From the NCBI GenBank assembly GCA_022925895.1, contig JAKSYS010000037.1, forward strand, positions 118,082 to 182,081: a stretch of 64,000 nucleotides of DNA, written 5' to 3'. Position 1 is the stretch's first letter. Each line of letters begins with the position of its first letter. A model generated the notes under the pieces. That model did not search any database and had not been told where the DNA came from. It was given only the letters and a program-made list of their open reading frames with translations. Positions 1 through 64,000 of the stretch are shown piece after piece. Source of the stretch: Fragilaria crotonensis (taxonomy: Eukaryota; Bacillariophyta; Fragilariophyceae; Fragilariales; Fragilariaceae). The position numbers were made by a program, and so were the translations under genes.

Positions 1-1321
1 CCGACAACAAATGATGTCCAACTATTTTCCATATGCGACAGACGCTGCACCTGCTCCCCTGCCCCATCCTACTACCGTCTGCACGGGTGCTCTGATCATC
101 AACCATCCGACATTACAACAAGTACCGATACGACAGTACTTCACACACCCGAGTGGGTGTCTTCCAGCCCAGGCTCTCACTCAGACTGACTAAAGTGTGG
201 TATTCGCCACCCAATCGTCACAACCAGCCACTACAACATCCACCCGCCCGAGAGGCCAGCAACATGAAATGCAGCTGCCTAGAAGTAGACATCTGATAAA
301 CATGTAAGAAGAGTTTAGTATATATGAGTAGCGCCGGAGGAAGGCAAGGTTGTGGGCGGCTGCTTCGCGAGTTTACTCAAAGCGGAACTCCGTCGTGTGC
401 GTCGTCGGCTGGGGGCGTTTAAGATGCTCTCAAGGGCATTGGCGAGACGAGGTTCGGGAAGGCGCAGTAAAGGCGAGTCGACGTTCGGCAGCGGGATTGT
501 CGGGAGTGGGACCATGGCTATAGTAGACTTACCGGTGGTTCCAGGGCGTTCCGAGGGTGTCGCTGGGATGTGTGACACGAGACGGACGTCATGGGGCGCT
601 GCTCCTGGGCTGCAAGAGCCTGGGCGGTCGGGCGGCACAAGGCGATGCCTCAGCCGCTAGCTTGGTCTCAAGCGTGGCGTTTGTCGACGGCGGCCGAGTC
701 TGTGCGGCAGGTATAACTAGGGGCGCGACAGCCTCTGGTCGCTGGGGCTTTCGATTGGCGTCTCGGAAAGGCTGTTCGTTCCCGGTCGTTCGGCGATTAT
801 GGAATTTGCGATGTGCCAACTCGTGATTGAAAGACCATCGAGAAGGCTGCGCGACAAAAGAAGGTCGAGTATAAACAGATGCAGAGGATCCTAATTTCGT
901 TTCTTTCCGGGCGGCGTCGTATATTGTTTTGACGAACAATCATTATTGAACGTGCTCCCGGAGGTGCTCGTATGATGCTCATGCTTGCAATCTTGTGAGG
1001 CAGCAAGGATCCTGCCTGCCACGTTAACCAATAGTCAACATCCAAATCTACCCATGGTGTGGTAGAATGAATATACTAGCAGTAAGCAAATTCAATGTCC
1101 TCAAAATTGCTGATGGCGTTTGCGTCAGTCTGTGGAAGCTGTATCTATCGCTAACATTGTGGCTAGCTAATACTCAGTCAGATACCTTCTCCAAAATATA
1201 CTGCAACAGGCCACCACATCATTTCTCTGGTGCTGCTGTCCATCAACATAGGAATGTTTTTCTAGCATCGTAGCTAAATCAAACAGATGTATCCACCTCC
1301 AGACAGTTTTCATATTCCAGC
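1..1321. other. No confident gene
   Basis: Open frames here are short and GC-skewed, and the longer minus-strand ones between about 315 and 939 overlap one another and lack a convincing ATG or recognisable domain. A good-looking donor (GTAAGT) occurs on the minus strand near 533, so a small spliced gene cannot be excluded, but nothing supports its product. From about 1067 the sequence becomes AT-rich and leads into the piggyBac relic. Confidence 0.3.
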
Positions 1322-2420
1322 ATGTTGCAAGCCCGTGTGCTTTGTTCAGAAACGATGCAACTTGTCAAGGGAGCAGACCTTATGGGTGCAGACGATGATG
1401 ATGAGGTTACGGGAAACGAAAGCAGTTTGTTGCATGGAACAAATGTAATAAAGTAGATTATCTCACCTTGGTTCGGTTCAAACATGATTGTTTGTGCCGA
1501 TTCCTATTTTGCGTCAGTGGGAGCGGCACATCTACAGAAGAATTGTTTTGAAGTGGCCTTCGCTTCATCGGAGTTGTCAAGACAGCAACTCGAGGCTTTC
1601 CGAAGACATACCTTACCAGCGTGGAATTGGAAAGCCACGGGGACTTCTTGGCACTTAAGAGACTTGCAAGTGACAAGAAACCATCACTGGGTGCATTCGT
1701 CTTGATGGACCGTGAGCGTCCGTACTTCATATCCACCACTGCCGGTACCCTTGAAGCCGGAACGCCATATGTTTGCCTTCGGTGGAGGCAAGTGGATCAA
1801 GCTCCAAATGCTGCGCAAGAGCAGGTGACATTCTCCATACGGCAACCAAAAATTGCCGAGTCTACTGTTCTACATGTGCAGCCATCAACAAACACAACAG
1901 GCTGCGACAGGATGACCTACAAATTGAAAAGAAGATCGAGACGAAGGATTGGTCAAGAATGCGACGAGTTACCTTATCAGTTTTTCGATGATCGTCGTTG
2001 ACACTTGGTTGGTCTATTCCATCTTCAAGAAGAACACACCGGCCGGCGCTGTTGGCTACAATCAAAAGGAGTTCTATGCTGTCCTTGCAGAAGAGCTGAT
2101 CGACAATTCCTATGGTAATAGAGGTCGAGCGGATCAACCTAGATCATCACCGACTGGGAGGTCATTTCAAGATGCTTGCATCAGAGCGCTTGAAAGCGCA
2201 GGCCCACGTGCCGGTGTGCTCACTCGCTCATTTAAGTCCTGTGAAGCGCCTAAAAAATAGCAAAGGTGAAAAAACAACTTTCAGGTATCAAGGGAGGTGC
2301 AAGGAGTGCCAAACGAAGTTGACATGGCAGTGCTCCGACTGCGATGATGACGGAAAAACAGTGTATCTTTGTGCAACCAAAAATAGGGAACGGTGCGTTT
2401 TGCAAATGCCATTTTATAGG
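1322..2420 (+). pseudogene. piggyBac-like transposase relic (DDE_Tnp_1_7)
   Basis: Decayed cut-and-paste DNA transposase of the piggyBac-derived family. Successive pieces in different frames read in family order: LVKGADL and SSLLHGTNV near 1370-1450, one in-frame stop (TAG, about 1454), CADSYFAS (from 1493), DRERPYFIST and RWRQVD (about 1710-1795), KHNRLRQDDLQIEKKI and TKDWS (about 1890-1960), MIVVDTWLVYS, then AEELIDN (about 2090). The tail is a Cys-rich C-terminal domain with CKEC, CSDC and CATKNRERC (about 2298-2396). Crossing these needs at least three frameshifts, so no functional protein is made. The family resemblance is judged by eye from the run of motifs. The N-terminal part is absent and no TTAA-flanked ends were located. 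Confidence 0.75.
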
Positions 2421-2874
2421 AGGCCTGCCTTAGCTACCTGGTATCTGGTACAAGTACCAGGTACTTCACACTGTTGTATCTATCTCGTATCTCCCCATCT
2501 CCCCCTGTCATCAAGAATCCGCCATCACGTACTGTAAATGTATGCATACTGCATACTGCATACTTATTGAAACGTCGACAGTACTGGTACTATCAGTTGA
2601 CAGCCAATATAGTACGACTCACAAACTTTCACAACATACTGTACGTCTCAGTCCTTTGTTCTGACAATGTTACCAGCACTGAAACCATGACTTCAGCTAC
2701 TTCTGATAGCGTGGTTTCGGCACCGAAATGGCATTGTGATACAACAGCAAATGTTCGGGAACAGTTTACCTCTGTTTTTTAGTTTCTATTAATCATCATC
2801 ACCATCATCATAAACTTGACGACAGACGGGTTTTGTTTCCAAGGATTGCTCGTTGCGAATGGATTGCTCGCTTT
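2421..2874. other. Intergenic, GTAC-rich palindromic tract
   Basis: No gene seen. Between about 2440 and 2650 the sequence is dense in short GTAC/AGTACT palindromes such as GGTACAAGTACC. A CAT trinucleotide run (about 2794-2812) lies just downstream of the FAS1 gene's stop. Confidence 0.4.
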
Positions 2875-3414
2875 TTATTTGGGAATCATGACTGAGTCTA
2901 TGACGTGAATGACTCCATTGGATGTCTTGACATCGGTAGTGATTATGGTAGCATCGTCAACTGTTACTTTACCATCCTTGACTCTAATCGTCACTTCAGC
3001 ACCATTAAGCGTCGTGGCCTTCTGCCCATCCATAGTAACGACAGTGTCTGCCATCACCTCGCCCAATAACACGTGGTAGCTGAGAATTTCGGCAAGCTTT
3101 ATCTTATTCTCTGGATGGAGCAAGTCATTCACAGTTCCATCCGGCAACTTGGCAAATGCCTCATCCGTTGGGGCAAAGACAGTGAATGGTCCAGGACCTC
3201 TCAACGTGTCGACCAAATTAGCAGCATCAAGGGCAGCCGAAAGTGTAGTGAAAGAGCCAGCATGGATTGCAGTGGTAATAATATCACCAACCTCGACTGA
3301 TTCGGCCACGAATAGTGAAGTGCTGCGGCCGAGAAATCCGGAACGAGCAACGGGAACGAATCCAGTAGCAAGAGAGGCCAGGGAAAGAGCGATGGTAATA
3401 GATTGCATCATCAT
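2875..3414 (-). CDS. Secreted fasciclin (FAS1) domain protein
   Basis: A 179-residue protein with one FAS1 domain, a fold used in extracellular adhesion and matrix proteins. Residues 1-20 or so form a hydrophobic signal peptide ([19 protein letters not shown]), followed by a short linker. The FAS1 domain spans roughly residues 42-179. It shows the family's H1-like segment [15 protein letters not shown] and an H2-like end with YHVLLGEV and [14 protein letters not shown]. Length fits a single-domain secreted FAS1 protein of the kind common in diatoms and other algae. No introns are needed, and the ATG at 3414 immediately precedes the signal peptide. The neighbour at 4036-5505 is also a secretory-pathway protein on the same strand, but about 600 bp separate them and no co-regulation is evident. 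Family assignment is firm; the biological role is inferred only from the family. Confidence 0.93.
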
Positions 3415-4035
3415 TGTTTAGTGATTCCGAGAGCAACTTAGTTGAAAATTATGAGAATCAAATGCGTTATCATAGTAGTGTTAAAGGAAGCGAACCCTCC
3501 TTGAACGGTTGAGAACTCATTCAAACGTAGAATTCACCGTAGAAACCAAGGATTGGAACAATGTTGTGCGACTCAAGACTGCTTTCGCCACAGAGGTCGC
3601 ATCCGTGAAGCTTAAAAAGATTTTTAGACATCGGAATACACCCAAAATCATCTTGGCTGTTGAATTGACCTTACATCTACGAAAAGACTCGATGGAATGG
3701 CTACAAGAAGTAACACGATCCAACCAGGTTCGCCATGTAAGGAGTGCCACCATCAAAAGGTGTTCACAAATTGTTTCCTCGCTGCTTAGAAACGAGCCTC
3801 GCCAAGCCCGCGGTTGTGCATTGGATCGTCTTTGTAACCTGCACTCTTAGGTGCCTTTTACGTCAAAGCGACCTGATCCTGACGAGTAGGAAGGGAATAA
3901 GGAAGCAAATGCGGTGGGAAGCGCATTCGTCGCCTTGGCAGCGTTGTAAACGTAGACATAAATTGGACATCGTCAATAGTCGTGCGCGCTGGTGTGTTCA
4001 TCCGCATGTTTTAAGAACAAATCGGATCCGACAAA
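3415..4035. other. Intergenic, nothing recognised
   Basis: A plus-strand open frame of 113 codons (3509-3850) is present but has no recognisable domain, no supporting splice signals and a mirrored open frame on the other strand. It is treated as chance. Confidence 0.35.
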
Positions 4036-5505
4036 TCAAGCTTCATCGTCATCCCCAGTATTAACTGGGGCCAACCAAATCCCGCCCCCGCCACCAACTT
4101 CCACATCACTGCTGCTACCTGTTGATGTCGTCGCTGCATCAGCACGAGCAGGAGATCCGAAGGAATCTGGTGGATCGGCCGGAGCAAGGAATACTTTTGG
4201 TTCGAAGGCAATCTCAGAACCTACAAGGTGTTCCCCCATAGTGCCTTCATCCTTTCGTCGCCTTGATAAGATGAAGGCAGCAGCAAGGACAAGAACGCAA
4301 AGTGCAGCCCCTATCAGATACATGGATGTGTTTGCCTTGGATGATGACGTTGAACCTCCTTGAGGTTGCTGATCATTAGCGCAACCCAATAGTCGCATGC
4401 ATGTCATGCAGACTCCACACGATGCTGGACATCGTGAGGCATCGCTGCAAGACAACAGTTCCATATCCATGAGCTCTTTCGCAAACGTACAATCACAATT
4501 TTCTAAGGAGTTTGCGTTATCGCACGTGAGGGACAGATCCCACATCCAGAGACCGCTGTAGGTATCACACTGTTCAATGTTAAAATTTTGAATCGGATCG
4601 TCATACTCATTCTTGTAGTCGACATTCCCATCCCCTCCATCATCTGCGCAAGAAATTAGAATAGGCCTCTTTCCTTGGCAGTTCATCACCAATGTATCTT
4701 ACCTCCTTCGTCGGCAGCGTCCCCTCCATTTTCCGCACCATTTCCGCCGCTTTCCGATTCACTTCCTCCATCGTCAGCACCATTTCCGCCGGCCTCCGAA
4801 TCACTTCCTCCATCGTCAGCACCACTACCGCCGGCCTCCGAATCACTTCCACCATCGTCAGCGCCACTGCCACCGCTTTCCGAATCACTTCCTCCACTTC
4901 CAGAGCTACCACTTCCAGAGCCACTACTTCCAGAACTACCACTTCCAGAACTACTGCTCCCAGAACTACCGCTCCCTCCACTTCCACTGCTGCCGCCGGA
5001 ACTACCCCCACTACCGCTACTACTGGACGACGAACAAGCAGGTGCCTGACCTTTGAATATCCACTTTGAGGACAGCTGGGACGAGCTGTAATCCAAGCAT
5101 CCCTTGTATCCTGAGGAGCTAGAGCCTGCGGAGTCGGGAACGACAGCTTGAGTGAAATGCTTTCTCACTATGAGATAGAACGCCCTTATTGTCGAAACAC
5201 AAACATGAAAAGAATAGGAACTCAAGCGGAATTGTGCAGCACTCCGAGTACTTACCATGAGATGACGGTGCATGTTTATGAGGCCCCAATCTGCGTTGAT
5301 TTGTCATGGGAGAGTATCCTCCGAGCGCATGTCTCTGGATCATGGAGCCAAACTGTTGGATGAAACCATGTTGCGAATCAGAGTCGATACCAGTCTCTGA
5401 CAATGGACCTGTCCCCGCTGTTGCTGCATGGCAATTCAATAACAACAGAGCAAAACCAGGGACGAAGATTCGAATGAACGATTTCGACGCCGTTGTTCGT
5501 GTCAT
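4036..5505 (-). CDS. Ser/Gly-rich type I membrane protein, three exons
   Basis: Predicted coding exons are 5505-5256, 5125-4703 and 4643-4036, with GT-AG introns of 130 and 59 bp. Both junctions preserve frame (phase 1), giving 426 residues. Exon 1 encodes a signal peptide ending near the HAATA motif at about residue 30. Exon 2 encodes a long low-complexity region: first Ser/Gly runs, then at least five acidic repeats built on GGSDSE and GADDGG. Exon 3 encodes a Cys-rich segment (QCDTYSGLW, NCDC, CPASCGVCMTC) with about a dozen cysteines. One transmembrane helix (about residues 332-351, MYLIGAALCVLVLAAAFILS) is followed by RRRK and a short cytosolic tail. The layout suggests a cell-surface or wall-associated protein with a flexible acidic stalk. 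It resembles silica- or wall-associated diatom proteins in composition only. No enzyme domain is visible and the function is unknown. Confidence 0.85.
4703..5010 (-). repeat. Ser/Gly then Ser-Asp-Glu/Gly codon repeats
   Basis: Low-complexity coding repeat inside exon 2 of the Ser/Gly-rich membrane protein. An upstream part is TCC/GGA-type Ser-Gly codons. A downstream part repeats a unit of about 39 bp encoding GGSDSE(A/S)GG and GADD. Such tracts change length readily by slippage. Confidence 0.75.
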
Positions 5506-6321
5506 GGTTGCTCGGCAAGTTGAGGTGTGTGCGTGCTGCTGCTGCTAAATCGCAATAATGTACAGAAGTGTGCGCCGTCGACTAAAATGTCATGATGAAG
5601 TGTGTAATGTTTGTTGCGGAGAGGTGCATATTGGAATCATGAGAAACCGAGAATATGTGTGAGTAGGTTCAGGGCTGAATATATCTTTATACGTGGCGTA
5701 GGTAAATTTAGTCTTAAGTAAACGAGCGTTGGAGCGCGAAGATACCTTTTGCAATTCAAGAAATCACTCCAAAGCTCCGCGGTACAACACTGTATTGCTC
5801 TTCGAGGACCTTCGTTGTGGCTTTGCCGTCGTCTCGATGCGTTGAGCGCACAAGAGGGGAGAAGTCAGCATGTGTCCTTGGAAGAATTTGAAACTTGGGT
5901 TTCCAATTCGTGTCTCGGCGGCGAACGTCAATGCACATGTTGTCATTTCCAGACTTTTGCCCTCCGCCTGTAAGTTTCCAAACAATTCAGCAGTCTGTTG
6001 GTTGTTAACGTCCATGAAAGATCAAAGCAACAACCATGCATTCTAGTTCTAGTACACCAGTTCAGGACGGAGAGTCTCTCGGTGTTTAAGAGGTAATACG
6101 CATATCAAAACTCATGAAGAAATAAAGACTGCCACATTTTTCGACTCCACTACTGGATCATTTGCTAACGGAGCAAATCGAGATCTTGACATTTTATCAC
6201 AACGGCCTGGTGGGGATTACTCCATCCTCAGTTTATAGAATGGCAAAATAGCCCCCTTTTTCATTCGGTGCCAATGCCTTACTTCTTTTGGGGGGGGAGG
6301 GAGGACTTGGTTGGAGTTTGA
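5506..6321. other. Intergenic, no confident gene
   Basis: Short open frames on both strands overlap around 5749-6015. A plus-strand one ends at a good GTAAGT donor near 5971, but no in-frame partner exon was found downstream. A G-run of nine lies at about 6290. Confidence 0.3.
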
Positions 6322-6573
6322 ATGACACAATTGTCACGGCACGTATTCCATTTTGACAGGGAGCAACACGACTTCGTTTGCATGCTCGGCCAAATTGACA
6401 ATAGGAAAATAGATCGTGAGATACTCGAGCTAAAGGGAGTCATCCACAGGTTTCGTACGCAACGCAACGCGATGATGATTCGTTGTTGTGAGGATGTAGT
6501 GGCTGCTTCTTCAGAAGTCAAACGCGGAATGAAAAATCGCATTCAACGCGAGTTGCAAATGTTAAAGAGTTAA
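6322..6573 (+). CDS. Hypothetical 83-residue protein, uncertain
   Basis: An ATG-initiated 83-codon frame encodes a charged, helix-prone polypeptide with Glu/Lys/Arg-rich stretches (DREILELKGVIHRF, EVKRGMKNRIQRELQ) that could form a coiled coil. No known domain is recognised, and a weaker mirrored frame exists on the other strand. It could also be the last exon of a spliced gene beginning upstream. It is listed because its composition is more protein-like than surrounding chance frames. Confidence 0.25.
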   Translation: MTQLSRHVFHFDREQHDFVCMLGQIDNRKIDREILELKGVIHRFRTQRNAMMIRCCEDVVAASSEVKRGMKNRIQRELQMLKS

Positions 6574-6750
6574 ACACGAATGTGATTGCGCAAAAATGGA
6601 TCTTGAATATACATAGGCTGCTTGGGCAGCAGTCTACTATAGAAAATATCCAAGCTCGAACGAGACAGCGATATTCAAAATCAAGAGTTGATCGACGGCA
6701 CCGAGTGTTGCTAAGTTGAGCACGGCCTCTTGATGATTTCTTCCCAACAT

Positions 6751-7425
6751 TTAAAATGTTCCAGTCAAGTCCCTTTGATTCTTCATTGCAACTGCCATCC
6801 ACTCCAACTGCGCAAGCATGTCAGGCAACTGTTTGAGCATGCGATGATTTGGATCCAAGGGTGTCCCATCTTTATCTAGAATGGAAGACACAGTTGGGAT
6901 GCCAGTCAGTTTGCTAACAGGAAGGCATCCCAGTTCGTGGCACATGGTGCAAATGTCCATGGCGGCACGCATGCCTCCCCATGGGCCAGGAGAATACGTG
7001 ACAATGGCACTCGGTTTGGCAGTATAGCAGCTGGAACCAAAGTGTCCCATGATGCTGGAGAGGGCGGGAGGGATGGTGTGATTGTATTCTGGGGAGATGA
7101 TCAGGTAGCAGTCAGCGCCGGCAACGATATCCTTGAGAGCCTGTGCCTTGGGGGGCAGTTCTTTGAGAAAGAATGTGGGTGTGGTCATTTCTCCCGCACT
7201 AATCTCGGCAAGACCTCCGTCTGCGGCAAAGGTATCCTTGGGATCCATAACGCTGACATCGTGAACAATAACTTCGTCGCCGAGCACGTGACGGCGTGTC
7301 GCCAAGACGGACTGAACCCATTGTAACACGCGATCACCAAGGCGCACGTCTCCTCCCCATACGGGAGGGGAGTTCCGAGCGCTTCCCATGAAGATTACTG
7401 TCTTGAGAACTCGTTGTGATGACAT
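6751..7425 (-). CDS. NADPH-dependent FMN reductase / flavodoxin-like quinone reductase
   Basis: A 224-residue intronless flavoprotein of the NADPH-dependent FMN reductase family, which transfers electrons from NAD(P)H through bound FMN to flavins, quinones or azo compounds. The N-terminus carries the first beta strand and phosphate-binding loop ([16 protein letters not shown], about residues 10-25). The middle holds the signature [15 protein letters not shown] (about 110-124), then GHFGSSCY and [15 protein letters not shown], where FMN contacts are made in relatives. The length of about 200-230 residues is typical. There is no targeting peptide, so a cytosolic location is likely. The ATG at 7425 directly precedes the beta-1 strand. 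The exact electron acceptor cannot be told from sequence. Confidence 0.92.
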
Positions 7426-7794
7426 GCTGTACTGTTCGACTATGAGAACGTGGGCTGTGGCGATGAGAAATGGGAAGAGTGTTTGTGGCGAGTCGGGAGT
7501 CGGGAGGCGAGAATTCTCAGTGCGATGACGGTCTCGAATTCGTCCTAAATGTGTTTTTTTGTCTGTTCATGACATAGGACATACTGTAGGACGCTACTAG
7601 TCGAGTACTGTAGTCTGTATGATAGTACTGGAGTACACCATACGAAGGTGTGACCTTCGCTGGTTTAGGTTAACGTTATAAAATAACCGTCGACACTCGC
7701 GATGCGAACAACGCTCACCGTGCTCAGTCTTTCTACTTCATACTTAACGAGATTTTTAAGAACTTCACTTGACAATACCTTCAAGGTCGAGCAC
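7426..7794. other. Upstream region of the FMN reductase
   Basis: No gene seen. A GTACTGTAG/GTACTGGAGTAC-type palindromic stretch lies at about 7570-7640. Confidence 0.4.
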
Positions 7795-9420
7795 AAACTG
7801 ATTGACTGGTGGGCAATTCAATGAGCAATTTGCAACTATAGCACATTTGATGGTTTCCACTTAAATGGATGATATTCAGTAGGCAGACATTGAGATAAAT
7901 CAAAATTGTAGTGGTGTGGGTTGCTTGGTGTGCATTGATTGTATTGCTTGATGGCATCCTTAGAAGCGCTTCACGTTCCAAGCTCATTGACTCCTTGAAC
8001 AAGATTCAATGCATGATCCCAGAATGCTATCAAAATATTCTCATCTTGGAAATGAAAAATTAGCTGTCATGATGGTTTCTTAAGTGTGTATTGGGGGCAT
8101 TGACAGCGCTCTTTGATTGTCAGTACTATCCATACCATCAACACTTTTGAATTCAATGCACAAATCCACAATTTGGGTGTGGGATCAAAAACAAGTAGAT
8201 GCAAAATCTGTGGTCAACCTGGATAATGGAAACAAATTTGGTCAAGATTTGTTGAGTTTTCTTTGGTTGTGGTATTGATGACACCCATTGAGGGTAACTG
8301 ACTTCTGGTGAACTCGATGCACAATCAAATTCACACTTGGACTGGGATCCGAGCTCAAATGCAAATACTGTGGTCAGCTATGGGCATGATGCAAGAAATT
8401 ATTCTGTCAGTGTTTGTTGAAGTTTCTTCCATTGTTTTGTTGACCATTGATTCTAACAACTTTCAATCCAAACTGACTGTTGCGCAAGCCAGCAGTAGTA
8501 TGCAAAACCCCGGAGTACACAACTTTTGCAGATTGGGGGTTCCCACTTCAATTCATATTCTGCGGTCAGACTTAGAGATGCAGAAGATGGTCCCGTCAAT
8601 GTCTCTTTCAGTTGCATTGGTGATGTTCATGACACCCTTGGATTTTTGTAGTGAGCTTACTTATTGGTTGAATCACAAGTCAATAGACAACAAGCCCCAA
8701 ACATACAGGGTGCAGGGTCCCCATTGTAATGCAAAATCTGAGGGCTGCATTGGAGATGCAGAACAAATCTTCTGTCAAGGATTGTTAAAGGTGTATCAAA
8801 AATGTTTTTGACACCCTAGGATTGTTTGTAGTGAGCTTACTTATTGGGTGAAAGACAAGTCAGTGCACAAGCCCCATATATACAAGGTGTGGCATCCCCA
8901 TTGTAATGCAAAATCTGAGGGCTGCATTGGAGATGCAGAACAAATCTTCTGTCAAGGATTGCTAAGGGTGTATCAGAAATGTTTTTGACACCCTAGGATT
9001 TTTTGTAGTGAGCTTACTTATTGGTTGAAAGACAAGTCAGTGCACAAGCCCCAAATATACAGGGTGCAGGGGCCCCTTTGTAATGCAAAATCTGTGGGCT
9101 AAATTAGAGATGCAGAAAAAATGTTCTGCCAGGGTTTGTCAAGTTTGCATTGATGATACCGACGGTATCCTTTGATTGGAGTGGGTACATATACCCATTG
9201 ACTGGTGTGCAATTCAGTGGGTAATTTGCCACAATTGCTGATACAGGGGTTTCACTTAAATGAATATTCTACAGTCAGACATTAATATTACACAGAATTG
9301 TACTGCTGTGTTTTGTTGAGTGTGTATGGATTGTATTGATGGTATCCTGAGATCCTTTCAACCTTTTATGCTCATTGACTTCTTGGAGATTCAATTATGA
9401 TCCCAATATGCTACCAGCAT
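7795..9420. repeat. Diverged satellite-like tandem array, about 178-bp unit
   Basis: Three well-conserved tandem copies start at about 8642, 8820 and 8996, each opening with a stretch containing GTAGTGAGCTTACTTATTGG and ending with GACACCCT. More diverged relatives of the unit, recognisable by TGCAAAATCTG-like cores, fill 8050-8640. The array is bracketed by two related segments of about 230-250 bp (7795-8047 and 9190-9420). Both begin near ATTGACTGG and share TTTCACTTAAATG, GCTCATTGACT and ATGATCCCA. The order suggests repeated unequal exchange within a longer repeat unit. No convincing gene is present: the open frame at 8308-8811 lies inside the repeat and is treated as chance. Confidence 0.75.
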
Positions 9421-9493
9421 AACAATACACAAAAATGATCAATACTCAATCAATTTTGGATTTTGAAAAAATCAAAAACTGGCACTTGCTCCA

Positions 9494-9743
9494 TCAACAA
9501 CCGCCTGAGACTCATTAACAGAAGCTCCAGCAACGAAATTCGATGCTGGGCTTGTTATAGTGCAACTGACAAGCCCAGAACATAAAGTTCTTCTGATTTG
9601 TGTAACTACAACACTAGTGGATAACATGTGATTGCATCCTAAATTTCACATTAGTAGTACTTGATGTCTCTATCACCAACACTAACTCCAAAAGCAAATA
9701 TTGTTGCTGGAGCTTCTGTAAATGAGTCTCAGGCGGTTGTTGA
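9494..9743. repeat. Foldback element with 41-bp inverted arms
   Basis: Arms 9494-9534 and 9703-9743 are inverted complements over 41 bp with one mismatch (ATTAACAG against ATTTACAG when aligned), separated by 168 bp. This is the size and layout of a small MITE or foldback element. No clear target-site duplication was found. Confidence 0.75.
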
Positions 9744-9845
9744 CGAAACCTTGACTCTTGTTCATTTCATTGCTTTTGCAAAATTGTCATGATTGCTTGC
9801 ATCATTGCTGGCAATATTGCTTTGATGAAGTGAATAAAAAGAATA

Positions 9846-10395
9846 TTATCGGTCACTTTCATGGTAGCTCACATTGCAGCTGTAACTTGTCATCAGAATT
9901 TTGGCTTCTTGCATTGTTACATCATTGATCTCAACTTCTTCCCTGCGTAGAACTATCACATCATCATTAGTATCAATAGATAGCTTGCTAGTACCAGCAG
10001 CAGTGATGACAACCTTTATTTCATGGCTGAGAATGGTTGTACCATGAAGTTGAGGGAGCAATATTGTGTGAGGACATACTTTTTTGTTCATTGGCACCAC
10101 CATTGCTGTTGATAAAGGCTGCCAATATTGATCCATGAAAGATACAGCAGTGTTCACAGTTGAAGTTGAAGGTGCCTTCTTTGATGGGATTGTCATCAAA
10201 ATAGTAAACAACATCTGCACTACAGAATAATCCACACTTGATTCCGTTGTACTGCCATGGACATTGGTGGAAACCTGTGTCCTCAAGGAGATCAGTATCC
10301 GATGGCCATACGAAGCTGTTGTGACGACCAAGCATGATTCTGGCTTCCAAGTTTTCACCAATGAGATAAATCACTTTGTTTGTTGGATGACTCAT
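9846..10395 (-). pseudogene. Hypothetical protein, frameshifted at an A-run
   Basis: Reading from the ATG at 10395, the first about 105 codons look protein-like (MSHPTNKVIYLIGENLEAR, then HQCPWQYNGIKCGLFC and VYYFDDNP). The frame then shifts at a run of six A on the coding strand (forward T-run near 10079-10084) and continues in the next frame (KVCPHTILLPQLHGTTI through VTMQEAKIL) to a stop at 9846. Joined across the run it would be about 180 residues. I do not recognise the family. The shift could be a true mutation, a sequencing error in the homopolymer or a misread intron. No domain is visible beyond several cysteines and aromatic residues. Confidence 0.4.
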
Positions 10396-12310
10396 TTGAA
10401 TATCACATTTGACTATAAGGCCACTTTTGCAATACCAAATTCAAAAACTGATTTCAGTTTTGTTTTTGCAACCAATAATGCAGGACAAAGAACGTGTGAA
10501 ATGCAATATTATGAAACGTTTAGTTTGCGAAAAAGCAACGCTCATGTTTCACGTTAGTGGATAGTAGTAAAAGTCATTGTAACTGGTGGTGGCACTATAT
10601 TAACATTCGTGATATTGCAATTTCCCCTTGGCATGTCCAAAGATTGGGAGAGGACAGACGTGCACTAGACAGACGAACCCACGAACGTCGGAGACAGACA
10701 CAGCGAAGCGAATACCGCCAGACATACTACACAGGCCACAGTCAGATGAACCACACAACTCAGGACAAGATACAAATTGCTGACAATCTGAATGATGTCC
10801 AAATCATCAAAGACAAGCAAGGAAGCAGTCCAAAAAATGGGCTAAGGCAAGCAAAGCAGTCAAACAAGCAGCTGCCATTGGGAAGTCAAGAACCAAAGCG
10901 GCAAGGACGACCCAGTGGACGCACGGTTGTTGGCTTCACCATGAAGCCGACGGTACCCGTGCCAGCCTTTATCGCGGCTCCCATCATGGACGCCTACGTC
11001 ACAGCACCCGAAGAACTGGCCTTAATGATCATCAACGTTGTGGTTGAACGTTAAAAAGGGCAGAAAACTATGGACGAACAATTGATACATAGAGTTGAGC
11101 ATATTGAGCATATACATGGAAATGTTAATTGGATCAAAATGAGAACGATGAGAAATTAAATATTGCAGGTCCATGTGATTCAACACAAAAGTGTCAGACC
11201 AAACATTTAGAAGTGTTTGACATAACATGGGTGTGTAAATGGGTGGAAAACAAACAGTACACCTGTAGCATAGAGATGTAGTACAGCATACATCTGGATA
11301 TGTGACACCACGGTACCAGCAGATGATGGAGTGCATCTACACGACTTAAATATTACAATGGCATATACGTATGTACATTTTATTACAAAAATGATCTTAT
11401 TTTGTAAAATGATCCACTCCGCTCAACCGACGACGCACTCGACCGAATTTCGCTTCGACTGGACGCTGCTGGATGCACGACGCCGCGGAACACAATTTCA
11501 CGGTGCTTGGACGCTACGCTCTCGACCTCGAAGCCGCTCTCCAAACCCAGCCTTTCAGCACTCTGATGCCAAGTGACTCGGACTTCAAGCAGATTGCAGT
11601 GGCACTCACTCAATCAGATCATGTGCAGCGATGGCAATACACCTTGCTGGGGTACCGAGCAAGACAATAGCTACAATGGTGGGGATGTGGCAAAGCCAAA
11701 CTTTCATGAGATACCTTTGGATCCAAGTATAGGACTTGACACTCCGTGAAGCCCCATGCATGACAAATTGACAAACTTTCTACACAGTGATTGCCCCAGA
11801 CCCTGCAGATGAACGACAACCCGAACATGGCAGAAACCAGGTTGACTTGCAGCCGCGCAACGAACCCCTCGTGTTGACAATCACGGGACTGGCGTTGCAA
11901 GATGAACCAGGAGAGAGAGACAACACTATTGGGACCAGATTCCGATGCCATCTTATTGTATTAGCAAGTAGAGGACCAGCCAAACGCCGGCGGCGAGAAC
12001 TAGACGTCAGCACGGTGGACGAAACGACGGTACGCACAACGACGGTACGCACAACGACGCTATGACTAAAACTTGCGATGCCAGCGCAGCCGACTCATCC
12101 GACTAAACGGACTTGAGAAATTCGGATAAAAAAGAGTCGGATTTTATTGAGAGAACTGCAAATGTGTCTTCGTAATTTCCCCTCTTTTCTTGATAGTGGA
12201 AGCACATGCAGGTTCGGATCTGGCGAATGCAGGACGGCGATACGGCCGCATGGATGATCATCACCACAACCACAAGCCACAGGTCAGCAGATTGTTCATT
12301 GTAACCAATC
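10396..12310. other. Long stretch without a confident gene
   Basis: A plus-strand open frame at about 10557-11054 lacks a nearby ATG (first in-frame Met near 10746). It is highly polar and Arg/Gln-rich from a CAGAC/GACAGA-rich stretch at 10650-10760. No domain is recognised, so it is not called as a gene. A small tandem duplication of the 15-mer around GACGGTACGCACAAC lies at about 12027-12058. The last 100 bp before 12311 presumably hold the GST gene's promoter and leader. Confidence 0.3.
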
Positions 12311-13009
12311 ATGGTCCTTACTGTGCATCATCTTGAAGACTCTCAGTCCCTACGCATCGTGTGGTTCATGGAAGAGTTGGGAATTGATTATGAATTGAAG
12401 CTGTACAAGAGAGATCCGGTTACATTTTTGGGCCCACCCGACCTCAAGGCTCTGTCCCCTCTTGGAACGGCTCCTGTGATCACGGACAACGACGCCGTCG
12501 TCTTGTGTGAGACGAATGCCATTTTGGATTACATTCTTGACAAACCGGGCACACCCCAGCAACTTCGTCCCGCGGTTGGATCACCGGAACGCATCGATTA
12601 TCTCTTTTTCTTTCATGGTGGCCAGGCCAGTCTCGGTACCAACGTGAGTGGAGATTTTATCTGGAACACTGCTGTCCAAAAAGTCCCATGTCTCGTACGT
12701 GGTATTCTGAAAGTCGTACATTCCAAAATCCGAGAAATGGTGTACGAACCGAGAATATCCAAGTTTCTTGACGTTATGGAATCCAAGTTATCATCACCGT
12801 CATCGAATGCTACTCAACGCGATTTCGTCGCGGGATCCTTCTTGACTGCGGCTGACATTACTCTGATTTATCCAGTCGAACAGGCCCTCTCCATGGATCC
12901 TTCCAAGAACACGAGGTATCCCAAATGCAAGGCATGGTTGGATCGCATGTACACACGAGACGCGCACAAGCGTGCCCTGGACAAGGTGGGAGAGACTATT
13001 GAACGGTAA
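12311..13009 (+). CDS. Glutathione S-transferase
   Basis: A 232-residue soluble GST, which conjugates glutathione to electrophiles or acts as a glutathione-dependent peroxidase. Residues 1-80 form the thioredoxin-like N-domain: VHHLEDSQSLRIVWFMEELG (beta-1/helix-1), SPLGTAPVI with the cis-Pro before beta-3 (about residues 50-58), and the glutathione-contact segment CETNAILDYIL (about 65-75, the family's E-S/T-x-A-I motif). The all-helical C-domain follows, ending with FVAGSFLTAADITLIYPVE (about 176-194), whose T-x-A-D motif is the conserved N-capping box. Length is normal for the family and no intron or targeting peptide is seen, so it is probably cytosolic. Class assignment is uncertain; it most resembles broad bacterial/fungal-type GSTs. 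A weak start context (CAATC before ATG) is the only feature of note at the start. Confidence 0.93.
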   Translation: MVLTVHHLEDSQSLRIVWFMEELGIDYELKLYKRDPVTFLGPPDLKALSPLGTAPVITDNDAVVLCETNAILDYILDKPGTPQQLRPAVGSPERIDYLFFFHGGQASLGTNVSGDFIWNTAVQKVPCLVRGILKVVHSKIREMVYEPRISKFLDVMESKLSSPSSNATQRDFVAGSFLTAADITLIYPVEQALSMDPSKNTRYPKCKAWLDRMYTRDAHKRALDKVGETIER

Positions 13010-13721
13010 AAAATGTTGTGAAACAGGTGCTATGGAACGAGTGATATGAATGCGGTCCTGAAACCGACTGGCTATTGTAGTTAATGTGACCCTTTGAATG
13101 TGTCTGGATGTGAATAAAGTAACAATCCTCTTTTTCTTGTGATCCACAGCGCCAACACAGTCAATGCATTACAATAGGAGTACTCCAACCTCCAGACATT
13201 GCATCACATTCTTTAGAAGTGCTCACAACCTTGTCCGACACTGTCTTCAAGTTTGCGTTGGTATCTTCCGTCACAGTCGGAGTAGAGTATCGTCAGGTAC
13301 TCGGAGTAGTCTGTATTGCAAAACAATTTCAAAAAATACAAGTCTACTGGTATTCCGCTAATAGCGTTAGCCTCGCATCAGTATCCAAGCCATCGCCTTC
13401 TCACAGCCCTTTCTTCATGCCATGCCTCCGACTCTTCGATGTTCAAGTCTGTTCAACTTTGGACCAGTACTTGTACTGAGTACTGATATGTACTGAGTAC
13501 TGAGTACAAGGCACAGTATCATGTTCGCCGAGTACACAGTACACAGCACTCCTTTTTTGTGCACCATACAGTGTACTTGAGAAGTCAGTATGTCAGTATA
13601 GTGATTCGATAGGGAGTACTGCGCTCCGAACGAGTGCGTGGTAGGACTCCAGTTCCGTTCTCCAGTGCGCATAAATTCTGTGCGCCACTATATATTGAGC
13701 ACATAACTTTATAAATTCACG
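13010..13721. other. Intergenic with GTAC/AGTACT-rich tract
   Basis: No gene seen. The stretch 13290-13620 is rich in TACTGAGTACTG-type repeats and palindromes. A TATATATT element at about 13689-13696 lies roughly 30 bp upstream of the next ATG and may be a core promoter element. Confidence 0.4.
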
Positions 13722-14486
13722 ATGACACTCAAAATGACGGCGCTGCTCCTTTCTCGAGCGACAGTTCTGGGCCGTCACAGAACTGGTAATCGCTCATGCG
13801 CTCACTCGTCCGTGGTTGGCCGCAAGCTATTTTCCAGTACCTCCTCAGCTGCAACAACGGCCGGCGACGGTGGATCGACTCCTCTGTTTCTGTCACTCCC
13901 AGAAACACCATACGATGAGAAACCACCACGAATTTTCTTTCCAACCAACATTCCCATCGTTTTCGTTTCCTCTATTACCGATATTTCAAATGCGGTAGAA
14001 CAGCACTATGACCTTACAGCTACAACAACACTCGTTAATGGCGAAGGACAACAGCAACAACAATTCGTTGGCGGTATGGGGGAATCCGATGGTGGTGTCT
14101 GGTTCATCCCGACTGTCAACGATTCTGATCCAATGCATCATTATACAGAATTGATTGAACCCAGCATTGACTTGGTCAAACAATCACGTCACGGTGTACC
14201 CTTTGGAATTTACACTTCAGGAACGGTATCTATCAACGACCCCTCTCGACTTAAGAAATCCTTTGCGACAGTCCACGTTTCACTACTGGCAGCGAATCCC
14301 ATGGATTATTGTGAAGCATCTGGAGTCTTTCGTGAGGAAATGTTTGGTGAAGTTTGTAACTTTCTAGTCGCTGCAGAAGAAGTAGGTGTCCCCATTCATG
14401 TCGGCGTGCTGAAGAAGTATGCGTCCCATGGACGAGACCTGGCCATGGCGCTCGGGGCGCAGCATGTTGATGTATATAACGACTAA
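13722..14486 (+). CDS. Unrecognised protein with organelle-type presequence
   Basis: A 254-residue intronless frame. The N-terminus (MTLKMTALLLSRATVLGRHR and on to about residue 45) is rich in Arg, Ser, Ala and Leu with almost no acids, as in mitochondrial presequences. The rest is globular-looking, with IPIVFVSSITDISNAVEQHY, a Gln run (QQQQQ, about residue 112), GVWFIPTVND, HGVPFGIYTSG and a C-terminal GVPIHVGVLKKYASHGRDLA. The beta-strand-like ends followed by helices recall an alpha/beta barrel, faintly like the end of radical-SAM folds. However, no CxxxCxxC cluster is present, so that is not claimed. A TATA-like element about 30 bp upstream and normal codon use support a real gene. The function is unknown. 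Confidence 0.75.
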   Translation: MTLKMTALLLSRATVLGRHRTGNRSCAHSSVVGRKLFSSTSSAATTAGDGGSTPLFLSLPETPYDEKPPRIFFPTNIPIVFVSSITDISNAVEQHYDLTATTTLVNGEGQQQQQFVGGMGESDGGVWFIPTVNDSDPMHHYTELIEPSIDLVKQSRHGVPFGIYTSGTVSINDPSRLKKSFATVHVSLLAANPMDYCEASGVFREEMFGEVCNFLVAAEEVGVPIHVGVLKKYASHGRDLAMALGAQHVDVYND

Positions 14487-14610
14487 AGTATTTGTACGTG
14501 TTGAATCGTAATTCTCTCTTCTCTCTCTAAATCTTAATGGTAAGTATTCCCAACTTTATTTCCCCTCCATTGTCCTAAATCTCAACTGTTTCATTCCAGC
14601 CCCCTTTGTC

Positions 14611-16422
14611 CTACTGGTGGAGACGGCAATCCGAGCAGCAGGGGCAAACAATAAATGGATTTGGACCCAAACAATCGGAAATCAAGGAATCCAGAATTCC
14701 TCTGGTCACCAACTGGCATACAGAACTGGGAATGGTACCCGAAATGTCCGACCGATGAAGCGTAAACGTGCCCAAATCCGAATACGATCCGACCGCTTCT
14801 GGAATTGTTCCAGTAAATGCATTGCCATGCACTTGCATAAAGGCCATCTTGGGAAACACGCCAATGCCCTCAATGCTGCCAGTCAGTCGATTGTCATTGA
14901 TATCGAGCTGTTCCAAGAGCGTCAGAGCAAAGAGTTCCGAGGGGAGACTGCCAGTCAACTCGTTGAAATCCATGTCAATAAAGTACAGATTGGACAAACT
15001 GCCAAGGTGGGTTGGAATTGTCCCCCGCAATCCACCGCGCTCAAGACCCAAGAGCTCCAAATTCACCAACAAACCAAGCTCTGTGGGGATGGTTCCAACC
15101 AAATTGTTCGATTCTGAATTGTGCAAGATTGAAGAAAAACGTTAGTTTGCCATGAATTGCGTGCGTGAGGGTATCAACAGCAACAACAAAACCCACAACT
15201 CACCAAATTCCACTTGCGTCACGCAAAAGTCGCCATTGCACTTGATACCCGCCCAAAAGCATTCATTCGTCTTGGACAAGAACCGATCCTCTCCCTCAAA
15301 TGGATAGTCCAATCCACAATTATCCGTCGCACTCGGATTGTGACTGCATTCAAACCAGTCTTCACCTCCGGTGGAAAAATAAAATGTGGCCATGGTCCAT
15401 CGTTGCACTACTCCACATCCGGGGACATCTGGACAAATGACCATTTCATCCTCTTCAATCAGCCACTTGAGAGCCTTGGCTTGTGGCGACGTGATGTTGC
15501 GCAACAGTGCCAAATCCGAAACGGCTGCAATCTTGGCAACAATGGCCGCGGCACGTTCCTCCTTGGTCAAGGCGGCACAGGATATGGTGGGAGCCATGGT
15601 AGGTGTCGGTGCTTCCGTTGGAAGTGGTTCAATCGTTGGTGATCTCGTCGAAACGGGTTGAGCGGTGGTTGGTTCATCCGTGGGATTACGAGTGGGTGGG
15701 ACCGTCGCTGTGGGATTGCGAGTGGGTGGGACCGTCGCTGTGGGGCTTCGAGTGGGTGGGACCGTCGCTGTGGGGCTTCGAGTGGGAGGGACCGTCACCG
15801 TGGGATTGCGAGTGGGAGGTGCCGTCGCCGTGGGGTTGCGAGTGGGAGGAACCGTCACTGTGGGATTGCGAGTGGGAGGAACCGTCACCGTGGGATTACG
15901 AGTTGGAGGAACCGTCACGGTAGGGTTGCGAGTGGGAGGGCCTGTCGCTGTAGGACTCTTGGATGGAAGGGCACTTGGGTGTTCCGATTTCACCACTGAC
16001 GGAGACGTTGTTGGAATTCCAGCTGGCGCACTGGAGATGGATGGAATGGTTGTGGGTGCCTTGGACTGGGAAGACGGTGAGGAAGATGGTATGTTGGAGG
16101 GCATGCGCGTCTTGGTTGGAGTTGCGGATGGAGTCTGGCTTGGGAAGTCCATGCTCATGCCAAGGTCGGCTAGCACGTCATCCACAAACTTGTCGTCGCC
16201 TTGATCCGGAATGGGATCAACTGTCATGAACTGATCGTCATCGGTCGTCTCGAGCGAGTCCACGACATGGGCATCAATCTTGACGGAAACTGGATCGTTG
16301 GGTACTCCATCAAAGTCAAAGGTCCATCGAACGTCATTGCCAGTACGGAGACGTTGGAGGGGAAGATGGTACTCGGCTGTAGCCATGGTCGTTGCCAAGA
16401 ACAAGGGCAAGTAGAAACGCAT
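14611..16422 (-). CDS. Secreted LRR protein with Pro/Thr-rich stalk, two exons
   Basis: Predicted exons 16422-15204 and 15113-14611 with a 90-bp GT-AG intron; the junction keeps frame (phase 1), giving 573 residues. A signal peptide (MRFYLPLFLATTMATA) is followed by about 80 residues with acidic patches. Next comes a Ser/Thr/Pro-rich stalk containing about nine 10-residue repeats of the PPTRNPTVTV type. A Cys-containing LRR N-cap follows (YFSTGGEDWFECS, CFWAGIKCNGDFC). After the intron, about five plant-type LRRs appear (NLVGTIPTELG, GLRGTIPTHLG, ELTGSLPSELF, AFTGTIPEAVG), closing with CPCCSDC. There is no transmembrane helix or kinase, so the protein is probably secreted or wall-associated. 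The stalk may be O-glycosylated, by analogy with Pro/Thr-rich linkers. It differs in layout from the three membrane-anchored LRR paralogues further right. Confidence 0.9.
15665..15960 (-). repeat. 30-bp coding minisatellite (PPTRNPTVTV type)
   Basis: About nine tandem 30-bp units inside the LRR gene's stalk, with units differing mainly at Val/Ala and Asn/Ser codons. All six frames stay mostly open through it because the unit length is a multiple of three, which explains the long spurious plus-strand frames here. Confidence 0.9.
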
Positions 16423-17250
16423 TTTATTGTTATCGTGGTTGCTTCTGCTAGTTGCAGTTGCGAAAGTGTGAGACTAAAGACATGGTTCCGAACCCTTACG
16501 TTGCTCTGGCTGCCCAAGGGCATGATGGCGAATGACGCGATGCTGATAGACTCCCACAGGGCTCCCGTGAAGATTTGTTTTTCATGGCGTAGTGGTTCAC
16601 CTTGGATCATGCCATGGGTCCCACATTGTGACATGTGTGTCTCGTGTGAATGAAATCTGAATGGTGCGGTCAGATAGCTTTTATCGGAGTTTCACGAAGG
16701 GCACATCATCATTTTAATCGGCTCTTACTGTTCTGTGCTACTTCGCGGTTATCGTGCCGTGAAGGGAGTGTTGGAGTTTTAACTTTTACAGTGGAGTACT
16801 ATGAGTACAAGGTACTGGAGAAGACTACTGGAGACAAGTCCGCTCATAGGAGTTACCGACAGGCGTGTAGAAATCTACGTCCACGTCAGTTAGTAATGGA
16901 AACGGTATATAACCGTAAACGTTATATTCATGCCCATAGTTTTAACGTTTTTCTTTATGAACCTGACGCAGCCTCGTCCCGCTGATGTTCGTCCCTATAT
17001 GCATATACGATTGAAAAACAAACTCTACGACATATTCTAATTGCACCAACGTAATTACCATATTACAGTATACCTTATTTTCGTAATCCCAGGATCATCT
17101 CTTGTCTACGACATTTGACCGCCACACCTATATGCATACAAGACAACTACTCCGACGTCCAGAGTCTCTCCACACAGTGTGCGACCTTATACATCAATCT
17201 GGAGGGTATACATATACAACAGAGCCATACGTTCATACTAGTTGAGTCAG
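16423..17250. other. Intergenic between divergent genes
   Basis: This stretch separates the LRR gene (-) from the SDHAF4 gene (+) and must hold both promoters. A TATATAACCG element lies near 16904, and a GTACTATGAGTAC-type tract lies at about 16795-16830. No further gene is seen. Confidence 0.4.
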
Positions 17251-17741
17251 ATGACAATGAGAGCTGCGATTTCGAGGGTTTCGGCATTCGTGCTCCCAAC
17301 GTGCATCAATGCTCGAATGCATCCATCGGGTGGTGTGCTTTCCACTTTTTCAATGCGATTGCAACGACAAGGATATACAACAACTAACATGAACTCCTCG
17401 ATTGGTAAGGATCTTTGTCATTGTGTTTTTGTTGTTGTGTACATTCTCCTTGTCTCTCACATCTTTGTGAAAAATGTTCAGTTACACCGAATGTCGTAGT
17501 AACCACAACAACAACGACGAGTACAAAAACAGCGACAACTCAACCAACGGATTCCGCTTGTGGGACTGTGGATCCAGACAATGATGACGATGATGATTAT
17601 ATGGAAGATATGTTTGTGGATCCACATGTTAGTTTTCAACATGCCGGAAAGGAATGGGGTGGACCCACCCGTGGTGGACGACTGCCCGAACCCACACGCT
17701 TTGGAGATTGGGAACGCAAGGGACGGTGTTCTGATTTTTAA
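17251..17741 (+). CDS. SDHAF4: Succinate dehydrogenase assembly factor 4 (DUF1674)
   Basis: Predicted exons 17251-17404 and 17482-17741 with a 77-bp GT-AG intron; the phase-1 junction keeps frame and gives 137 residues. The N-terminus (MTMRAAISRVSAFVLP, more Arg than acid) is a plausible mitochondrial presequence. The middle is a Thr-rich, then Asp-rich linker (DPDNDDDDDYMEDMF). The C-terminus carries the family hallmark GGRLPEPTRFGDWERKGRC, ending in SDF. In other eukaryotes SDHAF4 binds the flavinylated SDH catalytic subunit in the mitochondrial matrix and promotes its assembly with the iron-sulfur subunit. The signature block is essentially diagnostic. The start could also be the second ATG at 17257; both begin the same presequence. 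The acidic linker is longer than usual. Confidence 0.93.
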
Positions 17742-18080
17742 TGGTACTCTATAGAATAATAATGGTAGTACATAAAATGTTAATGGTACTCTATAGAATA
17801 ATACATAAAATGAGGCCGTCAATAGGAACTAAAGTATTAGGATACTTAAGCAGGTCACGTGCATACACTTGATGAGACGACAAGAAATGCGCCAAGGTTG
17901 ACTATGCTTCGGGCAAAGCCTCCTCCGGCAGTCGTGGGCACTTGATGATTTAGGATGAGTCGGACTACAGTGGTTATACACGACGCTAAAAACTTGCCAA
18001 AAACTACCAATAGCATTATTGTCCGACATTCAAGGGCGATTCCGCATAGAATGCAGAGGGCTCGTATACTGCTAGTGCGA
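17742..18080. other. Intergenic, convergent 3' ends with short repeat
   Basis: Lies between the 3' ends of the SDHAF4 (+) and HMG-box (-) genes. A 22-bp AT-rich unit containing GGTACTCTATAGAATAAT occurs twice (about 17741 and 17782), directly after the SDHAF4 stop, and probably forms part of its 3' UTR. Nothing else seen. Confidence 0.45.
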
Positions 18081-19348
18081 TCAGGAATATCGATCCATAG
18101 TCGAGGGTTGGTGACTATTCTCGTCCGAGATGTGGGTGGAATCGTCAAACACGTCACGTCCGGCTAACGGGGGCGGTGGTATCGAGTCCACAAACGAGTC
18201 AAAGGATGCCGCTTTGTCACAAGAAAACATGTCAGGAAACAAGCAGGCGCGGGGCACAACGAAAGCGCGACCACATACCTTGACTGAAACTGTAGCCATA
18301 ATGAATGGGATACGGCTGGTGGGCCAAACTGGTTGCTTGACGATGGCGAGTATCATATTGGTAGGCATGGTTCGGAGCCTGTCGATAGATATCAGTGTTT
18401 TGATAGTATCCGCCATGATTCTGACGATAACCAACATCATGGTACGCGTTCGGAGCATCCATATACATGCCAGTCGCCAGTGACGACGAATTCTCCGCCG
18501 CAATCGCGGCATGCGGCGTGCGACTGGCTGCATCGACCCTTGCTTGCTGAGCCTTGAACGCGGCAGTTTCTTGCTTGTACGCGGCCCGTTCGCGTTCTTC
18601 CGTTTCCACGTACGGGCGCTTTTCCCGTTCGGGAGCCGAGCGCCACATTTCTCCCAGCAACCTTGATACATCTGTATTGCTCATGTCCGGATTTTGTTGT
18701 TTGACCAAGGACCGGCGAGTCTGACTGTACTTCAAAAAGGCGCTCATGGGGCGTTTGGGAGCCAATGGATGCTTCTTGGCACGACGCTTTGGAATGTTCC
18801 AAGGGCCAGTATAAGTACTCTTTTCCCGTCCATAGCTACGACAATCACACGATATGACAAGCCATGAGAATAAGAAAATCAAGCGTCAACAAGAAAGTGT
18901 TGCCGACCTACCGTAGCTTATCATCTCGAGCTATTTCGTCCCAATCAGCACGTTCACGATTCGACAGTGCTCTCCATTCCTCCGCAACTCGCTTGATAAT
19001 GTCCTTCTTACTAACATCCTGTACTCTCAATAGGAAGCAAATGGTGTTAGAAACATATCCTGCAACAGGCACGACCGCAGCATCGTCGACACCCTCTAGA
19101 ACAAACTCACGGATTTGGCCGAAATGTCTTTGGATTTGGCGTCCGAAAAGCACATGAACGCCGTCCGGGGAGGCTTGGGTGGTCCCTCCGGATCAACGTT
19201 GAGCTCTTGCACTTGAAGGATCTGACATGATTTTCCGAGATGGAGTTCAAACAAAAACTTGATAAGTTAGCATACATAGTTAATACGGTGAGAGTTGATC
19301 GTTGATGCATGTTAATGGGGTACTTACTTTGCGAGTTGATGAAGCCAT
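18081..19348 (-). CDS. Tandem HMG-box protein, five exons
   Basis: Predicted exons: 19348-19328, 19221-19111, 19018-18912, 18835-18279 and 18211-18081. All four introns are GT-AG and every junction preserves phase, giving 308 residues. HMG boxes bend DNA in chromatin proteins and some transcription factors. Box 1 (about residues 21-81) is split by an intron: PPKPPRTAFMCFSDAKSK, then KKDIIKRVAEEWRALSNRER. Box 2 (about 102-170) lies in exon 4: KRPMSAFLKYSQTRRSLV and LLGEMWRSAPEREKRPY, with the basic run PKRRAKK just before it. The C-terminal third is Tyr/His/Gln-rich and disordered, then acidic. The last intron's acceptor (ACAAAG) is weak; without it the protein would end about 15 codons into the intron. 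The first exon encodes only MASSTRK. Probably nuclear; DNA-sequence specificity cannot be told. Confidence 0.88.
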
Positions 19349-20287
19349 GATTGCGACTCGCGCGACGTGACTGTAGGAGTTGACTATTGATGGAGTATAC
19401 GAGTGGAGGCTGATATCGGAAGAAGCGTCTCCGAGACGACTGCCTTGCTCGATTGCGGAGTTGGTAGAGTCTCTCGCAAGAGTCTCAAGAGAGGAAAAGT
19501 TCAGCAATCTCACAAGTATGGGAGCATACATTGTGACAAACACTTGATCCAAGAAAACAGAGTCTTCCGCGACCCAAGCGTTTCGCCATTGTTGACCAAC
19601 AAGGTGCGTGGGATGCGGGACTTCTGCCACTCGAAACGAAAGCTCCGGGATTCAGAAATGAAACGTCATGGGATCTCACTATTCCTCGAACCTCTTCGGT
19701 GACTCAGCCATTGTTGGAACGAGAAGTACATTATCGTACTAGCACACTAGGTACTCAATTAACAATAAATGATGAGTTGAGAGTTGTCCTAAGGTCGTAT
19801 GCATATTGTTTGTGATCACCTCTTACTGTTCGTGGTTGTCGTCCTGTGTCTAATCAGCAAAGCACAACCCGAGAAAGTGGCTTCTCATAGAGGACTGACG
19901 ACCCACAAGCACTGGAGTTCCATCGGGTGGGGATCACTTCTATTGAGATTTTTTTGGTGTCAAGTGGCATGCCGGCATGCCTATTCATGATGGGCGACTC
20001 GCGACGCTTGGCTCAGCACCATATTCGCAATCGGACAGGCCTGCCCAGAGGTAGTAACCGTATGTGTAGGGTCGTTAACACGAGCGCAAATAGAGCAGCA
20101 TTATTCTTTTTAGAAGGAGAAGTGATCAGTTAGCAGCATTTGTCGACGTTCGGACCGAAGAACCGAAGTACATTGACCAAGGACTACGTAGCAGACCAGC
20201 CCCACCAGCCTAATTGTAGGACAGTTGGCATGAATACGACAGTACCTGGTACTTGTACACAGTTATCATATATGCATAGTCTCTTCC
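19349..20287. other. Intergenic before the retroelement
   Basis: Contains the HMG gene's upstream region. Open frames are short and overlap on both strands, and no domain is recognised. A 14-bp palindrome GCATGCCGGCATGC lies at about 19968. Confidence 0.35.
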
Positions 20288-20572
20288 GTCAGCGGCAGGG
20301 GAGGCGGACGAGCGGGCTACATCGTCGACGTCACGTCTCGTGCGTTGCCGACTCAGTACTAGTACCACGACGCACAAGGTACTAGTAGGAACAACAGAAT
20401 ACAGGCGCTTGAAAAGAAGCACACCTAGGCATACGCGCATATTGTTTATTACAACCAAGTTGCAACGGCAATTGGTCTCACACGATATTGCTGAGGAACC
20501 TGTCAAGACCGGTTGCCCACGGCGGTGTGAAGACGAAGAACGTTCGCCACACTAGTTACTTTAAACTTCGAC
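20288..20572 (+). repeat. Split direct repeat A1
   Basis: The 285-bp left terminal repeat runs from GTCAGCGGCAGG to AAACTTCGAC and is matched by A2 at 26259-26543 with two visible substitutions. It ends 34 bp before the gag-like ATG, so it probably holds the promoter and transcript start. Confidence 0.95.
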
Positions 20573-20606
20573 AGTCACTGTAAGGCACAGCGAGCGATTA
20601 CGCACC

Positions 20607-22787
20607 ATGGCCCTACAGTTTAATCAGCCAGTACCGGGCGCAGGCGGTGCTCCTCCGCTACCGGTAGATGTACCCTTTGAAGAGGAGCCCTGCACCTACC
20701 GAGAGCTCTATAGCAACGCTGCCAACAACCCCCCACCAGATCGCACGGCCGGCTACCTCTTTGGGTACCGCTTCACAGACCCGGCAGGAGGAGTCCCCAC
20801 ACCGGCGGCGTTGCGAGATCAGACAGTGGCGTTGAGTGATCGCCAGCCCATGGCTTTCCTCGCCTTGGTGACCGGACAGGTGGGCGGTTTTGAGGTTGTG
20901 ATACTCCATCGACTGCTACGATATATGGACGCGCCGGGAGACGACCCAACAGGCCTGCACGACCAAGTGCTGGGCCTCGCAGGAGATATCCTACCTCATC
21001 AGTACCCTACAGTGGGAGTCCCGAGTACTGCATTTCACTTGGTAGGAAATGCCGTAAGAGTCCCCACCATCGCAGCCATGACTGCGCTGCTCCCGACATG
21101 GGACGACGCCCAACCTGTGCTGGGCCCCTACAACGAACAGGACCCAGAGACCGAGGTGGTACGTCCCAGGCATATTCAGCTGGTGCCCGGGCGCTACGCA
21201 GCGCTTCTGGTGCACCGCCAACGAGTGCGCCCGAAGCAAGCATACCAGGAGGTTGTCGGGGCCATCCTCGCAAATAACGAACTGGAGGCCTGTCAAGATG
21301 TGGTGACGTGGCTTCGTGCAGCATGCACCGCCCGAGGGGGAGGTGGTGCGCAGACGGCGACGCCAAGTGTGCTACACGCGTTCACGCCCTTACACCTGCC
21401 CCCGGAGGCCTATCGCTACGTCACGGCCAAAGTACAAGCCGACCTACCAGCCCTTGCGAGAAGGGACCGAACGAGGGAGGGCGCACAGCAAGGCGATGCC
21501 GCAGCACTTCTACGGACCCTAGGTTTAACTCGTGCAGTCCTCGGGGAGGACGGAGCCGATGAAGAGCGCGCAGGAGGCAAGGCCCCGAAGACTATCGCCG
21601 AGGTGTACAAAGAGACGTACACCACCTTGTTGCGGTACTGCAACGTAGCAAACCCGGATCAGGTGGCACCAGTATGGGCGCGACTCGCGAATTGTCACAA
21701 AAGCGAGCAGCACACGGTGCTGACCCAAGAACTGCACAAGGTGTGTATGTCGCGGGGCCTTTCAGCCGAACTCTACGCCCCGGTCATCACTACGACTTTG
21801 AAACAGATGGTTGTCGGCTTTCAGTTCACCGGATATGGGGTGGACGACTTGACGTCGGGATGCCAGCCCTTTCTGGTATCCTACGCCGGCAGTGTTCATC
21901 ACTACCAAGCTGTGGCCGCCGCCAGTGTAGGAAACCAGCTCTCACAAGGCGAGCAGAACGCCAGTTTGGCCGACTACCGTACCATCAGGGAAAAAGAGAA
22001 GGTTAAATTCCCACGTGACATCTCCGAAGTGGGCATCACGCTAGCGAGGTATGCGGTGTTGTGTCAGTGCCTGTTCCAGGGCACCGCGGGAATGCCGCAC
22101 CCGTTTGTGGACACCATGTGGGGTCTGGTCGCCGGCATCCAGAACGAGGCCCCTTTTATCGCCGAACGCTTCCGTGCAGTGGCCCGAGGCCCCGGCTTCG
22201 CCTCCACTTATCATGCCCGGATCGTGCGTGCGGTGCAGGTGTGTGCCCACGAATACATGCAGGCAGTGGCGACCAATGTCGCTGACAGCGTCGTGGGCGT
22301 GACGCTCCCTGACTTTACCTCTCTTCTTCTGGAGCTGAAACGCGGAACATTTCAGAACTCCACCAACTGGATCGACCTGCCTGAGGCCTATCTTGAGCCC
22401 CCACCTCCCCGGGTGGGCACCTGGACGAGTAGTGAAGCTTCAACAGCAGCCACGACGCGCACCGGGGTTTCCACACTCACCGATGATTCGGCGGCACCGT
22501 CTCCCCGGACCTCTGTTACCAGGGTTGAGAATCCGGGCGGCGACGCCGAGTTTGCTGGGCTCACACTACGCCCAGGCGGCACACGGAACATCATGCGAGA
22601 ACATCGACCTCCGGCGAACGATGCAGGAAACGAATTCTGTGTGGCCTGGTGGACGAAAGGGGGGTGTTTCCCAAATTGTGGTCGCCGCTCTACGCATGTG
22701 CCGTTCGCCTCAGCCGGGGAACGCACTCGGCTTCTCACGTACGTACGCAACCACCTCGTGGCCCCCGCGGCGGGGGCCGCCACCTGA
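20607..22787 (+). CDS. Gag-like protein of the split-repeat retroelement
   Basis: A 726-residue frame starting at an ATG in good context (CACCATGG). The N-terminal part is Pro/Gly-rich, and the middle is helix-rich with no catalytic motif. The C-terminus carries a compact Cys/His cluster, C678-x8-C-x3-C-x5-H (CVAWWTKGGCFPNCGRRSTH), probably a zinc finger for RNA binding. Position first in the element, size and the C-terminal finger fit a structural Gag-like role. It ends in TGA, and the same reading frame continues open for another 1068 codons (next entry), so a read-through fusion is possible. I do not recognise any other domain. High GC relative to neighbouring host DNA is shared by the whole element. 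Confidence 0.85.
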   Translation: MALQFNQPVPGAGGAPPLPVDVPFEEEPCTYRELYSNAANNPPPDRTAGYLFGYRFTDPAGGVPTPAALRDQTVALSDRQPMAFLALVTGQVGGFEVVILHRLLRYMDAPGDDPTGLHDQVLGLAGDILPHQYPTVGVPSTAFHLVGNAVRVPTIAAMTALLPTWDDAQPVLGPYNEQDPETEVVRPRHIQLVPGRYAALLVHRQRVRPKQAYQEVVGAILANNELEACQDVVTWLRAACTARGGGGAQTATPSVLHAFTPLHLPPEAYRYVTAKVQADLPALARRDRTREGAQQGDAAALLRTLGLTRAVLGEDGADEERAGGKAPKTIAEVYKETYTTLLRYCNVANPDQVAPVWARLANCHKSEQHTVLTQELHKVCMSRGLSAELYAPVITTTLKQMVVGFQFTGYGVDDLTSGCQPFLVSYAGSVHHYQAVAAASVGNQLSQGEQNASLADYRTIREKEKVKFPRDISEVGITLARYAVLCQCLFQGTAGMPHPFVDTMWGLVAGIQNEAPFIAERFRAVARGPGFASTYHARIVRAVQVCAHEYMQAVATNVADSVVGVTLPDFTSLLLELKRGTFQNSTNWIDLPEAYLEPPPPRVGTWTSSEASTAATTRTGVSTLTDDSAAPSPRTSVTRVENPGGDAEFAGLTLRPGGTRNIMREHRPPANDAGNEFCVAWWTKGGCFPNCGRRSTHVPFASAGERTRLLTYVRNHLVAPAAGAAT

Positions 22788-25700
22788 CGAGACGGCCAGG
22801 GCGGCACTGCGCGTGCTCCCTGGCTGTTAAATGCTCCGCCTTGGGAGGAAGGTGTCGCGGGTAGGCCCGTCCAGCATCTGCCCGCAGGCACTAACGTTCC
22901 CAACGCGAGGAGTCGAAAGCGACCCGCGGAGACGCAAATCGGAGACGCAGAGTTAGCACTCGGTAAGTTAGCAACGGCGACAGGTGAAAAATTGGCTAAG
23001 TGCGGCTGGGCACAGGCAATCAACGAGGCGCGGAGAAATTCACACATCTCCGCCGCGGTCCGCCAGGTGCCCCACAAGGCGGCGCGCTTGCTGGAACACT
23101 TGCGTATCAGGGGCGCCGCGGTACCGGTGGCGACGCCCCCCTGGGAACTTCTCCAACGCGACGAAGCAGTCCAACGCGGAGCGCACAAATCATCCCACGG
23201 CGAGCGAGCTTTTGTGTACGAAGAGATGCTTGACTTTTGCCGGCAGGGCTACTGGATCGTCGTGCCCTACCGCGAAGTCCGACACCTCACCAACCTCCGG
23301 ATTGCGCCTCTTGGGGTCGTCCCGCAGCGAGACCGACGACCGCGGCTCATCGTGGATTACACGTTCTCAGGACTGAATGCAGAAACGGTGCCACTGGCAC
23401 CACGAGAGGCGATGCAATTTGGGCGGGCGCTACAGCGTGTCTGCAGCAATATTGTGCATGCAGACCCCCGGTACGGCCCCGTCATGATGGCGAAGATCGA
23501 CATCGCAGACGGCTTCTACCGAGTATGGATCCAGTCGGTAGACGTGCCTAAGTTAGGCGTTATATTACCACATACTCCGGGACTTGAGCCGTTAATAGCG
23601 TTCCCACTCGCCCTTCCGATGGGGTGGGTGGAATCGCCGCCGTATTTTACGGCGCTCACCGAAACCGCGTGCGACCTTGCCAACCAGATGTTGACCGCTT
23701 CACACGACACGCGACTGCGACAGCCGCACAGGTTGGAGGCAGTGGCTGCCACACCTCCCGCCGACATCGAGGCCCCCGCGGGTGTGGCCACGATCCGTGC
23801 TCCCACACGACGCACCGCGGGGGCGATACGGGTACGAGCGCCTGTTGCCACGGTCGACGTCTATGTGGACGACGTTTTGTTGCTGGCTCAAACCCAGCAT
23901 CAGCAGCAACGTGGCATGCGAGCAACTTTGCACTCCATTGATAGTGTTTTTCGGGCGCTTGAGCCATCGGACCGTCATGGAAAGGAGCCAGCTTCGGTGA
24001 AGAAAATGCTACGGGGCGAGGCATCTTGGTCCGCCCACAAACGTATGTTGGGGTGGGACCTCAATGCACAGGACATGACCCTGAACTTGCCATCGCACCG
24101 CGTGGATCGCCTTCGGGAGGTTCTGTCGTGGCTCCAACCCCCTAGGCGGCGCCTCGCCGTCGCCCGATGGCATCGGATCCTGGGAGAGCTCCGCTCCATG
24201 TCTCCCGCACTGCCGGGGACGCGGGGCCTGTTCTCGGTACTGCAAGAGGCACTCCGTCGAGGCGACCGCCGTCGGGTGCGCTTAACGCAACATGTCTACG
24301 ACACGGCTGCAGACTTTACCGCTCTGGTCGACTCCCTCGCCGACCGCCCCACACGGTTACAGGAGCTGGTGCCAACCGCGCCGTCACACGTTGGCGCCTG
24401 CGATGCCTGTCAGTCCGGCATGGGCGGCGTCTGGCTCTCCCACGATGCCGCCCCAATTGTTTGGCGCCAGCGCTTCGAGCCATGCGTGTCGAACGCCCTC
24501 CTCACTTCGGACAACCCACACGGTACTGTCACCATATCCGACCTGGAGCTCACGGGGATGATCGCCCACAAAGACGTCCTCGCGACCTCCCATGATCTAC
24601 GCGAGCGTACCGTGTGGATCGCGAGCGACAATAAGGCCGCCGTCTCGTGGTCGACCAAAGGGTCGTCCACATCCGTCGCAGCAAGGGCTTACCTCCTCCG
24701 CCTCAACGCGCTCCACCAACGCCATCACCGCTACGTTGCACGGCATCACTACATACCTGGACCTGTCAACGCCATGGCGGATGCCGCCAGCCGCCGCTGG
24801 GATTTATCTGACACTGACCTCCTCACCTATTTCACCACCACCTACCCACAGGAACACTCTTGGACACTGCGACACCTGCCCACCGTCACCAACTCTGCCT
24901 TGACTGGTGCGCTTTACAAAATGCGACCACACGACGGGTTTCACGTCAACGTAACGCCTCCTCCGACGCAAGCTGGCTCCTCTGGGAGGCCTTTTGCACC
25001 AGCTTGCAGTTGGATCCCCGGCACCTGGGCGCGCGCGACCCCATCCCCCTTCTCCAACTCTTTGCACAACGCTATCGAACCGGATCGATTGCGCCCGGCC
25101 GCCTCCCTGTACGAGCTCGGACAGTGGAGGATGCCGTACGAGCGGTGGGGCCAGGCGTACGCCCGGATGGGGGCCCCTGACCCTCGCCTAAACTCACACG
25201 GTCACCTGGACATTCGCCTCACTGCATTGTATCGCGCGTGGGCCCGCGACGATGCACCACCATCTCGCGTCAAACCCCTACCGGTCTCTGTGGTCGCCCA
25301 AGTCTGGGCGCTCGCGCAACAAGACGCCACCCCGACCGCTCGAGCGGCCGCGGAATGCTTAGTGCTCGCTTTCTACTTCTTGCTCCGGCCTGGTGAATAC
25401 CTGGGTACACCGTCCACCACTGGTACCTGCCCCCTCTTTCGCCTCCAAGACATCCAGCTATGGATAGGGGCGCGCGCGCTCGACACCTTCGCCTGTTCGG
25501 ATGCCGAACTCCGGGCAGCCACCTACGCCACCCTCACCTTCACCGCACAAAAAAACGGCGTCCGCAACGAAACTATCGGGCACGGTCGCTCCGGACACGC
25601 CTACCTCTGTCCTGTTCACTGCCTTGCCACTCGCGTCGCCACCCTGCGCACCTCGGGCGCCGCGCCCGCCACCCCGCTCAACGCAGTACGCCCGTCAGCC

Positions 25701-25994
25701 ACCGCCCCGTTCCGTTTCGTCCTCGCGTCTGATCTTACCACCCGCATCCGCGCTGCCATTCTCCTCCACCCTGACCCCGCCTATACCATCCGTGACGTCA
25801 CCGTCCGTTCTACCCGCGCAGGGGGCGCCATGGCCCTCCTTTGCGCGGGCGTTGACAGCGACCGGATCCGCTTGGTGGGGCGGTGGCGCTCCGACGAAAT
25901 GTATCGGTACTTGCACGTGCAAGCCCAACCGGTGATGAACGGCCTCGCCGCCGCTATGCTCCGCGGAGGCTCTTTCCGTCTCACCCCCTCTTGA
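22788..25994 (+). CDS. RT - RNase H - tyrosine recombinase polyprotein
   Basis: This frame begins directly after the gag-like TGA, in the same phase, and is open for 1068 codons; no in-frame ATG occurs before about 23226. The order is: a linker (KRPAETQIGDAELALGKL); reverse transcriptase with RLIVDYTF, motif A KIDIADGFYRVW and motif C YVDD (about 23862-23873); RNase H with acidic residues in GACDACQSGMGG, SDLELTG, ASDNKAAV and MADAASR. Last is a C-terminal tyrosine recombinase with Arg in FLLRPGEYLG, the box VRSTRAGGAMALL (about 25803), GRW and a terminal Tyr in EMYRYLH. The first His of the usual HxxR box is Arg here. Expression from the first frame by UGA read-through is the simplest route. 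A separate internal start would drop or truncate the linker. Confidence 0.9.
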   Translation, partial: RDGQGGTARAPWLLNAPPWEEGVAGRPVQHLPAGTNVPNARSRKRPAETQIGDAELALGKLATATGEKLAKCGWAQAINEARRNSHISAAVRQVPHKAARLLEHLRIRGAAVPVATPPWELLQRDEAVQRGAHKSSHGERAFVYEEMLDFCRQGYWIVVPYREVRHLTNLRIAPLGVVPQRDRRPRLIVDYTFSGLNAETVPLAPREAMQFGRALQRVCSNIVHADPRYGPVMMAKIDIADGFYRVWIQSVDVPKLGVILPHTPGLEPLIAFPLALPMGWVESPPYFTALTETACDLANQMLTASHDTRLRQPHRLEAVAATPPADIEAPAGVATIRAPTRRTAGAIRVRAPVATVDVYVDDVLLLAQTQHQQQRGMRATLHSIDSVFRALEPSDRHGKEPASVKKMLRGEASWSAHKRMLGWDLNAQDMTLNLPSHRVDRLREVLSWLQPPRRRLAVARWHRILGELRSMSPALPGTRGLFSVLQEALRRGDRRRVRLTQHVYDTAADFTALVDSLADRPTRLQELVPTAPSHVGACDACQSGMGGVWLSHDAAPIVWRQRFEPCVSNALLTSDNPHGTVTISDLELTGMIAHKDVLATSHDLRERTVWIASDNKAAVSWSTKGSSTSVAARAYLLRLNALHQRHHRYVARHHYIPGPVNAMADAASRRWDLSDTDLLTYFTTTYPQEHSWTLRHLPTVTNSALTGALYKMRPHDGFHVNVTPPPTQAGSSGRPFAPACSWIPGTWARATPSPFSNSLHNAIEPDRLRPAASLYELGQWRMPYERWGQAYARMGAPDPRLNSHGHLDIRLTALYRAWARDDAPPSRVKPLPVSVVAQVWALAQQDATPTARAAAECLVLAFYFLLRPGEYLGTPSTTGTCPLFRLQDIQLWIGARALDTFACSDAELRAATYATLTFTAQKNGVRNETIGHGRSGHAYLCPVHCLATRVATLRTSGAAPATPLNAVRPSATAPFRFVLASDLTTRIRAAILLHPDPAYTIRDVTVRSTRAGGAMALLCAGVDSDRIRLVGRWRSDEMYRYLHVQAQPVMNGLAAAMLRGGSFRLTPS

Positions 25995-26052
25995 CGACAT
26001 TTCCCCGCCCCGGCCTTTGGCCTCCCACCACTTTGGCCTCTGGCCCTCTGGG

Positions 26053-26258
26053 CCGGACCGGACGGTAGGCACCTCTCCGAGTGCTACCGTCGCACAGTTG
26101 GTTCGGGAAATGGTAACCTTACTAGTAAAGACGCCACCAACTCCAAAAACCAACTGGGCTTTCTAAGACCACTGTCCACTACATTCACTAGTAGGACCAC
26201 CGTGTCCCGCATAGTCCACCGACCAGCCGCTGAGGCGGGAAAGGCTACGCATCCCGCC
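26053..26258 (+). repeat. Split direct repeat B1
   Basis: A 206-bp repeat starting CCGGACCGGACGG and ending CATCCCGCC, directly abutting A2. It matches B2 except for a 3-bp ACT insertion near 26117-26125. Confidence 0.95.
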
Positions 26259-26543
26259 GTCAGCGGCAGGGGAGGCGGACGAGCGGGCTACATCGTTGAC
26301 GTCACGTCTCGTGCGTTGCCGACTCAGTACTAGTACCACGACGCACAAGGTACTAGTCGGAACAACAGAATACAGGCGCTTGAAAAGAAGCACACCTAGG
26401 CATACGCGCATATTGTTTATTACAACCAAGTTGCAACGGCAATTGGTCTCACACGATATTGCTGAGGAACCTGTCAAGACCGGTTGCCCACGGCGGTGTG
26501 AAGACGAAGAACGTTCGCCACACTAGTTACTTTAAACTTCGAC
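26259..26543 (+). repeat. Split direct repeat A2
   Basis: The 285-bp internal copy of A1. Visible differences from A1 are C to T in the ATCGTCGACGTC region and A to C in the CTAGTAGG region. Confidence 0.95.
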
Positions 26544-26556
26544 CCACCCGCCCACA

Positions 26557-26759
26557 CCGGACCGGACGGTAGGCACCTCTCCGAGTGCTACCGTCGCACA
26601 GTTGGTTCGGGAAATGGTAACCTTAGTAAAGACGCCACCAACTCCAAAAACCAACTGGGCTTTCTAAGACCACTGTCCACTACATTCACTAGTAGGACCA
26701 CCGTGTCCCGCATAGTCCACCGACCAGCCGCTGAGGCGGGAAAGGCTACGCATCCCGCC
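26557..26759 (+). repeat. Split direct repeat B2 (right end)
   Basis: The 203-bp right terminal copy of B1, ending at CATCCCGCC. A 13-bp linker separates it from A2. Confidence 0.95.
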
Positions 26760-28411
26760 ATTCTTGCGATGAGCGTATGCTACGAGTACCTGGTAGTCGT
26801 CTAGTCGTATGTCATATGAACCAGGTACCAGGTAGACTACTGGTACCAGGTACCAGTAGTACTTTCAATATTGGCAACGATTTTCTTGTTTGTGGCGGCA
26901 CCGATGACGGGAGGACGATTGTCGCGAGACATCGGAAATCAACATGTGCTCATCATTCGAAGGGTCCGATGTCCGATTAGGTTTCACCAATTTGACGTCA
27001 GCGCTCAGCGCCCACGTCACAGTACTGATGTCTTCACGTTCTACGTACTGACATACAGTACTACAGTAAGACAGTAACATACTGAGAGCATCCTGATTGG
27101 TACGCGCTGACGTCAAATTGGTGAAACCTGATCGGATCTCAGTAGACATTGGATACAGTACATGTTGTGACAAGTGACAAACATGACGAAGATCTACTTC
27201 ACACTCCGTTTTGTAGGTTATCTTGAACCTACTATTTGCTGGTACAAGTTTTACATACGGGCAAAATCGGCAGATGGGAACATCTCACCCTGGGAGGCTG
27301 ACTGCGAGTCAAAATATATGGATACACCGGCCAAGTATGGGATCCAGCTAGCATGAATATGCATACTGCATACTACAAAAAAAATATTGTAAATACGAAA
27401 TATTTGAGATAAAACAGTACTTGAAGTACTTGTAAAATGTACTCCAGTATTCCGAGGATAGGACATACTGGCGTGTTCAATATGGGCGGTACTACTAGCT
27501 ACTTGCCCTTACTGCTACATACGGCCTTACTGCGTTCCGTACCTGGCATCGATCCTGATTACTGGCGTACTGCAGTACACAGTATTAATGCTTGTGTACT
27601 GTGTACTAGTACTTTGCGACCATGTAGTAATCGATCCTTTTGCTTTATTGCAAGTAACTGCAATCTGCAATTCCATGACAACAGTACATGAGCTGTGGTG
27701 TAAGGTGAATTGGATTTGGAACCATCGCTCGGCAATCACTGATTGCTATTTTTGGTGCAGTATGTCGATTGCTACTGGAATACAAGGTACGGTAGATTTT
27801 GGTATGATAGAGGGCACTGGAGACTGGAGTACTCGAGTACTTGAATGTAGTACAGTATATAACTCCAGTTGACGACGCAGACAGAAAAATGTCACTCTGA
27901 TGTTACACTACGATAATATATAGAAAATTGGTCGTTGATTTTGTAGGTTAATGACACCTACAAAACCTTGTTCTTCCAGAGAAGAAGAAATTCTACATGC
28001 AGTCATAGTACGATTCTACTTGAATCGCGATTTGGGGGACGCATCCTCTCAGGTTTTGTAGGTTGATTTTAACCTACAATGACCGAAAAAGGCAGTGGTG
28101 ACGACCTACAAAACCAGTGGTTCTATATATTCGAAAAACGGAATCGGTTCGACGCTTGTGTATTGTAGTACTAGTACCAGGTACTACATGTATTAGGGTG
28201 TCAAAAGTCAAAACGCGTTGATTTGCAGTCGTGTGTTGTGTGTATGGAATGTATGTATAATGTAGTATGTAGTATGTTAGTATGTACACTCTTGAGACTC
28301 GGGAGAATTTCATGCAAACCGCGTACATGTACTGGTGGCGCCACTTGTCGACGACATCATAAAACAAAGATTTGTGTGAGTGTTCAATTCTTGATACGCA
28401 GATCGTTCCTC
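26760..28411. other. Intergenic between the retroelement and the first LRR paralogue
   Basis: No gene seen. The stretch holds GTAC-rich palindromes (26780-26860, 27410-27620), a 165-bp inverted-repeat element (separate entry), and several small hairpins built on TTTTGTAGGT and its complement (27209-28119). From about 28211 a block shared with the other two LRR paralogues begins (AAACGCGT...CAGTCGTGT). Confidence 0.5.
26972..27136. repeat. MITE-like element with 33-bp inverted arms
   Basis: Arms 26972-27004 and 27104-27136 are inverted complements over 33 bp with one mismatch and contain TTTGACGTCAGCGC. The inner about 90 bp (CACGTCACAGTACTG through CCTGATTGGTAC) recurs at about 47480-47568 upstream of the third LRR paralogue. 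That points to a dispersed family rather than chance. Confidence 0.7.
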
Positions 28412-30280
28412 ATGAAGCAAGGAAAACGACCCCCTTCATTCGACGCAAGTCCTGGAGCAGTTCCTATCGGCGGATCACGCGCATCGCACGGTTCGGACAC
28501 CCTCAGATCGCCCTATAAGGTGTCGCAAGAACTGTCTAGCCTTGATGAAGAGGAATGCAAAGAAGAAGTAGCGGCACGAAACGCAGCAACATCTGTCAAG
28601 ATTAAAGGTTTCAGCAATGCCGCTGCGGTGAATAACTCTGACGCCGCAGAGGAGATTAACGGTCTCAGCAATGTCGCTGCGCGGAATCGCTCTGACGCCG
28701 CGGAGGAGATTAACGGTGTCAGCAATGTCGCTGCGAGAAATCGCTCTGACGCCGCAGAAGATCGTGCGGTGCAGGGTCAGGAAAACCTTCCAGTTGGAGA
28801 ACCCATTTATGCGGAAGTCTACACGCCCTACTCCCCTGAACAAAAGAAGTGGCACGAACGGCCATTGTATCGAGCGGTTATGGTCGGGGGCTGCTTGTTG
28901 GCTACCCTTGTGGTCGTAGGGATTGTGTTGGCTGTGGTGTTCGTCACTCTGCCCCGACCTACAGGAGATACATCACCCCCAACACTGCTCCCCTCGACGA
29001 CGACGCCAACCTCTTCGCCGGTCACACCAAGCCCTACGGCTGTCCCAACCCCCTCGTTGACGCCAGAAGAGATCGCGTGCGAGTTTATCGGACATCCATC
29101 GTTGGCTGACTGTCGAACTACGTTTAGTTTCAACAGTTTGCAGGGCGACTCCGTAAATGGACCCACGACGATTCCGAGCGAGATTGGGCTGTTGACGCAG
29201 CTAACAACACTACTTTTTGACAACAGCCTTCTGACGGGAAGTATCCCATCATCAATTTCCGGGTTGACTAAGCTGCAGCTTTTGTCATTCTCCTACAACA
29301 ACTTAAAGGGAAGTATCCCTCCATCAATTTCTAGCCTGACAAACCTCGTCGGTTTGTGGCTCGACAATAATGCTCTCACATCGACAATCCCTTCCTCCAT
29401 TACAAACTTGGTAGAACTCAAGACCTTGGCATTCCTAAACAACGACCTGACGGGGGTCATTCCATTCTCATTTTCAAGATTGGCAGAATTGTCTGTTTTG
29501 TCCTTCGGTGGCAATGCCTTTGGGGGAAGTATCCCCGCTTCCTTGGGAAGCTTGACAAAGCTAACGTCGTTGGACTTTTCCGACAATGCCTTGACTGGAA
29601 GTATTCCAACTTCTTTGGGAAGCTTAAATCAGTTGACGGTGTTGAGATTTAATCAAAATGCGTTGACAGGGAGCATCCCGGCTTCGTTCGCAAGCTTGAC
29701 CAAATTGACCCAATTGTGGTTCCACACGAATTTAATCACAGGAACCATCCCGTATTTTATTTCAAAGATGACAGACCTTGTCTCTTTGTTATTCGCAGAG
29801 AACAGACTCGGAGGGGGTATCCCCTCTTCCATTGCAAGCTTGACCAAATTGACCACTTTGGGGTTGGACAAGAACACGCTTGTGGGAGGTATACCGTCCT
29901 CAATGTCAAATTTGACGAGCCTTGTCGTTTTAGATATGTCGCACAATCAACTGAATGGGACTATACCCGCATCGCTTTCAAGCTTGACAAGACTCACCGC
30001 TTTGGATTTCTTTCAAAATGAATTGACTGGCACCATCCCGTCGCTCATTTCGAAATTGACAAAACTACGAGCTTTGGAATTTCACGACAACAACTTGATC
30101 GGAGGTATCCCATCTTCCCTGTCAGCCTTGACACTTCTGACGTATTTGTCGTTGTCTGCCAATGAACTGACGGGGTCTATCCCGTCTTCGCTCTGCACGC
30201 AAGCCATAAGTCTATACATTGATTGCCGCGAAATTGAATGCACTTGCTGCATTGGTGTTTCTGGGGATTCTTGCACTTAG
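28412..30280 (+). CDS. LRR membrane protein, paralogue 1
   Basis: A 622-residue single-pass membrane protein. The ATG at 28412 begins MKQGKRPPSFDASPGAVPIG, the start conserved in the two paralogues; codons upstream are not conserved. A hydrophilic N-terminal region (about 1-150, presumably cytosolic) contains three 18-residue repeats. One transmembrane helix lies at about 153-178 (VMVGGCLLATLVVVGIVLAV). A Ser/Thr/Pro stalk and a Cys pair (EEIACEFIGHPSLADCR) follow, then about 14 plant-type LRRs with the x-L-x-G-x-I-P-x-S core, closing with a Cys-rich cap (SLCTQA, CREIECTCC). The topology puts the LRRs outside the cell. No kinase or other output domain is present, so any signalling must use partners or the N-terminal tail. 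Ligand unknown; roles in recognition or adhesion are inference. Confidence 0.9.
   Translation: MKQGKRPPSFDASPGAVPIGGSRASHGSDTLRSPYKVSQELSSLDEEECKEEVAARNAATSVKIKGFSNAAAVNNSDAAEEINGLSNVAARNRSDAAEEINGVSNVAARNRSDAAEDRAVQGQENLPVGEPIYAEVYTPYSPEQKKWHERPLYRAVMVGGCLLATLVVVGIVLAVVFVTLPRPTGDTSPPTLLPSTTTPTSSPVTPSPTAVPTPSLTPEEIACEFIGHPSLADCRTTFSFNSLQGDSVNGPTTIPSEIGLLTQLTTLLFDNSLLTGSIPSSISGLTKLQLLSFSYNNLKGSIPPSISSLTNLVGLWLDNNALTSTIPSSITNLVELKTLAFLNNDLTGVIPFSFSRLAELSVLSFGGNAFGGSIPASLGSLTKLTSLDFSDNALTGSIPTSLGSLNQLTVLRFNQNALTGSIPASFASLTKLTQLWFHTNLITGTIPYFISKMTDLVSLLFAENRLGGGIPSSIASLTKLTTLGLDKNTLVGGIPSSMSNLTSLVVLDMSHNQLNGTIPASLSSLTRLTALDFFQNELTGTIPSLISKLTKLRALEFHDNNLIGGIPSSLSALTLLTYLSLSANELTGSIPSSLCTQAISLYIDCREIECTCCIGVSGDSCT
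28601..28762 (+). repeat. Three tandem 54-bp coding repeats
   Basis: Units at 28601, 28655 and 28709 encode IKGFSNAAAVNNSDAAEE, INGLSNVAARNRSDAAEE and INGVSNVAARNRSDAAED. Paralogue 3 has one related copy (INGFSNLAVVNSSEA) and paralogue 2 only a remnant, so the repeat has expanded in this gene. Confidence 0.85.
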
Positions 30281-31215
30281 TTGGTGATGACAGCAGAATC
30301 ACTGCCTCATCGCCAGTAATGATGTGTGCCATTCATAATTGCCGTATCTATCAATAACACTCATTTGTTAACCTGAGCCCTTTCTGTACTACGTTGTCAT
30401 TCGATGAAGCTCTATGTCTCGCTTGACATGGTGTGAATCTGATCATGACGGGTGGAAGTGTCTGTGGCTTCTTACTAAGAGCGATATGTGGCAGTTCACA
30501 CCTAACACTAAACTGGACGATACCTCGTCTCGATGATGTGGGTGTTCACGTGCTACATCCGCGCGGAAAGGTTTCGGATACTAATTCAATCCATGAGTGG
30601 ATCAGAACGAGGATTGGTCTCAAGGAAAACTCCGTTCCATTCGCGCAGTTCATCAAGACACAATTCTAACATTTCGAACCGCCTCCATCCTTTCTGAGGG
30701 CATAGGCGATTTGTCGATTTTTGAGACGTGCCCAACTTCTTCCGCAGAGACTCATACCTCTCGTGTAGCTGCAACGTCAACTTCAAGTGCTATGTGACTG
30801 ATAGGTAGGCTGAAATGTCAATTGTTGAGGGGTAGGAGTATCACCTCGAGGATGCAAGTGAAACCAAACTACCAGCATCATGCTCTTCTTGGTCAAGCGC
30901 GTCACCCGGCTCCAACCCACTTGCTTCTGCAATGGCATCATTTCTAATTCGCAGTGCTTCTACATAGTGCCGGCCGGAGTTCTCAAAAAATTGCTTATGG
31001 TCAATGTCGCTCGTCATTCCGTCAGCATACGAGACTGCAGCATCGATGGCCTATTTCTCCACAAGGTCGTTTCTGTAGTGCAATCGTGCCAGGCCTCAGG
31101 CCCACATCATGGCTGATTCTATAAGCCCGCAAGTACATCGTGTGCGTTGCTACAGACTCCGCCTCCTCCAGAGGCAATTGAGTGTGTTTGTGGAACTGTC
31201 GAGGTCTTGCGTAGG
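30281..31215 (-). pseudogene. Shared downstream block with antisense gene relic, copy 1
   Basis: This stretch downstream of LRR paralogue 1 is recognisably similar to 40755-42330 and 49520-51240. On the minus strand it keeps broken protein-like pieces in several frames. Examples are AAVSYADGMTSDIDHKQFF, ALRIRNDAIAEASGLEPGDA (about 31060-30890) and LQLHERYESLRKKLG (about 30780-30730). The same pieces appear, differently broken, in the other two copies. The original protein is not recognised; it looks helical and polar. The block shows that the LRR gene was duplicated together with a neighbour that then decayed. Confidence 0.55.
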
Positions 31216-32067
31216 CTAGGGCGCTGATGGCAGGGGCTTCGGCTCCCGTCTGAATCTTTTATCGGGACTCGAGAACTTCAAATGATTGCCATCCGCGCAG
31301 TCGCCCCAAAGATACGCTCCAAATTTCTCCGTAACCCACACGTGACACTCCTGGAGTGACTTCAGTCCAAGTCCTCCAAATCTGACAACTGTGTCTTCGG
31401 CACATGCTGTCAACATGCTGACATCTTCCACCAACTGCTCACATGCCCAGAGAATCTTTCGAGAGACACCGCACCTCCCAGCCCGGTCGAATTATACCTC
31501 TTACGTTTCAACCCAGACACACGAACCTCAAGCCCCACTACATGAGACGTGATCGCAGAAGAGAACGGCGAGGCAACAGAGGCAGCCGCGGAACGCGGCG
31601 GAGGGCCCGACGAGGACGCGGCGACGGAAAACCCGGCGGCTTCGTCCAAGATCGAATCCAGCAGGGAGTCGGACATGGCGAAGGGAAAAAGAAACTGCTT
31701 TGGTGTTGCGAGACGATATATCCTAGGATGTACAGTTCAGCGTTGAAAGTCTCCGCTTCGCCCAAGAGTGGACCAGATAGGTCCTGACAGATTCACCTGG
31801 ATTACTAGGACAACCTAGTAAACCGATTCCAGGTAAGGTCTGTCGATCTGACAACGTGCTAGATGAACAATTCACTAGTGGCAAGTGGCACAAGATGCCA
31901 CTTCCACAGACATGGTCACTCTTGACGTGTGATGCCGACTTTCTCGGTGACCCAGGAGCCGGGCATGTGAGACATCTGACATCTGACATCTGACCACAGC
32001 GATGGACCGCACAGTGTTAGTAACGGTGCAAGGAAACTGAAGACAGGACTGTGAGCGTCGTTATGTA
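31216..32067. other. Unresolved stretch, possible minus-strand gene fragments
   Basis: Two minus-strand open frames (31676-31410 and 31434-31216) read as plausible protein: MSDSLLDSILDEAAGFSVAA and GGLGLKSLQECHVWVTEKFG. They may be remnants of one gene or of a mobile element. An imperfect palindrome (GACAGATTCACCTGGA against TCCAGGTAAGGTCTGTC) lies at about 31787-31843. No family recognised. Confidence 0.3.
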
Positions 32068-32644
32068 CCACATAAAAAGTGCCTGGAGCCGTTAAACGGG
32101 GTTTTTTCGCCTCCTCCTACAAAGAAGTCACTCAATTTCAAGAAATTCATAGCACTTGCTATGGAAGAGTTGATCTCTGATATACAATATAACAATGTTG
32201 TCTGGAGCAGTGAAGAAACCAATTTGTAGACAGGGTTGTAAAGCTCACTGGAAGTTGAGGGGTGGCAATTTTTCTCCCCTCGGGGATTTCACCCCATTGA
32301 TCGCGTACCACAAATAGGGAAAAACTCTGTAGCAGTAGAAAACACTTACAAAAATTCACAGTCAAATGGGGTGAAAAATCTCAACCGATGCCCAAAAAAT
32401 GTCTAAAGGTATGTATACATTTAAATGAAGTGCCTGGAGCTGTTAAATTCTAAAATGAGCGTCACAAGTTCAGCAACAACTTCATCAATCCTTGCTCTGG
32501 TAAAAGAATGATTAATGTTCTGGATAGCCAAGAACATTACACAGCATTTGTAAGCAAACAGAATTGAAATCAAAGCATTTTTGAGCAAGATATCTTTAGT
32601 CCACAACGGGGTGAAAGTAACGGCTCCAGGCACTTTTTATGTGG
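32068..32644. mobile_element. Non-autonomous element with 27-bp perfect inverted ends
   Basis: Ends 32068-32094 and 32618-32644 are perfect inverted complements over 27 bp, starting CCACATAAAAAGTGCCTGGA. An internal partial copy of the end sequence (AAGTGCCTGGAGCTGTTAAA) sits at about 32427-32446. There is no transposase, and no unambiguous target-site duplication was found. The size and lack of coding capacity fit a MITE-like DNA element. Confidence 0.75.
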
Positions 32645-32710
32645 CATACCATATATGCGTATGCTGTCTGATTGTCAACTGTCATCCATCATAACAGGGA
32701 CAGTATCTGT

Positions 32711-32820
32711 TGTCAGGATAGTGTTGTCTGTCCTGCCAACCGAAATGCCACGTCGCCACCACGTCAATAACTTATAGGTAACAAGATATCTTATCTAATC
32801 ACTATCTTTAGTGCTTGACA
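32711..32820 (+). repeat. 5' LTR of copia element 1
   Basis: Begins TGTCAGGATAG and ends GTGCTTGACA (canonical TG...CA). It lacks the extra TAGTAG-like and CT insertions found in the 3' LTR. Confidence 0.9.
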
Positions 32821-32860
32821 ATTAACAGATCTCGTCTTGCATCGTTACCTTCTTTTGACC

Positions 32861-34345
32861 ATGTCCATCCCTACAACAACTCCATCACCCATGCCCCAGC
32901 CTACCGAGCCGATGGTATTGGACGATTTGGCAAAAATCCCGGTTCGCTTGTTCCGTTTTGAGCCTGATACCCTCGATTTCGTCGTGGACGTTATTGCTTC
33001 TGGTTCGGAGAACCGCGCTACGCTTAGGCATGGGATTGATGCTCTCTTCTCCGACCATTGGCAGGTAACTGCTTGGTGTGACTTGAAGGTTTTCACGTCC
33101 TCGGACGTTACCGCGGCATTAGCTCCCGGTAGTGGAGTTCCTCCGGAGTTGTCTGCTACGGTCATCGTACGTAAGCTTGGGTATGTCGTCGACTTTGCCC
33201 AGTTTGGAACCTTGACCGCGTCTATGACGATGGATGACATCGTGTCGGCCGTTAAGAAGCGGTCGTCTTCCTCCGGTGGGTCTTCATCCCCTGCTCGTAA
33301 ATCTGTTCAGGTTTTCAACAAGAATGCTGTCCCTGCTTTGGACAAGTTCTCTGGACGGGATGAGGATTACTTTACGTGGAAGGAGTCTACGATTAATGTT
33401 CTTGGTGCCGCCGGCCTTGGACGTTTTCTTACGGATCCGCAGATGCTCTCTAAGCATACGTCCGTGGGGGAGAGCGTTTTTTATGCCCTTTGTGGCGATG
33501 TCCATGGTGGTCAGGCGCAATCTATCACCCAGGGTATGCTAGACGAGTCGCGTTTGGATTCCGTCGCATTGTGGTCCGGTCTTGAGTATTATTACGACAC
33601 GGCACTCAACCGCGCGAATGTCGTTTTGTTTGACATCCGGCGCTTGTTAAGCCTACGTCTTGACCCGGATACAACTGCGACAAAATTTATCTCGGATTTC
33701 CGAGACTGCCTCCAGCGGCTCCGCAAGAACAATGCCAGCAGGATCTCGGAAGACGTTGACACCCTTCGGGCTTTACTTTTGGTTGCGATTCAGGACGATG
33801 ACTTCGAAATGATACGTGACTCGATCGTTCACAAGCCAGGGATTGGTGTGGAGACAATTCTTACTGAGATCCGAGAGCGTGAGACCTCCGTGATGATGAA
33901 GGATCAGGCCGCTAAAGTAAGCGGTGATGGTGCGAACTCGGGAACTCGTTATTCCCGATGTGTCAATCAACAGTCATCGAGTGGTGCTCAAGTTCAGACC
34001 GGTGAGAGTAACAGTTCCAATTCGCAGAAGTGGAATATTCCAAAATACCCAGACTCGTGGAAGTCGGGATTTGGTCACTCGCTTTTTAAACTCAGGCTTG
34101 CGTGGCGTTCCGATGCCGGCAGGGGCAAAACGCAGTCGCAGCTCAACGCTGATTATGCAACGGTTGTCGAGCCGTTTGTTCCTGGTTCTGGTAAGTCGAA
34201 GAAAGGTGGTACGAAGAACAAATCTCAACCCTCCTCCAGTGATGACATGCAGATTGGAGATAGTGCCGATTCGCCGGCTGAGCCGAGCCGGAAACGTATC
34301 CGACTCCAGAAGAGCCGCCGCGTAGTTACGGAGCGGAGCGCTTGA
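32861..34345 (+). CDS. Copia element 1 Gag
   Basis: A 494-residue Gag-type protein beginning MSIPTTTPSPMPQPTEPMV, 40 bp after the 5' LTR. The central part (about residues 150-350) holds the copia-type capsid-like region: FSGRDEDYFTWKE, ALWSGLEYYYDTALNR, DFRDCLQRLRKNN and EILTEIRERET-like helices. The C-terminal part is basic (SRKRIRLQKSRRVV) and has no CCHC knuckle. The frame ends in TGA at 34343-34345, followed by CTA, and pol continues in the same phase. No internal stop occurs in Gag, unlike pol. Confidence 0.88.
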   Translation: MSIPTTTPSPMPQPTEPMVLDDLAKIPVRLFRFEPDTLDFVVDVIASGSENRATLRHGIDALFSDHWQVTAWCDLKVFTSSDVTAALAPGSGVPPELSATVIVRKLGYVVDFAQFGTLTASMTMDDIVSAVKKRSSSSGGSSSPARKSVQVFNKNAVPALDKFSGRDEDYFTWKESTINVLGAAGLGRFLTDPQMLSKHTSVGESVFYALCGDVHGGQAQSITQGMLDESRLDSVALWSGLEYYYDTALNRANVVLFDIRRLLSLRLDPDTTATKFISDFRDCLQRLRKNNASRISEDVDTLRALLLVAIQDDDFEMIRDSIVHKPGIGVETILTEIRERETSVMMKDQAAKVSGDGANSGTRYSRCVNQQSSSGAQVQTGESNSSNSQKWNIPKYPDSWKSGFGHSLFKLRLAWRSDAGRGKTQSQLNADYATVVEPFVPGSGKSKKGGTKNKSQPSSSDDMQIGDSADSPAEPSRKRIRLQKSRRVVTERSA

Positions 34346-37300
34346 CTACTTGCAGAGGAGTCCGCCATTCGTGTGATACGACGAGTCACAAGAGTGAACG
34401 AGTTTATATCCGATGCGGACCCCTCGCAACAGATACTTGTGTCCGATACAGGGAATGACCAGACAATGGTTACATCTGCCTGGACGGTCCTGAAGTACAC
34501 CGGACGCGAGGTTGTTATGAGTGGGGCGTTTGCCGGTCGTAGTGCTGGTGAAACGTTTCCAGTTGTTTCGGCTGTTGCAAAATTGGTTTGTGAAGATGGC
34601 AAGTCTTACGCAGCCTACGTACACGAGGCACTATTGGATGTCAATCCGGCTCAAGTCGAGTCGCTCCTTTCGGTACATCAATCGCTGCGAGTACCTCACA
34701 ACGGTATTGATGACCGAGCACGTTGTGAACGCGACGTTTGCGGTCAGCCTGGGTTGCAATGCGCAAGGTTTGGTTCCCATACGCTCCCTTTCTTTTTCGA
34801 TGGGAGCAAGTGCTTTTATGCCGTGTATCGTATTTCAGAGGAGGAATTAAAGACGTTACCGTGCGTTACTCTTACGGATGTCTCGGTTCCGTATGAACCG
34901 TTGGCCCGTATTCATTCGCGTCGACGTTCAGCTCCTTCTCCACCCGAACGTGTTGCCCCCTGGAAACAATGTTTGGGATTCATTCCGGATCATGTCGTGG
35001 CGAAGACTCTGGCTGCGACGTCTCAATTGGTTCCGTCAGTCGAAGCGGAAACCCGTGAGGTGAGGCGAGACCACTTTCAGACCCGGCTTCCGGAGTTAAA
35101 GGTTCGACGGGTGAACGACACATGTTACGTTGACACGTTTTTCTCGTCTGTTCCGTCGGCCAGAGGTTACACTTGTTGGACCTTGTATTCGTTCCAACGG
35201 ACAGGTTTGGATGTGGTTTATTAAATGCGGCGTCGGGCTCAGGGACCTTCCACTTTACCTCGTATGGTCACTGATTGCGGTGCTCCTGTCAAGATAAAGT
35301 CGGACAACGCTCCTGAGTTCAAAGGCAAGAATTGGATGTCGTATCTCGATTTGATGTCTATTCAGCCTGAGTACACTGAGGCCCATCATCCGAATGAGAA
35401 CATTGCAGAACGGCGCGGAGGAGCTATTAAAGCCGCGACGGGTCATTTACTCAGGGTTACTGGATGTCCGTTGGAATTTTGGTGTTATGCTTTGGAATAT
35501 ATTTGTCTCGTGCGGATTGTTGTTGCAAGGCGTAGTCTAAACTGGTCTACCCCGCATGAAACTCATTGGGGTGAACGCCCTGATATTAGCATGTTTCGTT
35601 TCGTTTTCTGGGAGCCTATTTGGTATTATAATCCACGTCAGACTTTTCCCAGGTCAAAAATGCTTAAAGGCCGGTTCCTGGGAATTGCGCAGAACATTGG
35701 TGATGCGTTTTGTTTTTAATTCTGACGATTCCCGAGGACGGTGACGAGACGACTTCTTCGCAGGTATTGGCACGGTCGGTCGTTCGTCGTCGCTTTGCCA
35801 GTGAAGAGGCTCCGGTTGTGGCAACTTTGCGATCTACTCCGGATTCTTTTGTCATATATAAGAGTGATGGTGTCACTCCGTTGGATGATTGGTTGCCTTC
35901 GTCTCCTGACGATGATCAGTTGGATGACATCGTTCCTCCCGACGAGGCGCGACTCCCCGCGTTGCGGGGAAATGACGATGATGTTGGTGAAACCTTTCTT
36001 TCCGACCTCCCGATTGGAATGTCAGAGGAGTCCGCATTCGAGTCGAGCTTGGCCGAAGTGTATGGTCCGTCGGTCAAACGTCCTCGATTCGATCGATTGT
36101 TCTCTCTTGACTCGCCTCCTTCGGACGGTGCTGTGGTTCCCCAGCCTGACTACGACGCACCTCCAGAGGAGGCCCGGTTTAACGGAGCTTCTACCTCCTT
36201 GGCTTTCCCTTCATCTCTTGTCCACGGCAAATCAACGCCTGCTGCACGTGAGACGTCCATCGACGGTGACGTCGTTGGAACCTTTCATACGGTTGCTGCA
36301 TCGTCCACCACAGATGTGCTGGATGACGATTTGGCGCATGATCCATCAATAACGGATCCAACTTCAAGGGATAGTTTCCGTGTTATCACGCAGGACCAAG
36401 ATATCGATTCGGCGATTCTTGACGAAGTCTCTCATCAACTGATTTGAGTAGCTGAGGACTCGGCGTAGGATGGGTTGTTCGATTCCATCGGGGGACATGA
36501 GTGGGACAATGGTGTGTTGAAGTTGATGTTGAATTGGAAAACAGGTGACACGTCGGCTGTGTCGTTCTCCGATTGCAAACGCGATTTCCCGCGGGAGACG
36601 GCCGACTACATGCTAGTACGGCACAAATTGGGAAGTTCAAATGGCCGCTACTTGAGCGGTCGGTACACTCGTTGGGCGCGGTAGTTCTCCCGTAACTATT
36701 CTCGGATTCTTCGCCGATTGCTTCGCAATTCTCGTGGACTTGTGACAACTAGCGATACATCGACGTTGGGATCTTTGAACATCCAGACCAACTTGCCTGA
36801 TGGCACTCGGCTTATTCGCCGCGTTGTGTCGTCGGCATCGAAAACGGGTGGGGCTCGAAAGCGCAAGAAGCCCGGTCGCTTGAGCCGGCCTGTCCAGGAG
36901 AAATATGGCGTTACAATTCCTCGAAGTGTTAAACACGCTCTACAACTTGATGCGGAGGCGGGTAACACGATGTGGGCTGATGCAATTGCTAAGGAAATTG
37001 CTTCTCTCTTGGCTCTTGACTGCTTTGAGTTTCATTCGCCCGATTACAAACCCAGCTCGGAATACCAATGGACCAAACTCTCGATGATATTCGAGGTGAA
37101 GCAAGATGGTCGACGTAAGGCTTGTCTTGTCGCTGGTGGTCATTTAGTGGATCCGATGGGTGTCACCAACTCACGATCGACTGTTGTGAAAGGGATCAGT
37201 GTTCGTTTACTTGATCTTATCGCTCATCGCGATAACTTGCCAATATTGTGTGGCAATATTGGTAAACTCTGTATCACAGCGGAGTGTATGGAAAAGATTT

Positions 37301-38578
37301 ACTTGTACGCAGGTCCTGAGTTTGGCGAGCGAGAGGGATCAGTGCTCATCTTTAAGAAGGCCCTTTATGGCCTGCGATCTTCAAGCCGCGCTTTCCGTAC
37401 CCATTTCGCAGATTTTTTTTCGTTCACTTGGTTTTTCTGCTACTCGTTACGACCGTGATGTTTGGATGCGTAAACGAGAGTCGGAGGACGGCTACGATTG
37501 CATTTGTACGCACGTGGATGATTTTAAAATCATTGCGAGGGATCCGGAGCGTTGGAAGGCACATATCTCTGGCGCATTCTTCCTCAAATCTATAGGCCCT
37601 CCGGCCTATAATTTGGGTAATGATTATAACTTTTCCGATACAGAGGGTGCGTGGGTTATCAGTTGCGCTACATATTTGAAGGAATGTATTCGACGTATCG
37701 AGTCAGATCCTGATCTTAATGGTGACCTATGGACTCATCGTACCCCACTACCGGAGGGTTGCCACCCTGAGCTTGATGAGAGCACCTTGTTGTCAGACAT
37801 GGGGATACGTAAGTACCAAATGCTTATTGGCATGGCTCAGTGGGCGGTTACGATTGGACGTTTGGATATCACTTTTGCTGTCTCATCGCTCAGTCGATTT
37901 TCGGCGGCCCCTCGTGAACATCACTTGGAGCTGGCGTATTATCTTTTCGGTTACCTCAAGAAAAATCCAAATCGGTGTATTGTCGTGGACTCCAGACCCT
38001 TACTTGTGGACGACGAATTACGTTCGGCTTCATTTCACCCTGATTTTTTGGAGGACTATCCGGATGCACATGAGGACGTCTCTACTGATTTCCCGTTGAG
38101 TTATGGACGTGAGCTGGAGACTGCTGTGTTTTTCGACGTAGACCATGCTCACGATCATGTGACTCGCAGGTCCATAGGTCTTATTGTGTTCGTCGGCAGC
38201 ACCCCTGTCATATGGCAGAGTAAAAGCCAGGGTTCCATCGCGACCAGCACGTACTGTGCTGAGTTTATTTCAATGCGCTCTGCCTTGGAGGAGGCTATCT
38301 CGATCCGGTACATGCTCCGCTGTTTAGGAGTGCCGGTCACGCGTCCGACTGATCTCTACGGCGACAATTTTGGGGTTACTATACAAAGTGCGGAGGTTCC
38401 CGACGGGGAGTTAAAGAAGAAACACATCGCGATATCCTATCATTATGTTCGTGAGGCGATCGCGGCTAAAATTGTGGACGCGCACTGGTGTAAATCAGCC
38501 GAGAACTTCGCGGATATTTGTACCAAGGCGTTGGGTTCTAACGTATTCAACGACCTGGTTTCTGATTTGATGGCTTAA
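34346..38578 (+). pseudogene. Copia element 1 Pol, interrupted
   Basis: Pol follows Gag in phase after TGA and is broken further. Breaks are TAA at 35222-35224, a frameshift near 35716, TGA at 36445-36447, TAG near 36466 and 36681, and a frameshift in a run of eight T near 37411-37418. In order it keeps SDTGNDQTMV (protease-like, about 34445), integrase pieces (KSDNAPEFKGK, HHPNENIAERRGG, about 35300-35420), and reverse transcriptase with FKKALYGLRSSSRAF (about 37350) and HVDD at the catalytic site (about 37512). RNase H follows (FFDVDHAHDHVTRRS, STYCAEFISMRSALEEA) to a stop at 38576. The usual copia YVDD Tyr is His. Several of the stops could come from single transitions (CGA to TGA, TGG to TAG). 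Confidence 0.85.
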
Positions 38579-38643
38579 TGAGTCTGGGTTTGAGAGGAGC
38601 CATGGTGTCGGGCATTATACTAGGCTGTTTCCGCCGAAGAGGA

Positions 38644-38761
38644 GGTCAGGATAGTGTCGTCTGTCCTGCCAACCGAAATGCCACGTCGCCACCACGTCAA
38701 TATCTTATAGTAGTAGGTAACAAGATATCTTATCTAATCACTCTATCTTTAGTGCTTGACA
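38644..38761 (+). repeat. 3' LTR of copia element 1
   Basis: Matches the 5' LTR except for the first base (G for T), two further substitutions and two small insertions. Followed by TCTGT. Confidence 0.9.
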
Positions 38762-38766
38762 TCTGT

Positions 38767-39035
38767 CATCTGTCAAAATGATATCTTTACGATCTTCTCT
38801 AGTAGTAGTAGCAGCAGTATGTCATCATATGATACGACAAGTACAATGTACATCATGCAGCATACTATATGCGTACAACATCAAACGCGTTAGTTTCCAG
38901 TCGTGTGTGTAGAATGAATACTAAGACGGTACCAGGTACGTCTAGAGTAGCAGCCATAGTAAGTAGAGCTCCAGAAGGCGATCTCACAAAAACCAGGAGT
39001 TGTGTGTTCAAATCTCAACACACAGATCGCTCCTC
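38767..39035. promoter_or_regulatory. Upstream block of LRR paralogue 2
   Basis: Contains a microsatellite-like AGTAGTAGTAGCAGCAGTA tract (about 38800) and, from 38884, the AAACGCGT...CAGTCGTGTG block shared with the other two LRR paralogues about 150-200 bp before their ATGs. Probable promoter or leader; the block could simply be duplicated sequence. Confidence 0.45.
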
Positions 39036-40754
39036 ATGAAGAGAGGAAAACAACCCCCTTCATTCGACACAAGTCCTGGAGCAGTTCCTATCCACGGATC
39101 ACGCGCATCGCACGATTTAGACAGCCTCAGATCGCCCGCTGGAATGTTGCATGAACCGGCCAGCCTTCATGAAGAAGAATGCAAAGAGGACAACAATCTC
39201 GCCGATGTAAAAAGCTCTGACGCCCCGGAAGTTGGTGCGGTGCAGGGTCAGGAAAACCTTCCGATAGGAGAACCCATTTATGCGGAAGTCCATACGCCCT
39301 CCACCCCAAAACCACAGAAATGGCATGAACGGCCGTTGTATCGAACAATGATGATCGGGGGTTGCTTGTTGGCTATCCTTGTGGTCGTAGGGATTGTGTT
39401 GGCTGTGGTGTTCGTCACTCTGCCCCGACCTACAGGAGATACATCACCCCCAACACTGCCTCCATCAACGATGGCACCAACTCCTTCACCGGTCACGCAA
39501 AGCCCTACGGCTGTCCCAACCTCCTCTACGACGCCCGAAGAAATCGCGTGCAAGTTCATTGGACACCCATCCTTGGCTGACTGTCGAACTACACTCAGAT
39601 TCAACAGTTTCAACGGTGGCGACTCCACAACCGGAACCATTATTCCAAGTGAGATTGGACTCTTAACAAAGATGACCGCTTTGCTTCTTGACAAAAATCT
39701 TCTGACGGGAAGTATCCCATCTACCATTTCCCAGTTGACCCTTCTGACCTTCTTGTCGTTTTCTAACAACAAATTGAATGGGACTATTCCACCTTCACTT
39801 TCAAGCTTGACAAATCTTGAGCAATTGTGGCTCGATAACAATGTTCTAACAGGCACCATCCCTCCTACCATTGCAAACTTGGGACGGCTAAGGGCCTTGA
39901 TTTTCGATAATAATGACCTGAAAGGCAGTATTCCACCCTCAATTTCAAGGTTGGCAGAATTGTCTCAATTGTCCTTCAGTACCAATACCTTTGGAGGAAG
40001 TATCCCGGCTTCCTTGGGAAGTTTGACAAAGTTAACTCATTTGGACTTTTCCAAGAACGCTCTTAAGGGAAGCATTCCATCTTCTTTCGGAGGCTTAAAT
40101 CAGTTGACTGCATTAAGATTCTACAACAATACGTTGATAGGGAGCATCCCGGCTTCGTTCGCAAGCTTGACAAAGTTGGCCTTGCTGTGGTTCGACTCAA
40201 ATTTCATCACAGGAACCATCCCGTATTTTCTTTCTAAGTTGACAGACCTTGTCTCCTTGTCATTCACAAACAATCAACTAAGAGGGAGAATCCCGTTTTC
40301 AATTGCAAGCTTGACCAAATTAACCGATTTGTGGTTGAACCAGAACGCACTCACGGGAGGCATACCTTACTCAATGGCAAATATGACGAACCTGATCCTT
40401 GTGGAAATGTCGGAAAATCAACTGAATGGGACTATACCCGCATCGCTTTCAAGCCTGACGAGACTCACCTGGTTGAATTTTTATGATAACAAATTGGGAG
40501 GAACCATCCCGTCTCTCCTTTCGAAATTGACAAATCTAAAATCTTTGCAAGTTCAAGCCAACAACCTGATCGGAAGCATCCCATTTTCAATGTCAACGTT
40601 GACACATCTGACGTATTTGTCGTTGTCAACCAATGAATTGACGGGGACTATCCCGCCTTCGCTCTGCACGCAAGCCATACGTCTTTACATTGACTGTGGT
40701 GAAATTGAATGCAACTGCTGCAATGATGGTGCTTCTGGGAATTCTTGTGCTTAG
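39036..40754 (+). CDS. LRR membrane protein, paralogue 2
   Basis: A 572-residue homologue of paralogue 1. From the conserved ATG (MKRGKQPPSFDTSPGAVPIH) it has a shorter N-terminal tail, because the 18-residue repeats are reduced to DNNLADVKSSDAPE. The transmembrane helix is at about residues 106-130 (MMIGGCLLAILVVVGIVLAV). A Ser/Thr/Pro stalk follows, then the Cys pair around FIGHPSLADC, about 14 LRRs of the NxLxGTIPxSLSSLT type and the terminal Cys motif CGEIECNCC. The whole frame is intact. Juxtamembrane motifs GEPIYAEVHTPSTP and KWHERPLYRTMM are conserved among all three paralogues, including a Tyr in a YAEV context. That could be a phosphorylation or docking site; this is inference only. 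No output domain. Confidence 0.9.
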   Translation: MKRGKQPPSFDTSPGAVPIHGSRASHDLDSLRSPAGMLHEPASLHEEECKEDNNLADVKSSDAPEVGAVQGQENLPIGEPIYAEVHTPSTPKPQKWHERPLYRTMMIGGCLLAILVVVGIVLAVVFVTLPRPTGDTSPPTLPPSTMAPTPSPVTQSPTAVPTSSTTPEEIACKFIGHPSLADCRTTLRFNSFNGGDSTTGTIIPSEIGLLTKMTALLLDKNLLTGSIPSTISQLTLLTFLSFSNNKLNGTIPPSLSSLTNLEQLWLDNNVLTGTIPPTIANLGRLRALIFDNNDLKGSIPPSISRLAELSQLSFSTNTFGGSIPASLGSLTKLTHLDFSKNALKGSIPSSFGGLNQLTALRFYNNTLIGSIPASFASLTKLALLWFDSNFITGTIPYFLSKLTDLVSLSFTNNQLRGRIPFSIASLTKLTDLWLNQNALTGGIPYSMANMTNLILVEMSENQLNGTIPASLSSLTRLTWLNFYDNKLGGTIPSLLSKLTNLKSLQVQANNLIGSIPFSMSTLTHLTYLSLSTNELTGTIPPSLCTQAIRLYIDCGEIECNCCNDGASGNSCA

Positions 40755-42330
40755 TTGGTGATGAAGGCAGAATTACTACCTATCGCCTTATCCATCAATA
40801 CTTGTAGTAGGAACACGAAAAGTTATTTAAGATTAGCATATCCATTCACAAATTTTTTATTCACCTGAGCGCTTTTTATACCACGGAGTCGTTCGATAAA
40901 AGCACGATATCGCGCTTTTGGCCATGGTATCATCTGATCATGATGGTTGAAAGACTTCCTGACTTCGATCCACCTCCGCCCACTGAATGTTTGTAATTCG
41001 CGTCTCCCATGGCAATTGTATTCAGCAAATACGAGTGGATGGATTCCATCAAACCATCATTCCCCCCTCCAGACATTAGATACCAGAGATAGGTGTCAAG
41101 TTACATCCCTTTCGTAAAATTGACAACACAAAGATGCGGTTGCTCACATCCCACATCCGCTCGAAAATTCGGCAGTAAATTGAATCCATCTGTGAACAGA
41201 AAGAGGAGTGGTCTAAAGGCGAATTCGGCTGTATTTGCGTGTTCCTGAAGACACAATTCTAGCGTGTCGAACCGTATCCACCCTCTCGAGGGCACCGTCG
41301 TTTTAAGGCGTGTCCAACATATTTCAGAGATACTCATAACTCTCATGCAGCTCTAGTACCAAATCCATAGGATTAATTACACTGAGAAAAAGGCTGTTAT
41401 GTCAATGGTTGCGCGGCAGGAGTATCACCTCGTAGAATACATATATATATACAACAGCTCTTGAACTTGTCCACCAGAAACGTCAGCACTTCTTCCCATG
41501 TTGAGCTTCTTCTTCGGTTCCTTTCTGTAGAGGTCTCTTTTCCGTCTTACCAGCGCTGCTGGACTTTCACTAATGTTTCCCGATCGTGATCTGAATTCAT
41601 GGTAAACGTTGATTGATTGAACGCTGTCCTTCGATCCATAGCAAGTTCTTCTTGGCAAACCGGGAATGTATGCGAGAGAAAGAAACTACCAGCACCGTGA
41701 TCTCCATGGTCAAGCGCGTCACCCGGCTCTAACCCACCTGCTTCTGCAATGGCCTACCCTCTAATTCGCAGCATTTCTAAATAGCGCCAGGTGGTCTTCT
41801 CAAACCTTGTCTTCAAAATCACACATCATTCCGCCAGCATACTAGACCGCAGCGTCGATGGTCGTCTCTGTCGAGGAATACTTATAATCGCAATGCTTCG
41901 GGCTCACATATGGGCTGATTGGATAAGTCCGCCAGTACGTCTCGGGCAATGCTGCTGGCAACGCCTTTTTCGGCAGCAATTAAGTGCGCAAGTTCATGAG
42001 CCAGTTGATGGCGCCGGATTCTTGTCGTGCGCCGCCACGAGGGGAATCAAATGTCTCGGTTGACAATCTGAAATATTTCAGCTCTGGCCTTATTATAGTA
42101 AAGTCGCTCATTCCAAGACAAGCCGACTTGACGCAACCACCATGTGACGTAGCTACCGGTAGAGTATGAAGTTCGACATTTCATATGGTCTCTCACCACC
42201 GAACCACCTACTTCCAAGTATTCGAATCAACTCTGCAAATGCAGTTGGTGCTCGAAAAAGAGGTGACGTTGCAACGCACGAGTTAGAGTGATACTGTTAG
42301 CGTGCATAGGCGTTGGTGGTAACACCTCAT
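40755..42330 (-). pseudogene. Shared downstream block with antisense gene relic, copy 2
   Basis: This stretch corresponds to 30281-31215 and 49520-51240. Shared landmarks include GTGTCGAACCG (about 41264), AACCCACCTGCTTCTGCAATGG (about 41730-41753, interrupted) and a final part with CTGCAAATGCAGTTGGT (about 42234). Minus-strand protein-like pieces are more broken here than in copy 1 (for example RGWIRFDTLELCLQEH, about 41290-41240). The ancestral gene is not recognised. Confidence 0.5.
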
Positions 42331-42560
42331 GGAAGCAAGGGCATTGAGTTGAGCATCTGTTGCGATGATGCGATATTGTATATTTTACCAGGGAGTAGAC
42401 CTACATGTTTTATCGTAGATCGTAGTAGCAAAGCGCACTTTCCAGCTGAAAAAGTATCATAATAACAAAAAAGTGTTGTATATTAATCTGGGATTGGAAG
42501 TAAATAACCACCGGTACCGGTAACGAAATACCGACGGTATTATACTGTACCACTACCGTG

Positions 42561-43017
42561 ATTTTTAAAAGGGGAATTTGCAATTTAGTCCATAAATAAG
42601 TTTAAAGATTATAAAGTACAATGACCCTCTATCTATCTAGTTTTGTACGTTATTGCAATATAGTACATTATGATTTCTAAATTGCATTGTAGTACACATC
42701 TTTTGGCCATGTTTGCTATCTAGTACATTTGTCTATTATATAATCCATTTCTCAAATGCAGCGCCTGCCACTCCAAGCTTCCACAGAAGATATCGTACCC
42801 CGTCCTGTAGACTAAACAAAAATCAACCATGTTCACCATGCTTTTATGGAGCCGTTCTTTGTCATTTATCTTCCCATGATAGCATCGATGGGTGCAAAAC
42901 ATTTCATTCTGATCCTGTCCATCAACCTCAACATTGGTCATAATTCGCTTAGGTGCAATACTCTTGTCACATTGCGTGATATCCATGGTGTGTCAAATTT
43001 CCTTGGAAAAACAATTT
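42561..43017. repeat. Left terminal inverted repeat
   Basis: About 457 bp, beginning near ATTTTTAAAAGGGGAA and ending near GGAAAAACAATTT. Matches the right repeat with only scattered substitutions; the open frames in it are mirrored in the other copy and look non-coding. Confidence 0.9.
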
Positions 43018-43144
43018 CAGTTTCGAAACAGTGTTGTACACAAATGCTTGTACACAGTATAGTGGAGGAGATCTTCATGTTCGAAAGCAGCCACACAATG
43101 GCAATTAAACCCAAGGGGACATTAACAACTCATCCACGACCACC

Positions 43145-43504
43145 ATGAAGAATACTGGCGATGAACGTAATGATTTTAATAAGGACAAGTCTGCTGATGA
43201 ACAAATTGTTCATGACAATTCCAATGAAGCCAATTCCAAGAACCCTGATGAAAACTACATCATCGAGGACGACGAGGACTATGGCAAGGTTGACATGGCA
43301 GAAGTCTTTCCAAACACTGATGACAACCCAATCGAGTACATCTACACCAGGGACAGCACTGGGAGAGTTATTTCGGTGGATTTGTCTCAAGGTACCTGCA
43401 ACGAGGTAGAGTTCATTCGCAGTCACGATGAAAATGGTGGCATTGTTGACGTGGAATGCCGCTTCAAGAAAACAGGAGAAGATGATACGACAGGCAACAA
43501 TTAG
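43145..43504 (+). CDS. Small acidic protein frame inside the Mutator-like element
   Basis: A 119-residue ATG-initiated frame. It is very acidic (MKNTGDERNDFNKDKSADEQ, EDDEDYGKVDMAEVF), followed by a more structured-looking part (NPIEYIYTRDSTGRVISVDL, GGIVDVECRFKKTG). It lies between the left inverted repeat and the transposase, convergent to the other genes. The opposite strand is also open over the same stretch (150 codons), but that product would be an implausibly hydrophobic Val/Ile/Leu-rich chain, so the plus-strand reading is preferred. No known family recognised. Confidence 0.5.
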   Translation: MKNTGDERNDFNKDKSADEQIVHDNSNEANSKNPDENYIIEDDEDYGKVDMAEVFPNTDDNPIEYIYTRDSTGRVISVDLSQGTCNEVEFIRSHDENGGIVDVECRFKKTGEDDTTGNN

Positions 43505-43731
43505 TAACCTAGATGCAGGACATGACAAGAAATGAAGTAACTCATAGTCTAGTAGTAGAACTATTTTTGTTACCTTCATCAAGCAACTACCATGCTGTGG
43601 TTACTCGTCTTGTGTTTCCTCTTGCATGTCAAGTGCGTCTTCTGCATCTATTTCGTTTTTATAATTCGTATTGCTCCTCCTTTCTTTCCTCGTCTTCTTC
43701 GTTTTCACGTTGCATTTCTTTGCCACGCTCC

Positions 43732-44945
43732 TCATCGTCGTTGTTGTTGTTTTCCTCGGTCTTCCTCAGGAAGCAATCTCTCGGTAGGCGTTTTTGGATT
43801 TGGACAAGTCCTCTTATTATGACCTCGGCGGCTGCAGTTCGAACAGATGATTGGAGAATCTTCGCCCATTCGGTATTCACTTCGATGACGAACTCTTGGT
43901 TTTGGGGCGCCCAGCTCCACGCTTTTTAACAATTGGCGGCAGCGTAATGCCATCAGATTTCAAAGAGTCGGTGCTTACCGGATAAACGTTCTGCTTGAGC
44001 GTTTTTTGCACGTACCCAAACTTATGATAATCACCCACAAGCTCTGATTGTATATAGGTCAAGTCGTAGCCTTTGTGAAGCCGATACACCGCCATTGCAT
44101 GTCGGCAAGGAATCATGCAGTCCTGCCATGCACCACATGAGCACCATTGTTGTTCTGGTTTTACCGTGTGTGCAAGTTAAGTTGCACATTTGGCACATCG
44201 ACACCAACAATTATATCACCAATATCAGCATCCTCAGGATCTCCATACTCCGGCGACACAACTTCAAAATGTCCACAGTCCTCCTCGACTTCTAGCACTG
44301 TCATTGAGGCTGCTTTCTCCCATCTTGCCTTGAGAAGCTTTTTCACTCTTGGCACAACATCACCACCGTCATGCTTGGAATACACCGTTCTCAGCTTGAA
44401 AGCTCTTGTACGCACCCCAACCTTTTTGTTACCATGGTGTCACGGTTGACGGCACGCCATGCTGTGTTGTACGAAACAACTTCGGAATCGTTCTTTCTGT
44501 TTGCCAGTGTTTTCACAACGTCACGGGCCGTGGGAGCAACATGCTTATTTTTGAGGACTTTAGTTATCGCATCAGTTAACATCTTGGAGGAATAACGTGT
44601 CTTCCATTTCCTACCATCGGCCGCGAGTGGGGGACGACAAACTTCAGCGTGGCGTGTCTTCATCCTAGAGACAGTGTACATACCATCACTCCTGCGCCTC
44701 GAGAAACGAATCTCAAATGGACAGTTGATGTGTTCCCTACATTGGTACACACGAAATTTTCCATTGATAGAACGCTTGATGCGCAAGTGGTTGCCAGTTC
44801 TTTGTTCATAGATTTCCACAAGAGGGTTGATGTGATCCATCTCTGCAAAGGAGTCAATTTTTTCCGCCATCACCTTGTAGAAGGTTGTGTCCGATGATGC
44901 ACCTGTTAGAGCACTGCTATCCTCGGTTTTGGAAGAAGTGGACAT
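43732..44945 (-). pseudogene. Mutator-like transposase, catalytic core deleted
   Basis: From the ATG at 44945 (an alternative is 45077) the N-terminal domain includes KRSINGKFRVYQCREHINC and MKTRHAEVC, a Cys/His DNA-binding module typical of MULE transposases. Next is a helical segment with SSKMLTDAITKVLKNKHVAP, ending at a stop at 44391. The next piece (FKLRTVYSKHDGGDV and KARWEKAASMTVLEVEEDCG, about 44400-44200) belongs after the catalytic domain in relatives, so about 300 residues including the DDE triad are absent. A frameshift near 44165 then leads into a SWIM finger (CSCGAWQDCMIPCRHA). After a second frameshift near 43910 comes a CCHC knuckle (CSNCSRRGHNKRTC). The product cannot catalyse transposition. 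Confidence 0.8.
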
Positions 44946-45047
44946 GGTGTTGATGACAAGAAGCTCATTTGAAAACCTTGTTGGGAAGTTGTTGTGCCTC
45001 GATAACCTGGTCAACGGCATCCGCCATGTCTTTGGACTCTTTGGACA

Positions 45048-45145
45048 CCTCGAGTCAGAGTCATTCGTTGTCATCATCTCTTCGGACTCCTCGGAGTCAG
45101 AGTCATTTTCTTTGACTCTTTCGACACCTCGGAGTCAGAGTCATT
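45048..45145. repeat. Three copies of a 19-bp unit, about 40 bp apart
   Basis: CCTCGGAGTCAGAGTCATT (first copy lacks one G) occurs at about 45048, 45089 and 45127, between the transposase and protease genes. On the minus strand it encodes NDSDSE-type acidic residues, so it may once have linked coding frames. Confidence 0.7.
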
Positions 45146-45248
45146 CCTCCTCATCGCGACGGCACCCTGCGGAAACGGAAACTCGCTCGCAATAAGCCGT
45201 TCGACGGCTTGCTGCAAAGAACCTGCATCTCTTCGGAGGCGAGACTAT

Positions 45249-46418
45249 CTATGGACGCATTGTCACACTCATTGTGTTCTTCTTCAACGGCTTTCCTGAT
45301 GGGGTTTTCGGGACAACCTCGGTCAGCTTCACCTCGGTTGTGCCATTTTTATCAACAACAATGTCGGCGTCAGAATTTGTCTTGACCTTCAACTCCTGTT
45401 TGACCTTCTTCACAGCAATCTTCTTTTTCTGTGATCCTTCTGCTGCTTGGATGTTTCTTGTTTTCGAGGGTGTAGATTTTCTTGTGGTTGCCATGCGAGG
45501 CGGAACACCTTGAGCACTATTCTCGAACTTGCCTGAGGAAGAAAGAAGGAAAGCACCCCTGAAGTATGTGCTGGTGGTCTCCAGCTCTTCATTGTCAACA
45601 TCGATGACCGTATTGACACCAAGACAATGCGACAATAATCTCCTTGCTTCTGTGACATTGCATTGTGCAAAGGAGTTTGGGTCAACAGGCTTTCGTTCCG
45701 CAAGATGCAAACACACAGCCACAGCAAATAGCCCACAGTCAAATCCGTTTTGTTGTTCCGGGCATGATTGGTAAAACACAGTTCGAAGTACAGCACCGTC
45801 TGATTGCTGTAGATGATGGTGCTCAGGTCGGTGCAGAACAAAGTTATTAACAAAGGTATTGACCTTCTGCACCAGTTTGGCTGCAGTGCTGCCACGAACA
45901 ACCCTCCTCGCATTTCGCTCCAAGGAATCATAGAACGAAACATGAGTAAAGAAACTCGAGCAATGCATAGAAAAATCAAAACAACCCACAAAGAAGTGGC
46001 CCACTTCACCAGGCGGATTCACCAATGGAACAATGAGACGATATGATTTCCCATTAGTTGAAGCCGGCTGTTCCATCACAAATTTTAGCTTTTCTCGAAG
46101 TTGCTTGATGGACTCCTGATTACTCTTCCACACCTTTATCTTCTTGACTTGAGCCCTCTTTAGTGATGCCGTGAGATTCATGGAGGATATGTATGTCTCT
46201 GCACCCAAACTTCCAAGAAGTGGTGCAAATGGATCCACATCAATGTCCGGCCGTATTCCAGCACGTTGAACGATTACATCAAGAAGATGAGTGCTGAGCC
46301 ATTGATCACGTTTCAAAGCGATGATGTCATCTTCAGTGGGAGTCAACAAATAGCCAAGGACACGAGGATCACCAGAAAAATGACCGCCATAAGGTTGTTC
46401 AACATTCATACTGGACAT
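45249..46418 (-). CDS. ULP1-type (C48) cysteine protease of the Mutator-like element
   Basis: A 389-residue intact frame; the ATG at 46418 (MSSMNVEQPYGGHF) is chosen because the reading frame upstream lacks another ATG. The N-terminal part carries LTPTEDDIIALKRDQWLSTHLLD (about 25-47), the substrate-side helix pair of Ulp1 peptidases. The catalytic set is visible: His141 in GEVGHFFVGCFDF, Asp164 in SFYDSLE, a Gln near 218-223 and Cys228 in NGFDCGLFAVAV. Family members cut SUMO or related ubiquitin-like proteins from targets. The C-terminal about 130 residues are Lys/Thr/Pro-rich and disordered, with possible nuclear signals (SQKKKIAVKKVK). Its intactness beside a dead transposase is notable. 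Its role in the element is unknown; protection from or evasion of SUMO-linked silencing is only a hypothesis. Confidence 0.88.
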   Translation of the reverse strand: MSSMNVEQPYGGHFSGDPRVLGYLLTPTEDDIIALKRDQWLSTHLLDVIVQRAGIRPDIDVDPFAPLLGSLGAETYISSMNLTASLKRAQVKKIKVWKSNQESIKQLREKLKFVMEQPASTNGKSYRLIVPLVNPPGEVGHFFVGCFDFSMHCSSFFTHVSFYDSLERNARRVVRGSTAAKLVQKVNTFVNNFVLHRPEHHHLQQSDGAVLRTVFYQSCPEQQNGFDCGLFAVAVCLHLAERKPVDPNSFAQCNVTEARRLLSHCLGVNTVIDVDNEELETTSTYFRGAFLLSSSGKFENSAQGVPPRMATTRKSTPSKTRNIQAAEGSQKKKIAVKKVKQELKVKTNSDADIVVDKNGTTEVKLTEVVPKTPSGKPLKKNTMSVTMRP

Positions 46419-46741
46419 TTGGCGGCCAAGTGTGCAAAGATACAATAATCGCTTCTCCTGTCACTTAACTCCTGTCACACCACGCCTGTCACAGTTCTTT
46501 GCTGCTTTCTTGTTGATACGTACTGGATGGTAGTACCCTATCAGACAATACGACAATGGTGGACCGTGGTAGGACAAAGGACAAAAGAAAGGAAAAGAGC
46601 TGAATGTTCTTTGTTGTTTGAAGTGGTGAGTGTCAAATGGATTTTGGCTGGATGATGATGTATAATAGTGGAGGGAAATTGAGGAGGCACCGTAGTATAC
46701 CTCTACATAAGTGTATACGGCCAAGTACTGATAGCGCGCAC

Positions 46742-47198
46742 AAATTGTTTTTACAAGGAAATTTGACACACCATGGATATCACGCAATGTGACAAGAGTA
46801 TTGCACCTAAGTGAATTATGACCAATGTTGAGGTTGATGGACAGGATCAGAATGAAATGGTTTGCACCCATCGATGCTATCATGGGAAGATAAATGACGA
46901 AGAACGGCTCCAAAGAAGCGTGGTGAACATGGTTGATTTTTGTTTAGTCTACAGGACGGGGTACGATATCTTCTGTGAAAGCTTGGAGTGGCAGGCGCTG
47001 CATTTGAGAAATGGATGATATAATAGACGAATGTACTAGATAGCAAACATGGCCAAAAGATGTGTACTACAATGCAATTTAGAAATCATAATGTACTATA
47101 TTGCAATAACGTACAAAACTAGCTAGATAGAGGGTCATTGTACTTTATAATCTTTAAACTTATTTATGGACTAAATTGCAATTTCCCCTTTTTAAAAT
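46742..47198. repeat. Right terminal inverted repeat
   Basis: Inverted copy of 42561-43017, in which the short frames are also mirrored. Transcription of the protease gene starts just inside this repeat. Confidence 0.9.
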
Positions 47199-47764
47199 GC
47201 CAAATAACTGGTTACCTGCGAGTTGCAGTATACCAACCACTAACCAGGATCCATGGTCATTTTCTACAGTACTGGTACTGAGTTTATTTGATAGTATTTT
47301 GAATTCCGGTGTTCGGGAATACCAGTCTGAATTTCTATAAATGATCTGTCTTGCGTCCTGCATCAGTTTGGGTACGGTTCGTTTCTGTACTGTAGTACTG
47401 CAGTGCACTGTTACTGTAGTGTTTTTGCTGCCATTATGGGTTTCGCATTAGAACGCAAGGAAATGACATCAAGGATGACGTCACAGTACTGACCCTTTCA
47501 CGTACTACCTACGGTGATACAGTACTCCAGTAAGACAGTAACATAGAGAGCGTCCTGATTGGTACGGCAAGACGTCGGATCCCAGAAGGCAAAACGCGTC
47601 GATTTGCAGTCGTGTAATATGTTTTTTAGCATGAATCCTACGCATTTTTGGAACTGGAGTTTACCTCAGTACAGAGTAAAAACCGTGTCTGCTCCTTCAG
47701 GCGACTCACAACGCACCGACATCGTAATTCGGAGCCTTCGTCACTAAATCGCAGTCCGGGCCTC
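47199..47764. promoter_or_regulatory. Upstream block of LRR paralogue 3
   Basis: Contains a copy (about 47480-47568) of the inner part of the 26972-27136 inverted-repeat element, without its full arms. It also has the AAAACGCGTC...CAGTCGTGT block (47591) shared by the three LRR genes. No separate gene is seen. Confidence 0.5.
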
Positions 47765-49519
47765 ATGAAGAAAGCAAAACGACCCCCTTCATTCGACGCC
47801 AGTCCTGGAGCAGTTCCTATCCACGGATCACGCGCATCGCAAGGTTCAGGCTGTCTCAGATCACCCGCTGAACTGTTGCAAGAACCGTCCAGCCTTCATG
47901 AAGAAGAATGCAAAGAGGAAGTAGGAACGGATGTCAAGATAAACGGATTCAGCAATCTCGCTGTAGTAAATAGCTCTGAAGCCCCAGGAGCTGGTGCGGT
48001 GCAGGGTCAGGAACAACTTCCGGTAGGAGAACCCATTTATGCGGAAGTCCATGCGCCCTACACCCCGGAACCAAAGAAATGGCATGAACGGTCATTGTAT
48101 CGAACGTTAATGGTCGGGGGTTGCTTGTTCGCTCTCCTTCTGGTCGTAGGAATTGTGATGCTCGTGGTGTTCGTCACTCTGCCTCGATCTACAGGAGAAA
48201 CATCACCCCCCACAATGCCACCCTCAACGACTACGCCAACTCCTTCACCAGTCACACTCAGCCCTACGGCTTTCCCATCCTCCTTCTTGACTCCAGAAGA
48301 AATCGCGTGCGAGTTCATTGGACATCCATCCTTGGCTGACTGTCGAACTACACTCAGTTTTAACAGTTTTCGAGGTGGCGACTCCACAACCGGAGCTACT
48401 ATTCCAAGTGAGATTGGACTCTTAACAAATCTGACCGCTTTGCTTGTTGACAACAATCTTCTGACGGGAAGAATTCCATCATCCATTTCCCAGTTGACTC
48501 TGTTGCAGGTGTTGTCATTCTCCAACAACAAATTGAATGGGACTATTCCACCTTCACTTTCAAGCTTGACAAATCTTGGGGAATTGTGGCTCGACAACAA
48601 TGCTCTCACAGGTATCATCCCTTCTTCCATTGCAAACTTAGCACAACTCGAGGCCTTGACATTCTACAACAATAACCTGCAAGGGAGCATACCGCCCTCA
48701 ATTTCAAGATTGGCAAAGTTGTTGTATTTGTCCTTCGGTGCCAATACCTTTCGGGGCAGCATTCCCGCTTCCTTGGGAAGCTTGACAAGGTTAACTTATT
48801 TGGACGTTTCCAGTAATGCTCTCACCGGAATGATTCCATCTTCTTTTGGAAACTTAAATCAATTGTCTGATTTAAGATTCGACAACAATACGTTGATAGG
48901 GAGCATCCCTGCTTCGTTCGCAAGCTTGACCAAGTTGAGCGTATTGTGGTTCACCAAGAATTTTATCGCAGGAAGTATCCCGCCTTTTGTTTCAAACCTC
49001 ACAGACCTTGTCTCTTTGTCATTCACTGATAATGCATTTACAGGGAGAATCCCGCTTTCAATTGCAATGTTGACCAAACTAACCAGTTTGAAGTTGGACC
49101 GGAACGCACTTTCGGGAAAATTATCGCCCTCAATGTCAAATATGACGAGCCTGAGCCATTTTGATATGTCACACAATATGCTGAATGGGGCTATACCTGC
49201 GTCGATTTCAAGCTTGACAAGTCTCACCTGGTTGGATTTCTATCAGAATCAATTGACAGGAACCATCCCGCCCTCCCTTTCGAGCTTGACGAATCTGGTT
49301 TTTCTGGAATTTCACGACAACAACCTGATCGGAAGCATCCCACCTTCCATGGAAAGCTTAACACGTTTGACTTTATTGTCTTTCTCCGCCAATCAACTAA
49401 CGGGGACTATCCCACCGACGCTCTGCACACAAGCCATACAACTTTTTATTGATTGTGGCCAAATTGAATGCTACTGCTGCTCTGATCGTTTGTCTGAGAA
49501 TCCTTGTCCTAGTCAATAA
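47765..49519 (+). CDS. LRR membrane protein, paralogue 3
   Basis: A 584-residue homologue of paralogues 1 and 2, starting MKKAKRPPSFDASPGAVPIH. Its N-terminal tail keeps one 18-residue unit (INGFSNLAVVNSSEAPGAG). The transmembrane helix is at about 118-143 (LMVGGCLFALLLVVGIVMLV). After the Thr/Pro stalk and FIGHPSLADC it has about 14 LRRs (NNKLNGTIPPSLSSLT, NQLTGTIPPTL) and ends with CGQIECYCC. The frame is intact. LRR surface residues differ between paralogues while the N-terminus and membrane segment are conserved. This pattern would fit diversification of an extracellular binding face, but no rate test was done. Confidence 0.9.
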   Translation: MKKAKRPPSFDASPGAVPIHGSRASQGSGCLRSPAELLQEPSSLHEEECKEEVGTDVKINGFSNLAVVNSSEAPGAGAVQGQEQLPVGEPIYAEVHAPYTPEPKKWHERSLYRTLMVGGCLFALLLVVGIVMLVVFVTLPRSTGETSPPTMPPSTTTPTPSPVTLSPTAFPSSFLTPEEIACEFIGHPSLADCRTTLSFNSFRGGDSTTGATIPSEIGLLTNLTALLVDNNLLTGRIPSSISQLTLLQVLSFSNNKLNGTIPPSLSSLTNLGELWLDNNALTGIIPSSIANLAQLEALTFYNNNLQGSIPPSISRLAKLLYLSFGANTFRGSIPASLGSLTRLTYLDVSSNALTGMIPSSFGNLNQLSDLRFDNNTLIGSIPASFASLTKLSVLWFTKNFIAGSIPPFVSNLTDLVSLSFTDNAFTGRIPLSIAMLTKLTSLKLDRNALSGKLSPSMSNMTSLSHFDMSHNMLNGAIPASISSLTSLTWLDFYQNQLTGTIPPSLSSLTNLVFLEFHDNNLIGSIPPSMESLTRLTLLSFSANQLTGTIPPTLCTQAIQLFIDCGQIECYCCSDRLSENPCPSQ

Positions 49520-51240
49520 TGACGGCAGAATCACTGCCTCAGCCAATGATGATGTGTGTCGATATTCATGATTGCGTTAGCCGTCTATAACACTTTAGTA
49601 CGTACATGAAACTTTTTCAAGATCTGCGTATCCATGAGCTACGTGGGCGCATCCGTTGACCTGCGCCCTTTCTGAACAACGTGGTCATTCGATGAAGTGT
49701 CTTGCAAGAACCTGTCGTCAATCTGGTCATGACGGGTGGAAAGTTTGTGTCGTCAGTTTTGTCCCCAATTCCCGCTGCGGAAATCAGGTTTGCTTATCCT
49801 CAACATCGCTCATCTCGTATGCCTTCAACAGAGATTGTCAAACAATGCTGCGAGTCCATCACAGCATCGTTCCTACCATACATGTCTAACCATACATACC
49901 TGTTGCGGAGCGACCAAGTGGAGTGCGAGACAACTGGAATTTATTTAAAAAAATCCAACGTACTTCGGACTATTCCGCCTGTTTCATACGTAATTCGATA
50001 CATGTTACCACCGAATTCATGCATGGAATTGCTGAGAGGTTTAAAGTGTAATTGGTCTCGTTGAAAGATGGACGTTTTTTTCTGATGGAGCAATGGCTTG
50101 ACTCAACAAGTTGCTTGGCGCAATCGTTCTTGCTAATAGCGTCCTTTCGCTGCACCTTAGCATTTCGTTCGATGACAACGTGTGTCGCATCATCACTTAA
50201 TTAGACAATACCTCGTCTCACAGATGTGGATGCTCACATGCTGCATCCGCCGGGAATGGCCTTCGGAGACAATATAAATCAATCAGTTGAGTACGACGAG
50301 GCATTCTCCGATGCTATCGCCGCTCTGAAATAGGCATTCCACGAAACCAGTTTTACGTTTACCGGAAGCCATTCACCGAGACAACTTTCCCTTCAGATAA
50401 ACCGGGTTGTTGTCCAATAAATAGGGGCCTTCTCCGGAAATGAAGGAATTTCTCAGCACAACGGAGGGCCGAGTTCAAGGCTTCCTGGATTTGACCATCG
50501 CTTAAACGTCTTCGTGCGATGACATGTGAGGGTGATCAAACATTCCAGGGCTTTCTTTTTCTGGCGGGAGCCTACCGTAACATTTCTCCCAGCAGCCTAG
50601 ATAGCCGATGGATGTTTCTTGACAATTGCGCCAACCGGTTCCAACCCACTTGCTTCTGCAAGGGCCTCATTTCTCATTCGCACTGCTTCTGCCGGCCGGT
50701 GTTCTCAAAACAAATTTGCATAAAGTCAATGTCGCTCATCACTCCGTCAGCATACGAGACTGCAGCATCGATGGCCTTGTTCTCCACCAGGTCGTTTCTG
50801 TCGTGCAATACTGCCAATCGCCAGGCTTCAGGCCTACATCAGGTACGCTGATTCGACGAGCCAGCAAGTACGTCGTCTGCGTTGCTGCAGACTCCGCCTC
50901 CTCCAGTTGCGATTTAGTGTGTTTAATTTCATGAGCCATTTGACGGCATCAGATTGTCGTTCACACTCGCCGCCAGGAGCGGAAGCAAAATGTCTCGATT
51001 GACAATGGGAAAGAGTACCCCAATGGCAAGGTTATAGTAGTCGTTCATTCCAAGACGACTCGCTGTGACAAGTAACACATGAAAATAGCTGGCGCATGAA
51101 CATCGACATTTGATGTGGTCTCTCAGTCACAGAACCACCGGCTGCAAACATTCAAGTCAACTGTGCAAATGCTGTTGGTTCTCCCCAAGAAAGACTTGTT
51201 GCGCAGCATGAGTGAGAGCGATGATATTGGTGTGCATTGA
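49520..51240 (-). pseudogene. Shared downstream block with antisense gene relic, copy 3
   Basis: The longest of three related blocks. On the minus strand at 50939-50739 a 66-codon frame (MAHEIKHTKSQLEEAESAAT) keeps a helical, coiled-coil-like start. Continuing fragments (AAVSYADG and SDIDFMQI, about 50770-50715) are in another frame. Landmarks shared with copies 1 and 2 include CCAACCCACTTGCTTCTGC (about 50640). The end near 51240 (CAAATGCTGTTGGT) matches copy 2 at about 42245. Unrecognised ancestral gene; not functional here. Confidence 0.5.
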
Positions 51241-51524
51241 AGGCGACACAAACAGCTGCTTGTGGAATGGCGATCAGTTGCGAAACATGCGACGTTGTGT
51301 TGCGCAGTACTTGTACCCTGGTACTGGAGTACTCGAGTACTCCTGGACTTAGTAGTAGGAGTACTAAAAAAGAACGGTGGTACGGTCGTACAGTACTGGC
51401 ACTTCCTTTGGTCGTGTTGGCGGTTTGACTGATGACGCGGACATTGTAAGGCTCTGATGAACGCTACCGTGTTGTACACAATATCGTTGCTAGTAGAGTG
51501 ATTACAGTACCAGGGTACCGTTAT
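51241..51524. other. GTAC-rich spacer before copia element 2
   Basis: Palindromic stretch GGTACTGGAGTACTCGAGTACTCC-like (about 51317-51345, written here in broken form: GGTACTGGAG, TACTCGAGTA). No LTR shared with the other side of copia element 2 was found. Confidence 0.35.
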
Positions 51525-52568
51525 CTACTGTATCCCTCTCACCCCCCCCATGCTCTCAGACACCATTGCCAGAAAATGACTGCATTGGGACAATGATACG
51601 GGCAAATTGTGTCGGGGAGCAGAAAGAGATTGCTGTGCCTTGCCTGATGACAGCACTGGGGCAAGGTGGGGATATGCATCCGTAGCGTATGTGGGCGGGA
51701 TGCGACCCATGTAGACATCCGCATGCTGGTGGAATTTAATCCTACCCGTCGGTTTTGTCAGCGAATCACTAAGGTTCTTATCCGTCCGGATAGGTACTGC
51801 CATGATTTGGCGAGACGCACTCCACTCCAGTAAAGCAAAGAAACGTATGTCCACGTGCCTTGTTCGTTTTGTTGGTGCCTGTGCATTAATCATAAAAATC
51901 GCTCCGGAATTATCCACGTGAAGATCGGTCGGACCATCTACCAGTAAGCCCAAATCCATTAAAATTGAACGAACGTACAGGATCATTTTTCCAGTGTCTG
52001 CCGCGCTCACAAACTCTGCTTCCGTACTTGACAACGCAACAGCTTGCTGAAATTTGGTTTTGTATACGACAGCCGCGCCCGACAGCATGATAACCATACC
52101 ACTGACCGACCGGCGATGCGACACATCCGAACCCCAGTCAGAATCGGAGTAACCAATCGGAGTCATCGCAATCGATGGGATTGGGGTCAGCGCATTCTGT
52201 TCGTGAGAATATGGTGTCGGTAACGGCTCATCTGGCAAGTCCATACGTGGTTTCGTTCGCCAGAAGATAAGGCCATCAGTCCTGGTGTTGTTCAGGAATG
52301 CAAAAACCGCCTTAACAGCCAAGTAGTGGATAGCCGCTGGATTGTTGTTATACTGCGACAGCTTGGTGGTCGCCATTGAGATTTCGGGGCGTGCAATGAC
52401 CAGCGCATATATGAGTTCCCCAATAGATGTTCGGTAAGAAAAACCTGCTTGTGTTTGAACAGCTTTCTGTTCCTCCGCCGTCTGCGGCCGCTCAGCCAGT
52501 TCCAATTGCCGATGATATTTGGAATCGCTGCGCATAGGCAAGGGTTGAGTGGATGCTGTAAGATCCAA
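51525..52568 (-). pseudogene. Copia element 2 RT C-terminus and RNase H
   Basis: An open minus-strand segment continues pol after a frameshift near 52690; the true frame extends further upstream (TRWYIKIHCEDYLLKI reads just before it). It includes the copia thumb/connection segment (FSYRTSIGELIYALVIARPE), then RNase H with GYSDSDWGSDVSHRRSVSG (first Asp residues), ALSSTEAEFVSAAD (Glu) and HVDNSGAIFMI (Asp). The C-terminal about 70 residues are low in conserved features. No start codon of its own is expected. Confidence 0.8.
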
Positions 52569-53534
52569 CCAATCGTGATGGCGAAGAATTTTGAGAAGAT
52601 AATCCTCGCAGTGTATCTTGATATACCACCGTGTCTGCAGGACATTTGTGCCATTAAACTTTGAATAATACCGTCATTCAAGGGTGCCTTAAGATGCTCC
52701 AATCTCCTGGATGATCTCCATACATGCCACTTGATCATCCGCTGACACTGAGAAATCATCAACTTGACGCAGCAACAGTTGCAATTGAGAAGTAACAGGG
52801 TGTAGACGGCTATACAAGCACTTTTCATGTGTAGTGGCGGTGAAATGCAGGTTTTCCACCAAAATTTTGTGGATGTGCTGTTCCCATAGGCGTGGTGATT
52901 CTGGATGACCTTGCAACGCATTATTAACTGGAAGGACATAGTTCTTTGGAATAGGTGAACGCCCTTTACACTCCGTCCACCAAGTGCGAAATTGCTCGTC
53001 TATCCTCATATAGAATCGTTGCAATGGTGGTGGCGCTTCTGCAAAAGCATTTCCTGCATCTGCACCCATTGCTAATAAACACCTACTTGCCGTCAGTGCC
53101 CAATATATACGACTAGCCGGTTGCTCCACGCAGGTAGCGTACGTCTCCGCGAGTGTAACAGCCTTCCCAAATCGTTTCCCTCCATTACAAGTGCCTCGTG
53201 CCTTATAGATGGGATTGCCCGTGAGTGAACAAACCTTTAAGAGGTAATCCCAGACAAATGGCAACACTGTGGCACCATCCGGCCATGGAATCGGATCGCC
53301 AAACATATTTTGGAGTTCGTATTTGTCCAACTGATTCCATTCTCCACGTAGCCAATGTTCAAAGTCATCTTGTAGTTTGAGTTTTGCCCTCGTGACATTC
53401 ATTACCGCAGGCAAAGGATCAGGCATCTGTGGGAACGCAGGTGAGGGTAACTCAGGAGATATCAATAATTCGTGCACATGTCGTAATTGGTCATAATGCA
53501 TTTGTGGGACTTCCAAATCCGGCTGTACTCTCGG

Positions 53535-53780
53535 TTCGATTTTGGCAAACACAAAATCCACATGTGAAGTTTGGGCTTGGCGTTGATGGGATATCACCCG
53601 TCGCACCTCTTGAATCGTATGTACTCGTTGTCCCTGGATATGAGTCAATATGGCATGCCGTAAATTCCTTCGCCAACTCGGTAATCGGCTTGCCTGAGTG
53701 CCCTCCTGACAATCTTGAAGATACACATTACGATTATCGGCATCCTCTACCAAGAGAAAACCCATTGTTGGCAGGTTATT
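53535..53780 (-). other. PDZ-like module within copia element 2 Pol
   Basis: About 80 residues between integrase and reverse transcriptase show the PDZ pattern. There is a carboxylate-loop-like P-T-M-G-F, a strand with VYLQDC, a G-T-x-A-S-R turn, a long helix leading to IQGQRV and an EVRRVI helix, then a last strand VDFVFAK. The match is by eye to the general PDZ fold pattern and has not been tested with a profile. Confidence 0.55.
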
Positions 53781-55196
53781 CATCTTGAGACGAATACTGG
53801 ATGGTGTTCGATACATATTTGTATCAGTCCGTAAGTGCAAAATAGCTTCCAAGTCCTGCTGGGAAGTGGAAAGTGTATGAAACAGTGATGCTGCTTGTGC
53901 CGTGTATGATGTTGCCGTTGGCTCACGAAGGTCTTGATTCACATCCAAAGCATCAAGAGGAAGTGGTGCTACACCTCCTTCCTCGTGAAGGAACAAAATG
54001 TGCTCCTTTGGCGGACCAGTACGCTGCACTAACGCAGGGTCAATTGTCTTTAAAACCTGTTGTGCTCCAGGTGGCCTATCGGTACTACCAAAATGGAATT
54101 CATCGATCATGGTGCAGTGACGTGCGGTCTTATCGCGATGCGTGACATCATCATAGTACACCAAATTTCGATCCGTTGATGTGAACCGCAAGAACCGACC
54201 ATCATAGTAATGGGGATCTCCTTTTGTTGGTCTGGGACCACTCTTCTTCACGATGACTCGGGACCCGAATGCCCGCATGTGTTTGATATTAGCCCGTTTG
54301 CCCGTCCATGCATTATATGGAACATCCTCAATCGTTTCATGATAAAGGCGATTATAAATGTACGCCGAATATACCATGGCATCCGCCCAGAATATAATGG
54401 ACATCTGTGCGGAGTATAACAAACAACGTGTCATTTCGCCCAGGGTTCTGTGCGGACGCTCGGCGATGCCATTTTGCGCCGAGGTATCCGTTGCCGTTTT
54501 CTCCAGAACATATCCATGGGTGAGCAATAAGCGCCGAAATGGACCTGATTCCGCCAGAGACCCTTCACCATCTGTGCGCATAATCTTAGTGGCCGTTGAA
54601 CGTAAGCCATGCGTGCGCAGAAAAAGATCAATCAAATCCAGATTGACGGAACGGGACCTCAAAGGGAAAACCCAAATGTATCTGATGGCTCTGTCCACAA
54701 TGAGTAAGTAACAGACAAATCCCTGCCGACTCTCTACTAGTTTTGGTTGCGGTTCCGCACACCGATCGTACACCTCCTGCAGATTTCGCGGTCCCCGAAA
54801 GAAACCAATATCCATTTGAAACATCTGGCCTGGGACAAGTTGGGAAGTCGTCACATTGTGGCCTTTTGGTGCACGTTTGAGCTTTGCAATATCACACGCC
54901 CGACATCTGATAACCGACGGGATCTTGGTTGTAAATGGAGGGATCCCATTGACAAGGGGTTGCGTCTTTCTGAGTTTGGTTTCCGATGGATGACCCATGC
55001 GTTGATGCCAGATTTCGTACTGCAGAATTGCCTGGTCTGTACTATGAAGATGGGTGGTCATACGCCGCAGCGCCACCGAACATTCCTTTGTCGCACATGG
55101 TACTGCCATCATTGGAACCGACATATATGACGTGAAGCCATCAAGGGGATCAGCGGAGGTAAAGTCATCCGGCAAATCAACCGATATCCGTGCAAT

Positions 55197-55316
55197 CTTT
55201 GCGGTGGATATCCTACCGTCCCTGGAAGCGTCTGCTGCAGTCAATTGGTCGTCAAGCTTTGCGGTGGATATCCTACCGTCCCTGGAAGCGTCTGCTGCAG
55301 TCAATTGGTCGTCATC
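55197..55316 (-). repeat. Exact 60-bp tandem duplication
   Basis: Units 55197-55256 and 55257-55316 are identical except at their very ends. Each encodes 20 residues (DDQLTAADASRDGRISTAK plus one more), keeping the pol frame open. Confidence 0.9.
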
Positions 55317-55584
55317 TTGGCAAAGGCCTCGTGCTCTCCAACTTCTCCGGTTCCGATGGAGTAGATGGCACAAATTTCATATTCTGGATGAAGTACACCC
55401 CTTTTGAGCGAACCGTCGGGTACCGTGAGACAATTCGTTGTTCCTTATCGTAAAAGGTGATCCAGCCACCCTGACTGCTCGGCACCGCCTCCTGTGTCCA
55501 CTTATGGATTCGCGGATGTGTTTGCGCATGATGCTCCAGACTGAATATTGTACCAGTGATGGTAGGAGCATACACAAACAAGAT

Positions 55585-55833
55585 TCAATCAACCGTCTGT
55601 GTGGCATCGTAATGAACATGAGCATACCCTTCACCAGCAGCCTTTGTCACTGTACCATCATAGCCAGTTATCTCGTATTTTGTGGTAGTGGTGAAATTGT
55701 GTAAAATCTCTTTAATGCCAGTGGCACTCACCGATGCCCCAGTATCCGCAAGATCCCGCTGCTGAATTGTCGTGACCGAGAGTGTAATACATCCTGACCT
55801 ATGCGTCTCCGAATCCAACCCTGCTACATCCAA
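55585..55833 (-). pseudogene. Copia element 2 aspartic protease region
   Basis: Minus-strand fragment with the retropepsin motif LADTGASVSATG (Asp-Thr-Gly-Ala), preceded by LSVTTIQQRD and followed by YEITGYDGTVTKAAGEG, the flap-like region. In phase with gag but separated from it by a frameshift near 56050-56035, and from integrase by another near 55320. The downstream piece (TITGTIFSLEHHAQTHPRI and on to 55312) continues in this phase. Confidence 0.75.
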
Positions 55834-56031
55834 AAGACACTCATGACGTTCCTGTCGTATATCTTCGATGAGAGGTAACTTTACTGCTTGTGCCGCACAA
55901 ATATCATCAAATTCCAGGTACTCGTCTGACGGATGCGTTGCATGTACATGGAAAATGTTCCCATCGTATTCTGGCTCCTCTCTTGTATAACTGCATAGGA
56001 GTCTGTTAGATGCTCAATCAACCCATTAAGT

Positions 56032-57633
56032 TCATCCGTTTCTTGTGTACCTAAATGACCATACAGCATGGACAAGCATCTCATTCATGGTTTGGCGATT
56101 TGCTGGGTGTTGCTTTTCTTTATACCGCTGCATCGTTGTTTGAGCCATCCCTGAGTTTTCTTTAATATAGTTGAGGCATGCCGCAACTTTGGGCAGCACT
56201 CTACAATCGCCCACCTCGTGTCCATATGTATAGCAAGCTGCACATTGAGTATCTTTTGGTTGCCGAGGAAACCGGGTCCCACCACGTTGCTGTATCGTGC
56301 CTCGGCGCTGCGGGGTTGTGCGTTCTGTCTGAACCGGACTACTATGCTGTTCCCCTGGCACCGCTGTCATCGGCGATGCCCGAGTAACGTATAGACGGGC
56401 TGGCATCGGCTGCCGTGTCCCCATTGCGGGATTCTGTACCGTTACTGCCGGATGTGAAGCTAGCAGTATGGGCAAGTTAGCAAGATGAAACCTGGTGGGG
56501 AATGGTCCTGTTTTGGAGTATTGATCCAGGTCATGAATTAACTGCGCTGCCGCCGAGGTAAACACTGCTACTTGACGCATGCCCTGCAAGAACATCAAAG
56601 CTTGTTCCCGTGGCGTATACATGCGTTCAAACTTCTCCTGATATTGAAAGAATTCATCCAACTGTGAGGCATACTCGTACGGGTGTGCAGTTGAGTCCAC
56701 CGGAGGCGGTGTGCTGAGTTGGCTGATGTCCTTTGCATCTGTCATCAAAGTGGCGGCCAATAATCCCTTGAGCATTGTGTATCCATCTCGTGTGCGGCTA
56801 TACATGCTGAGCAACCCTTCAAACCGTTGATCCGATGAGTCCAACACCTGGTCTTCCTCCAAACGAGCATAAATGGCTGTAGTGTACTTTGTATACAACT
56901 GAGACGATGGATCCAATGTATCCGGATAGAGTGTTGTATCAGGATCGTCTAGATGAACAATCCGTAGTTGGTCAAATGCCTTGATTGGCACCCGGTATTG
57001 ATGGAGGAAGTCCGCAAATGCATTGTAGAACTTGATTACTGCCTTCCTATCACTGGATCGCAACACGGTGGGTGTATGTGTGTTTCTGAGCTTGAACAAG
57101 TAGTGGTCGGCTGCTTCCTGGTCCGCCAACTGTGGTGTTGGTGATCCTCTGGGCTGTCTCGCCTGCTCCGTAGGAGTTGGAGCTAAGTCAATATTACCCC
57201 ATCTTTTACTGTAAGTAACAGGTGAAGGCACATCTGTGCGAGACAATGGTGGACTCTTATTCTGTGCTGGGGCAGGATTAGGTGGTAATGGGATCTGCGG
57301 CAGTTCCTCCTCCTCAATAGGGACCCCACCTCTGTCTTCCAAGATACCATCCTGTAGGCGCCCAAGTACCTCCTAACGTATACGCTCAGCTTCACCCGTA
57401 AAGTTATCCAGTTGCTCGGCCATGTCGGCTGTGCGTTGGTCACAGAAATCCTGGATACTGTTCTTGTGTTCCACTACTTGCTTGGCTGTCACCCGATGGA
57501 AATGAGCGAGGGCATCCTCCATAGCAGTCTGAACCTCCTGCTGTGTGCGTTCCATCCGGAGTCGATGTCTCTCCATTGCCGCATTCTCCAATGCACGTGA
57601 ATGTTCATTCATAGTGTCCACTGCCGTTTCCAT
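56032..57633 (-). pseudogene. Copia element 2 Gag with in-frame TAG
   Basis: From the ATG at 57633 (METAVDTMNEHSRAL), a coiled-coil-like N-terminal part runs to an in-frame TAG at 57375-57373. The same frame then continues (EVLGRLQDGILEDRGG) for about 440 codons. The continuation contains a helical capsid-like region (KFYNAFADFLHQYRVP, RFEGLLSMYSRTRDGY) and a CCHC knuckle (CAACYTYGHEVGDC). It ends shortly after NEMLVHAVW, where a frameshift cuts it from protease. The TAG could be a mutation or a leaky stop; the other damage favours mutation. Confidence 0.75.
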
Positions 57634-58264
57634 AAGAACAGCATATCGATTTGATGGGGTTGTTGATGATATGGATTTGTGATCTCCTTCTAAGTATCGA
57701 GCGCTCACGCTCGGGGGTGTAGAAAGGAGAATGGAGGGTCCACGATCGTCCACACAGAAGCACACACACGAGTACCGGAGAACGGTAAGCAATTCTCTTG
57801 GCAATGGCGGTTCGGCGTTTGTAGTATGCGGCGTGTAGTTCGATGTGTGAGATGGACAATGTCGTGGAGGTGCTTGTGTAACGATAAACCTTGTACCTCT
57901 ATACCCTTACGATCGATGACCGGCAAGAGTGCAATTGAAGTAATAAAAGGATTAAAGTAGAAGTTGTGAGTGGAGTACATGAGAGGTACTCCACTAATTA
58001 GACTATCTACATACCTGACTTAGTAACAGGTATGTGGAGTGCATACGCACCGGGCAGTACCGTATTGTGAATACGGTACCAAACAGCACGGTGCTATACA
58101 CGTACCATGGACATATTGTAAGTCGTGACAAACATGCAGTAACACACCCCCATTGTATGCGTCATGAAGACAAAAGCAAAACAATGAGTATAGGAATGCA
58201 TTCGGGAGAACGGCAACAATTGACATTTAGTCGCGTGTCATCCAAGGCGCGCCATAGTGTCCCA
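57634..58264. other. Spacer between copia elements 2 and 3
   Basis: Probably contains the 5' leader of element 2 and the 3' end of element 3. Short palindromes occur (CCGTATTGTGAATACGG, about 58062-58078, and a GTGGAGTAC/GTACTCCAC pair at 57970-57995). LTRs were not identified. Confidence 0.35.
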
Positions 58265-59136
58265 TCAAACGACGAACGTGTCGGAAGTGCAGCGTGGTGC
58301 CGAGCGCTTTGGTGAGAGCGTCCGCTGGGTTGATGATACCCGGATGTGACAAAGAATGATATCGCCGTTGGCTTTCCATTCTTGAATCGCGAAGTGTTGA
58401 ATATCAATGTGTCGCGAGCGTGGAGTTGGTCGGCTCGAATTGATCATCAGAATCGCAGCTTGATTGTCCTCATACAAGATCGTCGGCCCGGGTTGTTCGT
58501 AATCCAACTCATGGAGGATGGACCGCAGGTACTTGGCGATCTTGGCGGCTTGACGGCGGCGATAAACTCGGCTTCGGTTGAGCTCGTGGAGACAGTGGAC
58601 TGGACTTTCGACTTGTACGCAATCGGTCCACCGCAGAGCATGAAAGCGAGACCGGTGATCGAGCGTCGTGTGCTGAGATCCGTGGCATGAGCAGCGTCAA
58701 CGTAACCGGCGAGGAGGTGGGCGATTGCGGCTGAGGGAAGTCGGGCAACGAGTGTCGGACACCAGGACGATGAAGTCTCCAACTGGGAAGGTATCGATCG
58801 GAGCAGGACGCCAAAAATCAGTCCCCAGTCCTTTGTCATGCGCAGGTATCGTGCAAGGCGACGCAAAGAATCAAAATGAATCTTGACAGGGTGATCCGAA
58901 AAACGAGCAAGGAGCGTGACGGCGAAACCAATGTCGATGCGGGCCACAACGTAAACGTAGATCACACAACCGAGAATGCTGCGATAAGAGAATCCGGCAT
59001 TGTCCTCGTATTCCATGAGTGCGGTAGCGGTTGCGGTGGCAGCGTTATCATAGTCAGGAATAGTTGCGGGATCGTCGACATGGCGATGGGTTCGATTGGG
59101 CGCTCGCTGGATTCGCGGTTGCCTGGTGAGGACCAT
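58265..59136 (-). pseudogene. Copia element 3 RNase H region
   Basis: In two frames it reads FSYRSILGCVIYVYVVARID, then GYVDAAHATDLSTRRSITG, STSSTEAEFIAAV and, after a frameshift near 58500, LYEDNQAAILMINSSRPTPR with HIDIQHFAIQEW. These are the Asp, Glu and Asp segments of copia RNase H and its tail. Confidence 0.8.
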
Positions 59137-59176
59137 CCGTAGTGTTCGAGGAACCGGTCGATATACGATTCGCAGG

Positions 59177-60580
59177 TCACTTGGATATAGTGGCGAGATT
59201 GAATGATGTCAACACCATTGAATGAGTTGAGGACCCCTTCATCGCGTAGATCAATCTTGTCCTCCGCACAGATAACTGCGACCATTTCCGAATTGATTCA
59301 ACGTTGCGGCATCCGATGGCTAGATCATCCACTTGTCGAGAGATAAGCATCTTCCATCCATCGTACGTTCCGTGGTACAAGCTGCGTTCGTGCGTGGTCG
59401 ATTTGAAGCCATGCCGATGCAGGACCTTGTTTATGAAACGCTCCCATAAGGCACCGGATTCTGGATGACCTTGCAACGCGTGTGGACTGGGAGCACATGA
59501 TCACGAGGCACGTTAAAACCGTTGCGAAGGAGGAACCAGTCGGCGTACGGTTGGTCGATGTATACGAACGTAGGCTGGTCGGGAGGTGGCGAGTTGGCGT
59601 AGGCGTTTGTCGCGTCGACCTTGATGCAAATGTATCCCTCGTTCGCACACAGGGCAATGAACATCCGCATGCAGGGTTGCTCGATGCATGAAGAGTATGT
59701 GTTTGCAAGTTTCAAGGCGGGCGGCGCGAGGGGATCCATCACAACAATTGCGTGCCTTTCGAGTTCCATCGGCCTTGATGGAGTAATTCCAATGCTGGCG
59801 GAGAATAATGGCGCCGGCAGGTGGGTAGACGGCGGGTCCGTACATCTCCTGTTTGGCCATGGAGTCGAGTTGCTTTGCTTCAGCCAGTTGCCAATCTTTC
59901 CAGTTTGATAAACGCTGTAGCTTGCGACGCGTAAAACTACCAAGAGCCTGTTCTTCTTCCGTCCCAAAAGCAGTAGTATTCAGGCTGCGCATCATGAGCA
60001 GGAGCTGGTCGTGTGGGAGAGGCTCATGCATCGTGATTGCGATACGGGGCTCCGGTGCTGTTGCGTTTGGGACAGGGAGAGACGAAGGCGCCGAGGGGGC
60101 GGGGCCACGAAGGAGATCGATGAGACGTAGCTGATCAACGGACAAGTGAAGCGGGCTGTCGTTCGGGCGAGCGCTGACCGGGATATAGCGGTCAGGCGCG
60201 AAAACGATCGTGAACGAAGCGGCGTCTGACGCAGCGACACCGGTCAAAGCGAGGATGATCGACTCGCACGAGAAAACGGAGATGCCATCGATGGATACGA
60301 TGTAGGCGCCGATGTATTTGCGACGCACATTTCGGATGCGAGCGGCCGAGGAGCTGGGGCGACGCCAGAGGTAGCCCCGCTTGCGTATGTGACACGCGGA
60401 GATTTCAAAACCGAGGGTTGGGTGGTCGCATTTGATTGCTTGCGTGATGGAGTCGAGGCGGTGGAACGGGTCGTCGGACACCTCAAGGTTGAGGGGAGAG
60501 CGAAGGACGTTCAGCGACGACGCCGTCAGGGGACAGGAGACGGAGGGCTTGCACGTTGGGCGGAGCGTCGGCGAGATCAT
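59177..60580 (-). pseudogene. Copia element 3 PDZ-like module and reverse transcriptase
   Basis: The first part (about 60425-60185) holds the PDZ-like module: HPTLGFEISACHIRKRGYL, SSSAARIRN, GAYIVSIDGISVFSCESI and SFTIVFAPDRYIP. The RT follows: WKDWQLAEAKQLDSM, GAIILRQHWNYSIKADGTRK (about 59800). After a frameshift near 59720 come VDATNAYANSPPPDQPTFV (motif A Asp), QGHPESGALWERF and RQVDD (motif C, about 59327). Further frameshifts occur near 59465 and 59290. Confidence 0.8.
60185..60425 (-). other. PDZ-like module within copia element 3 Pol
   Basis: About 80 residues in the same place as in element 2, between integrase and RT. They share the L/M-G-F opening, the S-A-A-R-I turn, the I-x-x-I-D/Q-G-x-x-V segment and a final F-T-I-V-F-A strand. 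Sequence identity between the two is low, yet spacing is similar. Confidence 0.55.
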
Positions 60581-61929
60581 TCATACCTTCGTCGAAACGA
60601 GCGTGTGTTGCAGTTTTGACGAGGGAACTGGCCAGATCAAAATAGTACAAGATTTTGAGTGAGCGAGAATAGCCGAGGAACACGCCAAGTCGCGAGTTGG
60701 GAACAACACGTCCGTAGCGTGTCGTAGTGGACGCACGTGGACGCGGCAACCGAAGGTTCGTAGCTTGACAAATCCGGGAGTTCGCCACCACATAATTCAT
60801 GAGGACTGGACAAACGGGCGCCGTGGGGATAAAATTGTATAAGCGCACGAAATGATAGAACGCATACGGCCAGAAAGCGGGACGGAGATTGGCGCCAGTC
60901 AACATGGCGCGCAAAGCATCACCGATAGTTTGGTGAGGGCGTTCGCCAGGGCCATTTTGGTGAGACGAGTCAGGGCCAGTGAGTTGGGTCTGATAACCAA
61001 AATTGGCGAATGTATCAAGGATTTCCCGACAACGTCCAAGTTCCCTCCACCATCCATTCGAACATATTTACCGGCGCAGGTGGGCGCGTTGTTTGCGAGC
61101 CATTGGTTCAACCAATCCACCGGCGGGGCTTTGGTCGCAAAGGCGCGCCAATCAACCGACCACTGAAATGATCGGTGATCAAAACGTAGCAAGTTTCGCC
61201 GTTGTGGCCAACCAAATTATCAAAACGCTTGGAATCGGAGCTCTTCTGGACCATGAAAGCGAAGTCGATGCCAAGGCCTTGAAGGCATGCGGTGGCGGTC
61301 ATGGTGTTGGCATGGCCGCGCGGTGTCTTGCGGAGCTTGGAAGCCATACAAACCGCGCACTCGTCGATGGTGTCAGGGAGGCTAAGCGCCGGCATGCCAC
61401 GAGTATGCTTGTGGAGTTCGGAGAGCCGGCGAAAGTTCAAATGACCGAGACGTTGGTGCCACAGCATACGGAGGGCGGAGCGTCCAAGGGCATGCACAGT
61501 GAAAAACTCGTCGATAGCGGATCCAGAGCCGTCCTGAAACTCCGGAGAGGTGGGACGAATTTGGGGCACCGAGACCGGATGGGTGGCAAACGACGATGGA
61601 CAGTGTGCGGAGGGAGGCGCAACAGCGATGGTCAGAGGGTCAACCACAAAACGCTGGGGTCCGCATGGCAATGGGGCGATGTGAGCATCTGTCGACGGGA
61701 CGAAGAGGGAATCGGTGAAGGTGAGACCGCCTCGGAGACGAGTAGGTTGTAGACTGATACAGATATCTTCGGTGGTCTGCGTGGATGCGTTGCCAGGGAA
61801 GCGGATCAGACCGATGCGATCTTCGGAACTGTTCATGCTGTAGCCATCGCTTGCAAGTTGCTTTGCAATCGCGCAGTGGCTGATGATGACACCGGGGATA
61901 GACGCGGTGTGATATGTCGGACGAAACAC
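60483..61929 (-). pseudogene. Copia element 3 integrase region
   Basis: It reads LWHQRLGHLNFRRLSELH and CAVCMASKLRKTPRG (HHCC zinc motif, about 61455-61330), then GIDFAFMVQKSSDSKR and YVLITDHFSGRLIGAPL (core Asp, about 61180). After frameshifts it continues YVRMDGGGNLD (second core Asp, about 61070) and MLTGANLRPAFWPYAFYHF with LGVFLGYSRSLKILYYFD to about 60650. At least two frameshifts. Confidence 0.8.
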
Positions 61930-62173
61930 AGCACTGCGTGAAACTGGATGCGTTCAACGAAGTCACGACAGCAAACGACGGAACACGGAAGGCAGGAAGA
62001 CACAGGAACCCAACGCCATCGGGGTGATGCGAGTGGCTACCGGCATCAAAGAGGCGAACCTTGGTGTTCGACTTTGCAAGGGCACGATAAGAAGAGGAGG
62101 GAAGCGTCGCTCGTTGTACACGCCATAGAACCGTTGTCGGCATGTGCATAGATCGCGCGCGAGTTGGTGTCAT
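61640..62173 (-). pseudogene. Copia element 3 protease region
   Basis: The frame starting at about 62170 begins with the Asp-containing ADNGSMAC segment in one phase and continues in another as LLFLSYRALA-like, DAGSHSHHPDGVGFLCLPA. This is the pattern of diatom copia protease regions where DTG is replaced by a D-x-G-S form. The call rests on position and pattern. Confidence 0.5.
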
Positions 62174-64000
62174 ACGTTTCGGATAACCGACGGAATAGGA
62201 AACTCGGAGTCAACCGCTGGAATTTCCGATGAAACCTCAAGTAGAGTGCCTTCGTCACAAATGGATTCGAAGAATGGGACGGTTGTGTCGATGTTAGCAC
62301 AAGACTGAAGGTCAATGGGTTCGAAACAAAGATCAAAGTCGTCCGATGATTCCGGGAAGGATCCACGCAAAGCATTCAATTGATAACCGTCGGGTGAGAC
62401 GTCGTCGTCTTCAGTGGCAGGAGTGGCGTCGTTACTATGGGATCGAGGTTGTACCTCGGTGACATCCGAATCTTCGGAGGTTGGTTTCGAAAGGATGCTG
62501 CGAACCGTGCGAACCCCGGGGGATGGACGCCCATCGGCATTTCGAATGTTGATGCGGCTGCGGAAGTGGGAGTGCGCAGCGGCGACTTGACTCTTTAGCT
62601 GTGGATGACGTTGCGCGAGACTCTCCGCGACGATGTAGTCCACAAACGATTGCAATCGGTCAAGGTGTGACCGGTTTGGTGGCATCCAAGGCACGTGGCC
62701 GAATTAGCCTGGTTATGCGACATCGCCCGAACCAGAAGATCTACTTCGTGTTCACCCAAGCAGTCTGTCGTTCCGAAAGAGCATCGGGGACAGAGGGCAG
62801 TTTCGATGCGTCGCACGACTTGGTTCGACGGAGAGTACCGATCCCTTGTGCTGGTGGGCGGTGGAGCTGTGACGTCACGTCCGATCTCAATGGAGTATTG
62901 GACGAAAGTCGTGGCAAGTTGTGACATCGTGAGGTGGAATGGGAGTGTATCCGAGGTGCGACCCGTGCGGCGGTCGCGTTCCACTAGGCGACGGAACTCA
63001 GATCGCCACTCAGTGGCGAGATTACGAACACTGAGATCGAGAGCTTCATACTCAGAGTAGTTGCGACCAGCGATTCTCTCACGAGCCATGAAATCCTGAA
63101 GGCGGCGCAAATAGGAGCTGAAGAGTTCTGCACGACGCTGCCGAGGGATCTCGTTGACTGTATGCAGGGCTGCCTGGAGACGTGGATGGTGGAGTCGGAG
63201 CAAAGAATAGATCGCATCATACCCTGCGTTGGCTGCGCAACCTTGACTGCACTGTGTTCTCTGCTACCGGCGGGAATACGGTCTCTTGCGAAAGGACGCC
63301 GTAAAGCAAAGACGACATGAACGTATCTTGAGCTCGGACGGATGCAGGGAGCATCAACCACCAGCTGCCGTGGATATTGTCCTGTTCCACGGATTCGTAT
63401 GGCGGGCACCACAGCCCCCACTGTAAACAGGTTGCACAGAACAACTTGTACCAGTGGATGAAAGAGTCCTGGCGTGCCGAGTCAAACTTTGGGACAATCG
63501 TCTTTCTAAAGTCTTTGTATCTGACTTCGGAAGACATGAACTGTCGCATGTAGTCTTCGAAAGATTCCGCACCCGAAGTGATCGGCGCATGCGAGTTCAT
63601 GGTACGCCCCGATGCCTGCGTGTACTGGGTGCGTGGAGTGCCATGTTCGTTGTCTTGGAAGACAAGGCGACCTCGAGGTCCGCGGGGTTCAGTAGACGCC
63701 AGATAGGAGGCACGGTTGTTTTCGTCGGCTTGAGTCTGTGTGTTCGGGCACATCGACAGTAAACCTCGGAAGCTAGCACCGCCTTGTATACCAGCAGTCG
63801 GCGAGTTGCGTTCGACGAGAGGGGTCGCTGGAGGCGCCTCGACGTTGTCTAGCAAAGGTGGCCCAGTGAAAAGGAGAGCGGCATTGATCTCGTCTCGTTC
63901 CGCCGATGAAGCTGAGCTCCCTTGTGGGGCCACGGATGATCGGGGTGTCCCCGATAAACCAGTCTGGGATTCTCGCCGATCGCTTCGTTCGTCCTCTTCG
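62170..64000 (-). pseudogene. Copia element 3 Gag, partial at window edge
   Basis: Open from the window end (no start codon seen) to a stop at 63217: SAERDEINAALLFTG, FEDYMRQFMSSEVRYKDFR, FIHWYKLFCATCLQWGLW. It is then frameshifted to NEIPRQRRAELFSSYLRRLQ and the CCHC knuckle CLGCHQTGHTLTDC (about 62710-62665). Another frame change leads to an acidic tail ending near 62170 (DDDVSPDGYQLNALRG). Confidence 0.8.

What the first reader, a model, noticed from the sequence alone, without database searches (positions are those of the whole stretch)
20288..26759. Near-intact tyrosine-recombinase retrotransposon with split direct repeats
A1 and A2 (285 bp each, two visible differences) and B1 and B2 (206/203 bp) are arranged A1-ORFs-B1-A2-B2, and the coding frame encodes RT, RNase H and a tyrosine recombinase. 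Such elements are sparsely described from diatoms, and repeat identity suggests recent movement.
Basis: partly seen in the sequence, partly recalled or inferred. Interest (0 to 1): 0.75.

Follow-up and report, generated by a model that had tools for sequence, protein, structure and literature searches.

The report
Diatom retrotransposon with readthrough and splicing
This diatom jumping gene appears to need ribosomes to read through a leaky stop signal to make its copying enzyme, and also RNA splicing to make its DNA-inserting enzyme; the signals for both are conserved in dozens of diverged copies, but no RNA or protein data were available to prove it.

Summary
The element is real: A1 20286-20572, B1 26053-26258, A2 26257-26543, B2 26557-26759 nest as described around Gag, RT/RNase H and a Cre-like tyrosine recombinase (YR). 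The single RT-RH-YR frame is an accident: 1 of 29 aligned copies, the window's, has an extra letter near 25.15 kb. In relatives YR has its own overlapping frame.

The main find is how the genes are joined. Gag and Pol share a frame split by one UGA. In 39 copies compared, the stop is UGA in 39, the next base C in 37 (CGG in 28), a covarying stem-loop starts 8 nt downstream in 38, and its loop is a multiple of 3 in 36. This matches the published type II readthrough signal. Further on lies a near-invariant 5' splice site (GTAAGT), and a CAG acceptor (35 of 35) lies at the start of YR. The predicted intron, 22963-24851, holds RT/RNase H; removing it joins the Gag-linker frame to YR.

Model: Gag by termination, Gag-RT-RH by readthrough, Gag-YR by readthrough of spliced RNA. 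Two sister-lineage elements (about 32% RT identity) share the in-frame UGA-C and candidate splice sites. The host matches Fragilaria crotonensis SAG 28.96.

The parts
20286..20572 (+). Repeat A1 (left end of the element)
   Evidence: 99.3% identical to A2 over 287 nt
20607..22787 (+). ORF1, Gag-like, 726 aa; a Cys-His zinc-finger-like stretch at about 22638-22697 (motif recognised from memory)
   Evidence: open frame; no Pfam family at E up to 1; 64 matches to its C-terminal part in the genome
22785..22787 (+). UGA between Gag and Pol, which are in the same frame (context UGA CGA)
22795..22824 (+). Stem-loop starting 8 nt after the UGA (18-nt loop segment between CCAGG and CCTGG)
22788..24851 (+). 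Pol frame: linker, RT and RNase H; in this copy the frame runs on to 25994 only because of the one-letter length change
22963..22968 (+). Predicted 5' splice site GTAAGT (phase 1; exon 1 ends at 22962)
22963..24851 (+). Predicted intron, 1889 nt (2 mod 3), holding RT and RNase H
24843..24851 (+). Predicted 3' splice site TACCCACAG (exon 2 begins at 24852)
24852..25994 (+). Tyrosine recombinase, split over two frames in this copy by a one-letter length change near 25.15 kb
   Evidence: fold of a relative's YR
26053..26258 (+). Repeat B1
   Evidence: 98.5% identical to B2
26257..26543 (+). Repeat A2
26557..26759 (+). Repeat B2 (right end of the element)

Best explanation
A diatom YR retrotransposon with split direct repeats (nearest Ngaro in anatomy) that makes three products from one transcript. 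(1) Most ribosomes stop at the UGA and make Gag. (2) On unspliced RNA a fraction read through the UGA, helped by the UGA-C context and the stem-loop 8 nt downstream, and make Gag-RT-RNase H. (3) On RNA from which the RT/RNase H intron (window 22963-24851) has been spliced out, the same readthrough continues into the other frame and makes Gag-linker-YR. Shown here: the signals, the constraint on them and the frame arithmetic. Inferred: that readthrough and splicing happen. Also inferred, from the known YR retrotransposons: a circular cDNA closed at a B-A junction and inserted by YR without target duplication.
For: Unselected: in the 30 loci, Gag and RT are in one frame in 25, and in all 25 the boundary is a single UGA followed by C. 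Selected set of 39 copies (36 if three indel twins are merged): UGA 39 of 39, +4 C 37, CGG 28; stem 8 nt downstream in 38; loop 15-42 nt, a multiple of 3 in 36; summed energy -878 against about -590 with 3' halves permuted, 0 of 300 as low. Covariation in two ungapped classes of 8 sequences exceeds 500 of 500 shuffles. 34 of 38 copies keep the linker open and in phase 1 from UGA to donor although its length varies from 136 to 226 nt; 23 of these 34 have no AUG there. GTAAGT at -29 or -32 from the RT anchor in 28 of 29 loci and present in 18 of 19 further pieces, while the amino acids encoded change. Acceptor glutamine CAG in 35 of 35 distinct copies against 51% in the RT frames. Predicted intron length 2 mod 3 in 13 of 13 copies with both frames intact. 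Codon-position variation switches from the RT frame to the YR frame beyond the acceptor (12 copies), and the RT-frame tail after the acceptor is predicted disordered. Type II definition: UGA, then CGG or CUA, extended stem-loop about 8 nt downstream (PMC3542737, passages).
Against: No RNA, ribosome-profiling or protein data were available. No spliced retrocopy was found; the one close Gag-YR pair is an internal deletion. The outer five base pairs never vary and encode fixed residues, so they say nothing. The two sister elements lack the +8 stem and one of them has an AUG five codons after the stop. L026 has Gag and Pol in different frames, and L083 looks like a decayed relative of it. 11 of 34 linkers do contain an AUG. 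All copies come from one genome, so they are not phylogenetically independent.
Confidence: 0.78

Rival explanations
1. The UGA is an ordinary terminator and Pol is made by reinitiation, an internal promoter or internal ribosome entry; the stem-loop serves something else.
For: In Tca2 of Candida albicans a gag-UGA-pol junction did not direct readthrough in a yeast reporter and contained a minor promoter (PMC2194720, abstract). 11 of 34 linkers hold an in-frame AUG; sister element L090 has one five codons after the stop.
Against: 23 of 34 linkers have no AUG. Loop lengths in threes and the open, in-phase linker imply that ribosomes cross from Gag into Pol in frame. Spacing and context match type II signals. 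[quoted passage not shown]
Confidence: 0.12
2. The readthrough is real but GTAAGT and CAG are not splice sites; YR is made by a -1 frameshift from RT/RH or by its own initiation.
For: The YR frame is -1 to RT/RH, as in many frameshift pairs; 6 of 13 intact copies have some YR-frame AUG up to 200 nt after the acceptor.
Against: 12 of 13 intact copies have no -1 slippery heptamer where YR could be entered, and the 13th has them only more than 400 nt upstream. AUGs are not at a shared place, and 7 of 13 copies have none. The donor and acceptor letters are kept where codon use would let them drift, and their phases match.
Confidence: 0.1
3. The UGA is read as selenocysteine.
For: UGA is used in all 39 copies compared, and a stem-loop follows it closely.
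Against: No SECIS family in the window element in Rfam at E up to 5 (window copy only). The next codon and the stem fit a leaky stop, and a retroelement needs Gag in excess (general knowledge).
Confidence: 0.02
4. The fused 1000-aa RT-RH-YR frame of the window is the natural gene product.
For: The frame is open over 1068 codons.
Against: It lacks the first part of YR, which lies in the other frame, and 28 of 29 aligned copies do not have the extra letter that creates it. The assembly is Nanopore-based.
Confidence: 0.03

Closest known systems
Ngaro retrotransposons (DIRS order)
   Same: RT, RNase H and YR; [quoted passage not shown] no methyltransferase detected (definitions from PMC4157794 section 7; Pfam).
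   Different: Ngaro and Viper do not usually have overlapping frames (PMC3266345, passage); here YR overlaps RT/RH and is reached by a predicted intron, and Gag-Pol by a UGA signal. No tree with reference Ngaro sequences could be made.
PAT elements of the DIRS group (Pat1, Toc, Kangaroo)
   Same: Split direct repeats A1-B1-A2-B2.
   Different: PAT elements encode a methyltransferase domain; none was detected here.
DIRS1-like retrotransposons
   Same: Overlap of the pol and YR frames, reported in half of 28 annotated elements (PMC3266345, passages).
   Different: DIRS1-like elements have inverted terminal repeats and internal complementary regions; here the repeats are direct.
Type II stop-codon readthrough of alphaviruses, tobraviruses, furoviruses and coltiviruses
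   Same: UGA followed by CGG or CUA, extended stem-loop about 8 nt downstream (PMC3542737, PMC11166343, passages).
   Different: Those are RNA viruses; here the signal separates Gag and Pol of a YR retrotransposon in a diatom, and CUA is rare (1 of 39).
Gag-stop-Pol of murine leukaemia virus and of Candida retrotransposon Tca2
   Same: gag and pol in one frame separated by one stop codon, with a 3' RNA structure (listing and abstract).
   Different: MLV uses UAG with a pseudoknot and Tca2 a UGA with a potential pseudoknot that did not suffice in yeast; neither encodes a tyrosine recombinase.

Membership tests
YR (DIRS-order) retrotransposon | Reverse transcriptase | tested here: met
   RVT_1 in 14 of 14 copies, weak (best E 2.4e-6); fold nearest foamy virus, CaMV and HIV RT (E 7.4e-7 best, but TM at most 0.25; model pLDDT 60)
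YR (DIRS-order) retrotransposon | RNase H | tested here: inconclusive
   no Pfam RNase H match; residues about 525-710 are modelled at high confidence and fall within RT-RH matches; catalytic motif recognised from memory; the domain was not searched alone
YR (DIRS-order) retrotransposon | Tyrosine recombinase instead of a DDE integrase | tested here: met
YR (DIRS-order) retrotransposon | No target-site duplication | tested here: inconclusive
   none seen by eye in 3 of 3 elements whose ends were read; no empty site available
Ngaro | Split direct repeats with internal repeats downstream of YR | tested here: met
   window and C226 fully, C418 with a short B pair
Ngaro | No methyltransferase domain | tested here: inconclusive
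   none found by Pfam in RT/RH frames (E up to 0.1) or YR frames; profiles miss even YR here
Ngaro | RT and YR group with Ngaro in a tree | not testable with these tools
   no reference YR retrotransposon sequences in the collections; no relatives found
Ngaro | Usually no overlap of pol and YR frames | tested here: not met
   YR overlaps the RT/RH frame in the relatives; the source says 'do not usually', so this is not strictly defining
DIRS1-like | Inverted terminal repeats | tested here: not met
   no inverted repeat of 40 nt or more in window 18000-29000
Type II readthrough signal | UGA followed by CGG or CUA | tested here: met
   UGA 39 of 39; CGG 28, CUA 1, other UGA-C 8, UGA-U 2
Type II readthrough signal | Extended stem-loop about 8 nt downstream | tested here: met
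   8 nt in 38 of 39; permutation and covariation tests
Type II readthrough signal | Measured readthrough | not testable with these tools
   needs a reporter assay or peptides
Spliceosomal intron | Conserved donor and acceptor in matching phase | tested here: met
Spliceosomal intron | Spliced RNA or spliced retrocopies | tested here: inconclusive
   no retrocopy found; no RNA data held

The most novel reading that the evidence does not exclude
YR retrotransposons of diatoms use two switches, programmed UGA readthrough and alternative splicing of a large RT/RNase H intron, to deliver polymerase and recombinase separately as Gag fusions. The in-frame UGA-C and the intron predate the split of lineages only about 32% identical in RT, and splicing of this kind may explain the pol/YR frame overlaps of DIRS-like elements more widely.
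Probability: 0.6. Interest if true: 0.85.

Novelty: new variant of a known kind. Interest (0 to 1): 0.74.

Why it matters
The open papers I saw list overlapping pol and YR frames of DIRS-like elements without saying how YR is expressed (passages). Here dozens of diverged copies in one genome carry a readthrough signal and splice signals with internal controls (loop lengths in threes, covariation, codon choice at the splice sites), so the model can be tested directly with existing RNA-seq. It would extend a readthrough signal known from RNA viruses to a retrotransposon in a diatom, and it offers a natural panel of about 36-39 stem-loops for studying readthrough.

Tried and rejected
A spliced retrocopy was sought by comparing the listed Gag-end and YR-start places by eye (both lists are lower bounds); the one clearly close pair (C37, 373 nt) is an internal deletion that keeps part of RNase H. 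An empty site was sought with the left flank: one hit, the window itself; the right flank was not searched. Relatives elsewhere: none in IMG/VR, GTDB genomes or phages; metagenome contigs were not scanned. PDB sequence searches were empty for the window ORF2 and for the YR and RT profiles. Rfam gave three hits below threshold and none relevant. A -1 frameshift into YR was not supported (one search stopped with a script error after 9 of 13 copies and was rerun). The Gag fold was not predicted.

Limits of the counts. The copies were picked from fetched loci by: any stop, 6-10 nt, CCAGG, a CCTGG downstream within 90 nt, and GTAAGT at 90-330 nt (L082, without donor, admitted by hand). Arms and donor are therefore not independent results of that call; stop type, +4 base, exact spacing, loop length and phase are. 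47 places became 39 by dropping rows over 90% identical without gaps. Three pairs that differ by an indel (L010/L028, L013/L031, L032/L084) escaped this; merging them leaves 36 copies: UGA 36, +4 C 34, spacing of 8 in 36, loop a multiple of 3 in 35. L026 and L083 fail the pattern and are not among the 39. In one search, rows from L068-L087 were picked by GTAAGT, L030 was misanchored and L075 was represented by a second GTAAGT, so the independent donor evidence is. My notes say 30 rows for (it has 29) and 'about 26 of 30' for the shared Gag-Pol frame (recount: 25 of 30).

Papers. PMC9476933: part 1 of 2 of the whole text. PMC4157794: section 7 and passages. Passages only: PMC3266345, PMC3542737, PMC11166343, PMC5890265, PMC2806351, PMC8613185, PMC3212892, PMC12159174, PMC5009743, PMC3145265. 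Abstract and outline: PMC2194720. I found no paper on readthrough or splicing in YR retrotransposons in searches, of which I saw the listings; subscription papers are mostly not held, and the review by Poulter and Butler was not. Introns in some DIRS-order elements may be reported there.

Full report
OBSERVATION. The repeats are real. A1 20286-20572 and A2 26257-26543 are 99.3% identical, B1 26053-26258 and B2 26557-26759 98.5%, in the order A1-ORFs-B1-A2-B2. Of two other elements compared, C226 nests identically and C418 has the A pair with a 38-nt B pair. The ends are alike in the three (CC|GTCAGCGG at the left, GCATCCCGC at the right), with no target duplication seen by eye.

HOST. The genome has 62.1 Mb in 881 contigs. 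Fragilaria crotonensis SAG 28.96 is reported as 61.85 Mb nuclear, 879 contigs, GC 47.4%, N50 89,148; contig C123 here is 89,148 long. A RuBisCO large-subunit gene lies on C881. The identification rests on these figures; I made no sequence comparison with a named diatom (one search failed and was not repeated).

CORRECTION. The single RT-RH-YR frame is not natural. In relatives YR lies in the -1 frame relative to RT/RH and overlaps its end. The window copy alone, 1 of 29 aligned, has one extra letter near 25.15 kb, which splits YR over two frames. The assembly is Nanopore R9.4.1 polished with Illumina, so this may be an error. Of the 30 loci fetched, 13 have both an RT/RH frame of 789-825 aa and a YR frame of 374-405 aa, so the two-frame arrangement is the one kept.

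THE UGA. Gag (20607-22787) and Pol share a frame, separated by one UGA at 22785-22787. Without any selection, 25 of the 30 loci keep Gag and RT in one frame and all 25 have UGA-C at the boundary. In the selected set of 39 copies (36 if three indel twins are merged) the stop is UGA in 39, the next base C in 37 and the next codon CGG in 28. A stem (CCAGG...CCTGG with a variable inner helix) begins 8 nt after the stop in 38. The loop is 15-42 nt long and a multiple of 3 in 36; the three exceptions (L013, L028, L037) are also out of phase at the donor. Summed folding energy is -878 kcal/mol; with 3' halves permuted among copies it is about -590 (five printed totals), and 0 of 300 permutations are as low. 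In two ungapped length classes of 8 sequences the covariation scores are 0.393 against 0.189 and 0.248 against 0.109, with 0 of 500 shuffles as high. The outer five pairs never vary and are uninformative. The published type II readthrough motif is a UGA followed by CGG or CUA, often with an extended stem-loop about 8 nt downstream (PMC3542737, passages).

THE INTRON. Between the UGA and RT, GTAAGT stands 29 (or 32) nt before the RT anchor in 28 of 29 loci; in the 29th (L030) it is elsewhere because of an insertion, and L028, skipped by that script, has it too. It is also in 18 of 19 further fetched pieces (missing in L082). The encoded residues change (Gly, Arg or Cys; Lys; then Leu, Trp, Tyr, Phe or Cys) while the six letters do not; GGT is 18% of glycine codons in the RT frames. 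The UGA-donor distance varies from 136 to 226 nt, and 34 of 38 copies keep phase 1 and an open frame; 23 of the 34 have no AUG in it. At the YR start the glutamine of the RT frame is CAG in 35 of 35 distinct copies (51% elsewhere), after a free third position, and is followed by G in 30. The predicted intron is 2 mod 3 long in 13 of 13 copies with both frames intact and in 22 of 29 overall, which joins the Gag-linker frame to YR. In 12 copies codon-position variation follows the RT frame to about the acceptor and the YR frame well beyond it, and the RT-frame tail after the acceptor has pLDDT near 30. Of 13 intact copies, 12 have no -1 slippery heptamer where YR could be entered and 7 have no YR-frame AUG up to 200 nt after the acceptor.

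DEPTH. Two elements of a sister lineage (RT 32.5% and 31.8% identical to the window) also have Gag and Pol in one frame split by UGA-C (UGA CGA, UGA CAG), YR in the -1 frame, and phase-1 candidate sites: GTGAGC donors, TTACAG and CCAAG acceptors, and introns of 2177 and 1898 nt, both 2 mod 3 (the second length from the coordinates). These sites were picked from a few candidates. Both lack a stem near the UGA, and one has an AUG five codons after the stop.

MECHANISM. One transcript, two switches. Termination gives Gag; readthrough of unspliced RNA gives Gag-RT-RH; readthrough of spliced RNA gives Gag-YR. Shown: signals, constraint, frame arithmetic. Inferred: that both events occur, and the replication cycle, which rests on the known YR retrotransposons. 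Splicing that removes RT/RH would also keep polymerase and recombinase off the same polypeptide.

EXCEPTIONS. L026 keeps the donor but has Gag and Pol in different frames around AAUGACAUGAGG with a hairpin; L083 looks like a decayed relative. How L026 makes Pol is unexplained. No spliced retrocopy and no empty site were found.

PLACE AMONG KNOWN KINDS. By anatomy it is nearest Ngaro (split direct repeats downstream of YR, no methyltransferase detected; definitions from PMC4157794 section 7), but Ngaro elements usually lack frame overlap (PMC3266345, passage), and no tree could be built. DIRS/Ngaro-like elements are mentioned in a review of marine stramenopiles (PMC3145265, passage), and 'Gypsy/DIRS1' in a diatom repeat tally (PMC8613185, passage). 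I file it as a new variant of YR retrotransposon; the expression scheme is the novel part, on the searches listed under Tried and rejected.

Noticed in passing
L026 (C196:36687-41918) and L083 (C499:3490-3990): Relatives in which the Gag stop is followed 5 nt later by a second UGA in another frame (AAUGACAUGAGG) and a hairpin, with the GTAAGT donor kept. L026 has intact RT and YR frames, so it may have switched from readthrough to another way of making Pol.
   Followed up: partly
L090 (C186:11800-15300) and L091 (C9:86800-90300): A second, distant lineage of YR retrotransposons (RT about 32% identical) in the same genome, with the same Gag-UGA-Pol and -1 YR layout but without the +8 stem-loop.
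   Followed up: partly
window 28223-30280, 39000-40754, 47648-49519 (+): Three related open frames with a predicted-looking membrane segment and leucine-rich repeats; the first also holds three 54-nt tandem repeats (28599-28761).
   Followed up: no
window 32837-38578 (+) and 51525-57342 (-): Open frames that read like Ty1/copia retrotransposon gag and pol pieces (by eye, no profile search).
   Followed up: no
window 18232-18882 (-): An open frame with an HMG-box-like stretch just left of the element (by eye).
   Followed up: no
window 15142-16422 (-): An open frame with many PPTRNPTxTV-type repeats (by eye).
   Followed up: no
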